Source: Acidovorax sp. A1169 (GTDB lineage: Bacteria > Pseudomonadota > Gammaproteobacteria > Burkholderiales > Burkholderiaceae_C). From it: a stretch of 64,000 nucleotides of DNA. Shown in pieces: positions 1-64,000 of this stretch. A program made the translations under genes and the position numbers. The notes beneath the pieces were generated by a model. The model was not told the DNA's origin and did no database searches. It saw nothing but the letters and a program-made list of their open reading frames with translations. The DNA lies in assembly GCF_030704685.1 (NCBI RefSeq), contig NZ_JAUZDX010000010.1, positions 124,001 to 188,000 on the forward strand, in the 5' to 3' direction. Each line of letters begins with the position of its first letter. The stretch's first letter is position 1.

Positions 1-2
1 TG

Positions 3-503
3 CGCCAGGACCCCGCCGCGATCAGCGAGGCCGACAAGGACACCGCGCGCCGCGTCATCTTCGGCATGGTCGACGGCCTGGGCGAGGGCGGCCGCAAGCA
101 GTGGCGCCGGCTCTGGCGCCGCATCCTGGGCCTGGAGCCCGGGGAGATGATGGAGATCACCACGGTGCAGCCGCGCCTGGGCTGGTATCACCGCAAGCAC
201 ATGGCGCTGGAGCAGGCGGTCTTCGAGCTGCAGGAGCGCTTCGCCGAGTTCGAGGACTTTCGCACCTGGTTGAAGGTGGGGGCAGGGCATGTGAACTGGT
301 TCCCCGGCCCCAAGGGAGGCGTGATCCCGGTGCCGCGCTCAATCAGCTACGGCAAGCTGGAGCAAGGCGAGATGGAGGTGTACCACGCCGCGGCCGTGAA
401 CTTCCTGCGCACCGAGCATGCCGGCGCCACGCTGTGGAAGCACCTGAGCCCGACCATGCGGATCCAGATGATTGAGACGGTACTGGGAGGGTTCGGAGAA
501 TGA
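3..503 (+). CDS. phage protein, DUF1367-like, 5' end outside window
   Basis: The frame is open to the left edge, so the gene starts upstream of the window; an internal ATG lies at 66. The C-terminal half (FHRK-like WYHRKHMAL, then a WLKVGAGH segment, then PRSISYGKLEQGEMEVYHAA) matches what I know of DUF1367, a family found in the late-early region of lambdoid phages, usually near nin-type genes. The N-terminal part visible here (basic, KQWRRLWRRI) is not typical, so family assignment is tentative. It overlaps the next gene by four bases (ATGA), indicating an operon. Function of DUF1367 is unknown. Confidence 0.55.
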   Translation, partial: RQDPAAISEADKDTARRVIFGMVDGLGEGGRKQWRRLWRRILGLEPGEMMEITTVQPRLGWYHRKHMALEQAVFELQERFAEFEDFRTWLKVGAGHVNWFPGPKGGVIPVPRSISYGKLEQGEMEVYHAAAVNFLRTEHAGATLWKHLSPTMRIQMIETVLGGFGE

Positions 504-835
504 ATGCCACGCAACTCGCCGAGATCATTCTGCGCGCCAGCACCCGCAAGCTGGATGACGAGGTGCGCATCGTGGCGCAGGCGCGGGCGGCGACCATGGG
601 GCCGCGCCACACAGTCGGCCTGCACTCCGCTGGGTACGGCATCGACTGGGAGAACGGCACGTTCGAGTTGATCCCCGCGACCCCGCTGACCGTGCTCACG
701 CCCGAGGAGTTGGCAGAGGTGCGCAAGAGCATGGCCATGGGCCAGAGCTGGCATGCGTACAAGTCCTGGAAGAAGCAGGATGAACGGATCAAGGCACTGG
801 AGGCCGAGCTGGCGACGCTGAGAGGCCGCGCATGA
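500..835 (+). CDS. hypothetical phage protein
   Basis: A 111-aa protein that starts at the ATGA overlap with the gene before it and ends in an ATGA overlap with the gene after it, so it sits in a tightly coupled operon. The C-terminal third (KSWKKQDERIKALEAELATL) is predicted coiled coil with heptad leucines. No family recognised. Position between a DUF1367-like and a ParB-like protein, just upstream of the terminase genes, fits a small accessory gene of the phage packaging/late-early region. Confidence 0.6.
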   Translation: MNATQLAEIILRASTRKLDDEVRIVAQARAATMGPRHTVGLHSAGYGIDWENGTFELIPATPLTVLTPEELAEVRKSMAMGQSWHAYKSWKKQDERIKALEAELATLRGRA

Positions 836-1182
836 CGGCCCGCCTCATTTCGTCCCAGCGCCACCTGGACCCCGCCATCGTGGCGCGCAAGGCAGCGACG
901 TTCCAGGTGTTCGTGGTCAACGTCATCGAACTGACCCTGCGCGGCATGCCATACCGCGTGCTGGTGGATGGTCACCACAACCTGGCGGCCGCCCGGCTGG
1001 TGGGCGTGGAGCCGACGTGGCGCAGTGCTCCCAAGAAGCTGCAGCGGATCATGGACAGCACGCCCCGGGCGGACTTCGAGCGCTTCCTGATCAACAACCT
1101 GACCGATTCGGACTGGTACGACGTGGACACCGGCGCCGTGGTGCTGGACCTACTGGGGATGGAAAGGGCCGCATCTGCATGA
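832..1182 (+). CDS. ParB/sulfiredoxin-fold domain protein
   Basis: A 116-aa protein with a clear ParB-like signature: a strand followed by YRVLVDGHHNLAAARLVG (about residues 43-61), matching the DGHHR-A-A motif of the ParB/Srx nucleotide-binding fold. Stand-alone ParB-like proteins are common in phages next to terminase genes, where roles in DNA processing or as CTP/ATP-dependent enzymes have been proposed. The second half is not recognised. It overlaps both neighbours by four bases. The fold assignment is fairly secure; the biochemical role is not. Confidence 0.6.
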   Translation: MTARLISSQRHLDPAIVARKAATFQVFVVNVIELTLRGMPYRVLVDGHHNLAAARLVGVEPTWRSAPKKLQRIMDSTPRADFERFLINNLTDSDWYDVDTGAVVLDLLGMERAASA

Positions 1183-1490
1183 GCGACGCGACGAAGACCA
1201 TCACCAGCGCCAGGCGCAATGGCCTCAAGGCCCGCATCGAGAAGCTGCTGACCGACAACCAGACGCGGGACTACAGCGTGCACGAGATCGGCGCCGCCCT
1301 GGGCGTGCCCAAGACCGAAAACTCGCAAATCTGCTCGGCCCTGTGCAAGTTGCCCGTGCGCAGCGTGATGGGCCCCGCTGTGGGCAGCCTGGGCCGCCGC
1401 TACACCAAGCGCTACCGCATCGTGCCCAAGCCAGCGCCCATCGTGGTGCGCGAGGTGGACATGCGGCGCGAGCTGGCATTGATTCGATAG
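1179..1490 (+). CDS. hypothetical phage protein with helix-turn-helix-like core
   Basis: The start is ATG 1179 inside the ATGA overlap with the ParB-like gene, giving 103 aa. Residues about 25-55 (RDYSVHEIGAALGVPK and the following helix) look like a winged-helix or HTH unit, followed by a strand pair typical of a wing (GRRYTKRYRIV). This suggests a small DNA-binding protein. No close family recognised. It is part of the operon leading into the terminase genes. Confidence 0.55.
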   Translation: MSDATKTITSARRNGLKARIEKLLTDNQTRDYSVHEIGAALGVPKTENSQICSALCKLPVRSVMGPAVGSLGRRYTKRYRIVPKPAPIVVREVDMRRELALIR

Positions 1491-1498
1491 GAGAGACC

Positions 1499-1801
1499 AT
1501 GGACTACGACACCGACGAGACTGAAGACCTGCATTTCATTGAGCTGCAGGCACCTGGCGCACCCACCCTTTATGCCGGCGTGACCGGATCAGGCATGGTC
1601 TACCTGCGGGGGGACCTGCACCCCCTGGGCGCCGCCACAGCCCTGATCAAGGCAGCGCGGGAGCACATCCCCTATGCCGCCATCAGCGCGGTAAACGTGC
1701 TCTTTCCGGCCGACTGGCTGCGTGGGGAGTGCCTGCACGACGGTGACCGGCTGCGGGTGATCGACAACATGGAGCGGATGGTGCGGGGGGCGCGCACGTG
1801 A
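1499..1801 (+). CDS. hypothetical phage protein
   Basis: A 100-aa acidic protein starting at ATG 1499, preceded by a good ribosome-binding site (AGGAGAG at 1489-1495). It overlaps the start of the small terminase gene by four bases (GTGA). No recognised domain; the middle part (GMVYLRGDLHPLGAATALIKAA) looks globular. Its position immediately before terS is the only functional clue. Confidence 0.55.
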   Translation: MDYDTDETEDLHFIELQAPGAPTLYAGVTGSGMVYLRGDLHPLGAATALIKAAREHIPYAAISAVNVLFPADWLRGECLHDGDRLRVIDNMERMVRGART

Positions 1802-2382
1802 AACCCCTGTCCGCCCCCATGGAGCTGTTCGCCCGCCGGCACGCCGAGGGCGCGAGCCAGTCCGCAGCCTATCGCGAGGCGTACCCTCGCAGCGTGAATT
1901 GGAAGCCCGACAGCGTGCACTCCAAGGCATCCACCCTGGCGGCGGATGTGAGGGTTGCGGCAAGGGTGGCCGAATTGCGGGCGGCGGCGGTCGAGCGCAC
2001 GGGCGTGACGCAGGACCAGATCATCAGGGAGCTGTCGCGCATTGCCTTCTTCGACATCCGCAAGATCTTCAACCGCGATGGAAGCCTGAAGAACGTGCTC
2101 GACCTCGACGATGACACCGCAGCGGCGATCGGCTCCATCGAGATGCTCGACATTGGCACAGACGGGCAACTGGTCATGTCCAAGAAGTTCAAGACCGAGA
2201 GCAAGAAGGCCGCGCTGGAGCTGCTGGGCACGCACCTGGGCATGTTCGTGAAGAAGTTCGAGGACGTGACGGACCCTATGACCAAGGCGCTGGGCAACAT
2301 GCCGCCCGCGCAGGCCGAGGAGATGATCGCGGCGCTGGCCCAGGTGCGCGCGATCAAGGAGAAGAGCCGCAGTGCTTCCTGA
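1798..2382 (+). CDS. terS: terminase small subunit
   Basis: A 194-aa protein starting with GTG 1798, overlapping the upstream gene. The N-terminus (ELFARRHAEGASQSAAYREAYP) is the HTH-like DNA-recognition part of the Terminase_2 family, followed by the usual central helices (DQIIRELSRIAFFDIRKIF) and a later segment KAALELLGTHLGMFVKKFED, characteristic of small terminase subunits. It recognises phage DNA and loads the large subunit for headful packaging. It overlaps the large-subunit ATPase gene by 11 bases, which implies translational coupling. Confidence 0.85.
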   Translation: MKPLSAPMELFARRHAEGASQSAAYREAYPRSVNWKPDSVHSKASTLAADVRVAARVAELRAAAVERTGVTQDQIIRELSRIAFFDIRKIFNRDGSLKNVLDLDDDTAAAIGSIEMLDIGTDGQLVMSKKFKTESKKAALELLGTHLGMFVKKFEDVTDPMTKALGNMPPAQAEEMIAALAQVRAIKEKSRSAS

Positions 2383-3082
2383 TGCCCTGGAAAATGCCAC
2401 GCTGGAACAGATCGAGGCCATGGAGGTCCTGCTGCTGCGGCGGCTGGCCGGCTGGCGCATGCGCAACTTCTTTAAGGACGATGGCCCCCTGCGCCGCGAG
2501 CTGTACGGGCGCCACATGGCCTTCTTCCGGGCCGGGGCCACGCACCGCGAGCGCTGCTTTATGGCCGGCAACCGGGTGGGCAAGACCATCGGCGGGGCCT
2601 ACGAGACCACGCTGCACCTGACTGGGCGCTATCCGGACTGGTGGCAGGGCCGGCGCTTCGACAAGCCCATACACGCCTGGGCGGCTGGCAAGACGACCGA
2701 GACCACCCGCGACATCGTGCAGCTGGAGCTGTATGGCCAGCCCGGCCAGCCAGGCACAGGGATGATCCCGGCCGACGACATCGTGAAGGCGCGGCCCAGG
2801 CCCAACGGCAATGGAGCGCTCGATTTCATCCGCGTGAAGCACCTGACTGGCGGCGAGAGCGTGCTGGGCTTCAAGTCCTACGACCAGGGGCGCAAGGCCT
2901 TCGAGGGCACGGCCAAGCACTGGGTGTGGCTGGACGAGGAGCCGCCACCCACGGTCTACAACGAATGCCTGACCCGCACGGCCACGACGCAGGGCCTGAT
3001 CGCCATCACGTTCACCCCACTGGAAGGCGCCACCGAGGTGGTGCTGGACTTCCTCACCAAAGGCCAACAGGTAACGACATGA
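2372..3082 (+). CDS. terL: terminase large subunit, ATPase half (split gene)
   Basis: A 236-aa protein from GTG 2372. It carries a Walker A (CFMAGNRVGKT, about residues 66-76) and a Walker B with catalytic glutamate (HWVWLDEEPP, about 183-192), and coupling-motif-like TFTPLEGATE, in the order seen in the P22 gp2-type large terminase (Terminase_6 family). The ORF ends at TGA 3080-3082, just after the ATPase domain. The nuclease domain continues in another frame from ATG 3079, so the normally about 480-aa protein is divided in two. Adding one base before the ATG would rejoin the frames. Either a frameshift, a programmed -1 shift, or a genuine two-subunit enzyme. Confidence 0.85.
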   Translation: MLPDALENATLEQIEAMEVLLLRRLAGWRMRNFFKDDGPLRRELYGRHMAFFRAGATHRERCFMAGNRVGKTIGGAYETTLHLTGRYPDWWQGRRFDKPIHAWAAGKTTETTRDIVQLELYGQPGQPGTGMIPADDIVKARPRPNGNGALDFIRVKHLTGGESVLGFKSYDQGRKAFEGTAKHWVWLDEEPPPTVYNECLTRTATTQGLIAITFTPLEGATEVVLDFLTKGQQVTT

Positions 3083-3825
3083 GCAAAGCCATCATCCAGG
3101 CCGGCTGGAACGACGTGCCCCACCTCGACGAGAAGACCAAGCAGGAGCTTGCCGAGAGCTATCCGGAGCACGAGCGCGAGGCCCGCATGAACGGCGTGCC
3201 CGTGTTGGGCAGCGGCAAGGTGTTCCCCGTGGCCGAGGAGTCGATCGTGTGCCCACCCTTCGCGCTGCCCGCGCACTGGCCGCGCATCGTGGGCCTGGAC
3301 TTCGGCTGGGACCACCCGGCCGCAGCCGCCTGGCTGGCGTGGGACCGGGACACGGATACCGTCTACGTGTACGACACCTTCCGCGTGCGCGAGACCAGCG
3401 TGGCCATGCAGGCGCCGCTGATCGCTGCTCGTGGGAAGTGGATGCCCGTGGCATGGCCGCACGACGGCCTACAGCACGACAAGGGCAGCGGCGAGCAGCT
3501 GGCGGGCCAGTACCGCACCCTGGGCGTGAACCTGTTGCCCGAGCGCGCCACCTTCGAGGACGGCAGCAACGGGCTGGAGGCGGGCATCAGTGACCTGCTC
3601 ACGCGCATGCAGACCGGGCGCTTCAAGGTGTTCTCCACCTGCGGCGACTGGCTGGAGGAGTGGCGCCTGTACCACCGCAAGAACGGGTTGATCGTCAAGC
3701 TGCGGGACGACTTGCAGAGCGCGACCCGCTACGGCGTCATGATGCTGCGCTTTGCGATCACCCAGCCCAAGGCGTCCACCCTGGGCGGCGGCTCCAACAT
3801 GGCCAACCGGCGCGGCGGCTACTGA
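3079..3825 (+). CDS. terL: terminase large subunit, nuclease half (split gene)
   Basis: A 248-aa protein from ATG 3079 in a stop-start ATGA overlap with the ATPase half. It begins with the linker typical of P22 gp2-like proteins (SYPEHEREARMNGVPVLGSG, about 28-47) and then the RNase H-like nuclease core: first acidic strand VGLDFGWDHPAAAAW (about 72-86), then MPVAWPHDG with a further aspartate. No part of the nuclease seems missing. The Shine-Dalgarno ahead of ATG 3079 is weak (AGG only), so translation would depend on coupling to the ATPase half or on frameshifting. Confidence 0.85.
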   Translation: MSKAIIQAGWNDVPHLDEKTKQELAESYPEHEREARMNGVPVLGSGKVFPVAEESIVCPPFALPAHWPRIVGLDFGWDHPAAAAWLAWDRDTDTVYVYDTFRVRETSVAMQAPLIAARGKWMPVAWPHDGLQHDKGSGEQLAGQYRTLGVNLLPERATFEDGSNGLEAGISDLLTRMQTGRFKVFSTCGDWLEEWRLYHRKNGLIVKLRDDLQSATRYGVMMLRFAITQPKASTLGGGSNMANRRGGY

Positions 3826-3827
3826 GC

Positions 3828-3849
3828 AAACGGCATTAATGCCAGCGGT
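3828..3849. repeat. 22-bp element with 12-bp palindrome, copy 1
   Basis: The intergenic gap after the terminase contains AAACGGCATTAATGCCAGCG, centred on the perfect palindrome GGCATTAATGCC (3832-3843). A near-identical copy (one mismatch over 22 bp) lies at 20822-20843 ahead of the scaffold gene. Both are in the only longer gaps before structural genes, here 27 bases before the portal start, suggesting a protein-binding or promoter-associated site. What binds it is unknown. Confidence 0.7.
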
Positions 3850-3869
3850 GGGGGATTCGGGCCGCGCGC

Positions 3870-6164
3870 GTGACCATGCGCGGCATGAACGCTGCCACCG
3901 CCCAACCTCCGACCCTTGCCGGCTTGTCTGAAGAAGAGCTTGCCGCCCTGGTTGCGGCTGGCGAGATCACGGCCGACGAGGTGGTGGCGCTGCTCGAGCA
4001 GCAGCTCGACCCCGAGGCACAGCGCCAGCAGGAAGACCAGGACCGCCGCGACGCCGAAGCCCGTGCTGTGCGCGTCAGTGCGCTGGGCCGCCGCCTGCTG
4101 ACCCTGGCGCAGGAGCAGGTGCAGCAGCGCCAGGTGATCGAGGAGCGCTGGTACAAGGACGTGCGCCAGTTCAACGGGCAGTACGACCCGGGCATGTTCG
4201 GCGACGAGGGCGAGTACGGCAGCCGCATCTTCGTGCCGCTGACGCGCCGGCTGTGCGGGCTGGTGGAGGCACGGCTGTTCGACATGCTGTTCCCCAGCGA
4301 CGAGCGCAGCTATGTGATCGAGCCCACCCCCGTGCCGGACCTGGACGAAGCAATGGGCCTGGCCGAGCAGTTGCCACCCGACACCCAGATGCAGTCCCCG
4401 GAGGGGCCCATGGTCACCGCCGGGGCGATGAAGGACTCCATCGGAGCCATGATGGACGAGGCGAGCAAGGCCTGCGACGCAATGCAGCGCGAGATCGATG
4501 ACCAGCTCGCGGAGTGCAGCTACCCGCGCCATGCGCGCGATGTGATCCACGATGCGGTGCTGTACGGCACGGGCGTGCTCAAGGGCCCCGTGCCCCTATT
4601 CCGCACCACGAAGCGCTGGACGCAGCAGGGCGATGGCGCCTACGTCATGAGCCTGACCCGCAAGCCGCTGCCCCAGGCCAGCCGGGTGGACCTTTGGAAC
4701 TTCTTCCCCGACATGAGCAGCACGCACATCCGCGAGGCGGAGTTCGTGTTCGAGCGCCACTACCTGACCAAACAGGAGGCCGCCGACCTGCAGGACATGC
4801 CCGACGTAGATGCCGACGCGCTGCGCCGCATGCTGGGGACAGATCCCACTACCCCCACCAACAACTACCGCGAGCGCCTGCGCGCCATCAGCGGCAGCAG
4901 CGGCGCCAAGGATCGTCGCTACGAGGTCTGGGAGTACCACGGTCCCATCACGGCCCAGGAGCTGATCGACTGCGGCTGCGCGGTGGAAGACGACCCGCTC
5001 AAGACCTACACCGGCGTGGTCTGGTTCGGCAGCCAGGGCGAGGTGCTGAAGGCTGCGCTCAACCCGCTGGACAGCAACGAACACCCGTACAGCGTGTTCA
5101 CCTGGCAGATGGACGAGGCCAGCATCTTCGGCTTTGGCATGCCGTACGAGGTGCGCGACAACCAGGAGAGCGCCAACAGTTCCTTCCGCGCCATGCACGA
5201 CAACATGGGCCTGTGCGTGCTGCCCCAGGTGGTGGTGGATGACCAGGCCATCGAGCCGGTGGATGGTTCGTGGCGCATGGCGCCGGGCAAGTTCTGGCGC
5301 AACAAGCGCCCGGGGGCGGATGCGCGCCAAGGCATCCAGTTCATCGCAATCGATGCGCGCCTCAAGGAGCTGCAGGAGATCTTCGGGATGTCCAAGCAGC
5401 TGATCGAGGAGGTGGGCACGCTGCCCGCATTCCTCCAAGGCACCGAGGCGCCCAACTACATGCAGAGCGCCACCGGGGCCAGCATCGCCTACACGGCTGC
5501 CAACCTCTGGGTGCGCCGCGCCGTGCGCAACTGGGACGATGACATCGTCACGCCGCTGATCACTCGCTTCTTCGACTGGAACATGCAGTACAGCGAGAAG
5601 AAAGAGATCAAGGGCGACAGCCGGGTGCGCGCCATGGGCATCGCGGCCCTGGTGGAGCTGGAAGGCCAGGCGCAGCGGCTACAGGCCTTCATGCAGACCG
5701 CCCAGGCCATGGGTCTGCCACCGAGCAACCAGATGCGGCTGATGCGGCAATTCGCCCGGGCCTTCAAGCTGGACCCCGACCAGGTGCTGCCCACCGAGCA
5801 GGAGATCGCCAAGATGCAGCAGGCCGAGCAGCAGCAGGGGCCGAAGCAGGATCCGCTCATGGCCAAAGTTGAGCTCGACAAGGCACGCCTGCAGCAAACC
5901 CAGCAGATCCACCAGGAAGACCAGGCCCTGCGCCGCGAGGAGATGGCTTCCAACGAACGCGTTATGGATCGCCGCATGCAGCTGGAGATGGCCGATACAG
6001 CAGCCCGTCTGGGCATCACCCAAGACGAAGCCATGCGGCGCTTCGGGTACGAGCGGGAGAAGACTCAGGCTCTCCTGGCTGACAAACAGGCAGATCGCGA
6101 CAACAAGGCCCAGATGCTCAACGCCGAGATGCAGTTCGCTGCCCAGACCGGGAGGGGCGTATGA
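3870..6164 (+). CDS. phage portal protein
   Basis: A protein of up to 764 aa. Starts are possible at GTG 3870, ATG 3876 or ATG 3885; none has a perfect ribosome-binding site. It is the dodecameric ring at the DNA-entry vertex of the head. Length and location directly after the terminase fit P22-like portals (about 725 aa). The central part contains long conserved portal-like segments (RDNQESANSSFRAMHDNMG, MSKQLIEEVGTLPAFLQG, WVRRAVRNWDDDIVTPLI). The last 150 residues are glutamine-rich coiled coil (the barrel region in P22-type portals). It overlaps the next gene by four bases. Confidence 0.85.
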   Translation: MTMRGMNAATAQPPTLAGLSEEELAALVAAGEITADEVVALLEQQLDPEAQRQQEDQDRRDAEARAVRVSALGRRLLTLAQEQVQQRQVIEERWYKDVRQFNGQYDPGMFGDEGEYGSRIFVPLTRRLCGLVEARLFDMLFPSDERSYVIEPTPVPDLDEAMGLAEQLPPDTQMQSPEGPMVTAGAMKDSIGAMMDEASKACDAMQREIDDQLAECSYPRHARDVIHDAVLYGTGVLKGPVPLFRTTKRWTQQGDGAYVMSLTRKPLPQASRVDLWNFFPDMSSTHIREAEFVFERHYLTKQEAADLQDMPDVDADALRRMLGTDPTTPTNNYRERLRAISGSSGAKDRRYEVWEYHGPITAQELIDCGCAVEDDPLKTYTGVVWFGSQGEVLKAALNPLDSNEHPYSVFTWQMDEASIFGFGMPYEVRDNQESANSSFRAMHDNMGLCVLPQVVVDDQAIEPVDGSWRMAPGKFWRNKRPGADARQGIQFIAIDARLKELQEIFGMSKQLIEEVGTLPAFLQGTEAPNYMQSATGASIAYTAANLWVRRAVRNWDDDIVTPLITRFFDWNMQYSEKKEIKGDSRVRAMGIAALVELEGQAQRLQAFMQTAQAMGLPPSNQMRLMRQFARAFKLDPDQVLPTEQEIAKMQQAEQQQGPKQDPLMAKVELDKARLQQTQQIHQEDQALRREEMASNERVMDRRMQLEMADTAARLGITQDEAMRRFGYEREKTQALLADKQADRDNKAQMLNAEMQFAAQTGRGV

Positions 6165-6397
6165 GCTGGGAGACGCAGATCAACCCGGCCACCGCCGTGT
6201 GGCGCGGCGTGGAGGCCTATGCCGCCGAGCGCATCGCCGAGCTGACCACCGTGTGCACCACGGTGCGCTCCACCGACGCCGAGATCCGCGCCGCGCAGGC
6301 CGCCATCCAGGAGCTGCAAGCCCTGCTGGCGCTTCCCGGCCGCATTGCCCTGCAGGCGCAGCAGCGCGGCACCACCGACCGCAGCAAAGGATACTGA
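6161..6397 (+). CDS. hypothetical phage protein, coiled coil
   Basis: A 78-aa protein that overlaps the portal stop by four bases. Its sequence is mostly helical with a heptad-like middle (AEIRAAQAAIQELQALLAL). No family recognised. Location between the portal and the ejection-type proteins suggests a minor virion or assembly protein. Confidence 0.6.
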   Translation: MSWETQINPATAVWRGVEAYAAERIAELTTVCTTVRSTDAEIRAAQAAIQELQALLALPGRIALQAQQRGTTDRSKGY

Positions 6398-6399
6398 CC

Positions 6400-7737
6400 A
6401 TGGCAGAGTACACGCAGGATCACGTCAACGCGGCCTATGCGACCGAGCGGGCCAACGGCGCGTCGGACGAGGACCTGGCACGTATCGGCAAGTCGCTGGG
6501 CGTCACCGACGCGCAGTTCAACCTGGCCAGCCAGGCCTGGGGCACCACGCCCACCACTGCGGCGGCACCGGTGGCAAGCGCCCCCGCCGCAGCGCCGGCC
6601 CGCTTCGAGGAAGGCGACTACCAAAACTTCCGCACCTGGGCCACCGGCAAGAGCTTCGACGAGATCGGCGCTGCGGCCAAGCAGTACGGCGTGACGGCCG
6701 AGGAACTTGGCAAAGCCTTCGGGAGCCACGGCGGTTCTGCCCAGCAGGTCATGGATGCGTCCAAGTACGGAACCGATGGCTGGGACGGCTGGAAGGATGA
6801 GGCATCGAAATGGTCGTTCTCTGGCTCCGGGTGGGACTATGACGATAAAGCCCCGCCGAAGACTGGCATCAACCTGTCCCAGCTGCAGGGCATGACGAAG
6901 TGGGAGGTGTCGCCCAACGAGACGGTGCGCAGCCAGCTGCAGCAGATCATTGCCGACGACAGCCCGCTGATGCAGCAGGCCCGCGCGCGCGCCATGCAGC
7001 AGTCGAACACCAGGGGCCTGCTCAACAGCAGCATGGCGGCCACGGCCGGCGAGTCGGCGCTGTACGACGCCGCGATGCCCATTGCCACCCAGGACGCCAG
7101 CACCTATGCGCGGGCCGGCGAGTTCAACGCGGGCCAGGCGAACACGTTCTCGCGCGACAACAACGCCTTTGTGCGCGACGCCTACATGGCCGACTTCAAC
7201 GTGCAGGCGAACGAGTGGGCCGCGCAGCAGCAGTGGGACCGCGACTACAAGACGCTGGACCGCCAGCAGCAGCTGCAACTGGAGCGGGACGCCATCCAGA
7301 ACGGCTACCAGACCGCGCGGGACAAGTTCGCGGCCGAAAGCCAGATGTCCATTGCGCAGCTGAACGCGGCATCGCAGGCGGCCAACTTCCAGCCCGACAC
7401 GAGCATGGCACGCCTGCAGCTGCAACTGGCTTCTGACGACAAGAAGACCGACCGGCAGCTGGCGCTGGACGGGCGCAACACGATGACCAACTTGCGCAAC
7501 GATGGAACGGACAAGGTCTTCCGCATCCAGACCAGCGACATGTCTCCGGAGCAGAAGCGGGAGGCCATCGACAGCGTGGTCGACATGACCAACAAGAGCC
7601 TCGGGAACCAGGCCACGTACCTGGGCATCACGCCGGATACCTGGCTGCTCACGAAAACGGCTGCAGCGACCGGCGGGCCATCGCCAGGGCCTGCGGGCCC
7701 AGCATCTAGCGACACGACCGGGGCAGGTGCCGCATGA
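6400..7737 (+). CDS. putative internal virion/ejection protein
   Basis: A 445-aa protein starting at ATG 6400. The N-terminus is low complexity (Ala/Pro/Thr), followed by a repeated helix-turn pattern (SLGVTDAQF, then QYGVTAEELGKAF). The rest is long alanine- and glutamine-rich helix (QQWDRDYKTLDRQQQLQLER, about 265-300). Such rod-like proteins after the portal are usually internal core or DNA-ejection proteins in podoviruses (compare P22 gp7/gp20/gp16 or T7 gp14-16), but no sequence family is certain. It overlaps the following GNAT gene by four bases. Confidence 0.65.
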   Translation: MAEYTQDHVNAAYATERANGASDEDLARIGKSLGVTDAQFNLASQAWGTTPTTAAAPVASAPAAAPARFEEGDYQNFRTWATGKSFDEIGAAAKQYGVTAEELGKAFGSHGGSAQQVMDASKYGTDGWDGWKDEASKWSFSGSGWDYDDKAPPKTGINLSQLQGMTKWEVSPNETVRSQLQQIIADDSPLMQQARARAMQQSNTRGLLNSSMAATAGESALYDAAMPIATQDASTYARAGEFNAGQANTFSRDNNAFVRDAYMADFNVQANEWAAQQQWDRDYKTLDRQQQLQLERDAIQNGYQTARDKFAAESQMSIAQLNAASQAANFQPDTSMARLQLQLASDDKKTDRQLALDGRNTMTNLRNDGTDKVFRIQTSDMSPEQKREAIDSVVDMTNKSLGNQATYLGITPDTWLLTKTAAATGGPSPGPAGPASSDTTGAGAA

Positions 7738-8180
7738 CCATCATCCGCCGCGCCACCCGCGAGGACCTGCCCGGCCTGGTGGCACTGGCCCTGCGTGAGC
7801 ACGCCGCCAGCCAAATGGCTGACCAGCCTATCGAGCTGGCCCAGGTGCAGGCATCGTTCTTGGGGGTGATCCAGGGTATGTCCGGCGCGGTGTTCGTCAG
7901 CGAAGAAGGCGGCGCGCTGCGCGGCCTGATCGCGGGCATCGTGCAGCCCGGTCTTTTCAACCGCCGGCAGACCGCCTACGAACTGCTCTGGTACGCCGAG
8001 GACGGCTCGGGCCTGCGCCTGCTGGCAGCGCTGCAGGACTGGGCCGCGCGCATGCGGGCTGTGCAGTTCGTGGTGCACGACTACGCCGGCATCGCCGATC
8101 CGGCACGTTTCAACAAGGTCATGGCCCGCCGGGGCTTTGGCGTCATGGGCACGGCCTACGTGTCCGCACTGGAGAACTGA
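7734..8180 (+). CDS. GNAT-family N-acetyltransferase-like protein
   Basis: A 148-aa protein with GNAT topology: N-terminal MTIIRRATREDLPGLVALAL (strand-helix), a central strand AVFVSEEGGALRGLIAGIV, and the LLAALQDWAARMRAVQFVVH helix-strand where the acetyl-CoA pyrophosphate loop would be. The canonical Q/R-x-x-G-x-G/A loop is not obvious, so catalysis is uncertain. It sits inside the ejection-protein operon with four-base overlap upstream. Similar small GNAT-like proteins occur at this place in several podoviruses, perhaps as structural proteins. Confidence 0.65.
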   Translation: MTIIRRATREDLPGLVALALREHAASQMADQPIELAQVQASFLGVIQGMSGAVFVSEEGGALRGLIAGIVQPGLFNRRQTAYELLWYAEDGSGLRLLAALQDWAARMRAVQFVVHDYAGIADPARFNKVMARRGFGVMGTAYVSALEN

Positions 8181-8183
8181 TCC

Positions 8184-9131
8184 ATGGCCGTCGTTATCCC
8201 CATCATCATGGCCTACACGGGCGCCACAGCCACCATTGCCACCGCCGTGGGCCTCACTGCCGCAGTCGGATCAGCGGCTGCCGCTACCGTGGTGTCAGCG
8301 GTTGCGTCCGTTGCCTTTCAGGTGACCGGCATCAATGACAAGGTCAACAAGGCGGCTTCCAAGGTCTTCGGCGAGGACATGGTCAAGGTGATCAACATTG
8401 CCGGGGCGGTGTATGGCGCTGTGAACGGCGGATTTGATTTTGGCAGCGGGGCAGAGGGGGCTGCGGGCCTGACCGAGGCAGGCGGCGCGCTGAGTACCAA
8501 GGCCATGCTGGACGGGACCAACGCCTTCGGCGCGAACTCGGCGGCGGGTGCCTTCGACCTGGCGGATGGCGTTGGGGCACTGACCACGGGCGACTTCTCG
8601 GGCACCACGGACAGCTTGGGGAATAGCACCTACAGCCCGGGCGACAGTTTCAACTTGACCGAGATGGCGAAAACAACGCCGGATGGTGTCGGCATTGCCG
8701 CGTCGACCCCCGACGCATCCCAAGGCATGGACCTGATGAAGGGCACCCAGACCACGGGGACCGACACAAAGGCCTTGGTAGACGCCGCCAAGACTGGCCA
8801 GAGCACGGGGGCGGCGCGCGATATCACCGCAGCCCCTGCTGACCAGAGCATGGCGACAAAACCGGCTGCAGCCGCATCTGATGCTGGCTCGGCCAAAGCC
8901 TCTGGCAACGTAGAAACAAAGCCGCTGACCACCACCAAGCCACCCACAACGGCCGCCACCAAGCCGGGCAGCTTCTTCGACAAGCTGCTCAACAGCGAAA
9001 AGGGCATGGGCGCTGTGGTTCAGGGTGTCGGCGGCGCCCTTTCGTCGGCTGCGCAGGGCAAGTCTCAGAAGGAAGCGCTGGACTTCGCCAAGCGTAAGTA
9101 CCACAGCGTTTCTGGCGTTCGCGTCTCCTAA
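8184..9131 (+). CDS. putative internal virion protein with hydrophobic N-terminus
   Basis: A 315-aa protein with a long Ala/Val/Ile-rich hydrophobic stretch in the first 45 residues (IIMAYTGATATIATAVGLTA), then glycine- and threonine-rich low-complexity sequence and a short basic C-terminus (KEALDFAKRKYHSVSG). A membrane-active N-terminus plus location among ejection proteins suggests a component delivered into the cell envelope with the DNA. No family recognised. Confidence 0.6.
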   Translation: MAVVIPIIMAYTGATATIATAVGLTAAVGSAAAATVVSAVASVAFQVTGINDKVNKAASKVFGEDMVKVINIAGAVYGAVNGGFDFGSGAEGAAGLTEAGGALSTKAMLDGTNAFGANSAAGAFDLADGVGALTTGDFSGTTDSLGNSTYSPGDSFNLTEMAKTTPDGVGIAASTPDASQGMDLMKGTQTTGTDTKALVDAAKTGQSTGAARDITAAPADQSMATKPAAAASDAGSAKASGNVETKPLTTTKPPTTAATKPGSFFDKLLNSEKGMGAVVQGVGGALSSAAQGKSQKEALDFAKRKYHSVSGVRVS

Positions 9132-9140
9132 GGAATTCCC

Positions 9141-9692
9141 ATGAACCTCAACGAAATGGCCCAGCAGGGCGCACCCGAAGACCCGCAGGCTGGAGCAGCT
9201 CCTGCCGGTGGCAAGACGCAGCCAACCGCCCAGCAGCAGACCCAGTTCGACATGCTGCTCGGCCGCGCTCGCCAGATCATGGGCGAGCAGGCGCAGGAGT
9301 GGCGCCAGGCCATGGAGGTCAATCCTGCCGAAGCCGCAGTGCGGATGGGCACCCAGACCCTGCGCTTCCTGACCATGGAGTCCGAGAAGGCCGGCCAGCC
9401 TGTGGACCCTGCCGTGCTGCTGCATGCCGGCGTGCAGTTGGTGAAGGACATCGCGGGCGTTGCCAACGACGCAGGCCTGGTGCCCGACGATCAGCTGGAG
9501 CCCTTCCTGCAACAGGTGATGCAGGAGTCCATCGCGGAGTACATGCGCATGGATGCGGACGAGGGGCTGATGCCATCGCCCGATCAACTGCAGCAGCAGG
9601 GCCCGCAGGCCGGCCAGCAGCCGCCACCAGCGCCAGGCCCTCAAGGCGGGATCAACTTGGCGCAGATGGCGCAGCAAGGGGGTATGCAATGA
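9141..9692 (+). CDS. hypothetical phage protein, internal virion cluster
   Basis: A 183-aa glutamine- and proline-rich protein. The start MNLNEMAQQG resembles that of the giant protein at 10732 (MNLYQMATRG), and its C-terminus repeats the same motif (INLAQMAQQGG). That NL-x-x-MA motif also occurs inside the following protein (GINLAALAMQ), suggesting a shared short binding or packaging signal among the ejection proteins. A ribosome-binding site (AAGGAATTCCC) precedes ATG 9141. Confidence 0.6.
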   Translation: MNLNEMAQQGAPEDPQAGAAPAGGKTQPTAQQQTQFDMLLGRARQIMGEQAQEWRQAMEVNPAEAAVRMGTQTLRFLTMESEKAGQPVDPAVLLHAGVQLVKDIAGVANDAGLVPDDQLEPFLQQVMQESIAEYMRMDADEGLMPSPDQLQQQGPQAGQQPPPAPGPQGGINLAQMAQQGGMQ

Positions 9693-10735
9693 GCTTCTTC
9701 GCGAACCTGTTGGGCGGCACCATGCAGGGCATCGGTGCTGGCATGTCGGCCATGGGCGCCGACGAGGAGCGGCTGGCGCAGCAGCGGGCACTTTTGCAGG
9801 ATCGCCAGCAGGGTGCGCTGGACCTGCAGCGGGAGCGTGCGGCCGATCGCCTGTACCAGCAGGAGCAGATGCTGCAGATGAAGTCCGAGCTTGGCGGCGG
9901 GGCGGGTGGCGGCGGTGGGGGCAAGGGCATCAACCTGGCGGCCCTGGCCATGCAGGCCAAGACACCTGAGGACCAGGACAAGGTGATCCGCCTGGCCAAG
10001 ACGTTCGGCGGGCGCGACACCGGCCGGTTGCTGGCCGACGAGATGTTTAACCGGCCCGAGATGACGGGCACCGCAGCCACGGCCGGCGACTTCGCGCGCT
10101 ACGACAGGGCCGGCGACATGGAGGCTGCACCACCCAAGGGAGCGATGGAGCGCGCGGCCTACGACCGGGACCAGGGCCAGCTGGGGTTGCAGCGGCTGTA
10201 CACCGCCTTCCTTGACCCCGGCAAGCTGGATGACCATGCGAAGGGCGAGCGGCAGTTTGGCCTGAACGATATGGGCACGGCCAACGCAGCCCAGGTCATG
10301 CAGCGCGGCGGCTCTCTGCCCGAGGCTGCGGGCGCGTTCCAAAAGTACAGCGGTACGAAGGACGAGAGCGGGAAGGAAGACCTGGCACAGCAGCGGATCG
10401 ACGCTACCAATCGCCGAACCGATGCGACGACAACAAATGCCGGCGCCAACCGCCAGGCACAGGACGCGCGGGCGCTAGATCGTCAGATCGCTGGCGCTTA
10501 CAAACAGCTGGGCGAGGCGCGCCCGAAGGACAAGCCAGCCCTGCAGACGCGGATCCAGGAAATGGAAGCGCGACGCGATGCCATGGATGGCGCCGCCCTG
10601 GCGCCTGCACTGAACGACTACCAGCCGGGGGCCACCACCAAGGCGCCCAACCCCACCGCTGTAGTGCGTGCACCTGCGGCTTCGCCCAAATCGCTTGCTG
10701 ATGCCTGGCGCGCCAAGATTGGAGCCGCCCGATGA
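9689..10735 (+). CDS. putative internal virion/ejection protein
   Basis: A 348-aa protein starting at ATG 9689 in an ATGA overlap. The N-terminus MSFFANLLGGTMQGIGAGMS is amphipathic or hydrophobic, followed by helical QQRALLQDRQQGALDLQRER, a glycine run, and long helical regions. Composition and operon position match the other ejection-type proteins in this cluster. No enzyme motif. It overlaps the giant polyvalent protein gene by four bases. Confidence 0.6.
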   Translation: MSFFANLLGGTMQGIGAGMSAMGADEERLAQQRALLQDRQQGALDLQRERAADRLYQQEQMLQMKSELGGGAGGGGGGKGINLAALAMQAKTPEDQDKVIRLAKTFGGRDTGRLLADEMFNRPEMTGTAATAGDFARYDRAGDMEAAPPKGAMERAAYDRDQGQLGLQRLYTAFLDPGKLDDHAKGERQFGLNDMGTANAAQVMQRGGSLPEAAGAFQKYSGTKDESGKEDLAQQRIDATNRRTDATTTNAGANRQAQDARALDRQIAGAYKQLGEARPKDKPALQTRIQEMEARRDAMDGAALAPALNDYQPGATTKAPNPTAVVRAPAASPKSLADAWRAKIGAAR

Positions 10736-13700
10736 ACCTGTACCAGATGGCCACCCGTGGGGTGGACCTGGGCGCGCTGCCCGATGAAGAAGCGCCCCGC
10801 GCTCTATTCGACTTTGGCCCGGCCGCCAGCCCCGTCGCGCGCGGCGCCGTGCCGGCCGGTATGGACGATCTCTTTGATGCGGCCGCAGCTGAGTACGGCG
10901 TGGACTCGACCATCCTCAAGGGCATCGCCTATGCTGAAAGCCGTTTTCGCCCCGACATCATCAGCGGCAAGGTGACCAGCCCGGCGGGCGCGCTGGGCTT
11001 GATGCAGTTCATGCCTGCGACGGCCAAAGAGTTGGGCATCAACCCGCTGGACCCGGCAGAAGCCGTGTTCGGTGCTGCAGCGTACCTGCGCCAGAGCTTG
11101 GACAAGTTCGGCGGCGACACCGAGCGCGCTATCGCCAGCTACAACTGGGGCCGTAACCGCGATGCCTTCGCGCGAGACGACTGGTACAAAAGCCTGCCGG
11201 CCGAGACTCGCAACTACGTGGGCACGGTGCTGGAGTTTGCTGACGGCGTGGCGCCGAAGCCGGCAGCTGCCGGCAAGCAGGTGCCGCTGCCGGACGGCGT
11301 ACAGCCGAGCCAGGCGGGCGGCGGCCGGGGCGTGGTCAACCCGGCAGCGGGCCCCGTGCTTCCCGCGCGCCGCGAGGTGCCCGGCATGTCAGTGGGCTCT
11401 GTGGCGCAGGACGTCGTATCCGGAGCCCTGCAGATCGGCCCCACCGCCGTGAAGGGCGTTGCCGACCTGGCGCGCCTGGCCACCGGGGATTACCTGGGCA
11501 AGGACTTGTCCGACTCGATGGAGGGCGGTATCAAGGCCATCCAGGGCGTGGTGGGCAGTGATCGTGCGGCCGCGCAGCGGGAGAACTTCCAGCGCGACAT
11601 GGCCGACCCGAACGTCAGCATCGGCCAGACGCTGGCCAACAACAAGGGTGCCCTGGCTGACCAGGTGCTGCCCACGCTGGGGAGCATGCTGCTGCCGGTG
11701 GGCGCGGCTGGGCTGGCCGGGAAGGCGGCCACGGCGGGCAAGGCAGCTGCAGCGCTGGACACGGCCGCGCTCGCCTCGCGCGTGGCGACCGCCCAGAAGG
11801 CTGCTGGCATCGGCGCCACAGCAGCGCAGAACGCTGCCGACGTTTTCGCCGGGCTGGTGGACAAAGGCGTGCCTATGGAGGATGCCTACAAGGCGGCGGG
11901 CATCACCGTGCCGTTCTCGGTGATCGCCGGCAAGCTGACTGGTGGGGGCGCGGAGGTGGCGCTGGCGCGGCAGGCGGCTGGCCAGGCGGTGAAGGGCGGC
12001 GCTGTTGGCGTTGTCAAGGGCGCGGGGCGCGAGGGGCTGCAGGAGGTGGGCGAAGAGCTTGGCCAGGTGACGGGCGAGGCTGTCGGTACCGGCGAGGCGC
12101 CGAACGCCACGAACGCCGGCAAGCGCCTGGCCGTGGCCGGCACGCTGGGCGCGGTGGTGGGCGGTGGCGTGGACGTGGCCGGGCACATCGGGGCGAAGGC
12201 TGCAGCTGAGCCAGCACCAGCCCCAGTGCCGCGCGTCGAGGATCAGTCCACCACGCCGCAGGCGCCGCCGCGCAACGCGCCAGCAGGTGAGGGAGAGATC
12301 AGCATCGCCGATGCCGTGGGCCAGGCCCGGGCGGAGCTGGGCGGCACCGTGCCCGCAGCAGCACCGGCACCTGCTGCGCCCACTGCCGTCAGCACCCAGC
12401 CCGCAGCGTCGGCAGTGGACACGCAGCCCGAGTCAGGCCCGCTGTCCCCCCAGCAAAAGCAGGAGATCGCCCGCGCCCGCACGCAGGCCCTGCTGGACGC
12501 CGAGCCAGGCGCCACGCCCCAGGTGCAGTCGGCCCCGGCCACCACGCAGGCCGACGTGCAGCGCCTGGCCACCGAGGCGCGAGCCGCGCGCGATGCCGAC
12601 GAGACCCGCCAGATCGAGGCCATGGTGGCTGCCGATGAGCAAGCCGCCCAGGGCCGGGCCGCTGCCACCGCGCAGGCCAGCGCCGCCGAGACGCAGCAGG
12701 GCCAGGCCGACACCCTGGCCGTGAAAGCCCGCCAGCGGGTGCTGGATGACCTGACCACCAGCTACGGCGAGGCCAACGGCTACGAGGCTGGCCGCACGCT
12801 GCCAGCGATTGAGCAGCAGCTGCAGACGCTGGGCGAGCCGCCGTTGACGCAGTCCGAGCGTGAGCGCACCGCCGAGTCTCTGGGGCGTGCACAGGCGTTC
12901 GCGGCCGCCAACCCCGGCAGCGAGGCGACGACCGTGGCCACGGTGCCCGATCGCGGCTCCGACAACAGCAGCCTCGAGGCGCAGATCAAGGAACGGGCCG
13001 AGCCGCAGCCCGCCCCGCAGGTGGAGATGGTCGACCTCCCGAGCGGCCAGGTCGAGCTGCGCGGTGATGCAAAGGCCGTGCGCGCGCACCTGGTGGCATC
13101 CGGCGTGCCGGCAGCGGCCGTCCGGGGTTCGCCCAAGGGGGTGATCGTCAGCAAGACCGTCGCTGCGCAGGCGCGCCAAGCGTTCAAGCTGCCGGCCGCC
13201 CCGGCACCAGCCCCAGCAGTCACCGCACCGGAGGCAGCAAATGCCCGCCAAGCACCCGCAGCGCAAACGGCCAGCACCACCGACACCGCCCAGGCGCCCA
13301 ACGTCGCGCGAGCTGATGCGCCAGTACCGGCCGCCGTTGTTCCCGCAGCCGGAGGAGCCGCCGCCAGCGTTCAAGCCGATGTGGTGAAAGGTGACCCCGC
13401 CGGTATCTCTGAGGCCGCGCCGGGCGTGCGCCAAGCGTTGGGCGATCAGCCTGCAGCGGGGTCGAGCGAAATTGTGCAGCAAGGAAGCGCGGCCGACGAA
13501 GCCATGGCAGTCCAGTACAGCCGTGGCTCATCACCCGCCCGTACGGACGCAGAAAAGGCACGCATCCTGCAAGGCGCTCCGGTCGCCGAATTGAAGGGCG
13601 AAGATGTGCCAGCTACCGGGATGGCAGGAATACGCGCCTGGGCCGCCGGGCTGTTCGCGCGGTTCGGAGGTGTGGCCCGAAACCCTGAAATCGGTGCTGT

Positions 13701-16700
13701 GGACTTGGGAGAGCGCTCGGTGCGGTCTTCACTCAGCCACGGGAAGTTCAGCTTCTACAAGAACTTGGCCTTCGCCGCTGTGAAAAACGTCATCGAGCAG
13801 GGGGCAGTTGTGGTGGCTGCTGACCACCGCCGCGATGCTCGCAGCTACTACATCAGCGCCCCGGTGAAGATGGACGGGCTGGACAACATTGTCACGGTGC
13901 TGGTGCGCACTGACCCGAACGGACAGCGCATGTACCTGCACAGCGTGTCCGTAAAAGAAAATCTCCTGAACCGTCGAGTATCCGGGACTGACACCGCAAG
14001 CGGTGTGGAGCGATCCGGCTCATCCAATTCAGGAGAAGATTCCATCTTAGCCCAAACGCCAGAAAATGGGAAATCCGAGCAGGAATTCCTCAAGGCGAAA
14101 GGGGAGGAGGTGGGCGCGGAGCTGAACAGGCTGCTGCGCTTCGATGTGAACGGCCAAATGCAAAATCCCCCGGGGACCGGATCAGCCAGGCTCCAATTGC
14201 CTGGGGAACGCCGATCCTCGGGGGATTCGCAAGGGGAGAATGTAGCCGCTGATGAAGATGGCGTCAAAGGGCCGGAGGCAGAGTTCTCGAAAGAGATGTC
14301 CCCCGATCTGGCCGCCGCAATCCTGAGGGCCACGGGCACAGCCTCGGTCGAGTCGGTGCAGGCGGCCGTGGAGCAGCTGGTGGGCGCCAACGGCCGCCTG
14401 CCAGGTGGGCTGGGCAGCGTGGTGGTGGCCACCTCGGGCCAGATCAAGGCCGACTGGGAGCCGCTGATCGGCCCCGTGGCCATGGGCGCCGAGCAGGGCG
14501 GCAGGGCTGCGGGGTTCTACGACCCGCTCAGCCGCACGGTGTTCCTGATCGCCGACCACATCAAGGCCGGCCAGGAAGTGGCCGTGGCCGCCCATGAGCT
14601 GATGCACAAGCATGGCCAGGCGGTGCTGGGCAAGAAGGGTTGGGACCTGCTGCACGACACCATCGGCGGCTGGGCCACTGCGGCAGAGGGCAGCATGGAA
14701 CGCCAGGTGTACGACGATGCTGCCGCGCGGGTGGCATCGTCGCGGCCCGCTGGCGCCGACGCCGGCAAGTACTCCACACAGGAGCTGTTCCCCTACGCGG
14801 TCCAGGTGGCGCTGGAGATGGGGGTGGAGCCCACGGGTGCGCGCCCCATCACCACGGTACAGGGCTGGCTGGCGCGCGTGCGCAATTCCATCCAGCAGGT
14901 TTTCGGCAAGCTGACGGGCAACCCCGAGGACTTCAAGTCGCAGGACCTGGTGAACCTGGCGTTCGGGATCGCGCAGCGCGAGAACCCTGACCATGCGGGC
15001 GAGCTGGATGGGGCAGTGAACCTGGACGAGGATACCGAGGGCGGCCTCCAGTACAGCCGTGCCGCCGCACCGCCGCCAGCGCCATCCGCACCCGTGGCCC
15101 AGCCAGCAGCAGCCCCCGAGCGCACGCCGCTGCCGGCCGAGACCCGCGCCCGCGCTGCGCAGCGCGTCATGCAGGACAAGCTGAACCGCTTCACCGTGCT
15201 GGGCAACTGGGCGAAGGAAAACGATATCGAGCTGTCGAGCGAGGCCGACGTGTGGGGCTACGAGGCCCGCATGCACGGCACCGTGGCCACGCGGGTGGAG
15301 GACTTCCGCGAGGGCACGGTCAAGCCCGTTATCGACCGGATCCAGAAGGCGGGCTTCACGACCGAGCAGGTGGCCGAGTACCTGCACGCGGCGCACGCCG
15401 AGGAGCGCAACGCCCAGATCGCCAGCATCGACCCCAAGACCCTGGACGGTTCCGGCATGACGAACGCTGAGGCGCAGGCTATTCTGGCCAAGGCGCCCCC
15501 AGGCCTCGCCGCCCTGGCCACCGAGGTGCAATCCATCACCGAGAGCACCAGGCAGATCCTGCTGGACGCCGGCATCATCTCGCAGGAGATGTCGGACGCC
15601 TGGAGCGAGGCCTACAAGAACTACGTGCCGCTCAAGGGCGGCGACGAGGCGAAGCAGGGCGGGGTGGGCAAGGGTCTGTCGGTGGACGGCCGCCAGAAGC
15701 GGGCCTTGGGCCACGGTGCACGCGATGAGAAGGTGATCGAGAACATCCTGCGCGACCACGAGCGCGCGATCATGCTGGCCGAGAAGAACAAGGTGGGCCA
15801 GGCCATGCTGGTGCTGGTCGACGAGCTCAACAACCCCGACATCGCCACCATCAACCAGCCCGAGCGCCGCCGGGTGCTCAAGCAGGGGACGATGTACGAG
15901 GTGCGCACGCCCGATGGCATCGTGGTGGACAGCTTCACGACGTCGAACCAGGCGCTGCAGTTTGTGGGCGCGAACCCCGGGATGAAGCTGCAGGTGAAGC
16001 CTGTGAAGGCGGACCCGATGGTGGTGAGCATGGCCACCCCCATGCTGCAGCCCAATGAGGCCCAGGTCTACGTGAAGGGCCACGCCGTGCGCGTGCAGCT
16101 CAACGACGAGGGCCTGGCCAGGGCCTACAAGCACATGGGCGTGGAAAGCCTCACCACGCTGATGAAGGTCAACCGCGAGATCAATGCCGCGCTGTCCAAG
16201 GCCTACACGGCGTACAACCCCGAGTTCCTGCTGAAGAACATCGCGCGGGACTTCACGGCAGGCCTGGCCATCACCACGGCCAAGTACGGGGCCGGCGTGT
16301 CGGCTCGGGCGGTGAAGAACTACCCGATGGCCATGGCCAAGCTGATCCGATACGGCTTCACGGGTAAGGCAACGGGGACGGTGGCGCAATACCGCCTGTC
16401 GGGCGGCAGCACTGGCGCGGCATACCTGGGCGACCTGGCGCGCATCGGCGAGGACGTGCAGGCCACCTTCGATGATGCGCGCGGCGCCTTCGCCACGGCC
16501 CGGGGTGACGGCACGGTGCGCGGCGTGCGCACGGCCATGCGCAAGTCGATCAAGAGCGGACTGAAGCTGATCGAGATCCTGAACGGCGCCGGCGAGTCGG
16601 CCATGCGGCTGTCGGTCTTCGAGGCCATGCAGGAGAGCGGCAACGACCTGCGGGCCAGCGCCAGCGCCGCGAAAGAGCTGCTGAACTTCAACCGCAACGG

Positions 16701-17889
16701 GGAAGCCACCCGCACCGTGGGCGGCTGGTATCTCTTCCTGAACGCCAGCATCCAGGGCACGGCCGCGCTGGCCGATGCCATGGTGCACGGCAAGCACCGC
16801 GAGCAGGGTTGGGCCATGGTGGCCGGCATGGCCGGGTTGTTCTATGCGCTGGCCCAGGCGCAGTTTGGCGGCGACGACGAAGACAAGAAGGCATGGGACC
16901 GGATCTCGCCCGACGTGAAGGCCAAGAACCTGATCATCCGGACGGGGGCGGACAGCTACATCACGCTGCCCATGCCCTACGGCTTGGGCGCTTTCTTCGG
17001 CGTCGGCAACGCCGCGCACGACTTGCAGCAGGGCAAGGACGTGGACAAGGTGGCGCTGGACCTGGCGCTGCTGTTTGCAGACCAGTTCCTCCCGGTGAAG
17101 CCGTACTCGGAAGGGGGCGACACGCGCGGGCTGGTGGAGCTGGTGCCTGGCGTCGCCGGCGGCGAGCTGATGCGCGCCGCGCTGCGCGCCGGCGTGAACC
17201 GCTCGGGCCTGGGCGGCGATATCGTGCCGGACAGCAAGTTCGACGAGAGCCGGCCGGACCACCTGCGGGCCTACCGCAACACGAAGACCTCGGTCTACCA
17301 GACCATCGCCGACCAGCTCAACGCGGCATCAGGGGGCACGCAGACGCAGGCCGGCCTGGTGGACGTGAGCCCGGAGACGTTGAAGTACTGGACGCGCACG
17401 CTGACGGGTGGGGCAGGGGTGTTTCTTACCGACACCTTCGACGCGGTGATGCGGCGCGCCGAGTACCAGTCCAGCCCCGACGATCCTGATCGCGAGGCGC
17501 TGCTATCCGAGGCCCGAGAGATTCCGATCCTGCGCGGCTTCGTGCGCGACGAGGGTATTTCCGATGACCGCCGCAACTACTGGGGCGCGGCCAAGGATGT
17601 GCGCCGGGCTGACCAGGACCGAGACCGCGCCAAGAAGATGGGTGACGAGGTGGGTTGGGAGCGAGTGGAGGAGCAGCGCGGCGAGCTGCTTGGCCTGGTC
17701 AAGATGATGGAGCGCAGCAGCAAGCACATCAAGGAAATCCGCGACGAGGTCGAAGAGATCATGCTGGACGAAGGAACGTCCATGGCCTACAAGCGGGCCC
17801 AGGTAAAGAAGCTGGAGGCGGAGGAGTCCGGAATCTACCGGGAGTTCATCGAGGCGGTGGCCGAGGACCGGGCGGCCGCTGGCAAGTAG
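10732..17889 (+). CDS. giant polyvalent protein: lytic transglycosylase, LPD3-like, metallopeptidase-like and LPD38 regions
   Basis: A single 2385-aa ORF. Residues about 45-165 form a soluble lytic transglycosylase domain (catalytic-Glu motif GIAYAESRF, then GALGLMQFMPATAKELG and ASYNWGR), which would cut peptidoglycan during DNA entry. After a long Ala/Gln-rich linker, residues about 990-1085 resemble a BECR/LPD3-type domain (SLSHGKFSFYKNLAFAAVKN). At about 1285-1295 there is an HExxH zinc-peptidase motif (AAHELMHKHG). Residues about 1810-2090 match LPD38 (YTAYNPEFLLKNIARDFTAG). Such fusions are the polyvalent proteins of phages and conjugative elements, injected with the DNA. The last codon abuts the convergent gene on the other strand. 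Confidence 0.85.
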   Translation: MNLYQMATRGVDLGALPDEEAPRALFDFGPAASPVARGAVPAGMDDLFDAAAAEYGVDSTILKGIAYAESRFRPDIISGKVTSPAGALGLMQFMPATAKELGINPLDPAEAVFGAAAYLRQSLDKFGGDTERAIASYNWGRNRDAFARDDWYKSLPAETRNYVGTVLEFADGVAPKPAAAGKQVPLPDGVQPSQAGGGRGVVNPAAGPVLPARREVPGMSVGSVAQDVVSGALQIGPTAVKGVADLARLATGDYLGKDLSDSMEGGIKAIQGVVGSDRAAAQRENFQRDMADPNVSIGQTLANNKGALADQVLPTLGSMLLPVGAAGLAGKAATAGKAAAALDTAALASRVATAQKAAGIGATAAQNAADVFAGLVDKGVPMEDAYKAAGITVPFSVIAGKLTGGGAEVALARQAAGQAVKGGAVGVVKGAGREGLQEVGEELGQVTGEAVGTGEAPNATNAGKRLAVAGTLGAVVGGGVDVAGHIGAKAAAEPAPAPVPRVEDQSTTPQAPPRNAPAGEGEISIADAVGQARAELGGTVPAAAPAPAAPTAVSTQPAASAVDTQPESGPLSPQQKQEIARARTQALLDAEPGATPQVQSAPATTQADVQRLATEARAARDADETRQIEAMVAADEQAAQGRAAATAQASAAETQQGQADTLAVKARQRVLDDLTTSYGEANGYEAGRTLPAIEQQLQTLGEPPLTQSERERTAESLGRAQAFAAANPGSEATTVATVPDRGSDNSSLEAQIKERAEPQPAPQVEMVDLPSGQVELRGDAKAVRAHLVASGVPAAAVRGSPKGVIVSKTVAAQARQAFKLPAAPAPAPAVTAPEAANARQAPAAQTASTTDTAQAPNVARADAPVPAAVVPAAGGAAASVQADVVKGDPAGISEAAPGVRQALGDQPAAGSSEIVQQGSAADEAMAVQYSRGSSPARTDAEKARILQGAPVAELKGEDVPATGMAGIRAWAAGLFARFGGVARNPEIGAVDLGERSVRSSLSHGKFSFYKNLAFAAVKNVIEQGAVVVAADHRRDARSYYISAPVKMDGLDNIVTVLVRTDPNGQRMYLHSVSVKENLLNRRVSGTDTASGVERSGSSNSGEDSILAQTPENGKSEQEFLKAKGEEVGAELNRLLRFDVNGQMQNPPGTGSARLQLPGERRSSGDSQGENVAADEDGVKGPEAEFSKEMSPDLAAAILRATGTASVESVQAAVEQLVGANGRLPGGLGSVVVATSGQIKADWEPLIGPVAMGAEQGGRAAGFYDPLSRTVFLIADHIKAGQEVAVAAHELMHKHGQAVLGKKGWDLLHDTIGGWATAAEGSMERQVYDDAAARVASSRPAGADAGKYSTQELFPYAVQVALEMGVEPTGARPITTVQGWLARVRNSIQQVFGKLTGNPEDFKSQDLVNLAFGIAQRENPDHAGELDGAVNLDEDTEGGLQYSRAAAPPPAPSAPVAQPAAAPERTPLPAETRARAAQRVMQDKLNRFTVLGNWAKENDIELSSEADVWGYEARMHGTVATRVEDFREGTVKPVIDRIQKAGFTTEQVAEYLHAAHAEERNAQIASIDPKTLDGSGMTNAEAQAILAKAPPGLAALATEVQSITESTRQILLDAGIISQEMSDAWSEAYKNYVPLKGGDEAKQGGVGKGLSVDGRQKRALGHGARDEKVIENILRDHERAIMLAEKNKVGQAMLVLVDELNNPDIATINQPERRRVLKQGTMYEVRTPDGIVVDSFTTSNQALQFVGANPGMKLQVKPVKADPMVVSMATPMLQPNEAQVYVKGHAVRVQLNDEGLARAYKHMGVESLTTLMKVNREINAALSKAYTAYNPEFLLKNIARDFTAGLAITTAKYGAGVSARAVKNYPMAMAKLIRYGFTGKATGTVAQYRLSGGSTGAAYLGDLARIGEDVQATFDDARGAFATARGDGTVRGVRTAMRKSIKSGLKLIEILNGAGESAMRLSVFEAMQESGNDLRASASAAKELLNFNRNGEATRTVGGWYLFLNASIQGTAALADAMVHGKHREQGWAMVAGMAGLFYALAQAQFGGDDEDKKAWDRISPDVKAKNLIIRTGADSYITLPMPYGLGAFFGVGNAAHDLQQGKDVDKVALDLALLFADQFLPVKPYSEGGDTRGLVELVPGVAGGELMRAALRAGVNRSGLGGDIVPDSKFDESRPDHLRAYRNTKTSVYQTIADQLNAASGGTQTQAGLVDVSPETLKYWTRTLTGGAGVFLTDTFDAVMRRAEYQSSPDDPDREALLSEAREIPILRGFVRDEGISDDRRNYWGAAKDVRRADQDRDRAKKMGDEVGWERVEEQRGELLGLVKMMERSSKHIKEIRDEVEEIMLDEGTSMAYKRAQVKKLEAEESGIYREFIEAVAEDRAAAGK

Positions 17890-18165
17890 TCAGCGCCGCA
17901 GGAACCAAGCGATCGCCTCGAACACGATGAACAGCAGAGGCCACCCCTGCGCGAGCGGCAGGGCGATGGTTTTGGCCCGTGCGGGCAAAAATGACGCGAT
18001 AGCGATGCCGGCCACCCAAATGCCGGCCACGATCCAGGGGAAACCGCCCGAAGGCAGCCCGCTGCCCCCGTCATCCCCGCCGGCCATCCAGCTGCCACGG
18101 TCGGGCATCTGGGCCCAGGCTGCAGCGCTGGCCAGGGCGGAGAAGAGGAGGGCGAGGGTGCGCAT
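17890..18165 (-). CDS. small membrane protein with signal-like N-terminus
   Basis: A 91-aa protein. It begins with a signal-peptide-like segment (LALLFSALASAAAWAQ) and has two further hydrophobic stretches (FPWIVAGIWVAGIAIASFL and the C-terminal LLFIVFEAIAWFL). It is the last gene of a leftward set headed by the RHH repressor, and its stop codon abuts the stop of the giant ORF. In P22 the matching part of immI encodes SieA, a membrane superinfection-exclusion protein; an analogous role here is only inferred from position and membrane topology. Confidence 0.6.
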   Translation of the reverse strand: MRTLALLFSALASAAAWAQMPDRGSWMAGGDDGGSGLPSGGFPWIVAGIWVAGIAIASFLPARAKTIALPLAQGWPLLFIVFEAIAWFLRR

Positions 18166-18168
18166 GGA

Positions 18169-18564
18169 TCAGGGCTTGGAAGCAGGGGCGGCCGGAACTG
18201 CCTGAGAACCCGGCATGTTGATGGTCACGGGCGAAACAGCAGCCGGGGCAGTCACGGGAGTAGTCGGTTTTCCGATGCTCCAGATCGTGCCCATCACACC
18301 CAGGATCCCGACGACTGCGAGCCCTGCGAATCCAACCAAAGCGGTGTGAGTCCACCGGTGGTTGTCCGCAATTGCCTTGTGCATGTCGGTTTGGCCCTTC
18401 GCAATGTCCGCGCGCAGCTCTGCAAAGTTGGCCTTGGTGGGCAACTCGGCGATAGCGTCTTCAAGCCTTTTTACGCGGGCGTCCATTTCTCCATTATCTG
18501 GGGGTTCTCCGCCAGGCGACAAGGTGTCGCTGATGCCTCGCAGTTGTCGGACGTTGTCATTCAT
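18169..18564 (-). CDS. coiled-coil protein with one membrane segment
   Basis: A 131-aa protein from ATG 18564, chosen because it forms an overlapped stop-start with the upstream gene (ATGAATGA). Residues about 30-70 are coiled coil (VKRLEDAIAELPTKANFAEL), followed by one transmembrane helix (ALVGFAGLAVVGILGVMGTI) and a Pro/Ala/Val-rich tail. Architecture resembles the small coiled-coil/TM protein at 29306 in the lysis region. Possible roles are membrane exclusion of other phages or an anchor protein; no family is certain. Confidence 0.6.
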   Translation of the reverse strand: MNDNVRQLRGISDTLSPGGEPPDNGEMDARVKRLEDAIAELPTKANFAELRADIAKGQTDMHKAIADNHRWTHTALVGFAGLAVVGILGVMGTIWSIGKPTTPVTAPAAVSPVTINMPGSQAVPAAPASKP

Positions 18565-18805
18565 CCCTGGCCTCACCTTGTCTGATGGTGTTCTGAAGCA
18601 GCATCTCCAGGATTTTCGGGGGCGTTTTCGCGTTCGGGTACAGCTCTGTCAACTGGCCGCGCAGTTGTTCAAATCGAGCATTTAGTCTCTCTGAGTTCAC
18701 CGCGCCCGACTGGCAGAGCTCGTCCACCAACTCGCCCATTACGGCAGAGAGCGCGACAACTGCGGCGCTGACTTCGCCGATGTCCTTATTGCCCTTCTCG
18801 CTCAT
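18557..18805 (-). CDS. hypothetical small phage protein
   Basis: An 82-aa helical, acidic protein (SAAVVALSAVMGELVDELCQ, then ARFEQLRGQLTELYP). It overlaps the repressor gene upstream by four bases and the coiled-coil/TM gene downstream, so all four leftward genes form one operon. No family recognised. Confidence 0.55.
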   Translation of the reverse strand: MSEKGNKDIGEVSAAVVALSAVMGELVDELCQSGAVNSERLNARFEQLRGQLTELYPNAKTPPKILEMLLQNTIRQGEARDE

Positions 18806-19212
18806 GGCTGGCTCGCTTTCGTCTTAAGCTTCGGCACCTTGACCGTGCCCTTGTGAACCAGCGTGACATCGCCGCTTTCGAAGGCATCAGCGAGCTTCTT
18901 CACCTGCTCTGCCGTCATTGCCTGCTGCTGCTGCAGGTTGTGGATCAGGTCTGCTATCACCGCCCAATCTTTCGCGGGATTGCGCGCCGCCAGTTTGTCC
19001 TCGGCCCGGTGCAGGTCCAGCATGATCGCCGCCGCATCGTTTACATCCACCGAGCGGAAGCTGCCTTCTAGCCGGGCCACGATTTCAGCGTTCAACGTGC
19101 GGTTGTTGTACTTCGCCGCCGCCTTCAGCCGGTCGCGCATGCCGTCGGGAAAGCGGACGATGTATTTGTCCGCATGACGCGACTCTGTGTCTTGAGGCTG
19201 CTTGTTATCCAT
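18802..19212 (-). CDS. Arc/Mnt-like ribbon-helix-helix repressor
   Basis: A 136-aa protein from ATG 19212. Residues about 12-50 (DKYIVRFPDGMRDRLKAAAK, then NNRTLNAEIVARLE) are a textbook Arc-family ribbon-helix-helix: beta strand KYIVRFP, helix A, and the R-T-L-N-A-E-I helix B. Arc proteins bind palindromic half-sites as dimers of dimers. The C-terminal half is extra and helical (possible oligomerisation, as in Mnt). It is transcribed divergently from a second Arc-like gene across four palindromic operators. It corresponds in place to Mnt of the P22 immI region. Confidence 0.85.
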   Translation of the reverse strand: MDNKQPQDTESRHADKYIVRFPDGMRDRLKAAAKYNNRTLNAEIVARLEGSFRSVDVNDAAAIMLDLHRAEDKLAARNPAKDWAVIADLIHNLQQQQAMTAEQVKKLADAFESGDVTLVHKGTVKVPKLKTKASQP

Positions 19213-19224
19213 TCCCCAATGGTA

Positions 19225-19317
19225 ATGGCCTAAAGCCCTACTGCAAATATGGCCTAAGGCCATGTGTTTGACTTTGATATGGCCCTAGGCCACATTAAAG
19301 ACATGGCCTTAGGCCAT
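19225..19317. promoter_or_regulatory. four-site operator between divergent repressor genes
   Basis: The 125-bp gap between the divergent RHH genes holds four copies of the odd palindrome ATGGCCTWAGGCCAT: 19225-19239 (degenerate), 19249-19263 (perfect), 19279-19293 (two mismatches), 19303-19317 (perfect). Centre-to-centre spacing is 24, 30 and 24 bp. A possible rightward -35 (TTGACT, 19268-19273) lies just before site 3 and a weak -10-like CATTAA just after it, so binding there would block the promoter. Arc-type dimers binding paired sites would fit this arrangement. Confidence 0.8.
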
Positions 19318-19337
19318 AAACTAAATGAAAGGACTTT

Positions 19338-19529
19338 ATGACTACAGAGACCAAGGTTCAGCAGCGCGATGAGTCGGACAAATTCCTCCTGCGGTTGCAC
19401 GCCGATGGCTTGCGCAAGCAACTCAAGATTCGTGCAGCCGAGAACGAACGCACCCTCAACGCAGAAATTCTGTACCTCATCAAGCTCGGCCTGCGTGCGG
19501 AGGAGCAGCAACAGGGACCGCATGCATGA
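19338..19529 (+). CDS. Arc-like ribbon-helix-helix regulator
   Basis: A 63-aa protein with the Arc fold almost end to end: strand KFLLRLHADG, helix A LRKQLKIRAAEN and helix B RTLNAEILYLIKLGL. Size and location (first gene rightward from the operator cluster, followed with a four-base overlap by an ORF6N-domain gene) match Arc of P22 immI, which represses its own promoter and that of the antirepressor. Ribosome-binding site AAAGGA precedes ATG 19338. Confidence 0.85.
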   Translation: MTTETKVQQRDESDKFLLRLHADGLRKQLKIRAAENERTLNAEILYLIKLGLRAEEQQQGPHA

Positions 19530-20203
19530 CCGAAGTCGTCACTATTGGCGCGGTGGCAACGCCCGTCATTAACTTCAAAGACCAGCGGGTCTGCACCTCG
19601 AAACAATTGGCGCAGTTGTACGGATGCTCAGAAAAGAACATCGGAGATAACTTCGAGAACAACCGCGAGCGCTTTGAAGAAGGCAAGCACTTTGTCAAGC
19701 TTCAGGGTGGTGACCTTCGGGATTTCAAGAACCAACCCGATATCGTCGGGTTGGTTGCCAAGAAGTCGGCTCACCTGATTCTCTGGACCGAACGGGGCGC
19801 TATGCGTCACGCCAAGATGCTAGAGACGGACGTGGCTTGGGAAGTTTTCGAGCAGATGGAGGACAGCTACTTCTCAAAAACCAGAGCCCGTCAGCCCATC
19901 ACAGACGGCCAAGAGCGCAGCACGAAGTTCGACCGGCTACCGCTTTACCACTTCACAGTGGACACGGTGATCAAGCATGGCCTGTTGTTCGGCAAGGTCT
20001 ACGCACTGTTGAACTTATTCGCCGGGTCGCACAGCTTCAAGGAAATGTCCAAAGAGCAGAGCGCCGAGGTGCACGACTTCTGCGACAGGTTTGCTCTGGG
20101 GCAGGACACCCGCACCGACTGGCAGCGCATCACGGACAACCAGACCAAGCTGTATGGCACGCCAGCGCAGCTGGACATGGTGCAGAAGCTGCTGCTTTCA
20201 TGA
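19526..20203 (+). CDS. ORF6N-domain antirepressor-like protein
   Basis: A 225-aa protein. The N-terminal about 100 residues are an ORF6N domain (VCTSKQLAQLYGCSEKNIGD, NNRERFEEGKHFVKL, LWTERGAMRHAKMLETDVAW), the DNA-binding domain of many phage antirepressors and KilA-N-related regulators. The C-terminal part (about 135-225) is an unrecognised helical domain. It is coupled to the Arc-like gene by ATGA. In P22 the ant gene stands in the same place and inactivates c2-type repressors; a similar job here is a sound but untested inference. Confidence 0.8.
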   Translation: MTEVVTIGAVATPVINFKDQRVCTSKQLAQLYGCSEKNIGDNFENNRERFEEGKHFVKLQGGDLRDFKNQPDIVGLVAKKSAHLILWTERGAMRHAKMLETDVAWEVFEQMEDSYFSKTRARQPITDGQERSTKFDRLPLYHFTVDTVIKHGLLFGKVYALLNLFAGSHSFKEMSKEQSAEVHDFCDRFALGQDTRTDWQRITDNQTKLYGTPAQLDMVQKLLLS

Positions 20204-20437
20204 GCCTACCCATTAGGGGAAACCCTTTGTATCCCGATCCGGGCCGATTAGGTGGTCTTTTGGCCCGCCCGGACTGAAAAAATAGCCGCATGACTGAACT
20301 GCGACAGTTTTGGATGTTTTTCGACCCCCCTTCGGCCATCGCAATCGGGGAAACTAGACCCACAAAGGCGAAGACCTCAACCGCGCCAACGGAAGAGGCC
20401 TTCAAGGTGAACCAAACTTCTCACGGAAAGATTCGAT
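20204..20437 (+). other. intergenic region with inverted repeat and possible 52-aa ORF
   Basis: Between the antirepressor-like gene and the next ORF. It contains a spaced inverted repeat TCCGGGC...GCCCGGA (about 20239-20274) with no T-run on the plus strand, so no convincing terminator. An ORF of 52 codons starts at ATG 20290 and overlaps the next gene's start by 11 bases; it lacks a clear ribosome-binding site and I do not call it a gene. Confidence 0.4.
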
Positions 20438-20764
20438 ATGAACGATAGCACAACCCCCGCGCCGGTCGCAATCCCCGACTTTGGCATCCCACCTGGCGCA
20501 CGCGCCGTGCTGGTCACTGACGCTGGCAGTGGAAACTTCAACCTCAAGCCCGTGCCACACCGCGCCTCTGTGGTGGACATCGAGCGCGATTTGACAGAGC
20601 ACCTGGACAACATGCCCTACAGCGACGAGTGGCTGATGAACCTGCGGGCCTACGTGGACCGGCGGCTGCAGGCCAGAGCTGAAGCCCGTGGAACTGGAGG
20701 CGTGGCCATGGCTCGTGGCGATGGCTGGAATATCTTGCACACGCAGATTCGGAGCGCAGCATGA
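20438..20764 (+). CDS. hypothetical phage protein
   Basis: A 108-aa protein from ATG 20438 with a good ribosome-binding site (GGAAAG). The first part reads like a small beta domain (GARAVLVTDAGSGNFNLKPV) and the second half is helical and acidic or basic (DIERDLTEHLDNMPYSDEWL). No family recognised. It is followed directly by a hairpin terminator, so it ends the rightward immI-like transcript. Confidence 0.55.
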   Translation: MNDSTTPAPVAIPDFGIPPGARAVLVTDAGSGNFNLKPVPHRASVVDIERDLTEHLDNMPYSDEWLMNLRAYVDRRLQARAEARGTGGVAMARGDGWNILHTQIRSAA

Positions 20765-20788
20765 AGCTGCGGATCGACTGATGTCACC

Positions 20789-20815
20789 AGGCCCGCCATG
20801 CCCGGGCCTTTCTCA
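20789..20815 (+). terminator. hairpin terminator after the immI-like operon
   Basis: A 7-bp GC-rich stem AGGCCCG/CGGGCCT with loop CCATGCC (20789-20809), followed by TTCTC. It lies between the last gene of the antirepressor transcript and the second copy of the 22-bp palindromic element, so the capsid genes downstream may need their own promoter or antitermination. Confidence 0.6.
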
Positions 20816-20821
20816 TTGCCC

Positions 20822-20843
20822 AAACGGCATTAATGCCAACGGT
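20822..20843. repeat. 22-bp element with 12-bp palindrome, copy 2
   Basis: AAACGGCATTAATGCCAACG, with the perfect palindrome GGCATTAATGCC at 20826-20837. It differs by one base from copy 1 at 3828-3849. It sits 8 bases after a terminator hairpin's tail and about 100 bases upstream of the scaffold start codon, consistent with a control site for the head-gene block. Confidence 0.7.
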
Positions 20844-20938
20844 TCGTGATCCTGCTCCCCTGATCCACATTGCCACCACGGGCGACGTGCCCGGTGTCAA
20901 CCGCCTCTACCCCGCCAGGGGCACGCCGAAGGATCAAC

Positions 20939-22000
20939 ATGAGCGCAGCAGCACCAGCAGCAGGAACGGAAAACCTCGACCCCGAAGACCAGATGGCGGC
21001 AGCTCTCGACGAGTTGCGCCAGGAACGTGCGGCCGAGTCCACCACTGCAGCACCAGCGCCGGCACCTGCACCAGCGGATGCGCCCGCGCCCAGCGATGGT
21101 GCTGCCGCAGCTGCTGATGGTCAATCCACGGACGCCGGAAACGCGCCATCCCAGGCCACCGGCCAGGCATCAGCAGCACCAGGTGCGGCTCCAGCCACCG
21201 ACCCCGCCAAGCTCCTGGAGCAGACGCAGCAGCAACTGCAGCATGCGCGCAGTGAGCTGGGCCGCGTCGGCGCGCTCAACCGCAATCTGGCCGAGGCCCG
21301 CGCCAAGCTCGAGCGTCTGCAGCAGGAAAACGCCACATTGAAGAAGGCCGCGCCATCACCCGAGCAGCCGCTCGGTGAAGACGCCGCAACCAAGCTGGCG
21401 GCTCTGGCAGAAAAGGCAAAGGGCTTCCCCGAACTGGAAGGTCTGGTGGGCGCAGTGCAGCAGGCCCTGCAGGCGGTGGATGCCAAAGCCGCCACGGTGG
21501 CCGAGCAGACCGCCGCCCGCATGGTCGAGCCGCTGCACGACCTGCGTGCAGAGCACAACCAGCGCCAGCAGGAACAGCGCGCCGCCGCCTTCGAGGCCGC
21601 GATGCAGACGTTCCAGACCACGTACCCCAATGCCGTGGAGGTGGTGCGCAGCCCAGAGTTCAACGCCTGGATCCGCACGCAGCCACAGCCAACGCAGCAG
21701 GCCTTCTACCAGGGGCAAGACCCCGGGGAAGCCATGGTGGTAATGGACGCCTACGACGCCGCCTTGCGCCGCGCAGGCAAAGCGCCCATCGCCCAGTACC
21801 CGACACAGCAGACCGCCGCACCGGCCCCCGCCCCTGCTGCCGAACGAGCCCGAGCCAACGACGCGCGCCTCAAAGCCGCCGCCGGACTTCCCAGCCGCAA
21901 CAGCGGCAACCAGGGAGGCCTGCCGCCTGAGGACGACTTCGAAGCCAACGTGGCTTATTTCCGCGACAAGCGACTCGCCAAAGCCCAGCGCGCTGCCTGA
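20939..22000 (+). CDS. putative scaffold/capsid assembly protein
   Basis: A 353-aa protein starting at ATG 20939 behind AAGGA. The order is an acidic N-terminus (DPEDQMAAALDELRQER), a long Ala/Pro linker, coiled coil (LLEQTQQQLQHARSELGRVG to RAKLERLQQENATLK, about 90-140), further helices, and a short basic C-terminal tail (VAYFRDKRLAKAQRAA). Highly helical, acidic protein with a basic C-terminal hook immediately before the major capsid gene is the usual appearance of a scaffolding protein. No protease motif was seen. Confidence 0.75.
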   Translation: MSAAAPAAGTENLDPEDQMAAALDELRQERAAESTTAAPAPAPAPADAPAPSDGAAAAADGQSTDAGNAPSQATGQASAAPGAAPATDPAKLLEQTQQQLQHARSELGRVGALNRNLAEARAKLERLQQENATLKKAAPSPEQPLGEDAATKLAALAEKAKGFPELEGLVGAVQQALQAVDAKAATVAEQTAARMVEPLHDLRAEHNQRQQEQRAAAFEAAMQTFQTTYPNAVEVVRSPEFNAWIRTQPQPTQQAFYQGQDPGEAMVVMDAYDAALRRAGKAPIAQYPTQQTAAPAPAPAAERARANDARLKAAAGLPSRNSGNQGGLPPEDDFEANVAYFRDKRLAKAQRAA

Positions 22001-22028
22001 AATCCATTCGATTTAGGAGCAATTCCAA

Positions 22029-23021
22029 ATGACCGTTTACGGTGATATCACCCCCCGTACCGCCGCCTATGCGGTGGACAAGATGCTGGAGCGTGCCCAG
22101 CCCATGTTGAACATGGCGAAGTTCGCCGTGGTCACGGCCGTGCCTAAGGGCAAAACCAAGGTCGTGAAGTGGCGCCGTTACGGCCGCCTGGCGCCGACCA
22201 CTACCCCGCTGACCGAAGGCGTGACGCCTGCCGCCGGCAACATCACGAGCACCGACGTGTCGGCCACTCTGGACCAGTACGGCCAGCGCGTGCAGATCAC
22301 CGACGTGATCCAGGACACGCACGAAGACCCCGTGCTGTCCGAGCTGAGCGAGTCGCTGGGCGAGACGGCAGGCCAGACGCAGGAAATGATCCTGTACAAC
22401 ACCATCAAGGCCGGCTCCCAGGTGATGTACGCCAACGGTGTGGCGCGCAACACGCTCAACACCGCGATGACCGCCAACGTGGCGCGCCGGGCCATCCGCC
22501 AGCTCAAGGCCCAGGATGCCCGCCCGCTGACCACGATGGTGGCGGCCAGCGACGGCGTGGGCACCACGCCTATCCCGCAGTGCTACATCTGCTTCATCCA
22601 CCCCAACGTGGAGCTGGACCTGCAGAACCTGACGCTGTTCCCCAACGGGTACACGCGCATCCAGAACTACGGCTCGTTCAAAGCGATCAGCGACGCCGAG
22701 GTGGGCTCGTTCGAAAACATCCGCTTCATGTCGAGCACGCTGTACGCCGCCCTGGCCAACGCCGGCAGCGCAACGCTGAACGGCATGCTGGGCGGTGCTG
22801 CGGTGGACGTGTACCAGTCGGTGGTGGTGGGTAAGGAAGCCTATGCCACGGTGCAGCTCTCCGCCTCCGGCTCGGGCCTCACGCCCATCGTGGTGAACCC
22901 CAAGCCCAGTGACAGCGACCCGATGGGCCAGCGTGGCCACGTGGCGTTCAAGCTGTGGAGCGCTGCGGCGATCTTGAACGACGCCTGGATGACGCGCATC
23001 GAGCACGGCGTCAGCGCCTGA
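22029..23021 (+). CDS. major capsid protein, N4-gp56 family
   Basis: A 330-aa protein with family hallmarks: TAAYAVDKMLERAQPMLNM near the N-terminus, then KGKTKVVKWRRYGRL, the LTEGVTP segment, and VSATLDQYGQRVQITDVIQD. These match the N4-gp56 group of HK97-fold capsid proteins. It forms the icosahedral shell. Ribosome-binding site TAGGAGC precedes ATG 22029. A strong hairpin follows the gene at 23049, which may set its high expression relative to the next genes. Confidence 0.9.
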   Translation: MTVYGDITPRTAAYAVDKMLERAQPMLNMAKFAVVTAVPKGKTKVVKWRRYGRLAPTTTPLTEGVTPAAGNITSTDVSATLDQYGQRVQITDVIQDTHEDPVLSELSESLGETAGQTQEMILYNTIKAGSQVMYANGVARNTLNTAMTANVARRAIRQLKAQDARPLTTMVAASDGVGTTPIPQCYICFIHPNVELDLQNLTLFPNGYTRIQNYGSFKAISDAEVGSFENIRFMSSTLYAALANAGSATLNGMLGGAAVDVYQSVVVGKEAYATVQLSASGSGLTPIVVNPKPSDSDPMGQRGHVAFKLWSAAAILNDAWMTRIEHGVSA

Positions 23022-23048
23022 TCGGGCGCATCGGCGATCAGCAACCCA

Positions 23049-23077
23049 GGGGCCGGTGTTCTGCCGGCCCCTTCTTC
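23049..23077 (+). terminator. hairpin after the major capsid gene
   Basis: A perfect 8-bp stem GGGGCCGG/CCGGCCCC with loop TGTTCTG (23049-23071) and then TTCTTC. The T-tract is interrupted, so it may be a partial terminator or an mRNA-stabilising 3' structure separating abundant capsid message from the tail genes. Confidence 0.6.
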
Positions 23078-23089
23078 AAGGAAATCACA

Positions 23090-23437
23090 ATGGCAAGAGC
23101 ACAACCCAAGGCCGCAGCTGCGGCCGCTGCCGAAGAAGCTGCTGGCAGCAACACCGATATCGATGTGGCCGTGCAGCAGCATGGCTTCTCGGGCCAGACG
23201 GTCGAGATCAAGCTCTTCAAGGGCGAGGCGAACGAGCCGACACAGCCCTTCTTCGGCATCAACAACTATCAAATCCAGGTCCAGCGCGAGAAGTGGGTGC
23301 GCGTGCCAGTGGAGATGGCCGACCACATCGAAGGCCTGACCTACTCTGTGCGCGAGGCGGACCCCGAGTTCCCCGACGACCCGTTCAAGGCCCGCTGGGT
23401 GGACAAGCCACGCTTCCCCCTGCAGCGCAAAGACTGA
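23090..23437 (+). CDS. hypothetical phage head protein
   Basis: A 115-aa protein from ATG 23090 behind AAGGA. The N-terminus is alanine-rich; the rest is a compact beta-rich domain (PFFGINNYQIQVQREKWVRV, then VREADPEFPDDPFKARWVDK). Located between capsid and adaptor genes, where small head-decoration or completion proteins are often found. No firm family assignment. Confidence 0.6.
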   Translation: MARAQPKAAAAAAAEEAAGSNTDIDVAVQQHGFSGQTVEIKLFKGEANEPTQPFFGINNYQIQVQREKWVRVPVEMADHIEGLTYSVREADPEFPDDPFKARWVDKPRFPLQRKD

Positions 23438-23452
23438 TCCAGGGGCCGCGGC

Positions 23453-24145
23453 GTGAACTTCCTGCAACTGGCCCGGGCCGTCAAGCGCGAGAGCGGCTTG
23501 TCGGGCGGCCCACCCGCATCCGTCACCACCGCGAGTGGTGACGATGCGCGCGTGTTCGAGTGGGTGAACTGGGCGTGGCGCGATATCGCCCTGGCGCACG
23601 AGTCCTGGCTGTTCCGCCGGGGCGAGGCGCTTGGCCAGGCCACAGGGATAACGCTGCCGCCTGGAGCGGCGCTGCCGGGGTTCGCGCTCGCCGACTGGGC
23701 CAGCTGGAAACAGCAGAACCCAGAGTACCGCCCCAGCGCCTGGCGCGTGGCCGATGGCCAGGCCTCGGAGCGCGGGTTGCAGTTCCTGCCGTACGACCAG
23801 TTCCGTGCGCGCTTTCTGGTCGGTGCGCACTCTCCCGGGCCGTTGCGCTTCTGGAGCATTGCGCCTGGCGGGGAGCTGCTGGTCGGACCCATGCCGGACA
23901 GCGCCCACCAGGTGCGCGCTTCCTATGTCCGCGACGTGGTGGACATGACCCTGGATGCCGACGAGCCGCCACTGCCGGCGCGCTTCCACAACCTGATCGC
24001 GTGGCGTGCGCTGCGCGAATACGGTGGCTTCGACGCAGCCAGCGAGGTTTACCAGCGGGCGGACCAGAACTACAGCATGGGTTTCTCGGCGCTGGCGCAA
24101 TCGCAGCTGCCACGGCCCGGCTTTGGCGCGAGGCCCCTGGCATGA
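23453..24145 (+). CDS. phage head-tail adaptor protein
   Basis: A 230-aa protein beginning with GTG 23453. The start MNFLQLARAVKRESGLSGGP followed by an ARVFEWVNWAWRDI helix is typical of the adaptor (gp4-like) proteins of podoviruses with N4-gp56-type capsids, which bind below the portal ring. Residues about 110-180 form a beta region (LRFWSIAPGGELLVGPMPDS), ending with a helix containing FHNLIAWRALREYG. It overlaps the next gene by four bases. Confidence 0.75.
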   Translation: MNFLQLARAVKRESGLSGGPPASVTTASGDDARVFEWVNWAWRDIALAHESWLFRRGEALGQATGITLPPGAALPGFALADWASWKQQNPEYRPSAWRVADGQASERGLQFLPYDQFRARFLVGAHSPGPLRFWSIAPGGELLVGPMPDSAHQVRASYVRDVVDMTLDADEPPLPARFHNLIAWRALREYGGFDAASEVYQRADQNYSMGFSALAQSQLPRPGFGARPLA

Positions 24146-26184
24146 GCGACATGCGTATGCCTCCCTTGAAGACCCAGTACTTCCCTCTGGCCGGGGGGCT
24201 GGATTCCGAGTCGCCCCAGCTCACGCTGCGGCCTGGGACGGTGATTGGCGCCGTGAACTACGAGAGCTCGGCCCTGGCGGGGTACGAGCGGGTGGGGGGC
24301 TACGAGCGCTTCGACGGGCGCGCACGCCCCAGCGATGCGGTCTACAAGTGCATGCAGGCCGCCGTGGCCTTCGCGGGCGTCGTCGTTGGCAACACCGTCA
24401 CCGGTGCCACGTCTGCCGCCACTGCCCGCGTCATCGCCGTGCGCAGCGCCGCGCAGCTGGTGGTCACCCGTGTCGCCGGCACCTTCGTCGTGGGCGAGAC
24501 GCTGACCGTGGCCGGCAACCCCGTGGGTGTTTTCAACGGCGACGCATCCGACATCATGGGGGCCGACGACAACACCTTCGCAGCGCTGGCGGCTGAGAGC
24601 TACCGCGCGGACATTGGTGCCGTGCCTGGCTCTGGGCCTGTGCGGGGCATCGCCGTATTGAGTGGCGTGCTCTACGCCTGGCGCGACAACGTGGCCGCCA
24701 CCGCGTGCAACCTCTTCAAGAGCACGGCCGCTGGCTGGGCCCAGGTGTTCCACTACTACGAGCTGGCATTCACCGCTGGCAGTGGCACCGAGCCGGCCGT
24801 GGGCGCGAACATCACCAAGGGGGCCGTTTCCGCGATCGTCAAGCGCGTGGTGACGGAATCAGGCACCTGGCAGTCGAACACCGCCAAGGGCCGCTTCATC
24901 ATCACTGCGCCGAGCGGTGGGGCATTCACGGCCGGGGCGCTGACCGCCGGCGCGACGGCCACGCTGTCCGGCGCCGAGACGGCGATCGCGCAGCTGCCAG
25001 GCGGCAGGATCGATGCCGTGGTCTACAACTTCACCGGCAAGGCCGGCGTGCAGCGGATCTATGGCGCGGATGGCGTGAACCGTGGCTTCGAATTCGACGG
25101 TGATGTGCTGGTGCCGATCGCCACCGGCATGGCTGCCGACAAGCCCACGCACTGCGTGGCGCACAAGGGGCACCTGTTCTTCAGCTTCGAAGGCTCGGTG
25201 CAGCACAGCGCGATCACTGACCCCTATCGCTGGTCGGTGGTGGTGGGCGCTGGGGAGATTGGTGCCGGCGATGTGGTCACAGGCTTTCAGGTTCTGCCTG
25301 CAGATGCCGATGGCGGCGCCCTGATGGTGTTTGCCGCGGCGCGCAGCTGGGTTCTGTACGGCAGCTCCAGCGCGGATTGGAAGTTTGTGAACTTCGCCGA
25401 TGACGTCGGCGCCCAGCGCTGGAGTGTGCAGAACCTGGGCCGCATACTGGTTTTTGACCCGCTGGGAGTGGCCATGGTCAGTGCCACGCAGGCCTTTGGC
25501 AACTTCGTGCGGTTGCCGCTGTCGGCGCGCATTCAGCGCCTGCTGAAGTCTCGGCAGGTAGTGGCATCGGTGGTCAACCGGGCCGACAACCGCATGCGGC
25601 TTTTCTTCGCCAGCGGCGATGCGCTGAGCATCACGCCTATCCCCACCGATGACGGCAGTACGCTGGCCTTCATGCCGATCAGCTACGGCCGGCCCGTGCG
25701 TTGCACGTGTGGGGCCTTGATCGACGGCGTGCACCGCAACTTCTTCGGCAGCGACGACGGCATGGTGTACGAGGCCGACCGTGGCCGCAGTTTCGACGGC
25801 GGCGAGATCGTGGGCTACCTCAAGCTGGCCTTCAACCACATCAAGAGCCCGATTGAGAAGAAGCGCTTTCGGCGCGTGGACCTGGAAAGCTCAAACCGCA
25901 GCGCCTGCGGCCTGCAGGTCCAGGGCGAATACAGCCTGGGCGATCCCACCATCGGCCTGACCGACGTTGTGGACGTGCAGCAGAACGCTGGCGGCGCCTA
26001 TTACAGCGTCAGCAACTACAGCCAGAGCTACTACAGCGTGCCCGTCAACACGCTCAACAAGATCCGCCTCGATGGCGTCGGCACCAGCCTGTGCCTCAGC
26101 TTCGTGAGTCGATCCAGCATCGAACTGCCCCACACGCTGCAGAGCGTGTCGGTGGTCTACACCCCCCGCCGTCTGGACAGGTAA
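24142..26184 (+). CDS. tail hub/tube-type structural protein
   Basis: A 680-aa beta-rich protein starting at ATG 24142. The opening (PLAGGLDSESPQLTLRPGTV) is a common start of large tail-hub proteins in P22/N4-like podoviruses (comparable with P22 gp10 in position). Repeated strand patterns such as AGVQRIYGADGVNRGFEFDG and FFGSDDGMVYEADRG suggest a propeller-like fold. Placed directly after the adaptor gene and before the fibre-type proteins. Assignment rests on position, length and fold-like pattern. Confidence 0.7.
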   Translation: MSDMRMPPLKTQYFPLAGGLDSESPQLTLRPGTVIGAVNYESSALAGYERVGGYERFDGRARPSDAVYKCMQAAVAFAGVVVGNTVTGATSAATARVIAVRSAAQLVVTRVAGTFVVGETLTVAGNPVGVFNGDASDIMGADDNTFAALAAESYRADIGAVPGSGPVRGIAVLSGVLYAWRDNVAATACNLFKSTAAGWAQVFHYYELAFTAGSGTEPAVGANITKGAVSAIVKRVVTESGTWQSNTAKGRFIITAPSGGAFTAGALTAGATATLSGAETAIAQLPGGRIDAVVYNFTGKAGVQRIYGADGVNRGFEFDGDVLVPIATGMAADKPTHCVAHKGHLFFSFEGSVQHSAITDPYRWSVVVGAGEIGAGDVVTGFQVLPADADGGALMVFAAARSWVLYGSSSADWKFVNFADDVGAQRWSVQNLGRILVFDPLGVAMVSATQAFGNFVRLPLSARIQRLLKSRQVVASVVNRADNRMRLFFASGDALSITPIPTDDGSTLAFMPISYGRPVRCTCGALIDGVHRNFFGSDDGMVYEADRGRSFDGGEIVGYLKLAFNHIKSPIEKKRFRRVDLESSNRSACGLQVQGEYSLGDPTIGLTDVVDVQQNAGGAYYSVSNYSQSYYSVPVNTLNKIRLDGVGTSLCLSFVSRSSIELPHTLQSVSVVYTPRRLDR

Positions 26185-26187
26185 GCC

Positions 26188-26649
26188 ATGCCCAACCCTT
26201 TCTACTCCCGAGTCTTCAACCCACTGCCCGGCCAGCGCGTGGACGAGCAGGTCCTCAAGGACGAGTTCCAGCGCGTGCAGACCGGCTTCGATGGCGTGGC
26301 CGCCAAGACCGGTCAGATCGACACCGGCCTGGCGGGCAAGGCCAACCTTGCTGGCGGCAACGCCTTCACGGGTGACCAAGCCATCACCGGAGCCCTGACG
26401 GTGACCGGCAGCGCCACCCTGGCCGGCACGGTCACTGCCACCACACCCGTGGCCCCCGGCGACAACAGCCAGCTGCTGGCCAGCACGAACTGGGTGCAGG
26501 CGTTCGTGTCGGCATATGCCGGTGGCGCCCTGGGCCTGCCCGTTGCGCCCGTTCAGGCCGCCCCCCTCGCGCTGCTTGTCGTGAACGGCGTCATTCAATG
26601 GGCTGCTGTGCCATCGCGCAGCAAGCTCTTCTACGCAGCAGGAGCCTGA
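26188..26649 (+). CDS. putative tail fibre attachment protein
   Basis: A 153-aa protein. The N-terminus (NPFYSRVFNPLPGQRVDEQV) looks like a virion-binding module, followed by glycine-rich trimeric-fibre-like repeats (LAGKANLAGGNAFTGDQAIT, GALTVTGSATLAGTVTA). The sequence ends in a small hydrophobic domain. Placed at the junction of hub and receptor-binding genes, so it most likely forms part of the tail fibre or spike. Confidence 0.65.
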   Translation: MPNPFYSRVFNPLPGQRVDEQVLKDEFQRVQTGFDGVAAKTGQIDTGLAGKANLAGGNAFTGDQAITGALTVTGSATLAGTVTATTPVAPGDNSQLLASTNWVQAFVSAYAGGALGLPVAPVQAAPLALLVVNGVIQWAAVPSRSKLFYAAGA

Positions 26650-26650
26650 T

Positions 26651-26965
26651 ATGCCGAACGGAAAACTGGGCGCGGTGGACATCGCCGCTGCCGTCAACAC
26701 CACGATCTACACGGCCCCGGCGCTGACCACCGGCACCGTAACGGTATCGATGGTCAACCGGGGAGCCGCCGGCACTCTGGTGCGCCTGGCCCTGGCCAGC
26801 ACTGCCGCCCCCACGGCGGCCGAGTGGCTGGAGTACGACCAGTACCTGCCGAGCGCGGGCGTGCTCGAGCGCAGCGCCATCGTCGTCGGACCCGGGCAGT
26901 ACCTGGTGGGCTATTCGTCGGTCGGCAGTACGTCGGCCGTGGCTTTCGGATTCGAGGAGCAATAA
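26651..26965 (+). CDS. small tail-associated protein
   Basis: A 104-aa beta-rich protein (IAAAVNTTIYTAPALTTGTV, then VSMVNRGAAGTLVRLALAS and a glycine/serine-rich end). Small beta-sandwich proteins of this appearance are common between fibre genes in betaproteobacterial podoviruses. It starts one base after the preceding stop, so the genes are co-translated. Confidence 0.6.
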   Translation: MPNGKLGAVDIAAAVNTTIYTAPALTTGTVTVSMVNRGAAGTLVRLALASTAAPTAAEWLEYDQYLPSAGVLERSAIVVGPGQYLVGYSSVGSTSAVAFGFEEQ

Positions 26966-28549
26966 ATGGGACGTCACACGACGAACGCGGCGGCAGCGCT
27001 GCATGAACCCCTGGCCGTCACCATCACCGGCGACGCTGTCACCGTGGGCGACTACGTGCGCGTGGAGGCCTCGGGATTCGGCCGCCGGGGCGTGGATGGC
27101 CTGTCGCTGGCCACCCAAAACACCGCCGCAGGGGTTACCGCCCTGACAGGGCTGGGAGTTACAGCCCACGTTGCGGCAGCCAACTACAGCGGCCCTCCCG
27201 GGCGTCCGCTGGCGGTGCTAGGCAACGGCAATGTTGCGTGCCTCTACACCGGGGACGGCACGACCGCGAGCACCGCGCTGACCTGCCGGGTGTACAGCCC
27301 GATCAAGGCCCCAGTGGCGACGGTCGCGGTGTCTGCAGTGGCAAACATCTCCTCTGCCCGGGTGCTCAAGTTGGGGGCAAGCAACTTCGCGGTGTGCTGG
27401 TCTGAGAGCGCAACGCTGAAGATGGCGGTCTACAGTAACGCGGGGGCGGTTGTGCTTGCCGCGATCACAATCGCGTCACTCGGCGGCGGCTCGGCCGTTG
27501 GGTGGAACGCCACCGCGCTGGTGAACGGCGATCTGGTGGTGACTTATGACAAAACCGCTTCCGGGGGTGTCTTTTTCAGCCGCTACAACGCTTCAGGAGT
27601 GTTGCAGGGCGCTGAAACCACCATTGAGGCAGCATCGGCCGGCGCCAACTTCTGCGCGCTGCCGCTGGCGGCCGGCGGGTTCTGGGTCTATTACTACCGG
27701 AGCACCTCGACCGCCTATAAGTTCGCCCGGTACAACGCGGCCGGCGTGCTGCAGGGTGCCCTGACCACCGTTTTCACGGGAGCCGCCAACCTCAGCGCCG
27801 GCTTTTCAGAAAACTACGCCATCGAGCTGTCAAACGGCAACGTGGCCCTGGTGGATCCGAGCGTGGGCACGGTGTCGGCCGTGCGGCTGTATGACAGCGC
27901 CGGCACCCTGTTGACGACCGTCACCAATAACACCGGGCTGGGGGCGGGGGCCGGGCCGAACAACACGATGATTCGCGCCAAGAGTGGCGGCGGGTTCTAC
28001 ATCGCCACGGTTCAAGGGCGAATCGCCTACTACGACAACGGCGGCACCCTGCTGATCGTTTCCGCGACCACCATTAGCCTGGGCGGCGGCGGCACGGTTG
28101 GCATGGCGCTTGATCGCCTGGCGACGGGGCCGCTGTTCTATTACACAACGTACGACGGCTCCAGCGTCGGGAGCGTGAACGCCATAGCACTGGATGGCGT
28201 GATGGTGGCCGAAGCCACGACCCTCGCCATTCAGGCGACCACCAGCCAGAGCGTAAATCTCTGGGCAGAAATCATGCCCTGCGGCCTGCTCGCGTTCACC
28301 TTCTGCAGCGCCCAGGTGACCGGGGTGTCAGCCCATGGGCGCCTGTCGCCGCAAGCCGCATCGGTGCTGGGGCTGGCCATCACGGCCGGCACCGATGGCC
28401 AGGCTGTGAGCGTGGCCACTGCCGGCCGCTGGCGCGCCAACCAGACCATGCCGGCTGTCAACTTCGACCGGCGCAGCTCGTCGCCTGTGGGCTGCAAAGC
28501 CGCCATCACCGGGGGCACGACTGCCGTGCTGCTCGGTATCGTGGCATGA
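26966..28549 (+). CDS. putative receptor-binding/tail protein
   Basis: A 527-aa protein, rich in Ala, Gly, Thr and Val, with six or more blades of a repeated pattern (FARYNAAGVLQGALTTVFTG; SNGNVALVDPSVGTVSAVRL; YNASGVLQGAETTIEAASAG), suggesting a beta-propeller or stacked beta fold. It starts immediately after the previous stop. Location at the end of the tail block and the repeats support a host-recognition role. No lyase or peptidase motif seen. Confidence 0.65.
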   Translation: MGRHTTNAAAALHEPLAVTITGDAVTVGDYVRVEASGFGRRGVDGLSLATQNTAAGVTALTGLGVTAHVAAANYSGPPGRPLAVLGNGNVACLYTGDGTTASTALTCRVYSPIKAPVATVAVSAVANISSARVLKLGASNFAVCWSESATLKMAVYSNAGAVVLAAITIASLGGGSAVGWNATALVNGDLVVTYDKTASGGVFFSRYNASGVLQGAETTIEAASAGANFCALPLAAGGFWVYYYRSTSTAYKFARYNAAGVLQGALTTVFTGAANLSAGFSENYAIELSNGNVALVDPSVGTVSAVRLYDSAGTLLTTVTNNTGLGAGAGPNNTMIRAKSGGGFYIATVQGRIAYYDNGGTLLIVSATTISLGGGGTVGMALDRLATGPLFYYTTYDGSSVGSVNAIALDGVMVAEATTLAIQATTSQSVNLWAEIMPCGLLAFTFCSAQVTGVSAHGRLSPQAASVLGLAITAGTDGQAVSVATAGRWRANQTMPAVNFDRRSSSPVGCKAAITGGTTAVLLGIVA

Positions 28550-29004
28550 GCGGGGACACCACCATGTGGCACCTTCAAGATCGCAACGGCAACACCTTGG
28601 TGTCGGGCACCGGGCCCGTGGCCTGGAACGCAGAGCGGGGCGGGTGGGAAACCCCCGAGACCTGCTACGCGGACCCCGACCGTCAGATGGTGCTGGCACC
28701 GGAGCCTGTGCTGGAAAGCCGGCACATCACCCGCCTGGCATTCCGGAACCGCTTCACCCAGGCCGAGAAGATCGGGCTTGAGCTGGCGGCTCTGGACAAG
28801 CCGGCGGGCACCATGCCCGAGCGCACCCAAGCCGCTGCGCTGCGTACCTACCTGGAGGATGCGGCAGCTGCCACCTTCGTGGACCTGGCGCGCACCGACA
28901 CCCGGGCGGGCGTGCAGTTTCTGGAGACGGCTGGACTTCTCGCGGCCGGGCGCGCGCTGCAGATCCTGGACACACCCATCCTGCCCACGGAGCGGCCGCT
29001 ATGA
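28546..29004 (+). CDS. hypothetical tail-region protein
   Basis: A 152-aa protein in an ATGA overlap with the receptor-binding gene. The first 60 residues look like a small beta module (WHLQDRNGNTLVSGTGPVAW), followed by a helical part (FRNRFTQAEKIGLELAALDK) similar in pattern to phage proteins that sit next to fibre genes and may chaperone or cap them. Its last codons overlap the next gene. Confidence 0.55.
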   Translation: MSGDTTMWHLQDRNGNTLVSGTGPVAWNAERGGWETPETCYADPDRQMVLAPEPVLESRHITRLAFRNRFTQAEKIGLELAALDKPAGTMPERTQAAALRTYLEDAAAATFVDLARTDTRAGVQFLETAGLLAAGRALQILDTPILPTERPL

Positions 29005-29309
29005 ACTGGGACCTTCTCAAAGCCTGGGGCGTGCAGGTGTTCATCGGCTTCGACCAGTTCTGCAACACCCTGATCCCGCCGCTGGACGGGACCATCGGCT
29101 ATGCCGATGAAACCCTGTCCGCGCGCAGCTACCGCGCGCACCGCGACGGCAAATTCTTCGGTCGGCTCTCGATGCCCGTCATTGACCTGTTGTTTATCTG
29201 GCAGGGCCCCCGCCACTGCTACCGCGCGTACCTCAAGGAATACGACCGCGCCAACTCCCCGGCCGAGTACCGCGACCGCCCACGCCCCACGGAAAGCCCT
29301 GACGCATGA
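29001..29309 (+). CDS. hypothetical phage protein upstream of lysis genes
   Basis: A 102-aa protein belonging to a recurrent phage type with pattern F-D-Q-F-x-N-x-L followed by ADETLSARSYRAHRDGK and a hydrophobic IDLLFIW segment then basic residues. I recognise the pattern as common just before holin/endolysin genes in betaproteobacterial phages, but know no function. It overlaps both neighbours by four bases. Confidence 0.6.
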   Translation: MNWDLLKAWGVQVFIGFDQFCNTLIPPLDGTIGYADETLSARSYRAHRDGKFFGRLSMPVIDLLFIWQGPRHCYRAYLKEYDRANSPAEYRDRPRPTESPDA

Positions 29310-29617
29310 ACGACAGCATCGACCAAGCCACAGCGGAGAGCATCGCGCGCCAGTTCACCGAGGGTGCCGACCGCATGACCCGCATCGAGGACGATCTTTC
29401 GTCGGTGCGCGCAGAGCTCAAGACCAACACCGAAGCCACCCAGGCTGTGGCCTCCAACACGGCCGAACTCGTGGAGATGTTCCAGGCGATGAAGGGAGCC
29501 TTCAAGGTCTTCAACTGGATCGGCAGCCTGGCCAAGCCCATGGCCTATGTCATCGGGCTGGGGACGGCCATCGTTGGCATGTGGGCGGCCATCAAGACGG
29601 GGATCCATCCGAAATGA
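29306..29617 (+). CDS. putative holin (coiled coil plus membrane segment)
   Basis: A 103-aa protein. Residues 20-70 are coiled coil (DRMTRIEDDLSSVRAELKTN), then a hydrophobic helix pair near IGSLAKPMAYVIGLGTAIVG and MWAAIKTG. Located immediately before the endolysin with a four-base overlap, which is the normal place for a holin or pinholin. Paired with a SAR endolysin, a pinholin would be enough. Assigned from topology and context. Confidence 0.6.
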   Translation: MNDSIDQATAESIARQFTEGADRMTRIEDDLSSVRAELKTNTEATQAVASNTAELVEMFQAMKGAFKVFNWIGSLAKPMAYVIGLGTAIVGMWAAIKTGIHPK

Positions 29618-30081
29618 CACCCCGCCAACAACTCGCCGCCAAGATCGGCGCCGGCGCCCTGGCCCTGGCCACGCCCCTGGTGATCCTGCACGAGGGCTGG
29701 GTGCCCAGCACCTATCGCGACCCGATCGGGATCGTGACGGCCTGCGTGGGCCACACCGGGCCCGAGCTGCAAATGGGCCAAACGTTCACACGCGAGCAGT
29801 GCGACGAGATGCTGGTGGGCGACCTGCTCAAGCACGCCGATGCGCTGGACTGCGTGACGCAACCGCTGACCACGCCGCAAAAAGCCGCGCTGCTGTCCTT
29901 CGCCTTCAACGTGGGCAACGGCCAGTTCTGCCGATCCACGCTGGTGCGCAAGGCCAACGCGGGCGACATGCGCGGCGCGTGCGCGGAGCTGAACCGCTGG
30001 ACGATGGCTGGCGGCCGTGAGCTGCCAGGCCTGGTGAAACGCCGCGCCGCGGAGCGCGCCCTGTGCGAAAGGTCCGAATGA
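29614..30081 (+). CDS. SAR-type endolysin (GH24 lysozyme)
   Basis: A 155-aa protein from ATG 29614. It has an N-terminal weakly hydrophobic signal-anchor (IGAGALALATPLVILHEGW, low in strong hydrophobics, as in SAR sequences) and the GH24 catalytic triad spacing E-x8-D-x5-T in HEGWVPSTYRDPIGIVTACV. Further GH24 landmarks are QKAALLSFAFNVG and GRELPGLVKRRAAER. It muralytically opens peptidoglycan after membrane depolarisation releases the anchor. Overlaps the gene after it. Confidence 0.88.
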   Translation: MTPRQQLAAKIGAGALALATPLVILHEGWVPSTYRDPIGIVTACVGHTGPELQMGQTFTREQCDEMLVGDLLKHADALDCVTQPLTTPQKAALLSFAFNVGNGQFCRSTLVRKANAGDMRGACAELNRWTMAGGRELPGLVKRRAAERALCERSE

Positions 30082-30410
30082 TCGACGTCCTGATCCTCGC
30101 CGGCCTGCTGCACATCACAGCGCCGGCCACGCCCGCCCCAGAGCAGTACCTGGCCACGGCCTACGCACTGCCAGGCCAGCAGCTGCAGTGGCGCGGCCGT
30201 GACAACTGGGTGGCCCCGCATCTGTGCTTTGAACGCTGCGGCACGGTGGCCGGCCAGCCCAACGTGCTGCTGGCCGGCGGGCTGAGCCTGCAGGATGCCG
30301 CCGACGTGCAGCTCACCGTGTGGCGCCTGGACGGCGACCACTGGGTGCAGGTCATGCACTGCGCGCAGTTCTTCGGCACGCCGTACTGCGGCCCCTGGGG
30401 GCAGCGGTGA
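30078..30410 (+). CDS. hypothetical secreted protein in lysis cassette
   Basis: A 110-aa protein. ATG 30078 in an ATGA overlap with the endolysin is preferred over GTG 30063. The N-terminus (MIDVLILAGLLHITAPATPA) resembles a signal peptide; four cysteines in the mature part (CFERC, HCAQFFGTPYC) suggest disulfides in the periplasm. It is an unusual extra gene between endolysin and spanin. Role unknown. Confidence 0.6.
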   Translation: MIDVLILAGLLHITAPATPAPEQYLATAYALPGQQLQWRGRDNWVAPHLCFERCGTVAGQPNVLLAGGLSLQDAADVQLTVWRLDGDHWVQVMHCAQFFGTPYCGPWGQR

Positions 30411-30868
30411 TCTGGACCCACCTCGCCGCATGGCTGCTGGGCGCAGTCATCGCTGCCACTACCGCCTGGCAGGTCCAGGACTGGCGCATGGGCGAGCAGA
30501 TCGCCGACCTGAACCTTGCCCACGCCACCGCTCTCGCCCAGGCCCAGGCCAAAGCCCTGGCGACCGAGCGCGCCATCACCACCCACTACCAAGGAGCCCT
30601 GAATGAAGCACGCACCCGTGAAGCAGCCCTGCAGCGTGATGTTGGCCGCGCTCGCGCTGAGTCTGACGGCCTGCGCGACCAAGCCGCCGACGCAGCCCGT
30701 CGCATCGCCACAGCTGCCCCCGCCGCCGTCGCTGAGTACGCCAATACCGTCACTGAGCTATTCGGAGAGTGCAGCCGCAGTTATCAAGAGCTGGCGCACC
30801 AGGCTGACCGCCACAGTGCTGATGTCCGAACCCTCCAGCAAGCCTGGCCAGTGATCGCTGGCCCCTGA
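30407..30868 (+). CDS. Rz: Rz-like i-spanin
   Basis: A 153-aa protein from GTG 30407, overlapping the upstream stop. An N-terminal membrane anchor (LAAWLLGAVIAATTAWQVQD) is followed by a periplasmic coiled coil (MGEQIADLNLAHATALAQAQ and onwards) as in inner-membrane spanin subunits. It links to the outer-membrane lipoprotein Rz1, encoded inside it in another frame, to fuse the membranes in the last step of lysis. Confidence 0.85.
   Translation: MIWTHLAAWLLGAVIAATTAWQVQDWRMGEQIADLNLAHATALAQAQAKALATERAITTHYQGALNEARTREAALQRDVGRARAESDGLRDQAADAARRIATAAPAAVAEYANTVTELFGECSRSYQELAHQADRHSADVRTLQQAWPVIAGP
30603..30854 (+). CDS. Rz1: Rz1-like o-spanin lipoprotein embedded in Rz
   Basis: An 83-aa protein wholly inside the Rz gene in a different frame. 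The N-terminus is a lipoprotein signal peptide with lipobox LTAC (Cys about 24: LAALALSLTACATKPP), followed by a proline-rich stretch (PQLPPPPSLSTPIPS) typical of o-spanins. Nested Rz/Rz1 gene pairs are well established in phages. Confidence 0.85.
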   Translation: MKHAPVKQPCSVMLAALALSLTACATKPPTQPVASPQLPPPPSLSTPIPSLSYSESAAAVIKSWRTRLTATVLMSEPSSKPGQ

Positions 30869-30921
30869 TTTGTTGCCCGCCATGGCGCGCGGCGCTTGTG
30901 GCGTGCACGATGCTTATCGCC

Positions 30922-30954
30922 AAAAAATAAGCCCCGCATCTTTCGAGGAGGGGC
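30922..30954 (-). terminator. terminator for leftward genes at the prophage right end
   Basis: A hairpin with GCCCC (30931-30935) and GGGGC (30950-30954) as outer arms and partly paired inside; on the minus strand it is followed by TTATTTTTT. It ends transcripts from the two minus-strand genes at 31074-31639. Confidence 0.65.
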
Positions 30955-31073
30955 CTACTGGTCCATATGGGTGGGGTGAGGTTGGGTACTCACTCATGCC
31001 GAAGCGCGTCACCACCCATCGAACACTTCCGGCTCGACTGAGCCAGCGGTGCGATTTTATGGCAGAAGTCAGC

Positions 31074-31361
31074 CTAACCCTCGTCGGGCACCTCGGTCCC
31101 GATCTTGTAGACCACCAGCGCCCGCATGGCGGCCTGCAGCGGCGTCATCCCTTCCTGGTAGCGCGGGTTGCCCGTGAGCGACACGACGGCAGCGCACCAG
31201 ATCCAGCCCTTGCCGGGCATGGGCGAGAGCATCACGCGCTCCTTTTCAAGCAAAGGGCCTGCTACCGCCCAGTCGCTGGAGTAGGCCGGCCCGGGCGGCA
31301 GGCCAATGGCCTTAGCCACCCAACGGTCAAGGGCCTTGCCGGCCAGGTCGGAGGTCTTCAT
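31074..31361 (-). CDS. DUF2591 (NinX-like) phage protein
   Basis: A 95-aa protein. Family pattern is clear: N-terminal TSDLAGKALDRWVAKAIG, then YSSDWAVAGPLLEKERV, and C-terminal TPLQAAMRALVVYKIGTEVP, matching DUF2591 (phage NinX and relatives), of unknown function. It overlaps the gene before it by four bases (ATGA). Leftward genes at this end would be expressed independently of the late operon, probably in the lysogen or early in infection. Confidence 0.75.
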   Translation of the reverse strand: MKTSDLAGKALDRWVAKAIGLPPGPAYSSDWAVAGPLLEKERVMLSPMPGKGWIWCAAVVSLTGNPRYQEGMTPLQAAMRALVVYKIGTEVPDEG

Positions 31362-31639
31362 GCCGTGGCGGCTGGCTGCTGCAAGGGTGTCTCCACCCCG
31401 TCCACACCGATCATCACGCCGGGGGTGTTGATGTCGTGCTCAATCAGAACGCCCATGAATTTCTCTCCCGCCAAAGGCTTCGGCCCCTTGCTTGGCTGGC
31501 CGGTGCTGACGGTGGCGCGCATGTCGTTCAGCGCCTGGTGCTGGTCCGGCGTGAGGATGACTTTCTGCGGGTATTTCTTGTCGTGGGCTGCCCAATGGGC
31601 GGACAGCGCCTGCTGGATTGATGAGTAGATGTGGGCCAT
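31358..31639 (-). CDS. hypothetical phage protein
   Basis: A 93-aa protein with start ATG 31639 (MAHIYSSIQQAL). The middle (FMGVLIEHDINTPGVMIGVD) looks like a compact beta domain. First gene of the leftward pair that ends with the DUF2591 gene. No family recognised. Confidence 0.55.
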   Translation of the reverse strand: MAHIYSSIQQALSAHWAAHDKKYPQKVILTPDQHQALNDMRATVSTGQPSKGPKPLAGEKFMGVLIEHDINTPGVMIGVDGVETPLQQPAATA

Positions 31640-31688
31640 GCCGGGCATTGTCGCAGGGCACATGCCCCTGGGCGCCCCGCCTGGATTT

Positions 31689-31730
31689 GGGGAGATTTTC
31701 CGGGGAGATTACCGGGGAATCAGGGGGAAA
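31689..31730. repeat. direct repeats next to att site, possible integrase arm sites
   Basis: GGGGAGATT occurs at 31689-31697 and 31702-31710, followed by GGGGAAT (31714-31720) and GGGGGAAA (31723-31730). The tandem spacing of 13, 12 and 9 bp and the position 60-100 bp from the attachment core are what arm-type integrase binding sites would show. No protein evidence in the window, because the integrase gene is not included. Confidence 0.45.
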
Positions 31731-31789
31731 AGAGGGGCAGGCCTCGTGACTCCGCTCCAATAGAGCGTTGATCTACAAGGCCCCGCAAC

Positions 31790-31816
31790 TTGGTTCGAGT
31801 CCAATCGCGCCTACCA
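31790..31816 (+). other. attachment site: tRNA-Val(GAC)-type 3' end copy
   Basis: The 27 nt TTGGTTCGAGTCCAATCGCG plus CCTACCA are the T-arm, acceptor 3' strand and CCA of a tRNA. The 5' half of a tRNA is not present: bases 31739-31789 do not fold into D and anticodon arms with matching acceptor. From memory, betaproteobacterial tRNA-Val(GAC) ends in this way (starting AGGCGCG). The prophage lies to the left, so the intact tRNA and integrase should be at the other prophage end, outside the window. Confidence 0.75.
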
Positions 31817-31891
31817 AGGTTCCTTCTGAAGAGACCAGCTTCAGAGATTGACGGAATCTTGAAGAGGACTGCAAACAAGCAGTCTTGGAAA

Positions 31892-31928
31892 AAGCAAACA
31901 GCCACCTTCGGGTGGCTTTTTTGTTTGC
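31892..31928 (+). terminator. intrinsic terminator after the att site
   Basis: Stem AGCCACC/GGTGGCT with a TTCG tetraloop, followed by TTTTTT and flanked by complementary GCAAAC/GTTTGC. It is probably the native terminator of the tRNA gene, now separated from the tRNA body by the prophage. A further small hairpin GACTGC-aaacaa-GCAGTC lies just upstream. Confidence 0.8.
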
Positions 31929-32272
31929 GCGTCGCTTCCCGCTTGGCGCGCTCGTGGTTATCGCGGGCCCCGCCAGCACACTCCGCCGTACGCTTGGAAC
32001 AGCATTTTTGCGTTCTTGAGTCCCTGACCGGCCCGGCATGCCGAGCGAGCTGCTGCTGCCTGGTGCTCATCCCTGGATGCAGCAGCGCGCGGCGCCCCTG
32101 GTTTGTCTATCACCCTTAGAGGTGCAAACAAATTGATACACCAGCGTGTACCATCGGTGGCGAGGGAAACCCATGATTCGCGCCGTCGCAAGTGGGGCAC
32201 GCGGCATTGCAATTGAGGCCGAACCGAAATTAGGCGACGCACAGCGCCCTGACTGCGCAGCAGGAGAACTCA
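31929..32272. other. intergenic region right of the prophage
   Basis: No credible gene on either strand. It contains GC-rich sequence with several short inverted repeats and a switch to more AT-rich sequence around 32105-32150 (GTGCAAACAAATTGATACAC), which could hold the promoter of the secreted protein gene at 32273. No defined -35/-10 pair could be assigned. Confidence 0.4.
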
Positions 32273-32713
32273 ATGCTCAAGAAAATAGCGGCCCTCGCGG
32301 CCATGCTCGTAGCAGGCGCAGCACAAGCTGCGGGGCAATACGACGGCATTTACTTCAACCCTAGCAGCAGCTCCTATTTTTCCGTCCATACCAACGGAAA
32401 CTCGATGATTGCAGTGGGCCTGTCTGCTGTCCCGGCCAACAACCTTCAGTTCACAACCGCGCTAGGCGTTGTTCGGGTGAATTCAGTCGCGACGTGGGAG
32501 GTGGCCACTGGGGGCATCGCGGGCAACAATGCGATCCTTCTCGGCACGAATCTCTACGGTGCCTGCGATATCACCTATGACATCGATTTCGTACCGGGTG
32601 CAGCCATCGTTCGCATTGCCGGTGCCATTCAATCCGCCGTCGGCCGGCAAAGCGGGATCAACTGCGGGGCGCTGACCTCGACGCCTGTGCTGACGCTGCC
32701 GAAGGCATTCTGA
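32273..32713 (+). CDS. hypothetical secreted protein
   Basis: A 146-aa protein with a clear Sec signal peptide (KKIAALAAMLVAGAAQAAG, cleavage near residue 20). The mature part is beta-rich (GQYDGIYFNPSSSSYFSVHT) with two cysteines. Ribosome-binding site AGGAG precedes ATG 32273. Possibly periplasmic or extracellular. No family recognised. Confidence 0.65.
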   Translation: MLKKIAALAAMLVAGAAQAAGQYDGIYFNPSSSSYFSVHTNGNSMIAVGLSAVPANNLQFTTALGVVRVNSVATWEVATGGIAGNNAILLGTNLYGACDITYDIDFVPGAAIVRIAGAIQSAVGRQSGINCGALTSTPVLTLPKAF

Positions 32714-32784
32714 GGGTTCATGCCATGGGGGCGGCTCAGGATCTATACGCACCCACCCAGAGTGGCTAGAACGAGGAGAGAGGG

Positions 32785-33210
32785 ATGAGGAAACTTGTCA
32801 TCGTCGCGGCCTGCGTTTTCGCTGTGTCCGGATGCGTCCAGGCGCCGAGCATTCAGCCTGTGGCCGCAATGCGGTCGCCTTTGCCGACTACCCCCGCCCC
32901 CTCCGATGCGGAGGCTCTCGCAGCCCTTCAGGCGCAACTTGAGCGGACCTTGAAGGACCCCGACAGCATCAAGCAGTTTCGACTGCTGACCAGCCCGACG
33001 TGGGCGACCTGGCGCGGCACAGGCAATTGGGTGCACGCCATAGATGGCGGGTGGCTGGTCTGCTACGAGCTCAATGCCAAGAACAGCTATGGCGTGTACG
33101 TCGGTATGCGCACGCAGGGGGTTGTCTTCCACGTCAACGCTGGCCGCCTGATCCCCATCAAGGAAGTCGAGTGGGGTTCGATTGAGCCCACTTGCCCGGT
33201 TCAAGGCTAA
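32785..33210 (+). CDS. hypothetical lipoprotein
   Basis: A 141-aa protein with lipobox VSGC (VIVAACVFAVSGCVQAP, lipidated Cys about 17). The mature part has LERTLKDPDSIKQFRLLTSP and WVCYELNAKNSYG-like segments, resembling small periplasmic proteins of unknown function in which a conserved DP-S-x-x-F motif recurs. Ribosome-binding site GAGAGAGG is present. Adjacent genes are also envelope proteins. Confidence 0.65.
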   Translation: MRKLVIVAACVFAVSGCVQAPSIQPVAAMRSPLPTTPAPSDAEALAALQAQLERTLKDPDSIKQFRLLTSPTWATWRGTGNWVHAIDGGWLVCYELNAKNSYGVYVGMRTQGVVFHVNAGRLIPIKEVEWGSIEPTCPVQG

Positions 33211-33245
33211 CCGACACCCCAGAGTGACTGAACAAGGAGGGGGAG

Positions 33246-33839
33246 ATGGAGATCTCGCAAGGGGGATTCGTGAGCGCCCTTCTTGGCGCCTTTGGTGGAG
33301 GCGCCGTCATCGTGCTGGCATTGTCTGCCTGGCTCGGCAAATTATGGGCGGACCGTCTGATGGCATCAGAACAGGCAGCGCATGCCGAGAGGCTCAAGGG
33401 ACTGGAGGCGAACCTGCGCCACCAGGTGGATGCGAGCTTAGCGCTTGTGAAAACGCAGTTGGACCTCCAGCGTGGCAAACACGAGAAGGCGCATGCAGAC
33501 AAGCTTGCTTGCTATGACGCCGCCGTTCACCGGATGGCCAAGTTGTTTGAAGCTATGAATGGGATCGCCGCCAATCCAACAGCAGGCCAGATCTTTGCCG
33601 AGGCCTTCGCAGAGTTCGAAGCGTTTCGCTTTGAGATCTATGGACGGATGGCCTTGGTTGCCCCGCAGCCTGTGCTAGACGCCTACGATGCTCTGGTGAA
33701 TCACCTTCTTGATGGCCTGGAAACACGAGGTGTACCAGACGTATTCAAGACTCGCCAACTCTCACTCAACTGGATCAACGCTGCACGGCTTGATCTGGGC
33801 GTGGACCCCGCGCCGATTGAGTTTCGAGGGCCGCGCTGA
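33246..33839 (+). CDS. membrane-anchored coiled-coil protein
   Basis: A 197-aa protein with one N-terminal membrane helix (GGFVSALLGAFGGGAVIVLALSAWLG trimmed core: GAVIVLALSAWLG), then a coiled coil (AHAERLKGLEANLRHQVDAS) and a soluble helical domain (KLACYDAAVHRMAKLFEAMN). Such single-TM coiled-coil proteins occur frequently in accessory islands. Function unknown. Ribosome-binding site GGAGGGGGAG. Confidence 0.6.
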   Translation: MEISQGGFVSALLGAFGGGAVIVLALSAWLGKLWADRLMASEQAAHAERLKGLEANLRHQVDASLALVKTQLDLQRGKHEKAHADKLACYDAAVHRMAKLFEAMNGIAANPTAGQIFAEAFAEFEAFRFEIYGRMALVAPQPVLDAYDALVNHLLDGLETRGVPDVFKTRQLSLNWINAARLDLGVDPAPIEFRGPR

Positions 33840-34006
33840 CGGCCGCCCTGTTCTGGCTGGGTCGTTGAAGCCTTGGGAGTAGCGAAAACAGCCGCCGGAC
33901 TCCCACAAAGCTGCGTAAGGAATAATTTTTGGAATAATTTGTCGTTGATTTTGTAGTTCTGACCCATAATGGCGTCACCTCAGCTACCGGCGCCGCCATC
34001 AACGTC

Positions 34007-34618
34007 ATGCCATTCGCTCAAGAATCTCAGGTTTCCTCTGTGCTGCGCCCTTTGTATGGGGATCTCGTCTCGCTCGTGCAGCGAGCCCACAGCGACTGGA
34101 TGCAAGGTCCCTTTGCGCGCACGATGCAAGATCCCAAGGTCAGGGCAAATGTCATCTGGAACCAGTTCCTCTACTACGCCAAAGCTCACTTTGAGGGTTC
34201 GGGCCTGGTGCGTGTGGAGAACAAGGCCAACTGCCAGGGTCTGCTGGTCGGCACCAGTTTTTTCGTTCGCATGAAAAAGGGCACTAGCCAGCTGCTGTCT
34301 CGCAACTACCCTACCCAGGCGGCGCTGGACTTCAACGACGCCTCTGTCGACCTTTTTGACGGTGTAGCCAGGCTGGAGCTGATTTACACGTTGGACGATC
34401 TTGGCACCGCCATTGACAAGGTGGTCTTGGCCCAACGTCATCGCTCCAAGATTTTGTGGGCTATCGATCTGCTGGGCGGCGCCGAGGATCATGGTCAAAC
34501 GGTGATTTCTCTGCCGGTTGCTCCTGTGGATGGTGGAACCCCCGCAGAGCGCGTGCTCAAGCCGAAGAAATTTGCACAAAAGATCAAGAAGACTGGAAGC
34601 GGCGATGGCTCTGCGTGA
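34007..34618 (+). CDS. hypothetical protein paired with XRE-ImmA gene
   Basis: A 203-aa protein. Possible helical N-terminus (VLRPLYGDLVSLVQRAHSDW), followed by a beta-rich domain (SGLVRVENKANCQGLLVGTS and FFVRMKKGTS). The last third has an Asp/Leu-rich part (LELIYTLDDLGTAIDKVVLA) and a lysine-rich tail. The following XRE-metallopeptidase gene begins 14 bases before this one ends, so they are translationally coupled. I do not recognise its family; the pairing suggests it is regulated or cleaved by the partner, or is a toxin-like effector. Confidence 0.6.
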   Translation: MPFAQESQVSSVLRPLYGDLVSLVQRAHSDWMQGPFARTMQDPKVRANVIWNQFLYYAKAHFEGSGLVRVENKANCQGLLVGTSFFVRMKKGTSQLLSRNYPTQAALDFNDASVDLFDGVARLELIYTLDDLGTAIDKVVLAQRHRSKILWAIDLLGGAEDHGQTVISLPVAPVDGGTPAERVLKPKKFAQKIKKTGSGDGSA

Positions 34619-35681
34619 TAAAGGCTTCCGGCCTGAGATGGTCGGCCTGCGCCGCCGCATGGTTGGTTTGAGTCAAGCTGACTTGGAGGCAGTCACGGGA
34701 TTTTCCCAGGGACTCATCTCCAAGGTAGAGCAAGGGTTGAAGGAGCCCAGCGCAGAGCAACTGGAGAAATTCGCTGCGGCACTTGATTGCCTGCCATCCT
34801 TTTTCTATCAGGCTGAACGAGAGTACGGTCCGCCTATTAGTGCACATCCGATGTACAGGAAGAAGGCGTCAGTTGGCCAAAAAGTGCTGGACAAGGTGAT
34901 TGCTGAACTGAGCGTTCGCCTTGGGCATGCACGTGTCCTTCTTCAGTCGGTAGATGTGGAGCCGGAATTGCCGCTGCCTCAATATGACTCTGACGAGTTT
35001 GCGGGGCAGATCGAGGAGGTGGCTGGGATGGTTCGGCGCGCATGGTACATGCCGCATGGCCCTGTGCGCTCCCTTGTGGAATATGTTGAGCGTGCTGGCA
35101 TTCTGGTGATCTTCACAGAAATGGAAGCCGCCCGAATAGATGGTGCGAGCTACCAAGTAGCTGGTATGCCACCGGTCATCTTCTTGAACAAGAACATGCC
35201 TGCGGACAGAATGCGATTCAGCCTGGCGCACGAATTGGGGCACATCGTGATGCACAGAATTCCGTCTCCAGATATGGAGCAACAGGCCGACGAGTTTGCC
35301 GCCGCCTTGCTCATGCCGAAAGAGGATATCGCATCGGAACTTACTGGATTCACACTGGCGAAAGCTGCTCAATTGAAGCCGTACTGGAAGGTGTCAATGG
35401 GCGCTCTGATAGTGCGGGCTAAGACTATTGGAAAGATTGATGCCGGGACCTATTCGTGGCTCTGGCGGCAAATGGCCATAAAGGGTTACAGGACGAGAGA
35501 ACCCGCAAATCTGGAGTTCTCCGCAGAAAGGCCAAGTCTCACCGCAGCACTGTTTTCGAACCTCAGCGACAACATGGGATACAGCCCGCAGGATCTTGAG
35601 CACATGCTGCACCTTCGCTATTCCGAATTGTCAGCCATGTACGATCTTCGCCCCTCCGCTGGACTGAGGCGAGTGAAGTGA
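34605..35681 (+). CDS. XRE regulator fused to ImmA/IrrE metallopeptidase
   Basis: A 358-aa protein from ATG 34605. Residues about 12-65 are an XRE-type helix-turn-helix (LRRRMVGLSQADLEAVTGFS, QGLISKVEQGLKEPS). The C-terminal domain is an ImmA/IrrE-family zinc peptidase with HELGH at 209-213 (SLAHELGHIVMH) and a downstream ADEFAAALLMP zinc-ligand helix. Such proteins sense a signal and cleave or inactivate repressors; examples are ICEBs1 ImmA and Deinococcus IrrE. Coupled to the preceding unknown gene, and followed by a strong terminator. Confidence 0.85.
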   Translation: MALRDKGFRPEMVGLRRRMVGLSQADLEAVTGFSQGLISKVEQGLKEPSAEQLEKFAAALDCLPSFFYQAEREYGPPISAHPMYRKKASVGQKVLDKVIAELSVRLGHARVLLQSVDVEPELPLPQYDSDEFAGQIEEVAGMVRRAWYMPHGPVRSLVEYVERAGILVIFTEMEAARIDGASYQVAGMPPVIFLNKNMPADRMRFSLAHELGHIVMHRIPSPDMEQQADEFAAALLMPKEDIASELTGFTLAKAAQLKPYWKVSMGALIVRAKTIGKIDAGTYSWLWRQMAIKGYRTREPANLEFSAERPSLTAALFSNLSDNMGYSPQDLEHMLHLRYSELSAMYDLRPSAGLRRVK

Positions 35682-35686
35682 TGGAG

Positions 35687-35709
35687 AGCCCGCCTCGCGC
35701 GGGCTTTTT
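35687..35709 (+). terminator. intrinsic terminator after the XRE-ImmA operon
   Basis: Stem AGCCCGC/GCGGGCT with loop CTCGC, followed by TTTTTC-type tail (to 35709), six bases after the stop codon. It confirms that the two-gene cassette is a transcription unit of its own. It may also serve the leftward gene ending at 35718. Confidence 0.8.
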
Positions 35710-35717
35710 CTCGCTCG

Positions 35718-36017
35718 TCAGTGCGGCAGCGGCGCCTGCTTGTCCAGGATGATCAGCCGCAGGTCCGGGCCGCACAGGTCCTGCACGACAGCGCATGCCT
35801 CCAGCCATGTGGTGGCGGCCTTGCCCACGTCGGCGAAGAAGTTGTGGACGCCACCTGGAGCGACTGGCTTGAACGGCCTGGTGCCCACGGCGGCGCATTC
35901 CTCAACCGTCACGCCATAGTGCGCCAGCACCGCGTCGGCCGAGGCAAGGGCGCGCTGGCGCACGTCCTCTGGCAGCCTGCCTGTGGGGTCGTCGATTGCG
36001 AGGGTGTGCTCGGCCAT
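35718..36017 (-). CDS. hypothetical protein downstream of SRAP gene
   Basis: A 99-aa protein from ATG 36017, preceded by TGAGGAG. Helical with a conserved-looking centre (LASADAVLAHYGVTVEECAA) and end (DLRLIILDKQAPLPH). It lies 10 bases after the SRAP gene on the same strand, so the two are probably cotranscribed. No family recognised. Confidence 0.6.
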   Translation of the reverse strand: MAEHTLAIDDPTGRLPEDVRQRALASADAVLAHYGVTVEECAAVGTRPFKPVAPGGVHNFFADVGKAATTWLEACAVVQDLCGPDLRLIILDKQAPLPH

Positions 36018-36027
36018 GGCGTGCTCC

Positions 36028-36693
36028 TCAATCCTCGGCGGCCCCTGCAGCGAACACTTCCACGGGCGCCAGGCGCAGGAGGGCCTGTGCCCCTTCCATA
36101 GTGCCGGCCAGCCAAGCGTCCACGTCGCCGGCCTCAATGGGGATCACGCTGCGCTTGTCCTGCTCGGCTGGGCCCACCTTCGGGTCGGGTTTGTGCATGC
36201 GGGACATCAGCGGGTGCGCGTCGGCGTTCAGGGTGAGCATGGTGTAGCTCTCGTGCACCTCGCCCGTGCCCTTGTCGGTCCAGGTGCTCCACAGGCCTGC
36301 CAAGCCCCAGGGGTGGCCGTCTGAGCGAGCGAAGCGCCACCACACGTTCTTGCCGCTCTCCCAGTTGGGTTCATCGAAGTTGGCCGCCGGGATGATGCAG
36401 CGCTGCGCGCGTGCCCATGGCAGCTTGTAGCTGGCCTTATCCGCCAGTTCCTCGCTGCGTGCGTTGTTGGTCGGGTACTTCAGCTTGGGCTCCTTGGCGA
36501 ACCAGGGGATCAGGCCCCACTGGCCAACCACCAGCTCGCGCGAATACCCGGCATCGTCGCGCGCTCGGCGGATGAATGCGCCCTGGCCGCGCGGGAACAG
36601 CACCTTGTCGAACAGCTTGGGCTGGTTGCGGGCGCCAATATTCCACTCGCGCTCGATATCGAGCTCCTCTGCAGACACATACCTGTTGCACAT
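36028..36693 (-). CDS. SRAP-domain protein (YedK/HMCES family), SOS-associated
   Basis: A 221-aa protein with the SRAP hallmarks: MCNRY start (catalytic Cys2 exposed after Met removal), WGLIPWFAKEP, NARSEELADKASYK, RCIIPAANFDEPNW, LTLNADAHPLMSRMHKPDP. SRAP proteins form a thiazolidine cross-link to abasic sites in single-stranded DNA and protect it. The usual GFYEW around the catalytic Glu is here NFDEPNW, and HPLMSRMH replaces the common ...H-x-R-M-P, so it belongs to a divergent subfamily. A LexA box lies in the upstream gap. Confidence 0.85.
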   Translation of the reverse strand: MCNRYVSAEELDIEREWNIGARNQPKLFDKVLFPRGQGAFIRRARDDAGYSRELVVGQWGLIPWFAKEPKLKYPTNNARSEELADKASYKLPWARAQRCIIPAANFDEPNWESGKNVWWRFARSDGHPWGLAGLWSTWTDKGTGEVHESYTMLTLNADAHPLMSRMHKPDPKVGPAEQDKRSVIPIEAGDVDAWLAGTMEGAQALLRLAPVEVFAAGAAED

Positions 36694-36831
36694 CTCGGCT
36701 CCAGATGGTTGACAGGAACTGCGGGGAATTCCGCACTCCTGAAAGGGGAGCGCCCATCGTAGGCCCCTGCTCGCGGCGCGCCAGTAGGAGAGAACCTAAG
36801 GTGCGAATACTACTCCTAAGCTGGCAAAACA

Positions 36832-36847
36832 CTGTAAATTCGTACAG
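36832..36847. promoter_or_regulatory. LexA (SOS) box
   Basis: CTGTAAATTCGTACAG fits the CTGT-N8-ACAG LexA consensus used in gamma- and betaproteobacteria; the arms extend to CACTGT/ACAGTG. It lies in the divergent gap between the SRAP gene (start 36693, minus) and the gene starting at 36868 (plus, 20 bases away). It is placed to repress the rightward row of small genes and perhaps also SRAP. Confidence 0.75.
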
Positions 36848-36867
36848 TGCTTTTGTATGTTTTCAGG

Positions 36868-37263
36868 ATGAGATCCGGCGGTCACCGCATTGCAGGCTCC
36901 GACCCGGTGCTACGCCAAGCCGTGCACGGCTGGCTGCTTTACAAGCGCACGCCTGCCGATGACTACGGCCCGCGCTGGGAGGCGCATCTGCTCGACAGGC
37001 CAAACGGCAAAGCGCTGATGCTGCCATTGTTCCGGGCGCGATTTGCGCGGGTGGATGGAGTGCTTCATATCGTGGGTACAGAGGAGGGCGGCCGCACCAA
37101 TACGAAGGCAAGGCCCAGCCTCTGGAAGCAGTCATGGCTGGCTGCGCAAGATCCGGCGGATGCGCTGCCCTTCCTCGACAAGGTGAGCCTCTCTAGCGCT
37201 ACAGGTTTCAGCCCCGAAGCAGACCACCTCGACGACGACCCCTATGCCCCGCTCTATCTGTGA
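36868..37263 (+). CDS. hypothetical protein behind LexA box
   Basis: A 131-aa protein from ATG 36868 (MRSGGHRIAG), 20 bases after the LexA box. Contains a beta-rich middle (GWLLYKRTPADDYGPRWEAH, then LLDRPNGKALMLPLFRARFA) and an acidic C-terminus (DHLDDDPYAPLYL). Not recognised. It overlaps the next small gene by 20 bases. Likely SOS-induced; function unknown. Confidence 0.6.
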   Translation: MRSGGHRIAGSDPVLRQAVHGWLLYKRTPADDYGPRWEAHLLDRPNGKALMLPLFRARFARVDGVLHIVGTEEGGRTNTKARPSLWKQSWLAAQDPADALPFLDKVSLSSATGFSPEADHLDDDPYAPLYL

Positions 37264-37480
37264 GCCCTTGCCGGCTCTGCTGCGCATGCCGCCCTTGCCC
37301 CGCGCCAAGCCGCGCGGGCGGATCTGGTGGCCGCTTGAGCAAGCGCTGCCGCTGCCGGTGGACAGCTACGAAATCGAGGCCGGGGAATTCATCTGGCGTG
37401 TTCGAGAAATCTCCACGAGATGCACTGTGTATTTGGGGCCGGGCCCAGTGCATCTCGTCCAGTCAACCGCCCCGTTTTGA
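37244..37480 (+). CDS. small hypothetical protein, SOS-linked row
   Basis: A 78-aa protein, proline- and arginine-rich at the start (PRAKPRGRIWWPLEQALPLP) and beta-like after (GEFIWRVREISTRCTVYLG). It overlaps the preceding gene. The start at ATG 37244 is uncertain. No family known. Confidence 0.45.
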   Translation: MPRSICEPLPALLRMPPLPRAKPRGRIWWPLEQALPLPVDSYEIEAGEFIWRVREISTRCTVYLGPGPVHLVQSTAPF

Positions 37481-37488
37481 GATGCCTC

Positions 37489-37698
37489 ATGTCCAATCTG
37501 TTTCAACCGCCTGCCGTCCTGCGCACGCCCACCTGGTACGGTGGCCCGCCCGACGAATCGCCGCTTTTGTTCCCTGCAGAAGACTACAGGGTGGAGCACC
37601 GTGCCGGGCGCTCAACCGTACGCATCATCGTCTCCGGTGCCCTGATATACGACGGCATCGGCCCGGTGGAAATCTCCCCCTCCGATGTTCCGTTTTGA
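37489..37698 (+). CDS. small hypothetical protein, SOS-linked row
   Basis: A 69-aa protein from ATG 37489. The pattern LRTPTWYGGPPDESPLLFPA followed by YRVEHRAGRSTVRIIVSGAL recalls its neighbour (PLP-DSYEIEAGEFIWRV), so the two may be divergent relatives. Nine bases after the previous stop. Function unknown. Confidence 0.45.
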   Translation: MSNLFQPPAVLRTPTWYGGPPDESPLLFPAEDYRVEHRAGRSTVRIIVSGALIYDGIGPVEISPSDVPF

Positions 37699-37703
37699 CG
37701 GAT

Positions 37704-37949
37704 ATGGAGATCCCCAACGGAATCCTGGCCCGAGTGCGTGGCGAGGACATCTCTGCTGGCAACAAGTAACTGCCTGACCCTGTGCACGCCACTGTCGGCA
37801 GCACCATTGCCGAGGTGAACGGCCTTCACCGGGGCCCCATCCAGATCGTGTAGCACCGCCGCGTGCAGCGCAGCGGACGCAACCGCTTTCCCTATTGGGT
37901 CGCCGTGCGCGCATGGGAGGTCGACCGCCTGGCCCCAGAAAGGCTTTAG
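37704..37949 (+). pseudogene. degenerate coding sequence with in-frame stops
   Basis: From ATG 37704 one frame keeps coding-like composition but is broken by TAA and TAG before ending at TAG 37947-37949; the parts read GILARVRGEDISAGNK, then VGSTIAEVNGLHRGPIQIV, then FPYWVAVRAWEVDRLAPERL. No family identified. Sequence from here to 38144 has no intact gene and looks decayed. Confidence 0.35.
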
Positions 37950-38144
37950 CGGCATACTTTTTCTCGCAACATCATCAAGGTCGAGCCCGTACATGACCGC
38001 AGCCGCTCATGGACGGGCGCGAGGAGCTGGGCACCTTCGACACCATCAGCATCAGCGCGGCAGCTCCCGGACTTTTTCACGCCCACCTCCTACGGCCCAG
38101 CGCCTCGACAGGGCGCCCAATGTTTCTTTCAACAGGAGCGCACC

Positions 38145-38288
38145 ATGGCCACCGACCCCAAAGACCACCCCCTGCACCAAGTGCCCGACAACCTGCCCCG
38201 GCCGCCGGGCGACCTGCCGCCCAGCACGGAGCAGCCAGCCCGCCCCAACGAGCCGTTGGACCCGAGCGCGCCAGACACTGCGCCTTGA
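38145..38288 (+). CDS. small proline-rich acidic protein
   Basis: A 47-aa ORF from ATG 38145 with a good ribosome-binding site (AGGAG, 7 bases before). It is rich in Pro, Asp and Glu (PDNLPRPPGDLPPSTEQPAR) and predicted disordered. The ribosome-binding site and the codon pattern are the reasons for calling it; no homology known. Confidence 0.5.
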   Translation: MATDPKDHPLHQVPDNLPRPPGDLPPSTEQPARPNEPLDPSAPDTAP

Positions 38289-38423
38289 CTGGACGCTCGC
38301 GCCGCTATCATTGCATGGCTAGGCAGCGGCCCTGCCAGGCCTTCACGCACAGCCGATTTTTCGGTTTCAGCGGACTAGCGTATTTCCGAATCGATCTGCG
38401 TCGACCTCCACAGTCGTAGAGCA

Positions 38424-38452
38424 GGAAAGCCCCAATCAGTCTGGACTGGGGC
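38424..38452 (-). terminator. hairpin after the SDR/NTF2 operon
   Basis: Arms GCCCCA/TGGGGC with inner AGTC/GACT pairing, followed on the minus strand by CTTTCC. It lies 40 bases after the SDR stop codon. The T-run is short, so moderate confidence. Confidence 0.5.
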
Positions 38453-38491
38453 CCCTTTCGAAAGACTTGCTGGCCGACCAAGTCGACGGTT

Positions 38492-39274
38492 TTAAACAGT
38501 GGGAACCGTCCCGCCATCGATCACATGCTCTGAACCCGCCACCGATGCCGCGCGCGGCGACACAAGGAAGGTGATCAGGTCTGCGACCTCCTGCGGCCTT
38601 GCGGGCCGGCCGACGGGGATTCCGCCGAGCCAGTCCATCACCATCTTCTTGCCGCCCTCGTAGTCGGTGCCCGCCTGGGCTGCCATTCGCTCTGCGAACA
38701 CCACCGAAGCCTCGGTCTCGATCCAGCCTGGCGAGACGCGCAGCACCCGAACTCCCTTGGGCGTGACCTCCTTCGACAAGGATTTGCTGTAGGTCGAAAG
38801 GGCCCCCTTCGCTGCGGCGTAGGCGGTGGTCGACTCCGGCAGCGGAAGCACGCGCTGGATCGAGGTCACGTGCAGGATGACGCCTGCGCCCTGTGCCAAC
38901 ATGGCGGGCAGCAGTGCCCGGTCAAGACGAACCGCAGACATGAGGTTCAGGTTCAGCTCACTGAACCACATTGCGTCATCGAGGGCCGCAAAACCACCCG
39001 CTGGCGCGTTGGAGCCGCCGAGGGAATTGATCACGATGTCCACGCCGCCCCAGCGTTCGGTGACGGCGCGCGCAAGCTGTGCCACGCCTTCTGCGGTGGT
39101 CAGGTCGGTCTGGACATACGCCACACCCTCCAGCGGCTTGTCAGGCGCAGAGCGCGCAGTGGTCATCACCTGCACGCCCGCATCCTGCAGGCTCTGGACG
39201 AGGGCCGCGCCCAAACCCTTGGTGCCGCCCGTTACCACGGCACGCTTGCCTTGAAGTTGGAGGTCGAAGCTCAT
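38492..39274 (-). CDS. short-chain dehydrogenase/reductase
   Basis: A 260-aa classical SDR: cofactor motif [12 protein letters not shown] (about 15-26), NSLGG in place of NNAG, catalytic Tyr-Lys as YAAAKGALS, and a C-terminal [14 protein letters not shown]. The substrate is unknown. It overlaps the NTF2-like gene by four bases, and a LysR gene is divergent, suggesting an inducible small operon under that regulator. Confidence 0.85.
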
Positions 39275-39597
39275 GCCTTGATCTCCAGCGATGCGATCAG
39301 CCCGCGTTCAAGGCGAAAGCGGTACGACAGGTCGATAGGGCTGCCTGGAAAGTTGCCCGTCACCTTTGCCTGGACGACCTGACAACCGTCCTCACGCTCC
39401 AACGCGAACGGCACGGTTGTAGCGCTGTACTTGGCAGATGCCTCGGCCATAAAGGCCTTGATGGCATCGACGCCCGTGTACGTGTGGCCCTCGTCCTTCA
39501 TGACGGCTTGCGCAGTGAAGCAGCGCGCCAGGGCCTCGGGCTTGTGTTCGGCCGCAAAGTACGCGGCGATGGGTTCGGGAAGGGTCAAGGCGTTCAT
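39271..39597 (-). CDS. NTF2/SnoaL-like protein
   Basis: A 108-aa protein with the SnoaL-like pattern: [40 protein letters not shown], then strands [13 protein letters not shown]. These cone-shaped domains act as small isomerases/hydrolases or binding proteins, often next to SDR genes. First gene of the leftward operon, start 103 bases from the divergent LysR gene. Confidence 0.8.
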
Positions 39598-39651
39598 GTC
39601 GATGGCTCCATGGGGTTGATGAAGGCCTGAGGATGCGCGCCGGGGTCAATT

Positions 39652-39665
39652 TAGGGAATATCCTA
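39652..39665. promoter_or_regulatory. possible LysR binding site
   Basis: An interrupted inverted repeat TAGG-N6-CCTA, extended by T/A on both sides, in the divergent gap between the NTF2/SDR operon and the LysR gene. The form (short arms, AT-rich centre) is what LTTR sites look like. Not confirmed. Confidence 0.4.
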
Positions 39666-39699
39666 GAATCCGCATGGGCTGTGTAGAAAGGAATACATA

Positions 39700-40629
39700 A
39701 TGCGCGGGTTCGAATTCGCTGAGCTGAAAGCCTTCGCTGCCGTGGTCGAACGCAAGAGTTTTGCCCGGGCGGCGGAGCATCTGGGCCTGTCGCCTTCTGC
39801 GCTCAGCCAGACCATACGGCAGCTTGAAAGCCGGATTGGCACGCGCCTTCTCAATCGCACCACACGCAGCGTTGCGCCGTCGGCCAGTGGCGAGCAGCTC
39901 TATGGGCGCATCGCCCCGCTGTTTCGCGAAATGGATGCTGCAGTGGCCGAAGCCAGTGAAGCCGCAGGACAGACCACGGGCACGCTGCGCATCAACACGC
40001 TGGGGATCGCAGCTAGAACCATCATTGCGCCCAGGCTGTCACGCTTTCATCAGGCGTACCCTGACGTAGTGCTCGACATCGTGGTCGACGACGCGCTGGC
40101 CGATATCGTCGTGGGCCGCTTCGACGCGGGCATCCGTGTGGGTGGGCGGGTTGAGAAGGACATGATTGCCGTGCGCCTCACACCCGACCTGGACATGGTT
40201 GCCGTGGCGTCCCCCGTCTACCTTGCGGCCCGGGGCACACCCAGAACACCCGCCGATCTGCACAGCCACGCCTGCATCAACTGGCGGCTCCAGATGGACG
40301 GCAGGCACTACCACTGGGAGTTCGAGAAAAAGGGGCAACGGCTTGAAGTGGCGGTGGACGGCCCCGTCGTCACCAACCATGCCGACATTGGCGTTGCTGC
40401 TGCGCTCAATGGGCTCGGCATTGCCTACCACTTCGAGCGAGACGGCGTGGGTGAGCTCCTGGCCCAGGGCAGGTTGATCCAGGTGCTGGCGGACTGGTCG
40501 ATCTCGCGCCCGGGGCTGTTCCTGTATTACCCGAACAGGCAACATCGACCAGCCCTTCTCAGTGCTTTCATCGACTGCCTGCTGGACAAGGACCTGGAAG
40601 CGGCCCCGCGCAAGCCGCAGATCGCCTGA
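39700..40629 (+). CDS. LysR-family transcriptional regulator
   Basis: A 309-aa protein with an N-terminal winged HTH (FAELKAFAAVVERKSFARAA, then LSPSALSQTIRQLESRIGTR) and a C-terminal substrate-binding domain of the usual two-lobed type. Length and features are standard. Divergent from the SDR/NTF2 operon, which it probably controls. Ribosome-binding site AGAAAGG precedes ATG 39700. Confidence 0.88.
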   Translation: MRGFEFAELKAFAAVVERKSFARAAEHLGLSPSALSQTIRQLESRIGTRLLNRTTRSVAPSASGEQLYGRIAPLFREMDAAVAEASEAAGQTTGTLRINTLGIAARTIIAPRLSRFHQAYPDVVLDIVVDDALADIVVGRFDAGIRVGGRVEKDMIAVRLTPDLDMVAVASPVYLAARGTPRTPADLHSHACINWRLQMDGRHYHWEFEKKGQRLEVAVDGPVVTNHADIGVAAALNGLGIAYHFERDGVGELLAQGRLIQVLADWSISRPGLFLYYPNRQHRPALLSAFIDCLLDKDLEAAPRKPQIA

Positions 40630-40671
40630 AGAGGCTGTTGAGCTTTGCAAAAAAATCTGACCGGTGAGCGC

Positions 40672-41229
40672 TCACACGGGCAAGGTGTCCAGCATGCTGC
40701 GGTTGACCCGCAGGTGCTCCTCGATCTGGGTGATTCGGGCGTCAATGGCTGCCGTGGCTTCGCGGCCGTTGTCCACGGGCAGCCAGGCTCTTGTGTAGAC
40801 CCAGATCGGAGCGGCAATCAAGGCAGCCAGCCAGGCGTATGCAAGGACGGTCCCCATGACTCCATCGATGTCAGGGATGGTGAGCAGACCGAGAACGAAA
40901 ACCACGCCGAAGGTGATCTGCGCGTAAGTGCGGCGGGCCCGCTTGGCGCTTTCCAGCTTCGCCTTGGCTGCCAGGAGGATGCCAGCCCTGACCAGCTCTG
41001 CCTCGGTGAGTTCCTTGGTCAGGCGCGGTATGGCCAGTTCTGCTGCGGTACGGGCCGTTGCGCGCTGCACGGCCTTCAGGTCGGTCTCGGTTTTTGGTGC
41101 CGGGATGGCGACGCCAGAGCGCTCGATGATCTGCGCGGTCCCGCAGTAGTCGCACGTAAAGTACCCAAGATCCCCCTCGATCTCGAGGGGGGCCGTACAG
41201 CTTGCGCAGGACAGTTTCAGCAAACGCAC
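40672..41229 (-). CDS. zinc-ribbon membrane protein
   Basis: A 185-aa protein. The N-terminus has a CxxC...CxxC zinc ribbon (LSCASCTAPLEIEG, FTCDYCGTAQ), a helical region, and two membrane helices (ITFGVVFVLGLLTIPDI and VLAYAWLAALIAAPIWVYT). The C-terminal tail is helical. Such proteins are common hypotheticals in betaproteobacteria; no function assigned. A perfect 12-bp palindrome GTGAGCGCTCAC (40664-40675) overlaps its stop codon. Confidence 0.65.
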   Translation of the reverse strand: MRLLKLSCASCTAPLEIEGDLGYFTCDYCGTAQIIERSGVAIPAPKTETDLKAVQRATARTAAELAIPRLTKELTEAELVRAGILLAAKAKLESAKRARRTYAQITFGVVFVLGLLTIPDIDGVMGTVLAYAWLAALIAAPIWVYTRAWLPVDNGREATAAIDARITQIEEHLRVNRSMLDTLPV

Positions 41230-41426
41230 GCAGGTCTCCTATTCTTCAGTCCGTCAGGGGCCCAATCCCATGGCGGTGACTGAATGAATGTAATCGGACT
41301 TGGTGATCTTTGAGAGGTGGTCGCGTCACCCAAACCGGTGACCACGGTGCCCACCGGACCGCTCTGGAACATCGATAAATAACAGCAAACGCACCTCCAT
41401 CGCCACGGGGCTGGATATCCCGTGGT

Positions 41427-42626
41427 ATGCCCGCATCTACCGACTTCTGCGGCCCCGCCGCGCCACCCCTGCCCGCCATGCCGCTGCGCCCCCTGACCAT
41501 CCTGACAACCCTTCTGCACCTGTACATCGGCCTGCGCCTGGTGGGGGCGCTTGCTGCGTGGACTGGTGCCGGGCCCGCACTCGCGATGGCGTTGCTGGTC
41601 TCGGCCATCGCATTGCCGATGCCCTTCCAGCACCGCTCCGGCCGCCGTGGCGCGGCCAGCCCCGCATGGACCTGGCTGGGCCTGCTGGCCATGGGCTGGT
41701 TCTCATCGCTCTTCTTGCTCACGCTGCTGCGGGACCTGGTGCTGGCCGGTGCGTGGGCCGGCGGCTGGATGCAGGAGGAAGGCGTTGCGGCACGGGCCGA
41801 CAGTGCGGCAGCGGTGGTGGTGCTTGCCACGCTGGCATCCCTGCTCGGTTTCTGGAATGCGCGCCGCACGGCTGGTGTGCGTCGCGTGGATGTGGCGTTG
41901 GCCGGGCTGCCTGCGGCGCTGCATGGCTTCACCATCGTGCAGCTCAGCGACCTGCATGTGGGGCCCACCATCCGGCGCGGCTATATCGCGCGCATCGTGA
42001 GCCGCGTGAATGCGCTGAAGGCCGATGCCATTGCCATCACGGGCGACCTGGTGGACGGCAGTGTGGCGGAGCTGCGCGAGCACATTGCGCCGTTGGCCGA
42101 CCTGCAGGCGCGCCACGGCAGCTTTGTGGTGACGGGCAACCACGAGTACTACGCTGGCGCGCTCCCGTGGATTGCAGAGCTGCGCAGGCTGGGGCTGCAG
42201 GTGCTGCTCAACGAGCATGCGGTGCTGCGGCCGGCTGCGGGGCAGGGCGATGGCGATGCGTTGGTGCTGGGCGGCGTGACCGACTTCACTGCCGGGCACT
42301 TCGATGCCAGCCACGCCAGCGATCCGCAGCGCGCACTGCTTGGCGCGCCACCCGAGGCCCTGACCCGCGTGCTGCTGGCGCACCAGCCGCGCAGTGCGCC
42401 GGCCGCTGCGCAAGCGGGGTTCTTGCTGCAGTTGTCGGGCCACACGCATGGCGGGCAGTTCTGGCCGTGGAACCTGTTCGTGCCGCTGCAGAACCCCTTC
42501 GTGGCAGGGCTGCACCGGCTGCAGACGATGTGGGTCTATGTGAGCCGAGGCACGGGCTACTGGGGGCCGCCGATGCGGCTGGGGGCGCCTTCGGAGATCA
42601 CGCTGATCAGGTTGGTGCTGGCCTGA
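41427..42626 (+). CDS. membrane metallophosphoesterase
   Basis: A 399-aa protein. N-terminal about 150 residues contain four hydrophobic segments (LTILTTLLHLYIGLRLVGAL etc.). The C-terminal domain is a calcineurin-like phosphoesterase with DLHVGP (about 175), GDLVDG, GNHEYYAG and SGHTHGGQF, all metal ligands present. The layout matches YaeI/YkuE-type enzymes acting on lipid-linked or periplasmic substrates (UDP-diacylglucosamine-pyrophosphatase-like). The substrate here is unknown. Confidence 0.88.
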   Translation: MPASTDFCGPAAPPLPAMPLRPLTILTTLLHLYIGLRLVGALAAWTGAGPALAMALLVSAIALPMPFQHRSGRRGAASPAWTWLGLLAMGWFSSLFLLTLLRDLVLAGAWAGGWMQEEGVAARADSAAAVVVLATLASLLGFWNARRTAGVRRVDVALAGLPAALHGFTIVQLSDLHVGPTIRRGYIARIVSRVNALKADAIAITGDLVDGSVAELREHIAPLADLQARHGSFVVTGNHEYYAGALPWIAELRRLGLQVLLNEHAVLRPAAGQGDGDALVLGGVTDFTAGHFDASHASDPQRALLGAPPEALTRVLLAHQPRSAPAAAQAGFLLQLSGHTHGGQFWPWNLFVPLQNPFVAGLHRLQTMWVYVSRGTGYWGPPMRLGAPSEITLIRLVLA

Positions 42627-42641
42627 GGGCAAGCGCCTGCT

Positions 42642-45041
42642 TCATCCGGCATGGCCCTCTGTGCGAACGGCTGCCGAGGCCACGCACTCAGGCGGCGGCT
42701 CCCACGCCCGCATCCACCCCATCAGATCCTGCAGCGGCATGGGCCTGGCAATGCCATAGCCCTGCAGGCCATCGCACCCCAGGTCGCGCAGCGCCTGGGC
42801 GTGCGCCAGGGTTTCCACGCCTTCGGCGATCACGCTCCGGTTGAAGGCGTGGGCCAGGCTGACGATGCCGCGCACCAGGGTGCGGTCGCGCTCGTTGTCC
42901 AGCATGTCCCGCACGAAGGACTGGTCGATCTTCACGGTGTGGGCGGGCAGGCGCTGCAGGTAGGTGAGCGAAGAGTAGCCCGTGCCGAAATCATCGATGG
43001 AGCACCGGATGCCCAGCTCGCTCAGGCCCTGCATGACATAGGCCACGGCAGACAGGTCGTTGAAGGTTTCGGTTTCCAGCAGTTCGACCTCCAGAAACTG
43101 CGGGGGCAGGGCGGGGTACTGTCTGAGCAGTTGGGCGGCTTGCAGCTGAAAGCGGCTGTCGATGAGGGTGGATACGGTGATGTTGATGCTCAGCGGCAGC
43201 GGGTTGCCCTGGGATGCCAGGGTGTGCCCGGCCTGGAAGGCGGCGTCCAGCACCCAGTAGTCCAGCTTGTTGGCCACCGGGGTGCCCACGATGTCTTCCA
43301 GAAACGCACCCGGCGCCAACAGCCCCCGTTCGGGGTGGCGCCACCGGATCAGGCACTCGGCACCGATGACCTGGCCGTCGGAAATCCGCACCTTGGGCTG
43401 AAAGAACAGCTCCATCTCGCCTTGCAGCAATGCGTCTTCGACCAGCTTGGCGGTGTGCCTGCGCGCCTGCACCCGTTGGCCTTGCTGAACGTCGAACACC
43501 ACGATGCGGTCTTTGCCCTGTTCCTTGGCGGCGTACAGGGCCAGGTCCGCGTGGCGCAGCAGGCCGTCGGCGTCGGCCAGGTCGTCGGGGAAGAAGGTGA
43601 CCCCTGCGCTGCAGGTCAGGCGCAGGGCGATGCCATCGAGCGTTGCGGTCTGCGCAAGTGCCAGGCGCAAGCCTTCCAGCTGCTGCAGTGCGGCATCGGT
43701 GTGCGCGCAGTTCTTCAGCACGACGGCGAATTCATCGCCTCCAACGCGCCCGATGAGGCTCTCGGTACCCGCCTCTTTTCTGAGGCGCTGTGCAAAGACC
43801 CGAAGAAAGCGGTCCGCCATGGGCTGGCCCCATTGGTCGTTGAGGTCCTTGAACTGGTCGATGTCCAGCAGGCACATCGCCAGTAAGCTGTCGGTCTGCA
43901 CGCCACTTTGCAAGAAGGCATTGAATTCTTTGGTGAACAGGCGCCGGCTTGAAAGGCCGGTCAGGGCGTCGTAGTTGCCAAACTGCTGTAGCACCTGCTC
44001 CAGATGCCGTTGCTCGGTCACGTCCTTGCCGACCGAGACCCACTTGCGCACCACGCCGTCGGGGTCCCGGATGCCTTCGATGGTGACTTCGGAGACGAAG
44101 TCTTCGCCGTTCTTGCGGCGCCGGATCAGCTCGCCGTGCCATCGACCCCCGCGCTCGATGGCGTGCGCCACCCGGCGCAAAAATGCGGCCTGGCCGCCCT
44201 CGTCGATGCGCAGAACGGCCGATGATTTACCGATCAGCTCATCGCGCGAATAGCCCAGCACATGGACGTACGCGGGGTTGACATCCAGCACCGTGCCGTC
44301 CGGCTGCACGATGGCGATGGTGTCCTTGCTGTTGACGAACACGCTGGCGGCCTGGCGCGCTTCGGCGAGCATGTTTTTCAAGGTCTCGGCCGTCTGTGCC
44401 AGGGCCTCTTCGCGCTGGTTCAGCTTCTGCGTGTTGTCCAGCAGAAAACCCAGCAGAACGGTGCCGATGGGGTAGACCACCAGCACAGCCAGCCAGGACC
44501 GTGCGGTGACCGCCCGTGCGATCTCTGGCGGCAAGGTCTGAATGGCCAGCATGCCGCCAGCAGCAAGGCTGAAGCCAAGCCCCACCAGCCAGAGTCCGTC
44601 GGACAGGGTACCAAGGCGGAGGGTAGAAAAGAATGGCCTGTAGCGCTGCCAGAGCCAGCCGATGGCGGTGGTCAGTGCGATGCCGACCATGGCGGGGCCG
44701 CTGCCGATACCGCCCAGGCTGAGCCGGTAGGTGCCCAATACAGCCGCGCACAGCAAGGCGCCCGGGGGCGACAGGTAGGCCCCGGCAAGACCGGTCATCA
44801 CCAGCCGGGTGTCGACGATCACGCCCTCGGCCAGGCGCAGGGGCACCAGCATGGTCAGGATGCCGGTCACGCCGAACATGAGCCCCGTGACCCAGGGCAG
44901 CCATCTGCGCCGCCTCGCCACGACGGCCGGGTCGGGGTGGCGCTGGCCGCTGATGACGATGCTGTACAGCGCCGCCAGAAACGACAGCAGCCCGGCATTG
45001 ATTCCCATGTCCTGAATCAAAGACGTTGTGTCGATGTTCAT
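42642..45041 (-). CDS. PAS-GGDEF-EAL cyclic-di-GMP protein with 5TMR-LYT sensor
   Basis: A 799-aa protein. Residues 1-200 hold about six membrane helices of the 5TMR-LYT type (LSFLAALYSIVISG, LTMLVPLRLAEGVIVDTRLV). A PAS domain follows (VLDVNPAYVHVLGYSRDELI), then GGDEF with the intact motif RVGGDEFAV (about 430), and EAL. The EAL signature is ECL (GAECLIRWRHP), but the remaining catalytic residues (DDFGTGYSSL, VKIDQSFV, IAEGVET, QGYGIARPM) are kept, so both synthase and phosphodiesterase activity are possible. It senses an unknown small ligand at the membrane. Confidence 0.88.
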   Translation of the reverse strand: MNIDTTSLIQDMGINAGLLSFLAALYSIVISGQRHPDPAVVARRRRWLPWVTGLMFGVTGILTMLVPLRLAEGVIVDTRLVMTGLAGAYLSPPGALLCAAVLGTYRLSLGGIGSGPAMVGIALTTAIGWLWQRYRPFFSTLRLGTLSDGLWLVGLGFSLAAGGMLAIQTLPPEIARAVTARSWLAVLVVYPIGTVLLGFLLDNTQKLNQREEALAQTAETLKNMLAEARQAASVFVNSKDTIAIVQPDGTVLDVNPAYVHVLGYSRDELIGKSSAVLRIDEGGQAAFLRRVAHAIERGGRWHGELIRRRKNGEDFVSEVTIEGIRDPDGVVRKWVSVGKDVTEQRHLEQVLQQFGNYDALTGLSSRRLFTKEFNAFLQSGVQTDSLLAMCLLDIDQFKDLNDQWGQPMADRFLRVFAQRLRKEAGTESLIGRVGGDEFAVVLKNCAHTDAALQQLEGLRLALAQTATLDGIALRLTCSAGVTFFPDDLADADGLLRHADLALYAAKEQGKDRIVVFDVQQGQRVQARRHTAKLVEDALLQGEMELFFQPKVRISDGQVIGAECLIRWRHPERGLLAPGAFLEDIVGTPVANKLDYWVLDAAFQAGHTLASQGNPLPLSINITVSTLIDSRFQLQAAQLLRQYPALPPQFLEVELLETETFNDLSAVAYVMQGLSELGIRCSIDDFGTGYSSLTYLQRLPAHTVKIDQSFVRDMLDNERDRTLVRGIVSLAHAFNRSVIAEGVETLAHAQALRDLGCDGLQGYGIARPMPLQDLMGWMRAWEPPPECVASAAVRTEGHAG

Positions 45042-45169
45042 GGCGCCTTCTGGAGCGATTGTCCAGACATCATAGGCAAAGAAGGCTCGGATGGGGCGTT
45101 ATCTCGCGGCCCCTCGCACCAAGGCGGAGGCCGAGGGGCAGTACCCGGTATGCGGGCTGGGGGGCAGGC

Positions 45170-45544
45170 TCAGGTGGCGGCCAGGAAGAAATCCATGGGA
45201 ATCAGCTCGACGCCCCAGCCGCCCGCCTCACCCAGCGTAGCAGCCGGATGCATGGAGGCAAGTTGCACCGCCTCTTCACGGCTGTCCGCCTCGATGATGA
45301 ACAGGCCGCCCACCATCTCCTTGGACTCGGTGAAAGGCCCGTCGCTGATCTGCGCCTTGCCAGCGCGTGGGCGCAGGCTGACCCAGTCCTTGGCGTCCCC
45401 GAGCGACGCGGACACCAGCACCTTGCCCGTGGCGCGCATCTTCTCGTCCAGGGCGGGGCACTGGCCCACCAGGGCCTGCACATCGGCGGGCGCCATGCAG
45501 GCGAATTTTTCAGGGGCGAAGTAGGCGAGGCCGAGGTATTTCAT
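45170..45544 (-). CDS. YciI/DGPF-family protein
   Basis: A 124-aa protein of the YCII-related family: start MKYLGLAYFAPEKF, the DGPF signature (KAQISDGPFTESKEMVGGLF) and the GWGVELIPMDFF end. Dimeric alpha-beta barrel proteins; a few are dehydrochlorinases or oxidoreductase accessories, most have no known role. The riboswitch-led operon starts in the opposite direction upstream. Confidence 0.8.
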   Translation of the reverse strand: MKYLGLAYFAPEKFACMAPADVQALVGQCPALDEKMRATGKVLVSASLGDAKDWVSLRPRAGKAQISDGPFTESKEMVGGLFIIEADSREEAVQLASMHPAATLGEAGGWGVELIPMDFFLAAT

Positions 45545-45723
45545 GGACCAATCCTTGGGTAGTGGTGGCGGATGCCTTCACGACGAAGCGGACCACCAGA
45601 AATCGACAGGGTGCGCAAAAAAGCATGCTGCGCTGCAAGAATACGCCGGTGCTGGGGCAGGGCGCATGGGGCTTGCCGGGCCGCATGGCCCGATTGGGCT
45701 GCAGCAGGTTAAAATCGCGCCAT

Positions 45724-45797
45724 CGCTCCGGGGTGCACGCAAGTGCTGAGATCCACACCCGAGAACTTGAACCGGGTAATTCCGGCGGAAGAAGAGC
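45724..45797 (+). promoter_or_regulatory. TPP riboswitch (THI box)
   Basis: All conserved parts are visible: CTGAGA (45746-45751) after a GCAC-GCAA-GTGC hairpin (P3), GGGTG/CACCC forming P2, and the pyrophosphate-side region GAACTTGAACCGGGTAAT followed by TCCGGCGGAAG with P5 CCGG/CCGG. GCTC (45725-45728) and GAGC (45793-45796) close P1. It lies 100 bases upstream of the LuxE-like gene. A small hairpin GCGCA-TTTTGC-TGCGC (45818-45833) follows, with no T-run, so translational or Rho-type control is likely. TPP normally turns such genes off. Confidence 0.93.
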
Positions 45798-45898
45798 TTT
45801 CACCCCTCCCGATGCGGGCGCATTTTGCTGCGCTGTGCCGTCGATGTGCAGGGTGACCTCGGAGCATCCTGTCAAAGACAACACAAGGACGCTCGCTC

Positions 45899-46987
45899 AT
45901 GGACAAGGTCACTCCGCTGGTGGCAGACCTGCTCGAATTCATCGCGATGGATGGCTGCACGGACGAGCAGTTCGACCAGATGGCCCTGCGCCTGTTCGCG
46001 CACCAGTTCGCGGCCAACCAGCCGTTCCAGAGTTTTTGCCGGCTGCGCGGCGCTAACCTGCGCAGCGTGAAGTCGTGGGCGGACATTCCAGCCGTGCCCA
46101 TCGACGCCTTCAAGGCCATGCCGCTGCGCTGCGAGCCGCCGGCCGCAGGCGACCGCATCTTCATGACCAGCGGCACCACGCGCGGCGGCAGCACGCGCGG
46201 GCAGCACTTTCACCCGCTGCTCGATGTGTACGACCTGTCGATGACCCGCAACTTCGCGCAGCGCTTCATGCGCGGCGCGCAGCGCATGCCCATGGGCATC
46301 CTGTTCCCCGACGAGGTGGCGATGCCCAATTCCTCGCTGGCGCACTACCTGGATCTGGCCAAGTCGGCTTTCGGCAGCAGTGGCGCCAGCCAGACCTTCG
46401 TCACGCCGCAGGGCATGGACCTCGACGGGCTGTGGGCCGCGCTGGCCGCTGCCGAGCGCAGCGGCGAGCCCTATGCGCTGCTGGGCGCGAGTTTCAGCTT
46501 CGTGCATGTGATCGACGCCCTGCGCCAGCAGGGCAAGGCCTTTAAGCTGCCGCCGGGCAGCCGCATCCTGGACACCGGCGGCTACAAGGGGCAGTCGCGC
46601 GAGCTGCCGCTCGATGCCTTCTACAGCGAGCTGTCGCAGGCGCTCGGCGTGCCGCGCACGCACTGCATCAACATGTATGGCATGACGGAGCTGAGCACCC
46701 AGTTCTACGACGATGGCAATGCATCGGTGCCGTCGGTCAAGTCGGGGCCGCACTGGATCCGTTCGCGCCTGGTCGACCCGGTTACGGGGCGCACGGTGCC
46801 TGCGGGCGAGCGCGGCATTCTGGTGCACTGCGACTTGGCCAACTTCAATTCGGTCACCACCATCCTCACGGAAGATGTGGGCCTGGAGGCCGAGGGCGGA
46901 TTTCTGCTGCTGGGCCGGGCCGAGGGCGTTGAGGCCAAGGGTTGCTCGCTGGCGGTCGAGGAGTTTGTGCGGGCCACTGCGGCATGA
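45899..46987 (+). CDS. LuxE-family acyl-protein synthetase/acid-activating enzyme
   Basis: A 362-aa protein from ATG 45899 behind AAGGA. It has the LuxE fold: adenylate-forming motif FMTSGTTRGGSTRGQHF (about 90-105), SSGASQTFVTPQG, YALLGASFSFVHVID, ILDTGGYKGQSRELP and the YGMTELSTQFYDD motif. LuxE activates a carboxylic acid with ATP and holds the acyl group on a cysteine for reduction by LuxC. It is the first gene after the TPP riboswitch, which is an unusual partner for the Lux pair. It overlaps the LuxC-like gene by four bases. Confidence 0.85.
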   Translation: MDKVTPLVADLLEFIAMDGCTDEQFDQMALRLFAHQFAANQPFQSFCRLRGANLRSVKSWADIPAVPIDAFKAMPLRCEPPAAGDRIFMTSGTTRGGSTRGQHFHPLLDVYDLSMTRNFAQRFMRGAQRMPMGILFPDEVAMPNSSLAHYLDLAKSAFGSSGASQTFVTPQGMDLDGLWAALAAAERSGEPYALLGASFSFVHVIDALRQQGKAFKLPPGSRILDTGGYKGQSRELPLDAFYSELSQALGVPRTHCINMYGMTELSTQFYDDGNASVPSVKSGPHWIRSRLVDPVTGRTVPAGERGILVHCDLANFNSVTTILTEDVGLEAEGGFLLLGRAEGVEAKGCSLAVEEFVRATAA

Positions 46988-48462
46988 CCACGGCGCCCCA
47001 CCGCATCCAGGCAGGCTACCTGCCGGGGCTGCACGCTGCCGAGGTCGATTGGCAGGTGCTGCGCTTTGTGCAGGGCGACCAGGCGCTCGAAGTCGAGGTG
47101 CCGGTGCTGTCCGCGGCGCAGATGGATGCGCTCGCAGCGCGCGTGCGGCACGCCAGCGCCAGGCACCTGAAAACCATGGCGGTGTCGGAGATCATTGCCG
47201 TCATCGACCAGGCCATCGCCCGCCTGCTGGACCGGAGCGACCCCTACCGCCAGCAGGCCGAGGCGTATCTGCCCGTGGTCAGCGGCTATGACCGCGACAT
47301 GGTGCGGCTGGGGCTCACCGGCTTCTTCAAGACCTTTCGCGCAGCGCAACTGCACCGCTTTGTGGCTGAGGATTTTGCCAACCCCAAGGTGCTCGACTGC
47401 TTCCAGCCCACGCCCAAGGGCGGCGCGGTGCGCGCCTTCGGCCCCGATCTGCTGGTGCACAACTGGGCCGGCAACGTGCCCGCGCTGGCGCTGTGGAGCA
47501 TGGTCTGCGGCCTGCTGGTCAAGGCCGGCAACATCGGCAAGCTGCCGAGTGCCGAGCCCCTGTTCGCCGGCTGGTTCGCAAACCTGCTGGCCGAGGTGCA
47601 CCCGCCCATCGCCGATTGTTTTGCGGTCGTCTGGTGGCGCGGCGCAGGCGACGACGGCGCCTCTGCCCTCTATGCCCAGGCCGACACGGTGCTGGCCTAT
47701 GGCGGCAACGAGGCGCTGGACGCGATCCGGCAGCGCCTGCCGGTCACCACGCGGTTTTTGCCCCACGGGCACAAGCTGGGCTTTGGTGTCGTCAGCGCCA
47801 CGGCGCTCGATACGCTGAAGGCGCCCGCCCTGGCGCGGCTGGCCGCGTGGGATGTGATGCGCTACGACCAGCAGGGCTGCTATTCGCCGCATATCTTTTA
47901 TGTGCAGCGGGGCGGGGCGGTGTCGCCGCGTGCCTTTGCTGGCTACCTGGCCGGCGAGCTGGCCAACCTGCACCGGCGCTTTCCGCGCCGGCCGCTGCCG
48001 GTCGAGGATTCCGCCGCCGTGGCCAAGTGGCAGCAGGGGGTGGAATGGAAGGCGCTGTCTGCCTCGGCGACTGAATCTGCCGTTCAGCTGATCGGCCCGC
48101 CCTCGGCCGCGTGGAGCGTGGCCTACAGCGACACGCTGCAGCTCCTGGCGCCCACCGCGATGCAGCGCACCATCCAGGTGGTGGGCGTGGACGCGCTCGA
48201 CGATGTGGTGCCCGTGGTGGCGCCGCACAGCCGGTTTCTGCAGACCGCAGGCATCGCCGCTGCGCCGGCCGAGCTGTACCGCTTGGCCGGGCTGCTGGGC
48301 GCGGTGGGGGTCACGCGCATCAGCGCCATCGGTGCCATGAGCGCGCCCGAGGCCGGCTGGCACCACGATGGCCGCTTCAATCTGCTCGACCTGGTGCGCA
48401 TGACCGAGATCGAGCAGTCCGCCGAGTTGGCGGCCGAACCACTGGCCCCTTATGCGGATTGA
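46984..48462 (+). CDS. LuxC-family acyl-CoA/acyl-protein reductase
   Basis: A 492-aa protein from ATG 46984. It has LuxC features: LVHNWAGNVPALALWSMVCG (cofactor-binding region), VVWWRGAGDD, HGHKLGFGVVS and the nucleophile region YDQQGCYSPHIF with catalytic Cys299. LuxC reduces the activated acyl group to an aldehyde with NADPH. No LuxA, LuxB or LuxD is nearby, so it is not for luminescence; the neighbouring transporter and riboswitch point to a thiamine-related acid. It starts in an overlap with LuxE. Confidence 0.87.
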   Translation: MTTAPHRIQAGYLPGLHAAEVDWQVLRFVQGDQALEVEVPVLSAAQMDALAARVRHASARHLKTMAVSEIIAVIDQAIARLLDRSDPYRQQAEAYLPVVSGYDRDMVRLGLTGFFKTFRAAQLHRFVAEDFANPKVLDCFQPTPKGGAVRAFGPDLLVHNWAGNVPALALWSMVCGLLVKAGNIGKLPSAEPLFAGWFANLLAEVHPPIADCFAVVWWRGAGDDGASALYAQADTVLAYGGNEALDAIRQRLPVTTRFLPHGHKLGFGVVSATALDTLKAPALARLAAWDVMRYDQQGCYSPHIFYVQRGGAVSPRAFAGYLAGELANLHRRFPRRPLPVEDSAAVAKWQQGVEWKALSASATESAVQLIGPPSAAWSVAYSDTLQLLAPTAMQRTIQVVGVDALDDVVPVVAPHSRFLQTAGIAAAPAELYRLAGLLGAVGVTRISAIGAMSAPEAGWHHDGRFNLLDLVRMTEIEQSAELAAEPLAPYAD

Positions 48463-48471
48463 GTGCACGCC

Positions 48472-49218
48472 ATGAGCTTTCTTGCCATTGAGCAGGTGGT
48501 CTTCACCTACCCGGGCCGGCCGCCGGTGGTGGATGGCATCGACTGGCACATGCAGGCCGGCGAGTTCCATTGCCTGGTGGGCCGCAGCGGCTGTGGCAAG
48601 ACCACGCTGCTGCAGCTGGCTGCCGGCCTGCTGCGGCCGCAGTCGGGCCGCGTGCTGCTGCGCGGCCAGGAGCTGCTGGCGCCCGGGCCGCAGCTGGGCT
48701 TCATGTTCCAGGCGCCAACCCTGCTCGACTGGCAGCGCGTCATCGACAACGTGCTGCTGCCCGTATCGCTGCAGCGCCGCCCCGGGGCGGGCGATGTGGA
48801 GCGCGCCAAGGCGCTGCTGGACCAGCTGGGCCTGGCCGCGCATGCGCAGCACTACCCGCGGCATTTGTCCGGCGGGCAGCAAAGCCGTGTGGCGCTGGCG
48901 CGCGCGCTGGTGCTCGAGCCCGCGCTGCTGCTGCTCGACGAGCCGTTTGCCGCACTCGACGCCATCACCCGCGCAGAGCTGCAAGACGACCTGCTGCACA
49001 CCTGCCGCCAGCGCGGCACCACGGTGCTGTTCGTCACGCACGACATCAACGAGGCGGTGTACCTGGGCGACCGCATCGCCGTGATGCATGCCGGCCGCAT
49101 CGTGGACGACATCCGCATCGACCTGCCTGGCCCGCACGTGCAGGCCATGCGCGACGAGGCACCGTTCAACCGCTATTGCGCGCAGGTGCGCAAGAGCATG
49201 GATGGGGTTGCCGCATGA
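48472..49218 (+). CDS. ABC transporter ATP-binding protein (ThiZ/SsuB-type)
   Basis: A 248-aa ATPase: Walker A GRSGCGKTT (about 39-47), Q-loop MFQAPTLLDW, signature LSGGQQSRVALARAL, Walker B LLLLDEPFAALD and the H-loop FVTHDINEAVYLGD. The SGCGKTT-plus-FQ-PTLLDW form is common in the nitrate/sulfonate/pyrimidine (SsuB/ThiZ) subfamily. Cotranscribed with permease and binding protein under the TPP riboswitch. Confidence 0.87.
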   Translation: MSFLAIEQVVFTYPGRPPVVDGIDWHMQAGEFHCLVGRSGCGKTTLLQLAAGLLRPQSGRVLLRGQELLAPGPQLGFMFQAPTLLDWQRVIDNVLLPVSLQRRPGAGDVERAKALLDQLGLAAHAQHYPRHLSGGQQSRVALARALVLEPALLLLDEPFAALDAITRAELQDDLLHTCRQRGTTVLFVTHDINEAVYLGDRIAVMHAGRIVDDIRIDLPGPHVQAMRDEAPFNRYCAQVRKSMDGVAA

Positions 49219-49982
49219 AGCTGAGCAACTTGCAAGCCCGGCTCCTCTCCGCTGCGCTGCTGCTGGTGTTGCTGGCGGCGTGGGAGTTGGCTGTGCGCCG
49301 CTCCGGGCTGTCGGCGCTGGTGCTGCCTGCGCCGTCCTCGGTGGCCGCCGCGCTGTGGAACGGGGTGGCTACCGGCTATTTCTGGCCCCACATCCGGGCC
49401 ACGGTGTCGGCGCTTGTGCTGGGGCTGGTGGGTGGCGGTGTGGCCGGCCTGCTGATGGGCATGGCCCTGGCCGAATCGACCCTGCTCGAACGCGTGTTCA
49501 GGCCCTACGTGGTGGTCAGCCAGGTGGTGCCCAAGCTGGCGCTGGCGCCCCTGTTCGTTCTGTGGTTCGGCTTTGGCATCGCGCCCACGGCGCTGATCAC
49601 GGGGCTGATCTGCTTTTTTCCGCTGATGGAGAACACGCTCACGGGCCTCAAGCACGTGGACCCGCAGCGACTGCAACTGTTTCGCATGCTGGGCGCCACG
49701 CGCTGGCAGACGCTGCTGCGGCTCAAGCTGCCCGTGGGGCTGCCCGCCATTCTGGCGGGCCTGCGCATGGCCGTGGTGCTGGCGCTGGTCGGCGCCGTCG
49801 TCGGCGAATTCATCGGCGCCAGCCAGGGGCTGGGCGCCGTGGTCATCGCCTCTCAGGGAATGATGGACACCGCCCTGATGTTCGCCGCGCTCTTTCTCAT
49901 CGCCCTTATCGGGCTGGTGCTATACCAGGCCACGCTGCTGCTGGAGCGCCGGCTTCTGACCCCTTACCTCGACAACCCTTGA
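49215..49982 (+). CDS. ABC transporter permease (ThiX/SsuC-type)
   Basis: A 255-aa membrane protein with six predicted helices and the BPD-transport EAA loop (FRMLGATRWQTLLRLKLPVG, about 155-174). The N-terminal part (LPAPSSVAAALWNGVATG) is typical of SsuC/ThiX permeases for small aromatic or sulfonate substrates. It overlaps the ATPase gene by four bases. Confidence 0.87.
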   Translation: MKLSNLQARLLSAALLLVLLAAWELAVRRSGLSALVLPAPSSVAAALWNGVATGYFWPHIRATVSALVLGLVGGGVAGLLMGMALAESTLLERVFRPYVVVSQVVPKLALAPLFVLWFGFGIAPTALITGLICFFPLMENTLTGLKHVDPQRLQLFRMLGATRWQTLLRLKLPVGLPAILAGLRMAVVLALVGAVVGEFIGASQGLGAVVIASQGMMDTALMFAALFLIALIGLVLYQATLLLERRLLTPYLDNP

Positions 49983-49987
49983 TTGCC

Positions 49988-50998
49988 ATGAACCGCTTTA
50001 CCCACCCCATGCCCATCTCCCGCCGCACCGTGCTCGGCGCATCCGCAGGTTTGGTGGCCTTGCCCTTCGCCGGCCTGGCCACTGCGCAGTCCAAGGGCAA
50101 GATCACCGTCGGGGGCTGGAGCAAGCCCATCAGCGAAATCACCAACCTGCTCGCCGAGCCCGACAAGGGCTTCTTCAAGGCCCAGGGTGTCGAGCTGGGC
50201 TACGCGCCCGGGGCCGGCGGTGGCGACGCCATCCGCAACATGCTCAGCGGCCAGGCCGACGTGGCGTTCACCGACCCCGGCTCTTTCTTCACCGCGCTGG
50301 ACAAGGGCGAAAAGCTCACCGCCATCTATGACATCTATCCGCAGAACGTGTTCAACGTGGTCTCGCTCAAATCCGCCAACATCCACAAGCCGGCGGACTT
50401 GAAGGGCAAGAAGATCGGCGTGTACAGCCTGGCCAGCGGCACGCGGCAGAACCTGCTGGTGATGCTGCACCAGGCGGGGCTCAAGGAGTCGGACGTGACC
50501 ATCGTCGTCACCGGCCTGCTCAACTTCGCGCCGCTGCTGCAGGGCCAGGTCGACGCCACGGCCGCCACCGACACTGGCCTGGTGGTGGGCCAGCGCAAGG
50601 GCATCGGCGAGGTCAACGTGATGCAGGTGCGCGACTACCTGAACGTGTCGAGCGACCTCTTCGTGGTGCGCGACGAGACGCTTCCGCAGAAGAAGGAGCT
50701 GCTGCGCGCCTTCCTCAAGGGCTACCGCGACAGCGCTGCCTGGATGATCGCCAACCCCGAGGAGGCCGCGACCCTGGCCGTCAAGTACGCCATCGACGGC
50801 ACGCAGCGCGACATCAACCTGGAGGTGATCCGCCTGCGCAATGCCTCGTCGATGCCGTCCGCTGCGGGCGGCAAGCTGGGCGCCTTCAACCTCGACTCTC
50901 TGCAGAAGGCCGCCGACGCCTACCGCGCGCTGGGCCTGGTGCAGCGCCAGATCAAGGTGGCAGACGTGGTCGACACCAGCCTGCTGCCGGTGGCGTGA
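49988..50998 (+). CDS. ABC transporter substrate-binding protein (NMT1/ThiY-like)
   Basis: A 336-aa protein with a twin-arginine-type leader (ISRRTVLGASAGLVALPFAG), then the NMT1/THI5-like fold: WSKPISEITNLLAEPDKGFF, GDAIRNMLSGQADVAFTDPG, LKGKKIGVYSLASGTRQNLL. Proteins of this family bind pyrimidine precursors (ThiY), thiazoles or sulfonates. A TPP-controlled location favours a thiamine precursor or breakdown product. Residues for substrate contact cannot be read from sequence alone. Confidence 0.85.
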   Translation: MNRFTHPMPISRRTVLGASAGLVALPFAGLATAQSKGKITVGGWSKPISEITNLLAEPDKGFFKAQGVELGYAPGAGGGDAIRNMLSGQADVAFTDPGSFFTALDKGEKLTAIYDIYPQNVFNVVSLKSANIHKPADLKGKKIGVYSLASGTRQNLLVMLHQAGLKESDVTIVVTGLLNFAPLLQGQVDATAATDTGLVVGQRKGIGEVNVMQVRDYLNVSSDLFVVRDETLPQKKELLRAFLKGYRDSAAWMIANPEEAATLAVKYAIDGTQRDINLEVIRLRNASSMPSAAGGKLGAFNLDSLQKAADAYRALGLVQRQIKVADVVDTSLLPVA

Positions 50999-51020
50999 AG
51001 ACTTCAAGGGAGAACAGGCC

Positions 51021-51788
51021 ATGAAGTTCCAGGGCAAGGTGGTGCTGGTCACCGGGGCCAGCCGGGGCATTGGTGCCGCGATCGCGACGGCGTTTGCGCA
51101 GGAGGGGGCGACGGTGGCCATCAACCACCTGTCCAACGACGCAGCCGCCGCCCAGGTCGTAGCAGCCTGCCGGGCCGCCGGTGGCGATGCCTGGGCCGCA
51201 AAGGCCGATGTAGCGTCGGCGCCTGCGGTGCAGGCCATGGTCGATGCGGTCGTGCGCGAGCTCGGCCCCATCGACATCGTGGTGAACAACGCCTTTCGGC
51301 CCTACGCCTTCGACCCCCAGCGCCGCACCCTGTTCGACGACCTGAACTGGAGCGACTACCAGGCGCAGTTCGACGGTGCAGTGGGTGGCGCCTTCAACGT
51401 GTGCCGCGCGGTGCTGCCGCTGTTTCGCCAGCGGGCGCAGGGCGCCATCGTCAACATCGCCAGCAACCTGGTGGAGCACCCTGTCGTAGCCTACCACGAC
51501 TACACCACCGCAAAGGCCTCGCTGGTGGCCTTCAGCCGCAACCTGGCCACCGAACTCGGGCCCCTGGGCATCCGCGTGAACTGCGTGGCCCCCGGGCTCG
51601 TCTACCCCACGCAGGCCAGCGAATCCACGAAGGAGTCGTTTCGCGAATCGCTGATGGCGGCCACGCCGCTGCGGCGCATCGCCCGGCCCGAAGATATCGC
51701 CGGACCCGTGCTCTTCCTGGCCTCGGACTGGGCTGGGTTCATGACCGGGCAGGTGCTGTTTGTGGATGGCGGGTTGGTGATGCGGTAG
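51021..51788 (+). CDS. short-chain dehydrogenase/reductase at end of TPP-riboswitch run
   Basis: A 255-aa SDR: TGASRGIGAAIA (about 12-23), NNAFRPYAF (NNAG-type), catalytic S...YHDYTTAKAS (Tyr-x-x-x-Lys), and C-terminal GQVLFVDGGLVMR. It starts 22 bases after the binding-protein gene with AAGGGAGA as ribosome-binding site, so it is probably part of the operon. It could take the aldehyde made by LuxC on to an alcohol. Confidence 0.82.
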   Translation: MKFQGKVVLVTGASRGIGAAIATAFAQEGATVAINHLSNDAAAAQVVAACRAAGGDAWAAKADVASAPAVQAMVDAVVRELGPIDIVVNNAFRPYAFDPQRRTLFDDLNWSDYQAQFDGAVGGAFNVCRAVLPLFRQRAQGAIVNIASNLVEHPVVAYHDYTTAKASLVAFSRNLATELGPLGIRVNCVAPGLVYPTQASESTKESFRESLMAATPLRRIARPEDIAGPVLFLASDWAGFMTGQVLFVDGGLVMR

Positions 51789-51806
51789 GCGCAGTGTGAG
51801 GAGCGG

Positions 51807-52805
51807 TCATGAGCGGTTTGAATCTGGCACCAGCAGAATCTTCCCCACACTCAGCCCCGTCTCCATGCGCCGGTGCGCCCCGGTCGCATCCTCCAGCGGA
51901 TACGTGCTGTCGATCACCGGGCGCAGCGTGCCATCGGCCAGCGCGCCCAGCCAGCGCTGGGCAAAGCGCTGCGTCATGGCCTGCTTGACCTCGGGCGGGC
52001 GCGACTTCATCACGGTGCCGTAGATCTGCAGGTGGCGGTAGAGCAGCACGTCGATGGGTAGCTGGGCGCCTTCGGTCGCGCCGCCGAGCAGGCCCACGAC
52101 CGTCATGCGCCCGCCCACTGCCAGCGAGCGCACGTTGCGCTCCAGGTAGGGGCCGCCGATGAAATCGATCACCACGTCCACGCCCTTGCCGCCGGTCTGG
52201 TCGGCCACCACGGCCTGGAAGTCCTCGCTGCGGTAGTCGATGAACACATCGGCGCCCAAGCCCAGCACGGCGTCGCGCTTGTCGGCGCTGGCGGTGGCGA
52301 ACACGCGCGCGCCGGCGGCATGGGCCAGTTGCACCGCAGCCGAGCCCACACCGCCTGCGGCAGCGTGGATCAGCACCGACTCGCCGGCCTGCAGGCGCGC
52401 CAGGTGGAACATGGCTTCGTGCGCGGTGACGAAGACCTCGGCCACGGCGCCGGCCTGCAGCAGCGACAGGTTCTGCGGCACACGCATGGCCATGCGGTGG
52501 TCGATGCGCGAATACTCGGCATACGCTCCTCCCCCCACGATGCCCATCACGCGGTCGCCCACGGCAAAGCCCTGCACCTCGGGGCCCACCTCGGCCACGG
52601 TGCCGGCGACCTCCAGGCCCATCAGATCCGAATCGCCGAAGTAGGCGCGGCCATAGGCGCCCTTGCGGTGCGACAGGTCGGCGCGGTTCACGCCGATGGC
52701 GGCGTTGTGCACCAGCAGGTCGTGCGGGCGCACTTCAGGGCGGGCAACTTCGCGGGCCACGAGGACTTCGGGGCCGCCGAACTGGTCGAAGACGATGGCT
52801 TGCAT
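51807..52805 (-). CDS. NAD(P)H:quinone oxidoreductase (zinc-free MDR)
   Basis: A 332-aa protein from ATG 52805, of the quinone oxidoreductase/zeta-crystallin type: MQAIVFDQFGGPEVL start, GAYGRAYFGDSDLMGLEVAG, cofactor motif AAAGGVGSAAVQLAHA, and no zinc-ligand cluster. It probably reduces quinones or enals. It ends 18 bases after the stop of the SDR on the other strand; the LysR gene upstream is divergent and its likely regulator. Confidence 0.88.
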   Translation of the reverse strand: MQAIVFDQFGGPEVLVAREVARPEVRPHDLLVHNAAIGVNRADLSHRKGAYGRAYFGDSDLMGLEVAGTVAEVGPEVQGFAVGDRVMGIVGGGAYAEYSRIDHRMAMRVPQNLSLLQAGAVAEVFVTAHEAMFHLARLQAGESVLIHAAAGGVGSAAVQLAHAAGARVFATASADKRDAVLGLGADVFIDYRSEDFQAVVADQTGGKGVDVVIDFIGGPYLERNVRSLAVGGRMTVVGLLGGATEGAQLPIDVLLYRHLQIYGTVMKSRPPEVKQAMTQRFAQRWLGALADGTLRPVIDSTYPLEDATGAHRRMETGLSVGKILLVPDSNRS

Positions 52806-52893
52806 GGTGGGTTTCCTTTTTTCAGATCCAGTGATGGTGCACAGCTTAGGTCGGAAAGGTGCTTGTGAAATGCAGCGTTTTTGCTGCCCAGTG

Positions 52894-52907
52894 ATGCAAA
52901 ATTGCAT
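52894..52907. promoter_or_regulatory. inverted repeat at start of LysR gene
   Basis: ATGCAA-AA-TTGCAT, perfect 6-bp arms, 3 bases before the LysR start codon and 88 bases from the oxidoreductase start. Divergent-gap position fits an autoregulatory operator. A weaker CAGCG/TGCTG pair lies just upstream. Confidence 0.5.
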
Positions 52908-52910
52908 TGC

Positions 52911-53795
52911 ATGAACTGGGACGACACGCGCATCTTTCTCGCACTGACCCGCTCGCCCTCGCTGCGTGCCGCAGCGCGCAGCCTGGGCGTGGACCAGGCC
53001 ACGGTGGGCCGGCGCCTGCAGGCGCTGGAGGCAGAACTGGGCGCCACGCTCTTTCTGCGCGCCAAGGGCGGCTACCTGCTCACTGCGGCGGGCGAGGCGG
53101 CGCTGGGCGCGGCCCGGCGCATGGAGGCGGCGGCGCTGGACCTGCGCACCCGCATCGAGGGGCAGGACGAGAGCCACTCAGGCCTGGTGCGCGTCACAAG
53201 TTCGGATTCGATTGCCATGGACTTCCTGCTGCCCGCCATCGAGCGGCTGCAGCAGCGCTGGCCCGGCATCCGCGTGGACCTGGAGGTGTCCACCCAGGTG
53301 CTCAGCCTGAGCCGCCGGCAGGCCGACATCGCCTTTCGAAACGTGCGCCCCGATGCGCCCGACCTGGTGGTGCGGCGCGTGGCCTCGTGGTCGGTGGGGC
53401 TGTTTGCCAGCGCGGCGTATCTGGAGCGCTTTGGCATGCCCGTGCCTGACGACGAACTGCGCGGCCACCATCTTGTGGCCTATGGCCCGACCCTGGAGCA
53501 GCGGCCGTTCCCCACGGCGGCCCAGGTGCCAGCCCGCCAGGCCCGCATCGCCATGGCGGTCAACTCCGGCCTGTTGGTGCGCAAGGCGGTGGCCGCCGGC
53601 ATCGGCCTGGGCGAGATGCCGGTGCACCTGGGCGAGCGCGAGGGCTTGGTGCGCATCTGGCCCGAGCGGCGGCGCGCCAACGACCATGAAGTTTGGCTGG
53701 TGATGCACCCCGACCTGCAGCGCACGGCCCGGGTGCGGGCGACGGCGGAGTTTCTGTCGCAGGCGCTGGGGCAGAGCCTGTCTGAAATGGGGTGA
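52911..53795 (+). CDS. LysR-family transcriptional regulator
   Basis: A 294-aa protein from ATG 52911 (MNWDDTRIFLALTRSPSLRA). The HTH part is AAARSLGVDQATVGRRLQAL and the rest is a LysR substrate-binding domain. Divergent from the quinone-oxidoreductase gene, which is the likely target. The start at MNWDD is chosen because family members usually begin 5-8 residues before the first helix. Confidence 0.87.
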   Translation: MNWDDTRIFLALTRSPSLRAAARSLGVDQATVGRRLQALEAELGATLFLRAKGGYLLTAAGEAALGAARRMEAAALDLRTRIEGQDESHSGLVRVTSSDSIAMDFLLPAIERLQQRWPGIRVDLEVSTQVLSLSRRQADIAFRNVRPDAPDLVVRRVASWSVGLFASAAYLERFGMPVPDDELRGHHLVAYGPTLEQRPFPTAAQVPARQARIAMAVNSGLLVRKAVAAGIGLGEMPVHLGEREGLVRIWPERRRANDHEVWLVMHPDLQRTARVRATAEFLSQALGQSLSEMG

Positions 53796-53939
53796 GGGAC
53801 AGGTGCGTATTTCGGCTTTCCTGGACATCCGGTTCGGCGCCGTTGACACCGAGTTCGGCACCGCGAGCGGATGGCAGTAGATGGCCGGCTAAACCATCGC
53901 TGAGGAACCGTTGGGGCGGTGGACTAGACTTCCGTGATC

Positions 53940-54096
53940 GGCCGAGGCTGTGTGAAAACGTCGATAGACGACTCTTGCAGGGGTACTGCAACCATTGCTC
54001 GTATCGAGATCGTGCGTTGTAGGGCGATATGAGCGGTCCATTTCTGAGCGGATCGTCAAACCGAGGGCCCACGCGCGTTTTCACACAGCCTCGGCC
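53940..54096. mobile_element. MITE-like element, copy 1 (157 bp)
   Basis: Terminal inverted repeats: left GGCCGAGGCTGTGTGAAAAC, right the reverse complement GTTTTCACACAGCCTCGGCC (at least 20 bp). It contains an inner hairpin TTGCAG-GGGTA-CTGCAA. A copy differing by a few bases and one extra C is at 55485-55642 in the same orientation. No transposase ORF. No clear target duplication was found. The right flank (AGAAGCGGAAGTTCAGC) resembles that of copy 2. Confidence 0.85.
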
Positions 54097-54147
54097 AGAA
54101 GCGGAAGTTCAGCTGTGCTATCCAACAGACTGACTGGCAACACCTAT

Positions 54148-54432
54148 ATGCAGCTTCTATTCGAGATCGAAGACGTTTTTGATATTGGCGGTCGAGGTTG
54201 CGTGCTGGTGCCAGGCGTGCCGTATGAGCTTGGACAGAATGTGAAGCTTGGCGCGCAACTTCTCATCATTGCGCCCGCTGGCGAGGAGACTCGAACAAGC
54301 ATCCAGGGTTTTGAGATGATCAACCGCGGACGGCCCATGAATCACGCACCCTTTTCCGTTCCCCGCTCGGTGAAGAAAGAGAGCCTGCCCGTCGGCTCAA
54401 AGGTGTATCTCCTCGACGCCAGCGACGTATAA
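54148..54432 (+). CDS. stand-alone EF-Tu domain-2-like protein
   Basis: A 94-aa protein from ATG 54148. The first residues LLFEIEDVFDIGGRG parallel EF-Tu domain 2 (F-x-I-E-D-V-F-S-I-P-G-R-G), and IQGFEMINRGRP and LPVGSKVYLLDASDV follow the same barrel order. No GTPase domain is present. It lies between the two MITE copies and is followed by a hairpin. Function unknown; an isolated beta-barrel of this type has been seen as an orphan gene in mobile cassettes. Confidence 0.65.
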   Translation: MQLLFEIEDVFDIGGRGCVLVPGVPYELGQNVKLGAQLLIIAPAGEETRTSIQGFEMINRGRPMNHAPFSVPRSVKKESLPVGSKVYLLDASDV

Positions 54433-54440
54433 CGGCCAGA

Positions 54441-54472
54441 AGCAGCCGTTGGCGAATCGTTAAACGGCTGCT
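54441..54472. repeat. perfect 10-bp inverted repeat
   Basis: AGCAGCCGTT and AACGGCTGCT, separated by 12 bases, just after the stop codon of the EF-Tu-like gene. No T-run follows. It may be a transcription-stop structure or a recombination-linked fold; it does not satisfy attC size rules. Confidence 0.6.
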
Positions 54473-54572
54473 CAAATTCTGATCAAAGTAGTGCGCTGCG
54501 GTCGTTGACCGTCTGATGCACATCAACCGGATGGCGTCTGCCGGTAGATCGTTGTATGTCCGTTTGAGTCGG

Positions 54573-54899
54573 TCAATCTAGCGCCGCGTGAATTTCGAAG
54601 ACGAACGGCTTCCCTCGTGAACCAGGCAGCCAGCCCGCCGACAGCGCCTCTAGGATACGAGGCCGAATATCGGAGTCAGTCACTTTAGGCCGTTGCCGGT
54701 AAGGGACGGATCTGCTTGCAGTTATATCAAAAGGTAGTTCCAACAAAAGAGTTCGCCCTTCAATATCGACGGAACATACTTCGATAGAAAGACCTTTCCA
54801 TCCTTCCATCGAAGACCATTGAGGCTCGCGCCGGACAGTCCAGCTGTAGCGAACTCCTCCGACTTCGACGATTCTTTGTACTGGGCGACGAGTTTGCAT
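54573..54899 (-). CDS. hypothetical protein between MITE copies
   Basis: A 108-aa protein from ATG 54899. Beta-rich first half (QRIVEVGGVRYSWTVRREPQ, then GLSIEVCSVDIEGRTLLLEL) and a basic C-terminal half (RPRILEALSAGWLPGSRGKP). Alone on the minus strand between two plus-strand orphan genes. Resembles small single-domain proteins of cassette regions; no family named. Confidence 0.6.
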   Translation of the reverse strand: MQTRRPVQRIVEVGGVRYSWTVRREPQWSSMEGWKGLSIEVCSVDIEGRTLLLELPFDITASRSVPYRQRPKVTDSDIRPRILEALSAGWLPGSRGKPFVFEIHAALD

Positions 54900-55071
54900 G
54901 GAATTACTGTAGCTCACAGACCGGGCGCTTTCATGAGAACGACTGACTTTCGGAGACCGAGAAAACGTACCGCAGGCCGCTTTGGATATCGATGCGCAAC
55001 TTCTGCTTTGGGCCCGTGACTGCCGCTGATACGATGGCAGCCATCGGCCACAACCGGACATTGGATGCACC

Positions 55072-55482
55072 ATGGCCATTGAGCACAAATTTGGATGGGG
55101 CCCTAAGGCGATGCCTCGGCCGAGCGATTCGGACATGAATCGTTTGGCTGGGATGGTTGGCCGCGGCGAACTGCATCCTGTTCTTAACAACACGAAGTGG
55201 GCGGAGCTTCGAACGGAGATGCTCTCGGCGCCCTCCGAGCAGCATCCCCAATTCCGATCTCGCAGCGTGTTCTCACCACCTGGCTTCTGCACGAATTGGG
55301 ATGGAGAGTTTTTCTACCACGTCCATCCAGTTGCAGACCTGGAGTGGATAGAGTTCCAAGCCACCTCTGCGGAATGGCTCAATGGAGTTCTCCGGCGCCA
55401 TAGCATCCCGTATTCGATAGAAGATGGTGTTGTGCGAGTGTGGGGCTACACGCGTCCCGGACCGCAGCCAGTGTGGCAGTAA
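55072..55482 (+). CDS. DUF6678-like protein between MITE copies
   Basis: A 136-aa protein. The core pattern LNNTKWAELRTEMLSAP, followed by FCTNWDGEFFYHVHP and ADLEWIEFQATSAEWLNGVL, matches DUF6678 as I know it, a family of small proteins often seen in polymorphic-toxin immunity and cassette contexts. The second MITE begins two bases after its stop codon. Confidence 0.65.
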   Translation: MAIEHKFGWGPKAMPRPSDSDMNRLAGMVGRGELHPVLNNTKWAELRTEMLSAPSEQHPQFRSRSVFSPPGFCTNWDGEFFYHVHPVADLEWIEFQATSAEWLNGVLRRHSIPYSIEDGVVRVWGYTRPGPQPVWQ

Positions 55483-55484
55483 GC

Positions 55485-55642
55485 GGCCGAGGCTGTGTGA
55501 AAACGTCGATAGACGACTCTTGCAGGGGTACTGCAACCATTGCTCGTATCGAGATCTTGCGTTGTAGGGCGATCTGAGCGGTCCATTTCTGAGCGGATCG
55601 TCAAACCGAGGGCCCCACGCGCGTTTTCACACAGCCTCGGCC
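55485..55642. mobile_element. MITE-like element, copy 2 (158 bp)
   Basis: Same orientation and almost the same sequence as copy 1; differences include C/G in ATCTTGCG, T for A in GATCTGAG and one extra C in GGCCCC. Inverted repeats are intact. The right flank GATAGCGGCAGTCTAGC resembles the right flank of copy 1. Together the copies bracket three orphan genes and could move them as a unit or recombine to delete them. Confidence 0.85.
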
Positions 55643-55865
55643 GATAGCGGCAGTCTAGCCGCTCGCGCCTGTACCCTGTATCACCCAAGAAGGCGACTCA
55701 GCGAAGCGGAGCAGGTACTGCCAGCGACCTGGGAATGTCGGCGAGAGCCGATCTGTGTGTCCAGTTAACGCCGTTCCCGTTGTCCAACGCATGTCGCCCC
55801 ACTGTCCGGCAACGACCGAACAGGCAACAGGTGCGGGGCTTGCCTGCAGTCACCGCACCAGGCTG
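55643..55865. other. intergenic region right of MITE copy 2
   Basis: 223 bases with no supported gene. It contains short inverted segments (AGCGGCAGTCTAGCCGCT near the MITE edge) and no recognisable promoter. Confidence 0.4.
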
Positions 55866-56048
55866 CTATGCGGACACCAGGCCCAGGCGGTAGCGTGCGG
55901 TGTCCAGCGACATTTTCAGTGCGGCGGCGCGGTGGCTGTCGGGCGCACCCCCCTGGGCCAGCCGGGTGGCCTCTGCCTGCCATTCCTCCAGAGCCCTGGC
56001 CCAGGTGGCAAGGGCGGTGTTTCGCGGCAGGGAGGGGGAGGGGACCAT
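55866..56048 (-). CDS. 60-aa hypothetical protein, paralogue 1
   Basis: Helical (NTALATWARALEEWQAEATR, then RAAALKMSLDTARYRLGLV). It aligns without gaps to the 60-aa protein at 59665-59847: both share ALATWA-ALE, a GG-turn near residue 34 and ALK-LD-AR. Both on the minus strand. Function unknown. Confidence 0.65.
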   Translation of the reverse strand: MVPSPSLPRNTALATWARALEEWQAEATRLAQGGAPDSHRAAALKMSLDTARYRLGLVSA

Positions 56049-56147
56049 GGTCCATAGTGTCAGAGTAGGCCCGGGGGTGATCTAGCCCATTTGGGTGACT
56101 GCAGTTGAAGCCGCAGTATGCGATGCCGTACGAGACCGGCCAAACGG

Positions 56148-57134
56148 TCATTCTTTCGTACCTCTGGTTGACGGGATGTGCTTTGGCCTCAAGGCTGCAT
56201 CCGCAATCACCGCATCCCACGGTGCGGGCGACGGAAACAGCTCCTCCAGAAACACTATGAACGCCTTGACGCTCGGACTCGCGCGCCGGCTTTCGGGCCA
56301 GATGGCGGTGATGGTCGGCATGTGGGCCGCAAAGTCGGTCAGCACGGGCACCAGCAGGCCGCGCTCGACATACGGCGCGGCGATGAACGATGCCGACATG
56401 CCGATGCCGCCACCTGCGGCGATGACCTCCACCACAGCGTCGCTCACGTCCACCACGATGGCCGCGTCGGGCGTGAACTCCAGCGTGCGGCTGCCGGCCT
56501 TGAACACCCAGCGCATCAGCTGGCCCGACGCCTGGTAGCGAAAGTTCACGCAGTCGTGGTGCTTGAGGTCCTCGGGCCTTTGGGGCGTGCCTCGAGCGGC
56601 CAGGTAGGCTGGTGAGGCGAAGGCGCTGACTTTGGCCGAGGTGAGGCCGCGCGACAGCAGATTGGAGTCGGGCAGATCGCCGATGCGTATGGCCACGTCG
56701 ATGCCTTCTTCCACCAGGTTGACGAAGCGGTCGCCCAGCCGCAGGTCCACCTGCACCTTGGGGTAGCGGCGGCGAAACTCCGGCAGGGCGGGCGCGAGCA
56801 GGCGCGTGCCGATGGGCAGCGGCGCCGCCACCTTGATGGTGCCTGCCGGCTCGGCGCGCACGGCGGCGGCGGACTGCACCACGTCTTCGGCCGCGCGCAG
56901 CAGGTGCAGGGCGCGCTCGTGCAGCTCGCGGCCCTCGGGCGTGAGCACCAGGGATCGGGTGGTGCGCGTGAACAGGCGCAGGCCCAACTGCTGCTCCAGC
57001 CGCTGGATGGTCTTGCTCACGGCCGATGGCGACACCGACAGCGATTGCGCCGCCGCGGTGAAGCTGCCGTGTGAGGCCGCGCGGGCAAACGCGACGATGC
57101 CGGTCAGGCGCTCCAGGCTGATTGATTCCGTCAT
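56148..57134 (-). CDS. LysR-family transcriptional regulator
   Basis: A 328-aa protein with HTH AASHGSFTAAAQSLSVSPSA and the dimerisation helix, then a substrate-binding domain with features of the CrgA/AaeR-type group (GDRFVNLVEEGIDVAIRIGD). Divergent from the oxidoreductase gene at 57221 and probably its regulator. The C-terminal end is somewhat longer than usual. Confidence 0.88.
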   Translation of the reverse strand: MTESISLERLTGIVAFARAASHGSFTAAAQSLSVSPSAVSKTIQRLEQQLGLRLFTRTTRSLVLTPEGRELHERALHLLRAAEDVVQSAAAVRAEPAGTIKVAAPLPIGTRLLAPALPEFRRRYPKVQVDLRLGDRFVNLVEEGIDVAIRIGDLPDSNLLSRGLTSAKVSAFASPAYLAARGTPQRPEDLKHHDCVNFRYQASGQLMRWVFKAGSRTLEFTPDAAIVVDVSDAVVEVIAAGGGIGMSASFIAAPYVERGLLVPVLTDFAAHMPTITAIWPESRRASPSVKAFIVFLEELFPSPAPWDAVIADAALRPKHIPSTRGTKE

Positions 57135-57220
57135 GGCATGAAAAAAGTGAGTCGTGGAGGGATTATCAAACAGGCGGTGAAGATCGACACTGCGGTTTTG
57201 ACGAATCCAAGGAGATCGCG

Positions 57221-58252
57221 ATGACGACCGCTACGACAACCACGACGACGATGATGAAGGCCATCCGCCTGCACGCCTTCGGCGGCCCCGAGGTGCTGCG
57301 CTACGAGGATGCGCCCGTGCCGCCCCTGAAGCCCGGCGAGGTGCTGGTGCGCGTACACGCCGTGGGCATCAACCCGCCCGACTGGTACCTGCGCGAAGGC
57401 TACCGGATGCTGCCGCCCGCGTGGCAACCGCCGATCGCGATGCCCGCCATCCCGGGAACGGACGTGTCGGGCGTGGTCGATGCCGTGGCACCGGGCGTGC
57501 ATGGCCTGGCCGTGGGCGACGAGGTCTTCGGGATGGTGCGCTTTCCCAGCTATGGCGACAGTGCGGCCTATGCCGAGTACGTGGCGGCCCCTGCGTCGGA
57601 CCTGGCGCGCAAGCCGGCCGGCATCAGCCATGTGCAGGCGGCTGCCGTACCCATGGCCTTGCTCACGGCGTGGCAGTTCCTCATCGAGCTGGGCCACGAC
57701 CACCCGAACCCCTTGCAACCGCAGATGCACCGCCCGGTGCCCATTGCGGGCAAGACGGTGCTCGTCAACGGCGCGGCGGGCGGGGTGGGGCACTTTGCGG
57801 TGCAGTTGGCGAAGGTCAAGGGCGCGCACGTGATCGCCGTGGCGTCAGGCGCGCACGAGGCATTTCTGCGGAGCCTGGGCGCCGACGAATTCATCGACTA
57901 CACCCAGGGCGCGCCCGAAGCGGTGGCGCGCGGGGTGGACCTGGTGCTCGACACCCTGGGCGGCCCCACCACCGGCCGGTTTTTGCAGACGCTCAAGCCG
58001 GGTGGCGTGCTGTACCCCGTGTTCCCCCTGGGCTACACCGGCGCCGACGAGGCTGCGCAGCGGGGCTTCACGGTGTCGGCAACGCAGGTGAGGTCCAGCG
58101 GCGCCCAGCTCGCGCAACTGGCGGGCTTGCTCGGCGCGGGCACGGTGCGCGTGGCCATCGACAGCACGTTTGCGCTGGCCGATGCGCGCAGCGCACACGA
58201 GCGGGCGGCGCGTGGGCACATTCGCGGAAAGATCGTGCTCACGGTGCGCTGA
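57221..58252 (+). CDS. NADP-dependent oxidoreductase (zinc-free MDR)
   Basis: A 343-aa protein from ATG 57221 behind AAGGAGA. It opens with a threonine run (MTTATTTTTTMMK) before the family start MKAIRLHAFGGPEVLRYEDA. The cofactor motif is NGAAGGVGHFAVQLAKVKG; no zinc ligands. Likely a quinone/enone reductase. Divergently oriented to a LysR gene 86 bases away. Confidence 0.87.
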   Translation: MTTATTTTTTMMKAIRLHAFGGPEVLRYEDAPVPPLKPGEVLVRVHAVGINPPDWYLREGYRMLPPAWQPPIAMPAIPGTDVSGVVDAVAPGVHGLAVGDEVFGMVRFPSYGDSAAYAEYVAAPASDLARKPAGISHVQAAAVPMALLTAWQFLIELGHDHPNPLQPQMHRPVPIAGKTVLVNGAAGGVGHFAVQLAKVKGAHVIAVASGAHEAFLRSLGADEFIDYTQGAPEAVARGVDLVLDTLGGPTTGRFLQTLKPGGVLYPVFPLGYTGADEAAQRGFTVSATQVRSSGAQLAQLAGLLGAGTVRVAIDSTFALADARSAHERAARGHIRGKIVLTVR

Positions 58253-58275
58253 GGCAACGGTCAGGGGGCCACAGC

Positions 58276-58665
58276 TCAGTCGTCCCGCAGCAGGGTGTAG
58301 GCTTTGTACAGGCACACCACCCCAAGGCCCATGAAGGCGATGGCTGGACCGTAGTCGCCCAGGAGCCAATAGGCCAGGTAGATAAGGATGGCGCCGCCCT
58401 TGCCCCCGCCAGCGGCAGGCTCCCCGAGTGAGAAGCACATTGCCACGCCCGCCGCAAGAAACACGATGCCGAACAGCGAGCAGGCGATCCAGGCCATCGG
58501 GTGCGGCGGTTTGTCATCGGCAGGTGGGTGCCTGGGCCCATCTGTGGTTGAGGCGGTCTTGTTGCCTTGGCGAGAAGCCCAGATGATCGCGGCGGCCACG
58601 GCGATGACGCCAAAGAGAACGTAGAAGTTGGGCACTTGGGAGGGGGAGAGGAGCTGGCGTCGCAT
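58276..58665 (-). CDS. hypothetical membrane protein
   Basis: A 129-aa protein with three or four hydrophobic segments: FYVLFGVIAVAAAIIWAS, MAWIACSLFGIVFLAAGVAM, AILIYLAYWLLGDYG and AIAFMGLGVVCLYKAYTLL. No family recognised. Monocistronic. Confidence 0.65.
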   Translation of the reverse strand: MRRQLLSPSQVPNFYVLFGVIAVAAAIIWASRQGNKTASTTDGPRHPPADDKPPHPMAWIACSLFGIVFLAAGVAMCFSLGEPAAGGGKGGAILIYLAYWLLGDYGPAIAFMGLGVVCLYKAYTLLRDD

Positions 58666-58764
58666 TGTGGGCCCGATGCGTGTGTGCCTTCAACGGAAAA
58701 TTACCTGGAGACTTTCACTCAGCGCGGCGCCACAGCGCCCCGGCCAGGCCGTAGCAGATTTGCC

Positions 58765-59385
58765 ATGGTTTTCGAGTATCGGGATTCCGACAAGCCAAAC
58801 TTTTATCTTGGCGCCTGGGCCGTGCGTGAGGGCAGAATGGGGTACATGACACGCACCCCGGACATTGACCTTACCGATCAGGAACACGCATGGTTGGGCC
58901 AGATCGACTTCAGCCGCAGGCACGACGACGCCACGGTACGGTCGCTGGAGCCCATGGCAGCGCTCTACCAGTCGCTGCTGGCGCGCGGCGGCATTCCTGT
59001 GGAGCGCCTGCGCTACTACAAGGTGCCGGACCGCTACCCTGGAGGGCAGGGGCGCTCGCGCGAGGCCTGGTACGAGGCCAATGGCGCCCCTGCCAATGGC
59101 GCGCACCTGGAGGCCAGCTTTCTGCCCCGGCTCGAATACTACGTCTTCGGGCCGAACCTGCCGGCCGATATCGTTGCGGCGTTCAGGCAGGCGGCCCTGT
59201 CGGATGGCCGGCTCTCCAGCTGGGAGATCGAGCGGCTCAAGCCCGGCGCCATGCAGGTGGTGCGGGCGCTGCCGCAGGAGATTTCAGTGTCTGCTGAAGA
59301 ATTTTTGAAGCTGGCCTTCGAGTGCGGCGCGCAGCCGACGGCGGCGGCGTCGCTGTGGGAGTCGTTGTGCAAGGCGCGGCGCTAA
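58765..59385 (+). CDS. hypothetical cytosolic protein
   Basis: Start is ATG 58765 (MVFEYRDSDKPNFYLGAWAV), or ATG 58846 (MTRTPDIDLTDQEHAWLGQI); the second lies in a more typical context. The protein (206 or 179 aa) is alpha-helical with LYQSLLARGGIPVERLRYYK, FGPNLPADIVAAFRQAAL and a C-terminal SAEEFLKLAFECGAQPTAAA. No family recognised. Followed within 6 bases by a small gene. Confidence 0.6.
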   Translation: MVFEYRDSDKPNFYLGAWAVREGRMGYMTRTPDIDLTDQEHAWLGQIDFSRRHDDATVRSLEPMAALYQSLLARGGIPVERLRYYKVPDRYPGGQGRSREAWYEANGAPANGAHLEASFLPRLEYYVFGPNLPADIVAAFRQAALSDGRLSSWEIERLKPGAMQVVRALPQEISVSAEEFLKLAFECGAQPTAAASLWESLCKARR

Positions 59386-59391
59386 AGCCCC

Positions 59392-59607
59392 ATGACCCCC
59401 AACGCTGATGCGGAGCCGGGAGACAGCGGGCAACTGGAAATCGAAGGGCACACGGGCACCTGGCAGGTGAAGGACGGCACCCTCACCGTGACCTGCCTGA
59501 CCATGGGCATTGCGCCGAAAAGCGCCAAGGTGTTGGACAACCCGGACTTTCTGGCACGGCTGCTGCTGCAGGAAATGCACCGCGAATGGAAGCTGACGCG
59601 GCCTTAG
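59392..59607 (+). CDS. small hypothetical protein
   Basis: A 71-aa protein: acidic start (NADAEPGDSGQLEIEG), a GTWQVKDGTLTVTC beta turn, and a helical end (DNPDFLARLLLQEMHREWKL). The gene follows the previous one by six bases and is likely cotranscribed. Function unknown. Confidence 0.6.
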   Translation: MTPNADAEPGDSGQLEIEGHTGTWQVKDGTLTVTCLTMGIAPKSAKVLDNPDFLARLLLQEMHREWKLTRP

Positions 59608-59664
59608 CGGAGGGTGTCCGCCGGTGTAAGCATCGCCGTGCCGTTGCTTCCCGCCCCGTCTCGT

Positions 59665-59847
59665 TCAAGGGGCCAGCCCATCCACCTCGGCACGGGCCGC
59701 ATCGAGCGCCCGCTTGAGCGCCACTGACCGCACGCGGTCGCGCTGGCCGCCGCGCAGCACGCGGTGCATTTCCTGGTGGAATGCTTCCAGGGCTATGGCC
59801 CAGGTGGCAAGGGCCTGCTGCCGGTCAACAGGGGTGGAGTAGGTCAT
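59665..59847 (-). CDS. 60-aa hypothetical protein, paralogue 2
   Basis: The sequence (RQQALATWAIALEAFHQEMH, then RSVALKRALDAARAEVDGLA) is of the same length as and similar to the protein at 55866-56048. Three-helix type. Both lie on the minus strand near unrelated genes, so the pair arose by duplication or independent insertion. Confidence 0.65.
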   Translation of the reverse strand: MTYSTPVDRQQALATWAIALEAFHQEMHRVLRGGQRDRVRSVALKRALDAARAEVDGLAP

Positions 59848-60118
59848 CCACCATGGTGGCGCAGTGGTGGCAATGCGCGTGCAAGGGATGCCGCTGTGGG
59901 GGCGTGGGACAAGGACCCCTTTTTATCGCTCCAACGGGCCGCCACAGGGCCGGGCAGCTTGCCCCCGTTTTTGGGCCTGCTCTCCGTGCGGTTTTGCACA
60001 CCGCAGCCATTTTCAAAAACGCCACCGGCCCCATCTGCTGCGAGGATGGGCACTTGTCTGACACGGAGGGCTGGGCTTGCCAGCTACCTTTGCATACATC
60101 TACCACCGGGAGAGCACC

Positions 60119-60280
60119 ATGAGCACCAGCAAACCATTCCAGCGCCAGATGTCCTTTGCCGATGCCGGCCTGGCAGAGGATGCGGAACTGGAGTTTGGCC
60201 AGTACAGCCCGCGCGTGATGTGGCTGGCGGCCGCTGCGGTGATGCTGCTGGTGGCGGTGGTGGCGTTTGCCGCAGGCTGA
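60119..60280 (+). CDS. small single-pass membrane protein
   Basis: A 53-aa protein: polar N-terminus (FQRQMSFADAGLAEDAELEF), then one membrane helix at the C-terminus (VMWLAAAAVMLLVAVVAFAAG). Ribosome-binding site GGGAGAG precedes ATG 60119. C-tail-anchored topology. Function unknown. Confidence 0.6.
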   Translation: MSTSKPFQRQMSFADAGLAEDAELEFGQYSPRVMWLAAAAVMLLVAVVAFAAG

Positions 60281-60436
60281 CGCTGCGCCAACAGCGCAGC
60301 GGGGCGAGTGCCCTGCGCAGCACTGGTTACCGAGCGCAACGCGGCTTGCCGCAGGTGCGGCCGGCGAGCACACTGCAGGCTCGCTGCAGAGACCGCACCC
60401 ATGCATGAACCTACAAGAAACCGGGGGAAATCGACC

Positions 60437-61021
60437 ATGAAAACCATGCCACCACTGGCACGCGGCGCGGCGCTTGGCGCCATGTTGCTTTGTGCATCTG
60501 CCGCCATGGCGCAGGACTACCCCCAGCGCGCGCGCGAGGACCTGGGCCCCAGGGCGCGGGCGCAGTACGACCGCTGTGTGGAAAACGCCACCGAAAAGCC
60601 CACGCCCACGGGCATCCACATCGCGCTGCGCGTGTGCGATGAAAACTACCTCATGGGCAAGGCGCCCACGGAGAAGGGCGCACGCCTGTCCGCTGAGGTG
60701 CGGGCCAAGCGCCTGGCCGAGGAGTACAACTCCGACGCCCGCGAGCGGCGCGACGAGCGCATCCTGACCACCTCGGCCACGCACGCGGGCCGGCATGTGA
60801 CGGTGAAGTTCCTGGTCAGCCCGGCCGGCGTGCGGCCGGATTTCGAGGCCGTGGTGGAGCGCGAGCTGCTGGGCACGCTGTGCCGCGACCCGCATGTGGC
60901 GCCCGACCTGCAGGCCGGTGTGCGCCTGAGCTACATCTACGACGACACCGCCATGCGCCGCTTGGCGAATGTGACGGTGTCGCAGGCCAAGTGCGGCGAG
61001 TGGCCGTGGAACCGGATGTAA
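60437..61021 (+). CDS. hypothetical secreted protein
   Basis: A 194-aa protein with a signal peptide (PPLARGAALGAMLLCASAAMAQ, cleavage after AMA). Mature part contains two cysteine pairs (RCVENATEKPTPTGIHIALR-VC and LC...KC) and basic helices (VRAKRLAEEYNSDARERRDE). No family recognised. Followed by a strong terminator. Confidence 0.65.
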   Translation: MKTMPPLARGAALGAMLLCASAAMAQDYPQRAREDLGPRARAQYDRCVENATEKPTPTGIHIALRVCDENYLMGKAPTEKGARLSAEVRAKRLAEEYNSDARERRDERILTTSATHAGRHVTVKFLVSPAGVRPDFEAVVERELLGTLCRDPHVAPDLQAGVRLSYIYDDTAMRRLANVTVSQAKCGEWPWNRM

Positions 61022-61046
61022 ACCGTCGCTGCATTTGCGCCCCCTA

Positions 61047-61071
61047 AGCCGCCTTGTCAGGCGGCTTTTTT
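61047..61071 (+). terminator. intrinsic terminator
   Basis: Stem GCCGCC/GGCGGC with loop TTGTCA followed by TTTTTT, 26 bases after the stop of the secreted-protein gene. Confidence 0.88.
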
Positions 61072-61200
61072 CATGGCACGAGGGGGCTTGCAGGCAGGCG
61101 GGGGTTGCGGGTTTTCGACATCCAGGAATGGCATTTGTCCGACAGCCTGGGCGCCCGCTGGCCGTTAACTTCACTGCAACACACAGCCAGGAGCAACCAC

Positions 61201-61458
61201 ATGAAAACAATGAGCAACACATCGGGCAATTACGGCATGCTGCAGGGCGCCGACAGTACGGGTGATTCGCGGGTGTTCGGCATCTCTGCGGTCATTGCGG
61301 TGCTGGTGGTGTCGTGCGTGGTGGCCTTCAAGATGGCCGCGCCAGAGATCAAGGCAGCCCTGGCCAGCCAGTTGCCGGCTGCCACGCAGTTGGTCTCTTC
61401 TCAGTCCGCGCCCAGCGTGGATGCATCTGCCCCGCGCGCCGTGGTGGGCGAGCACTAA
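61201..61458 (+). CDS. small membrane protein
   Basis: An 85-aa protein (start ATG 61201, or 61210): short polar N-terminus, membrane helix (VFGISAVIAVLVVSCVVAF), and an Ala/Ser-rich periplasmic tail. No family recognised. Codon usage fits its neighbours. Confidence 0.55.
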   Translation: MKTMSNTSGNYGMLQGADSTGDSRVFGISAVIAVLVVSCVVAFKMAAPEIKAALASQLPAATQLVSSQSAPSVDASAPRAVVGEH

Positions 61459-61643
61459 GAGTCCCTGGTTTGGGTTGTCGCGCGGCAGGATGGCGCGGCC
61501 CCCCGCGCGTCAGTCAAGTAGCAGCCCAGTAGAGCAGCAGGTCTTTCGCGGGTGTCACAACCCCATGGCGCATGCGCGGGCACCATCGAAGGCCTGTTTC
61601 TTGCTGGCGCTTGCCGCCTGCCATCCGCCTTCTCTCTGCTCCC

Positions 61644-61790
61644 ATGGTTCTGTACAAGCCCGGTTCCCGATTTCTCTACAAAGGCCGCGTCGTCACCGTC
61701 GACTACATCATCATCCGCAAAAGCGGCATGTGGATTCGTCTCGTCGGGCATGAGGAGTCGTGCCTGCCAGAGGCGCTGACACCGCTGTGA
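61644..61790 (+). CDS. small hypothetical protein
   Basis: A 48-aa beta-rich protein from ATG 61644 (MVLYKPGSRFLYKGRVVTVD, then IIRKSGMWIRLVGHEESCLP). Reads like a small SH3/Tudor-like barrel of the kind used to bind partners. No ribosome-binding site stronger than CTGCTCC is visible, so moderate confidence. Confidence 0.5.
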   Translation: MVLYKPGSRFLYKGRVVTVDYIIIRKSGMWIRLVGHEESCLPEALTPL

Positions 61791-61847
61791 GCCCGCGCTG
61801 ACTGTACGCAGTACTGGCCTGCACCATGCTGTGCCCACCCATCCCCG

Positions 61848-62060
61848 TCATGGTGAATTGATGCTTGCTGGGGTCTCAGGGTCCACATCCGATTCGGGTG
61901 GATGCGGCGCAGGCGCTGCAGGCGTAGTGTCCCCGCGCTCGGGCGCCGTGTCCGCAGGCTTGCGTTTTCCGGCAGAGGCGTCGGCTTCCGTAAAGGCCGG
62001 GGTGGGGCGGTCGGGGTCCTTGCGGGGCTTGCCGTCGGGCGATGGGGATGGTGTGGCCAT
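61848..62060 (-). CDS. small disordered protein
   Basis: A 70-aa protein from ATG 62060 with a good ribosome-binding site (GGAGG). Pro-, Lys- and Asp-rich throughout (SPSPDGKPRKDPDRPTPAFT), no hydrophobic core. Likely intrinsically disordered. Confidence 0.5.
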   Translation of the reverse strand: MATPSPSPDGKPRKDPDRPTPAFTEADASAGKRKPADTAPERGDTTPAAPAPHPPESDVDPETPASINSP

Positions 62061-62149
62061 GGGGCCTCCGCTGCAAAAAGCCCAGTGTGCGCACCAGGTG
62101 GCTGCACGGCTGTAGGACGATGCCGCCGTCCCATGGGGTGGCAATCCGG

Positions 62150-62446
62150 CTATTTTTTTGCAGCGGCGGCTGCAGCGGTTTGCTGGGCATCGATCTCGCG
62201 CAGCAGATCGTTGGATTTTTCGAGCGCTTCGGCCGTCTCGCTGAGCTGCTGTTCCAGCTCGTCGGTGCGCTCCACGGCGGCCTGCAGGTCGCCCTCCAGC
62301 GCTTCTGTGGGGATTTGCGTGGACAGCACGGCGTGCACCACGTTGAGCTCGCTGGCCGTGGCCTTGATCTGCTCGGCCGCTTCGCTGTTCTGGTTCAGGA
62401 CATCGGCGATCTCGGATGCCTGGGACGGTTTCGACTCGCTGGGCAT
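62150..62446 (-). CDS. coiled-coil hypothetical protein
   Basis: A 98-aa protein from ATG 62446. Helical with heptads (LEGDLQAAVERTDELEQQLS, then ETAEALEKSNDLLREIDAQQ). Probably a small coiled-coil adaptor. No family recognised. Confidence 0.6.
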   Translation of the reverse strand: MPSESKPSQASEIADVLNQNSEAAEQIKATASELNVVHAVLSTQIPTEALEGDLQAAVERTDELEQQLSETAEALEKSNDLLREIDAQQTAAAAAAKK

Positions 62447-62581
62447 GGTGGGGGCTCGGCTCAAGGGGGAAAAAATCACACAATCGTGTGCATGCGGGGT
62501 AACGGCCTACAGGCAGTGACCATGTACGGGCTTAGATTGTAGGCAGCTTCCCAATAACCGGTGTAACCGGCACGTTCCACG

Positions 62582-62962
62582 ATGCCTCTCATCACCATTC
62601 TCGTCGAAGACAACAAGACCATCAGTGAGACCCTGGTTCCGGCATTGGAAGAGTTGGCCAATGCCCGCGTTGTTGCCATTGCCACCACTGCCTCGGGTGC
62701 CCGGCAGGCGGTGGAGCGTTGGCGCGGGCAATGGCACCTGATGGTGGTGGACCTGTTTCTGGCCGCCGGCTCGGGCCTGGAGGTGCTGCAGGCCGTGCGC
62801 CAGCGCAATCCCGGCCAGCATGTGTTCGTGCTGTCCAACTACGCCACGCTCGACATGCGCCGCCGCTGCCTGGCACAGGGCGCCGATGCCGTGTTCGACA
62901 AATCTACGGAACTGGATGCCTTCTTTGACCACTGCATGGCCTTGCCCGATCCCGAAGGCTGA
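62582..62962 (+). CDS. stand-alone response regulator receiver protein
   Basis: A 126-aa CheY-like receiver: acidic pair in ILVEDNKT, phospho-acceptor Asp in LMVVDLFLAAGSG (about residue 57), switch Ser/Thr in FVLSNYA, and Lys in AVFDKSTELDAFF. No output domain. The PAS-GAF sensor gene starts 174 bases downstream on the same strand and may be its partner. Confidence 0.85.
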   Translation: MPLITILVEDNKTISETLVPALEELANARVVAIATTASGARQAVERWRGQWHLMVVDLFLAAGSGLEVLQAVRQRNPGQHVFVLSNYATLDMRRRCLAQGADAVFDKSTELDAFFDHCMALPDPEG

Positions 62963-63136
62963 CCGTGCGCGCCCGCAAGGCCGGCCCTGTGCCGGGCCGT
63001 GGCGGCATCCATGAACACCCGGGTGGTTCAAACCCGGCCAAGAATGTAAAGTGACGCTTCCTGTCCCGCGAGCGCTCCCGATATTTGCTGGGCGTGAGGT
63101 CGCGGGAGAATATGCCAATATAAAAAACCGCACCCC

Positions 63137-64000
63137 ATGCCACTGAGCGCAGCCGCGTTGTCGATCGTCATCAACAGCGCCACCGACACGGCCATCATCG
63201 CGCTGGACAGCCGGGGCGCCGTGCTCAGCTGGAATCCCGGCGCCGTGCGGCTGCTGGGCTTGTCCGAGCAGGAGATGCTGGGCCAGACCCTGCTGCGCAT
63301 CTTTCCCGCAGAGACGAACCCCCAGGCGCGCGTGACCGAGGAAATGGCCGACGCCCAGTCCAAGGGCCGCGGCGGCCACGAGGGCTGGCGCATGCGTGCC
63401 GATGGGTCGCGCTTCTGGGCGGTGGGCGAGCTTACCCCGGTGACCGACCCCGCCGCAGCGCCCGTGGCCTTTGTGAAGGTGCTGCGCGACCGCACGCAGT
63501 GGAAGGTGTCCGAGGACGCGCTGCGCGAGGAAAAGCGCACCCTTGAAATCCTCAACCGCGCCGCCGCCACGCTGGCGCGCGAGAACGACCTGGCCCTGGT
63601 GGTGCAGGCCGTCACCGATGCGGGCGTGGAAGTGACCGGCGCGCAGTTCGGCGCGTTCTTCTACAACCTGGTGGATGCTGCGGGCGAGAGCTACACGCTG
63701 TACACCCTGTCCGGTGCCCCGCGCGCGGCGTTCGAGGGCTTTCCCATGCCGCGCAACACGGCCATCTTCGGCCCCACGTTTGCGGGCGAGGGCATCGTGC
63801 GCTCGGACGACATCACCCAGGACCCGCGCTACGGCCGGAGCGCGCCCTGGAACGGCATGCCCCAGGGCCATCTGGCCGTGACCAGCTACCTGGCGGTGCC
63901 GGTGATTGACCGGGCCCGCCATGTGATCGGCGGCTTGTTCTTCGGCCACGCGCAGCCGGGCGTGTTCACCGAGCGCTCGGAGCGCTCGGTGGCCCTGCTG
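63137..64000 (+). CDS. PAS-GAF sensor protein, 3' end outside window
   Basis: Open from ATG 63137 to the right edge (288 codons seen). Residues about 8-125 are a PAS domain ([54 protein letters not shown]), then a short coiled coil, and a GAF domain from about 145 ([47 protein letters not shown]). A histidine kinase, possibly hybrid, is expected beyond the edge. Paired with the receiver gene upstream. Confidence 0.85.

Follow-up and report, generated by a model that had tools for sequence, protein, structure and literature searches.

The window (i.e., the whole 64-kb stretch of DNA that was analyzed) harbors a TPP riboswitch match followed by six close-packed genes that encode a LuxE-like protein, a LuxC-like protein, an ABC ATPase, a permease, a binding protein of the NMT1/THI5 type, and a short-chain dehydrogenase/reductase (SDR). 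These features are located as follows:

45719..45810, + strand: TPP riboswitch aptamer (THI element), from the RF00059 match and the corresponding upstream element in relatives
45899..46987, + strand: LuxE-like acyl-protein synthetase, proposed to activate the acid (PF04443, 3e-15)
46984..48462, + strand: LuxC-like acyl-thioester reductase (PF05893, 5e-79)
48472..49218, + strand: ABC importer ATPase (PF00005; ATG start)
49215..49982, + strand: ABC importer permease (PF00528; four-base overlap between its ATG and the ATPase stop)
49988..50998, + strand: NMT1/THI5-type periplasmic binding protein (PF09084, 2e-50)
51021..51788, + strand: short-chain dehydrogenase/reductase, proposed aldehyde-to-alcohol step (PF13561, 9e-60)

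Four-base overlaps join the LuxE and LuxC genes as well as the ATPase and permease genes, and the remaining gaps span 9, 5, and 22 bases. Pfam matches and coordinates thus confirmed the gene content, single direction, four-base overlaps, and small gaps described in an earlier note on this DNA.

Conservation of the operon and its riboswitch

The complete six-gene order was found in 70 of the 80 loci from relatives, and six more were cut by contig ends. The conservation that the earlier note had put forward as a check was therefore borne out, and since the arrangement is kept over many genera it is not a product of chance. The ABC genes were absent from four of the 80 loci, enzymes and importer were encoded apart in loci L085 and L118, and two Pantoea plasmid loci carried LuxE-LuxC-SDR without ABC genes. 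As to mobile spread, LuxC matched 54 plasmid records, with at least 80% of its length covered in 28, and a single, distant (26%) sequence among 50,697 phage records. A megablast search of the E. coli collection with the operon DNA found nothing.

A covariance search with RF00059 returned a full-length match (model positions 1-105 of 105; 51.8 bits, E 3.3e-9), which upheld the proposed TPP riboswitch at a score 2.5 bits under the gathering score of 54.3 bits; at that cut-off there were no matches across the whole 64-kb window. This was one of four RF00059 matches in the genome with E at most 0.001, and three of the seven operon loci checked (L019, L021, and L022) passed the gathering score. An upstream riboswitch match was identified in 91 of 96 loci searched, 34 of which had trained the model behind this count. 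Independently of the trained model, RF00059 matched within 600 nt of luxE in 39 of 48 genomes. The search of loci found no riboswitch in L089 and L091. The aptamer consensus of 34 sequences comprised 19 pairs with double changes in three only, because these sequences are too alike, and with such scant covariation the case for the riboswitch is carried by the Rfam score. An expression platform was not retained, as the leader folded no better than shuffles (z -0.10) and its predicted fold differed from the aptamer. Likewise, a Liv-type importer in L117 was dropped as a riboswitch target because the riboswitch sits 3' of it.

Enzymes and importer encoded by the operon

The LuxE-like protein matched PF04443 with 56.3 bits (cut-off 24.9). 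Its C-terminal Cys349 was invariant in 29 of 29 aligned sequences and, in a profile match, aligned with the KGCS cysteine of LuxE in PDB 7xc6 chain E (7xc6_E), which we take to be the acyl site of LuxE. The protein thereby combines the PF04443 domain with the C-terminal cysteine, presumably acyl-carrying, of the LuxE superfamily. It scored 51.3 bits against the 550 required by the equivalog model NF052244 (LuxE long-chain-fatty-acid--protein ligase), and is therefore a member of the superfamily and not the bioluminescence enzyme. Similarly, the LuxC-like protein matched PF05893 with 266.6 bits (cut-off 21) and has the catalytic cysteine of the LuxC reductase superfamily. This residue, the Cys299 pointed out in the earlier note, was indeed present, was conserved in all 29 orthologues compared, and aligned with the QQAC cysteine of 7xc6 LuxC. 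The score against NF052251 (LuxC long-chain-fatty-acyl-CoA reductase) was 75.6 bits, under the 750 set for the equivalog. The SDR residues T12, G13, R16, G17, I18, G19, N90, Y162, and K166 were invariant in 28 of 28 sequences.

With 172 bits against a PF09084 cut-off of 20.5, the binding protein belongs to the NMT1/THI5 superfamily. Its top PDB match, in single-sequence and profile searches alike, was 3qsl, an uncharacterised exported protein. Thi5 (4h6d/4h65) and a FAMP-binding protein (3ix1) were among the profile matches, and the single-sequence search placed a taurine-binding protein (6ssy, 6e-7) above 3ix1 (4e-6). The nearest NCBIfam models of the transporter were of the sulfonate/taurine/nitrate and Sao types, all below their cut-offs; for the ATPase, the best models were of the sulfonate and nitrate types, also under their cut-offs.

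Thiamine genes in carrier genomes and the proposed pathway

In 15 of the 80 loci, thiD (the HMP kinase gene) sits between the riboswitch and luxE, and thiE, thiO, or thiG follows just downstream of the operon in 13, with thiE in 11 of them. Within a set of 49 genomes, thiC was absent from six of the seven with thiD-containing loci versus six of the other 42. We then classified 300 genomes of the source organism's family by presence of thiC and thiG. LuxC occurred in 8 of 13 genomes with thiG and no thiC, 23 of 211 with both genes, none of six with thiC and no thiG, and none of 70 with neither. The difference between the first two classes (Fisher 4.4e-5) persisted after collapsing to genera (6/11 versus 13/79, p 0.01). 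A simple association with thiC loss was rejected, as LuxC was not enriched in genomes lacking thiC (8/83) versus those containing it (23/217); the signal in this sample became visible only once thiG was taken into account. All 31 LuxC-bearing genomes of the sample contain thiG, and eight of them lack thiC. The operon therefore pairs a TPP riboswitch with presence where thiC is missing and thiG kept, as expected of pyrimidine salvage, and carriers with thiC are common too. It appears to replace the gene usually responsible for making the pyrimidine in some relatives. Isolates in which thiC was not found include Ramlibacter montanisoli, R. paludis, R. alkalitolerans, and R. lithotrophicus. Since thiC is also present in 23 of the 31 carriers and in the window's own genome, the operon there can only be a supplement.

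A CytX-like permease was found in all five thiC-minus, thiG-plus genomes of the sample without LuxC and in one of the eight with it (p 0.005), although all CytX matches fell below the curated cut-off, as did the E. coli and B. subtilis controls, so that some may be other permeases. Four marine MAGs carrying the LuxE-LuxC-SDR part lack thiC, gave no full-length thiG match, and keep a ThiE-family gene; without thiC and thiG, they do not discriminate between a pyrimidine and a thiazole substrate.

Taken together, the operon is probably TPP-repressed and salvages the pyrimidine half of thiamine, which would be imported in acid form and then reduced to HMP. From the observations above we infer TPP repression, substrate, direction, cofactor, and every enzyme step. 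At low TPP, the importer (NMT1/THI5-type binding protein, permease, and ATPase) would take up HMP in an acid form, with 4-amino-2-methylpyrimidine-5-carboxylate as the likeliest candidate. LuxE would activate the carboxylate at the expense of ATP, forming a thioester on Cys349, and LuxC would receive the acyl group on Cys299 and, using NAD(P)H, reduce it to the aldehyde, which the SDR would convert into HMP. ThiD would then turn HMP into HMP-PP, to be coupled by ThiE to the thiazole made through ThiG. The candidate acid has been reported as a thiamine metabolite, judging from the title of a paper by Neal and Pearson (1964) that PMC7780320 cites. The core of what the earlier note had suggested, import of a carboxylated precursor and its reduction to the alcohol, was thus supported by the genome evidence, as was its pyrimidine option; its example of a thiazole acid was not. 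The pyrimidine is favored because some relatives have thiD within the operon and because LuxC occurs in thiC-minus, thiG-plus genomes.

Several other readings were weighed. Some different relative of HMP (an ester, amide, or conjugate) could be imported, with LuxE and LuxC acting on an intracellular acid derived from it. The membership of a FAMP-binding protein in the same binding-protein family would suit this, as would the separability of importer and enzymes in L085 and L118 and the two Pantoea plasmid loci without ABC genes, but no hydrolase or amidase gene is part of the window's operon and the six genes are closely consecutive in relatives, which makes this reading unlikely. Reduction of a thiazole acid (4-methylthiazole-5-acetic acid) to hydroxyethylthiazole for ThiM involves equally possible acid-to-alcohol chemistry, and is in line with thiO or thiG near the operon in some loci and with the four marine MAGs lacking a full-length thiG match. 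We rejected it as the main reading and deem it improbable, since LuxC was confined to thiG-containing genomes of the sample (31 of 31, eight without thiC) and thiD is part of the operon in 15 of 80 loci; the absence of LuxC from all six thiC-plus, thiG-minus genomes points the same way, in a class too small for much weight.

Thiamine acetic acid is an oxidation product of thiamine, and its conversion back into whole thiamine by the operon enzymes would fit the marine MAGs without thiC and thiG. Such repair was set aside as quite improbable, because it leaves unexplained thiD and thiE beside the operon and thiG in all 31 LuxC-bearing genomes, and even the marine MAGs retain a ThiE-family gene. 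Finally, an acyl-reductase operon unrelated to thiamine (e.g., of a sulfonate or fatty-acid pathway) might merely bear a TPP riboswitch, as the sulfonate-type transporter models and the taurine-binding protein among the closer PDB matches could suggest. That 91 of the 96 loci show a riboswitch match argues against this, as do the thi genes inside or adjoining the operon and the pattern with thiC, thiG, and CytX, and we regard it as very improbable.

Exchange of vitamin B1 is a force that shapes microbial communities. On balance, we lean towards a widespread and undescribed route of B1 salvage, in which free 4-amino-2-methylpyrimidine-5-carboxylate would serve as an environmental B1 precursor and lineages able to make the thiazole alone (e.g., several Ramlibacter) would obtain their pyrimidine through the acid reductase LuxE-LuxC-SDR instead of ThiC. 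If so, strains scored as pyrimidine-deficient could grow on a compound outside the measurements of such surveys, oxidised thiamine waste would be recycled, a thiamine pathway would rest on luciferase-type reductases, and the LuxE and LuxC families would turn out to serve primary metabolism as well as bioluminescence. The proposal is open to a direct genetic test with a single small molecule. The B1 precursors listed in the available part of PMC10881298 are HMP, AmMP, FAMP, HET, and cHET, with no pyrimidine acid. We found no description of LuxE or LuxC in thiamine metabolism in the literature searched, which excluded most subscription journals, the 2002 THI-element paper, and RegPrecise, so that a mention there is possible. 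In the available parts of PMC6955855, PMC3599157, and PMC9964548, the LuxE/LuxC and thiamine words co-occur only apart and by chance, and that of PMC3766115, on TPP regulons, names neither oarX, ThiY, nor an acyl-CoA reductase.

Comparison with known systems

The ThiXYZ/ThiY importer is under TPP-riboswitch control and, with TenA and YlmB, constitutes the FAMP salvage pathway. The window's operon resembles it in its TPP riboswitch, its NMT1/THI5-type binding protein, and the proposed salvage of a thiamine pyrimidine derivative to HMP. However, it has neither an amidohydrolase nor a TenA gene, and its proposed substrate is an acid that would need activation and two reductions. TenA was also not found in 13 of the 16 thiC-minus, thiG-plus LuxC genomes tested. 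With the LuxC-LuxE fatty acid reductase of bioluminescence (PDB 7xc6) the operon shares PF04443 and PF05893, the conserved cysteines, and adjacent genes. In contrast to that system, its proteins score far under the NCBIfam equivalog cut-offs, its setting is thiamine-linked, and it includes no LuxD-like or luciferase-like gene.

The hydroxymethylpyrimidine permease CytX (TIGR02358) also concerns pyrimidine supply, and in the window's genome, as in that of L061, a CytX-like gene follows a TPP riboswitch. Unlike the operon's importer, CytX, whose matches here were below the curated cut-off, belongs to an unrelated transporter family; going by the family name it takes up HMP itself and therefore needs no enzymes. 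Rodionov et al. in 2002 are said to have described oarX, a THI-regulated oxidoreductase gene, and the present operon would likewise place an oxidoreductase gene in a thiamine regulon.

Riboswitch and operon in the Acidovorax genome and its relatives

A covariance search returned a full-length RF00059 match in front of the operon, which bears out the TPP riboswitch that the earlier note had read there, though the score lies 2.5 bits below the Rfam gathering score. The six genes are joined by four-base overlaps or gaps of 5 to 22 bases.

45719-45810: TPP aptamer, full-length RF00059 match, 51.8 bits, E 3.3e-9
Same strand as the aptamer, in order: LuxE-like, LuxC-like, ABC ATPase, permease, NMT1/THI5 binding protein, SDR

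The 6.8 Mb genome holds four RF00059 matches including the operon's own, with one upstream of thiC (contig C1), one upstream of a CytX-like permease and one where thiO-thiG-thiE begins (contig C34; 40.4 bits, below the cut-off). At 6462-11888 of locus L005 on C34, the CytX-like permease and thiO-thiG-thiE each have their match, with thiD between them on the opposite strand. Outside the operon lie a YCII-domain gene (45170-45544, minus strand), which among the relatives was seen next to the operon only in L017, L018, L024 and L025, and, at 51807-53795, a zinc-type quinone oxidoreductase (minus strand) and a LysR regulator (plus strand).

Genome contigs were scanned, yielding 265 stretches of which 250 encode a LuxC relative; the nearest named relatives of the window's LuxC were from Acidovorax sp. 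Root219 (94%) and CF316 (93%). Locus counts rest on the best 80 of the 250, which by record name are for the most part Burkholderiales with some Alphaproteobacteria. The arrangement is kept in these other genomes, as the earlier note had required: six complete genes in the same order and direction were found in 70 of the 80 loci. A contig end cuts the operon in six (L026, L037, L068, L074, L080, and L098), and LuxE-LuxC-SDR stand alone in four alphaproteobacterial MAGs (L085, L087, L096, and L101), called marine here after some isolate names. Azospirillum lipoferum also carries the complete operon behind a TPP riboswitch. On two large Pantoea plasmids (NZ_CP074351.1, L104, and NZ_CP155067.1, L105), riboswitches of 71.7 and 68.5 bits precede LuxE-LuxC-SDR without ABC genes, loci that may reflect horizontal spread. 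Unlike these, the record named Pantoea sp. 18069 (L030) has the complete operon, with a LuxC 77% identical to that of the window; the operon may have been transferred recently, or the assembly may be mislabelled or contaminated.

Among 48 genomes searched with RF00059, 39 had a correctly oriented match no more than 600 nt ahead of luxE. A model built from operon aptamers matched 91 of 96 loci, a set that counts a few genomes twice and in which upstream position was judged from coordinates; its 34 training sequences, drawn from the 39, match by construction. Twelve matches were much weaker than the others (E 2e-6 to 1e-4), among them that of L087, which was partial with the trained model but reached 64.3 bits with the Rfam model. 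Three of the five misses (L037, L080, and L093) start inside the operon; L089 and L091 matched neither model and are true misses.

The L085 genome, with no ABC genes beside luxE, encodes relatives of the transport genes elsewhere (58-62% identity).

L118 (L085 genome), 3569-6306: ATPase, permease and binding-protein relatives, separate from LuxE-LuxC-SDR and immediately downstream of a second TPP riboswitch

Since each module lies behind a TPP riboswitch, transporter and enzymes are tied to the same signal despite their separation. In the L087 genome (L116:6891-8366), a TPP riboswitch of 72.9 bits immediately precedes what by sequence resembles an ABC importer of the branched-chain-amino-acid type, possibly another thiamine precursor importer. 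Two MAGs encode a luciferase-like monooxygenase divergent from the riboswitch (L087:2066-3262 and L096:5473-6576), for which the nearest models, SfnG/RutA, matched below cut-off.

Enzymes and binding protein

At E 1e-5, the only chains matched by the LuxE and LuxC profiles were those of the solved LuxE-LuxC complex 7xc6. Cys349 (KGCS, LuxE) and Cys299 (QQGC, LuxC) were invariant in 29 of 29 sequences and line up with their counterparts in 7xc6, where these cysteines carry the acyl group. Both window proteins score far under the NCBIfam equivalog cut-offs for bioluminescence enzymes. For the SDR, 28 of 28 sequences retain Asn90, Tyr162, Lys166 and the glycine-rich nucleotide motif, and position 149 is Ser (19) or Thr (9). 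Its cofactor is probably NADPH, given that Asn36 replaces an acidic residue. The binding-protein profile matched Thi5 and the FAMP-binding protein 3ix1. Its ligand is left unproven by homology, because the best-scoring match was 3qsl, an uncharacterised exported protein, a single-sequence search ranked a taurine-binding protein above 3ix1, and the nearest transporter models, all below cut-off, are sulfonate types.

Thiamine genes beside the operon and across genomes

Within the best 80 of the 250 loci, thiD, the HMP/HMP-P kinase gene, lies between riboswitch and luxE in 15; both copies scanned exceed the TIGR00097 cut-off, and a cut thiD fragment was seen in L093. Downstream, within 9 kb of luxC, thiE, thiO or thiG occur in 13 loci: thiE in 11, and thiO alone in two whose contigs end shortly beyond. 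The opposite strand carries thiG in L083 and L092, and thiO in the latter. Locus L077 reads riboswitch-thiD-luxE-luxC-ABC-ABC-SBP-SDR-thiO-thiG-thiE, with thiC elsewhere in its genome. Among more distant loci from the family sample, luxE-to-SDR is followed by thiO-thiG-thiE in L108, preceded by thiD and followed by thiE in L112, and followed by a reversed thiD and then thiO-thiG-thiE in L107 and L109; a thiC match is present in the L107 genome and absent from the other three. Of thiC, thiD, thiE, thiG and thiO, only thiC never adjoins the operon in the loci examined.

Across 49 operon genomes, thiC was found in 37 (in pieces only in that of L089), and full-length thiG (E < 1e-90) in 45, the remaining four being marine MAGs with weak thiG matches only (E 4e-8 or worse). 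By record name, seven of the 12 thiC-less genomes are MAGs, for which the absence is therefore weaker, and the other five come from isolates, one of them Variovorax dokdonensis and four Ramlibacter. Where the locus contains thiD, six of seven genomes lack thiC, versus 6/42 of the others (p 4e-4). We also took 300 genomes of the family to which the window belongs, evenly spaced through a larger set and with completeness of 95% or more; 31 of the 300 encode LuxC at E <= 1e-60.

LuxC by thiC/thiG class in the family sample
thiG without thiC: 8/13
thiC and thiG: 23/211
thiC only: 0/6
neither: 0/70

The first two classes differ (Fisher 4.4e-5, with genomes related), also when collapsed to genera (6/11 versus 13/79, p 0.01; list hand-compiled, one genus on both sides). 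Taken as a whole, thiC-minus sample genomes showed no LuxC enrichment (8/83 versus 23/217).

Other pyrimidine supply was compared in 16 thiC-minus, thiG-plus genomes with LuxC (eight from the sample, eight from the 49), five sample genomes without it, and the genome of the window. Among the thiC-minus genomes, 5/5 without LuxC and 2/16 with it had a CytX-like permease at E <= 1e-20 (sample only, 5/5 versus 1/8, p 0.005). The CytX name is putative, since all matches fall under the curated cut-off, below which matches also arise in control genomes (E. coli, B. subtilis and S. acidocaldarius). A TPP riboswitch lies immediately upstream of this permease in the genomes of the window and of L061. 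TenA was found in 3/16 with LuxC and 1/5 without, and ThiB, the only thiamine importer type compared, in 2/16 and 1/5. All 13 thiC-minus, thiG-plus sample genomes have the operon LuxC or the CytX-like permease, one having both, which fits the expectation if both supply HMP. In the window's genome the operon would be a supplement, because thiC and the CytX-like permease are also there.

Substrate and reading of the operon

The earlier note had proposed TPP-controlled import of a carboxylated pyrimidine or thiazole and its two-step reduction to the alcohol. Such salvage appears likely once narrowed to the pyrimidine, which is favoured by thiD inside the operon of some relatives and by the thiC/thiG pattern; the thiazole alternative is disfavoured. 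The marine MAGs, in which thiC and thiG are both missing, fit the pyrimidine reading and repair of whole thiamine alike. The acid that would yield HMP on two-step reduction is the 5-carboxylate, 4-amino-2-methylpyrimidine-5-carboxylic acid, our proposed substrate. This acid is a thiamine metabolite in rat urine according to the title of a 1964 paper cited in PMC7780320; the vitamers listed in PMC10881298 are HMP, AmMP, FAMP, HET and cHET, without the pyrimidine acid. Literature searches, which reached few subscription papers, turned up no description of LuxE/LuxC acting in thiamine metabolism. So narrowed, the earlier reading appears essentially right, and the operon is best described as a probable TPP-controlled, widely conserved pyrimidine salvage pathway. 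Salvage of this kind is already known; the enzymatic core would be new.
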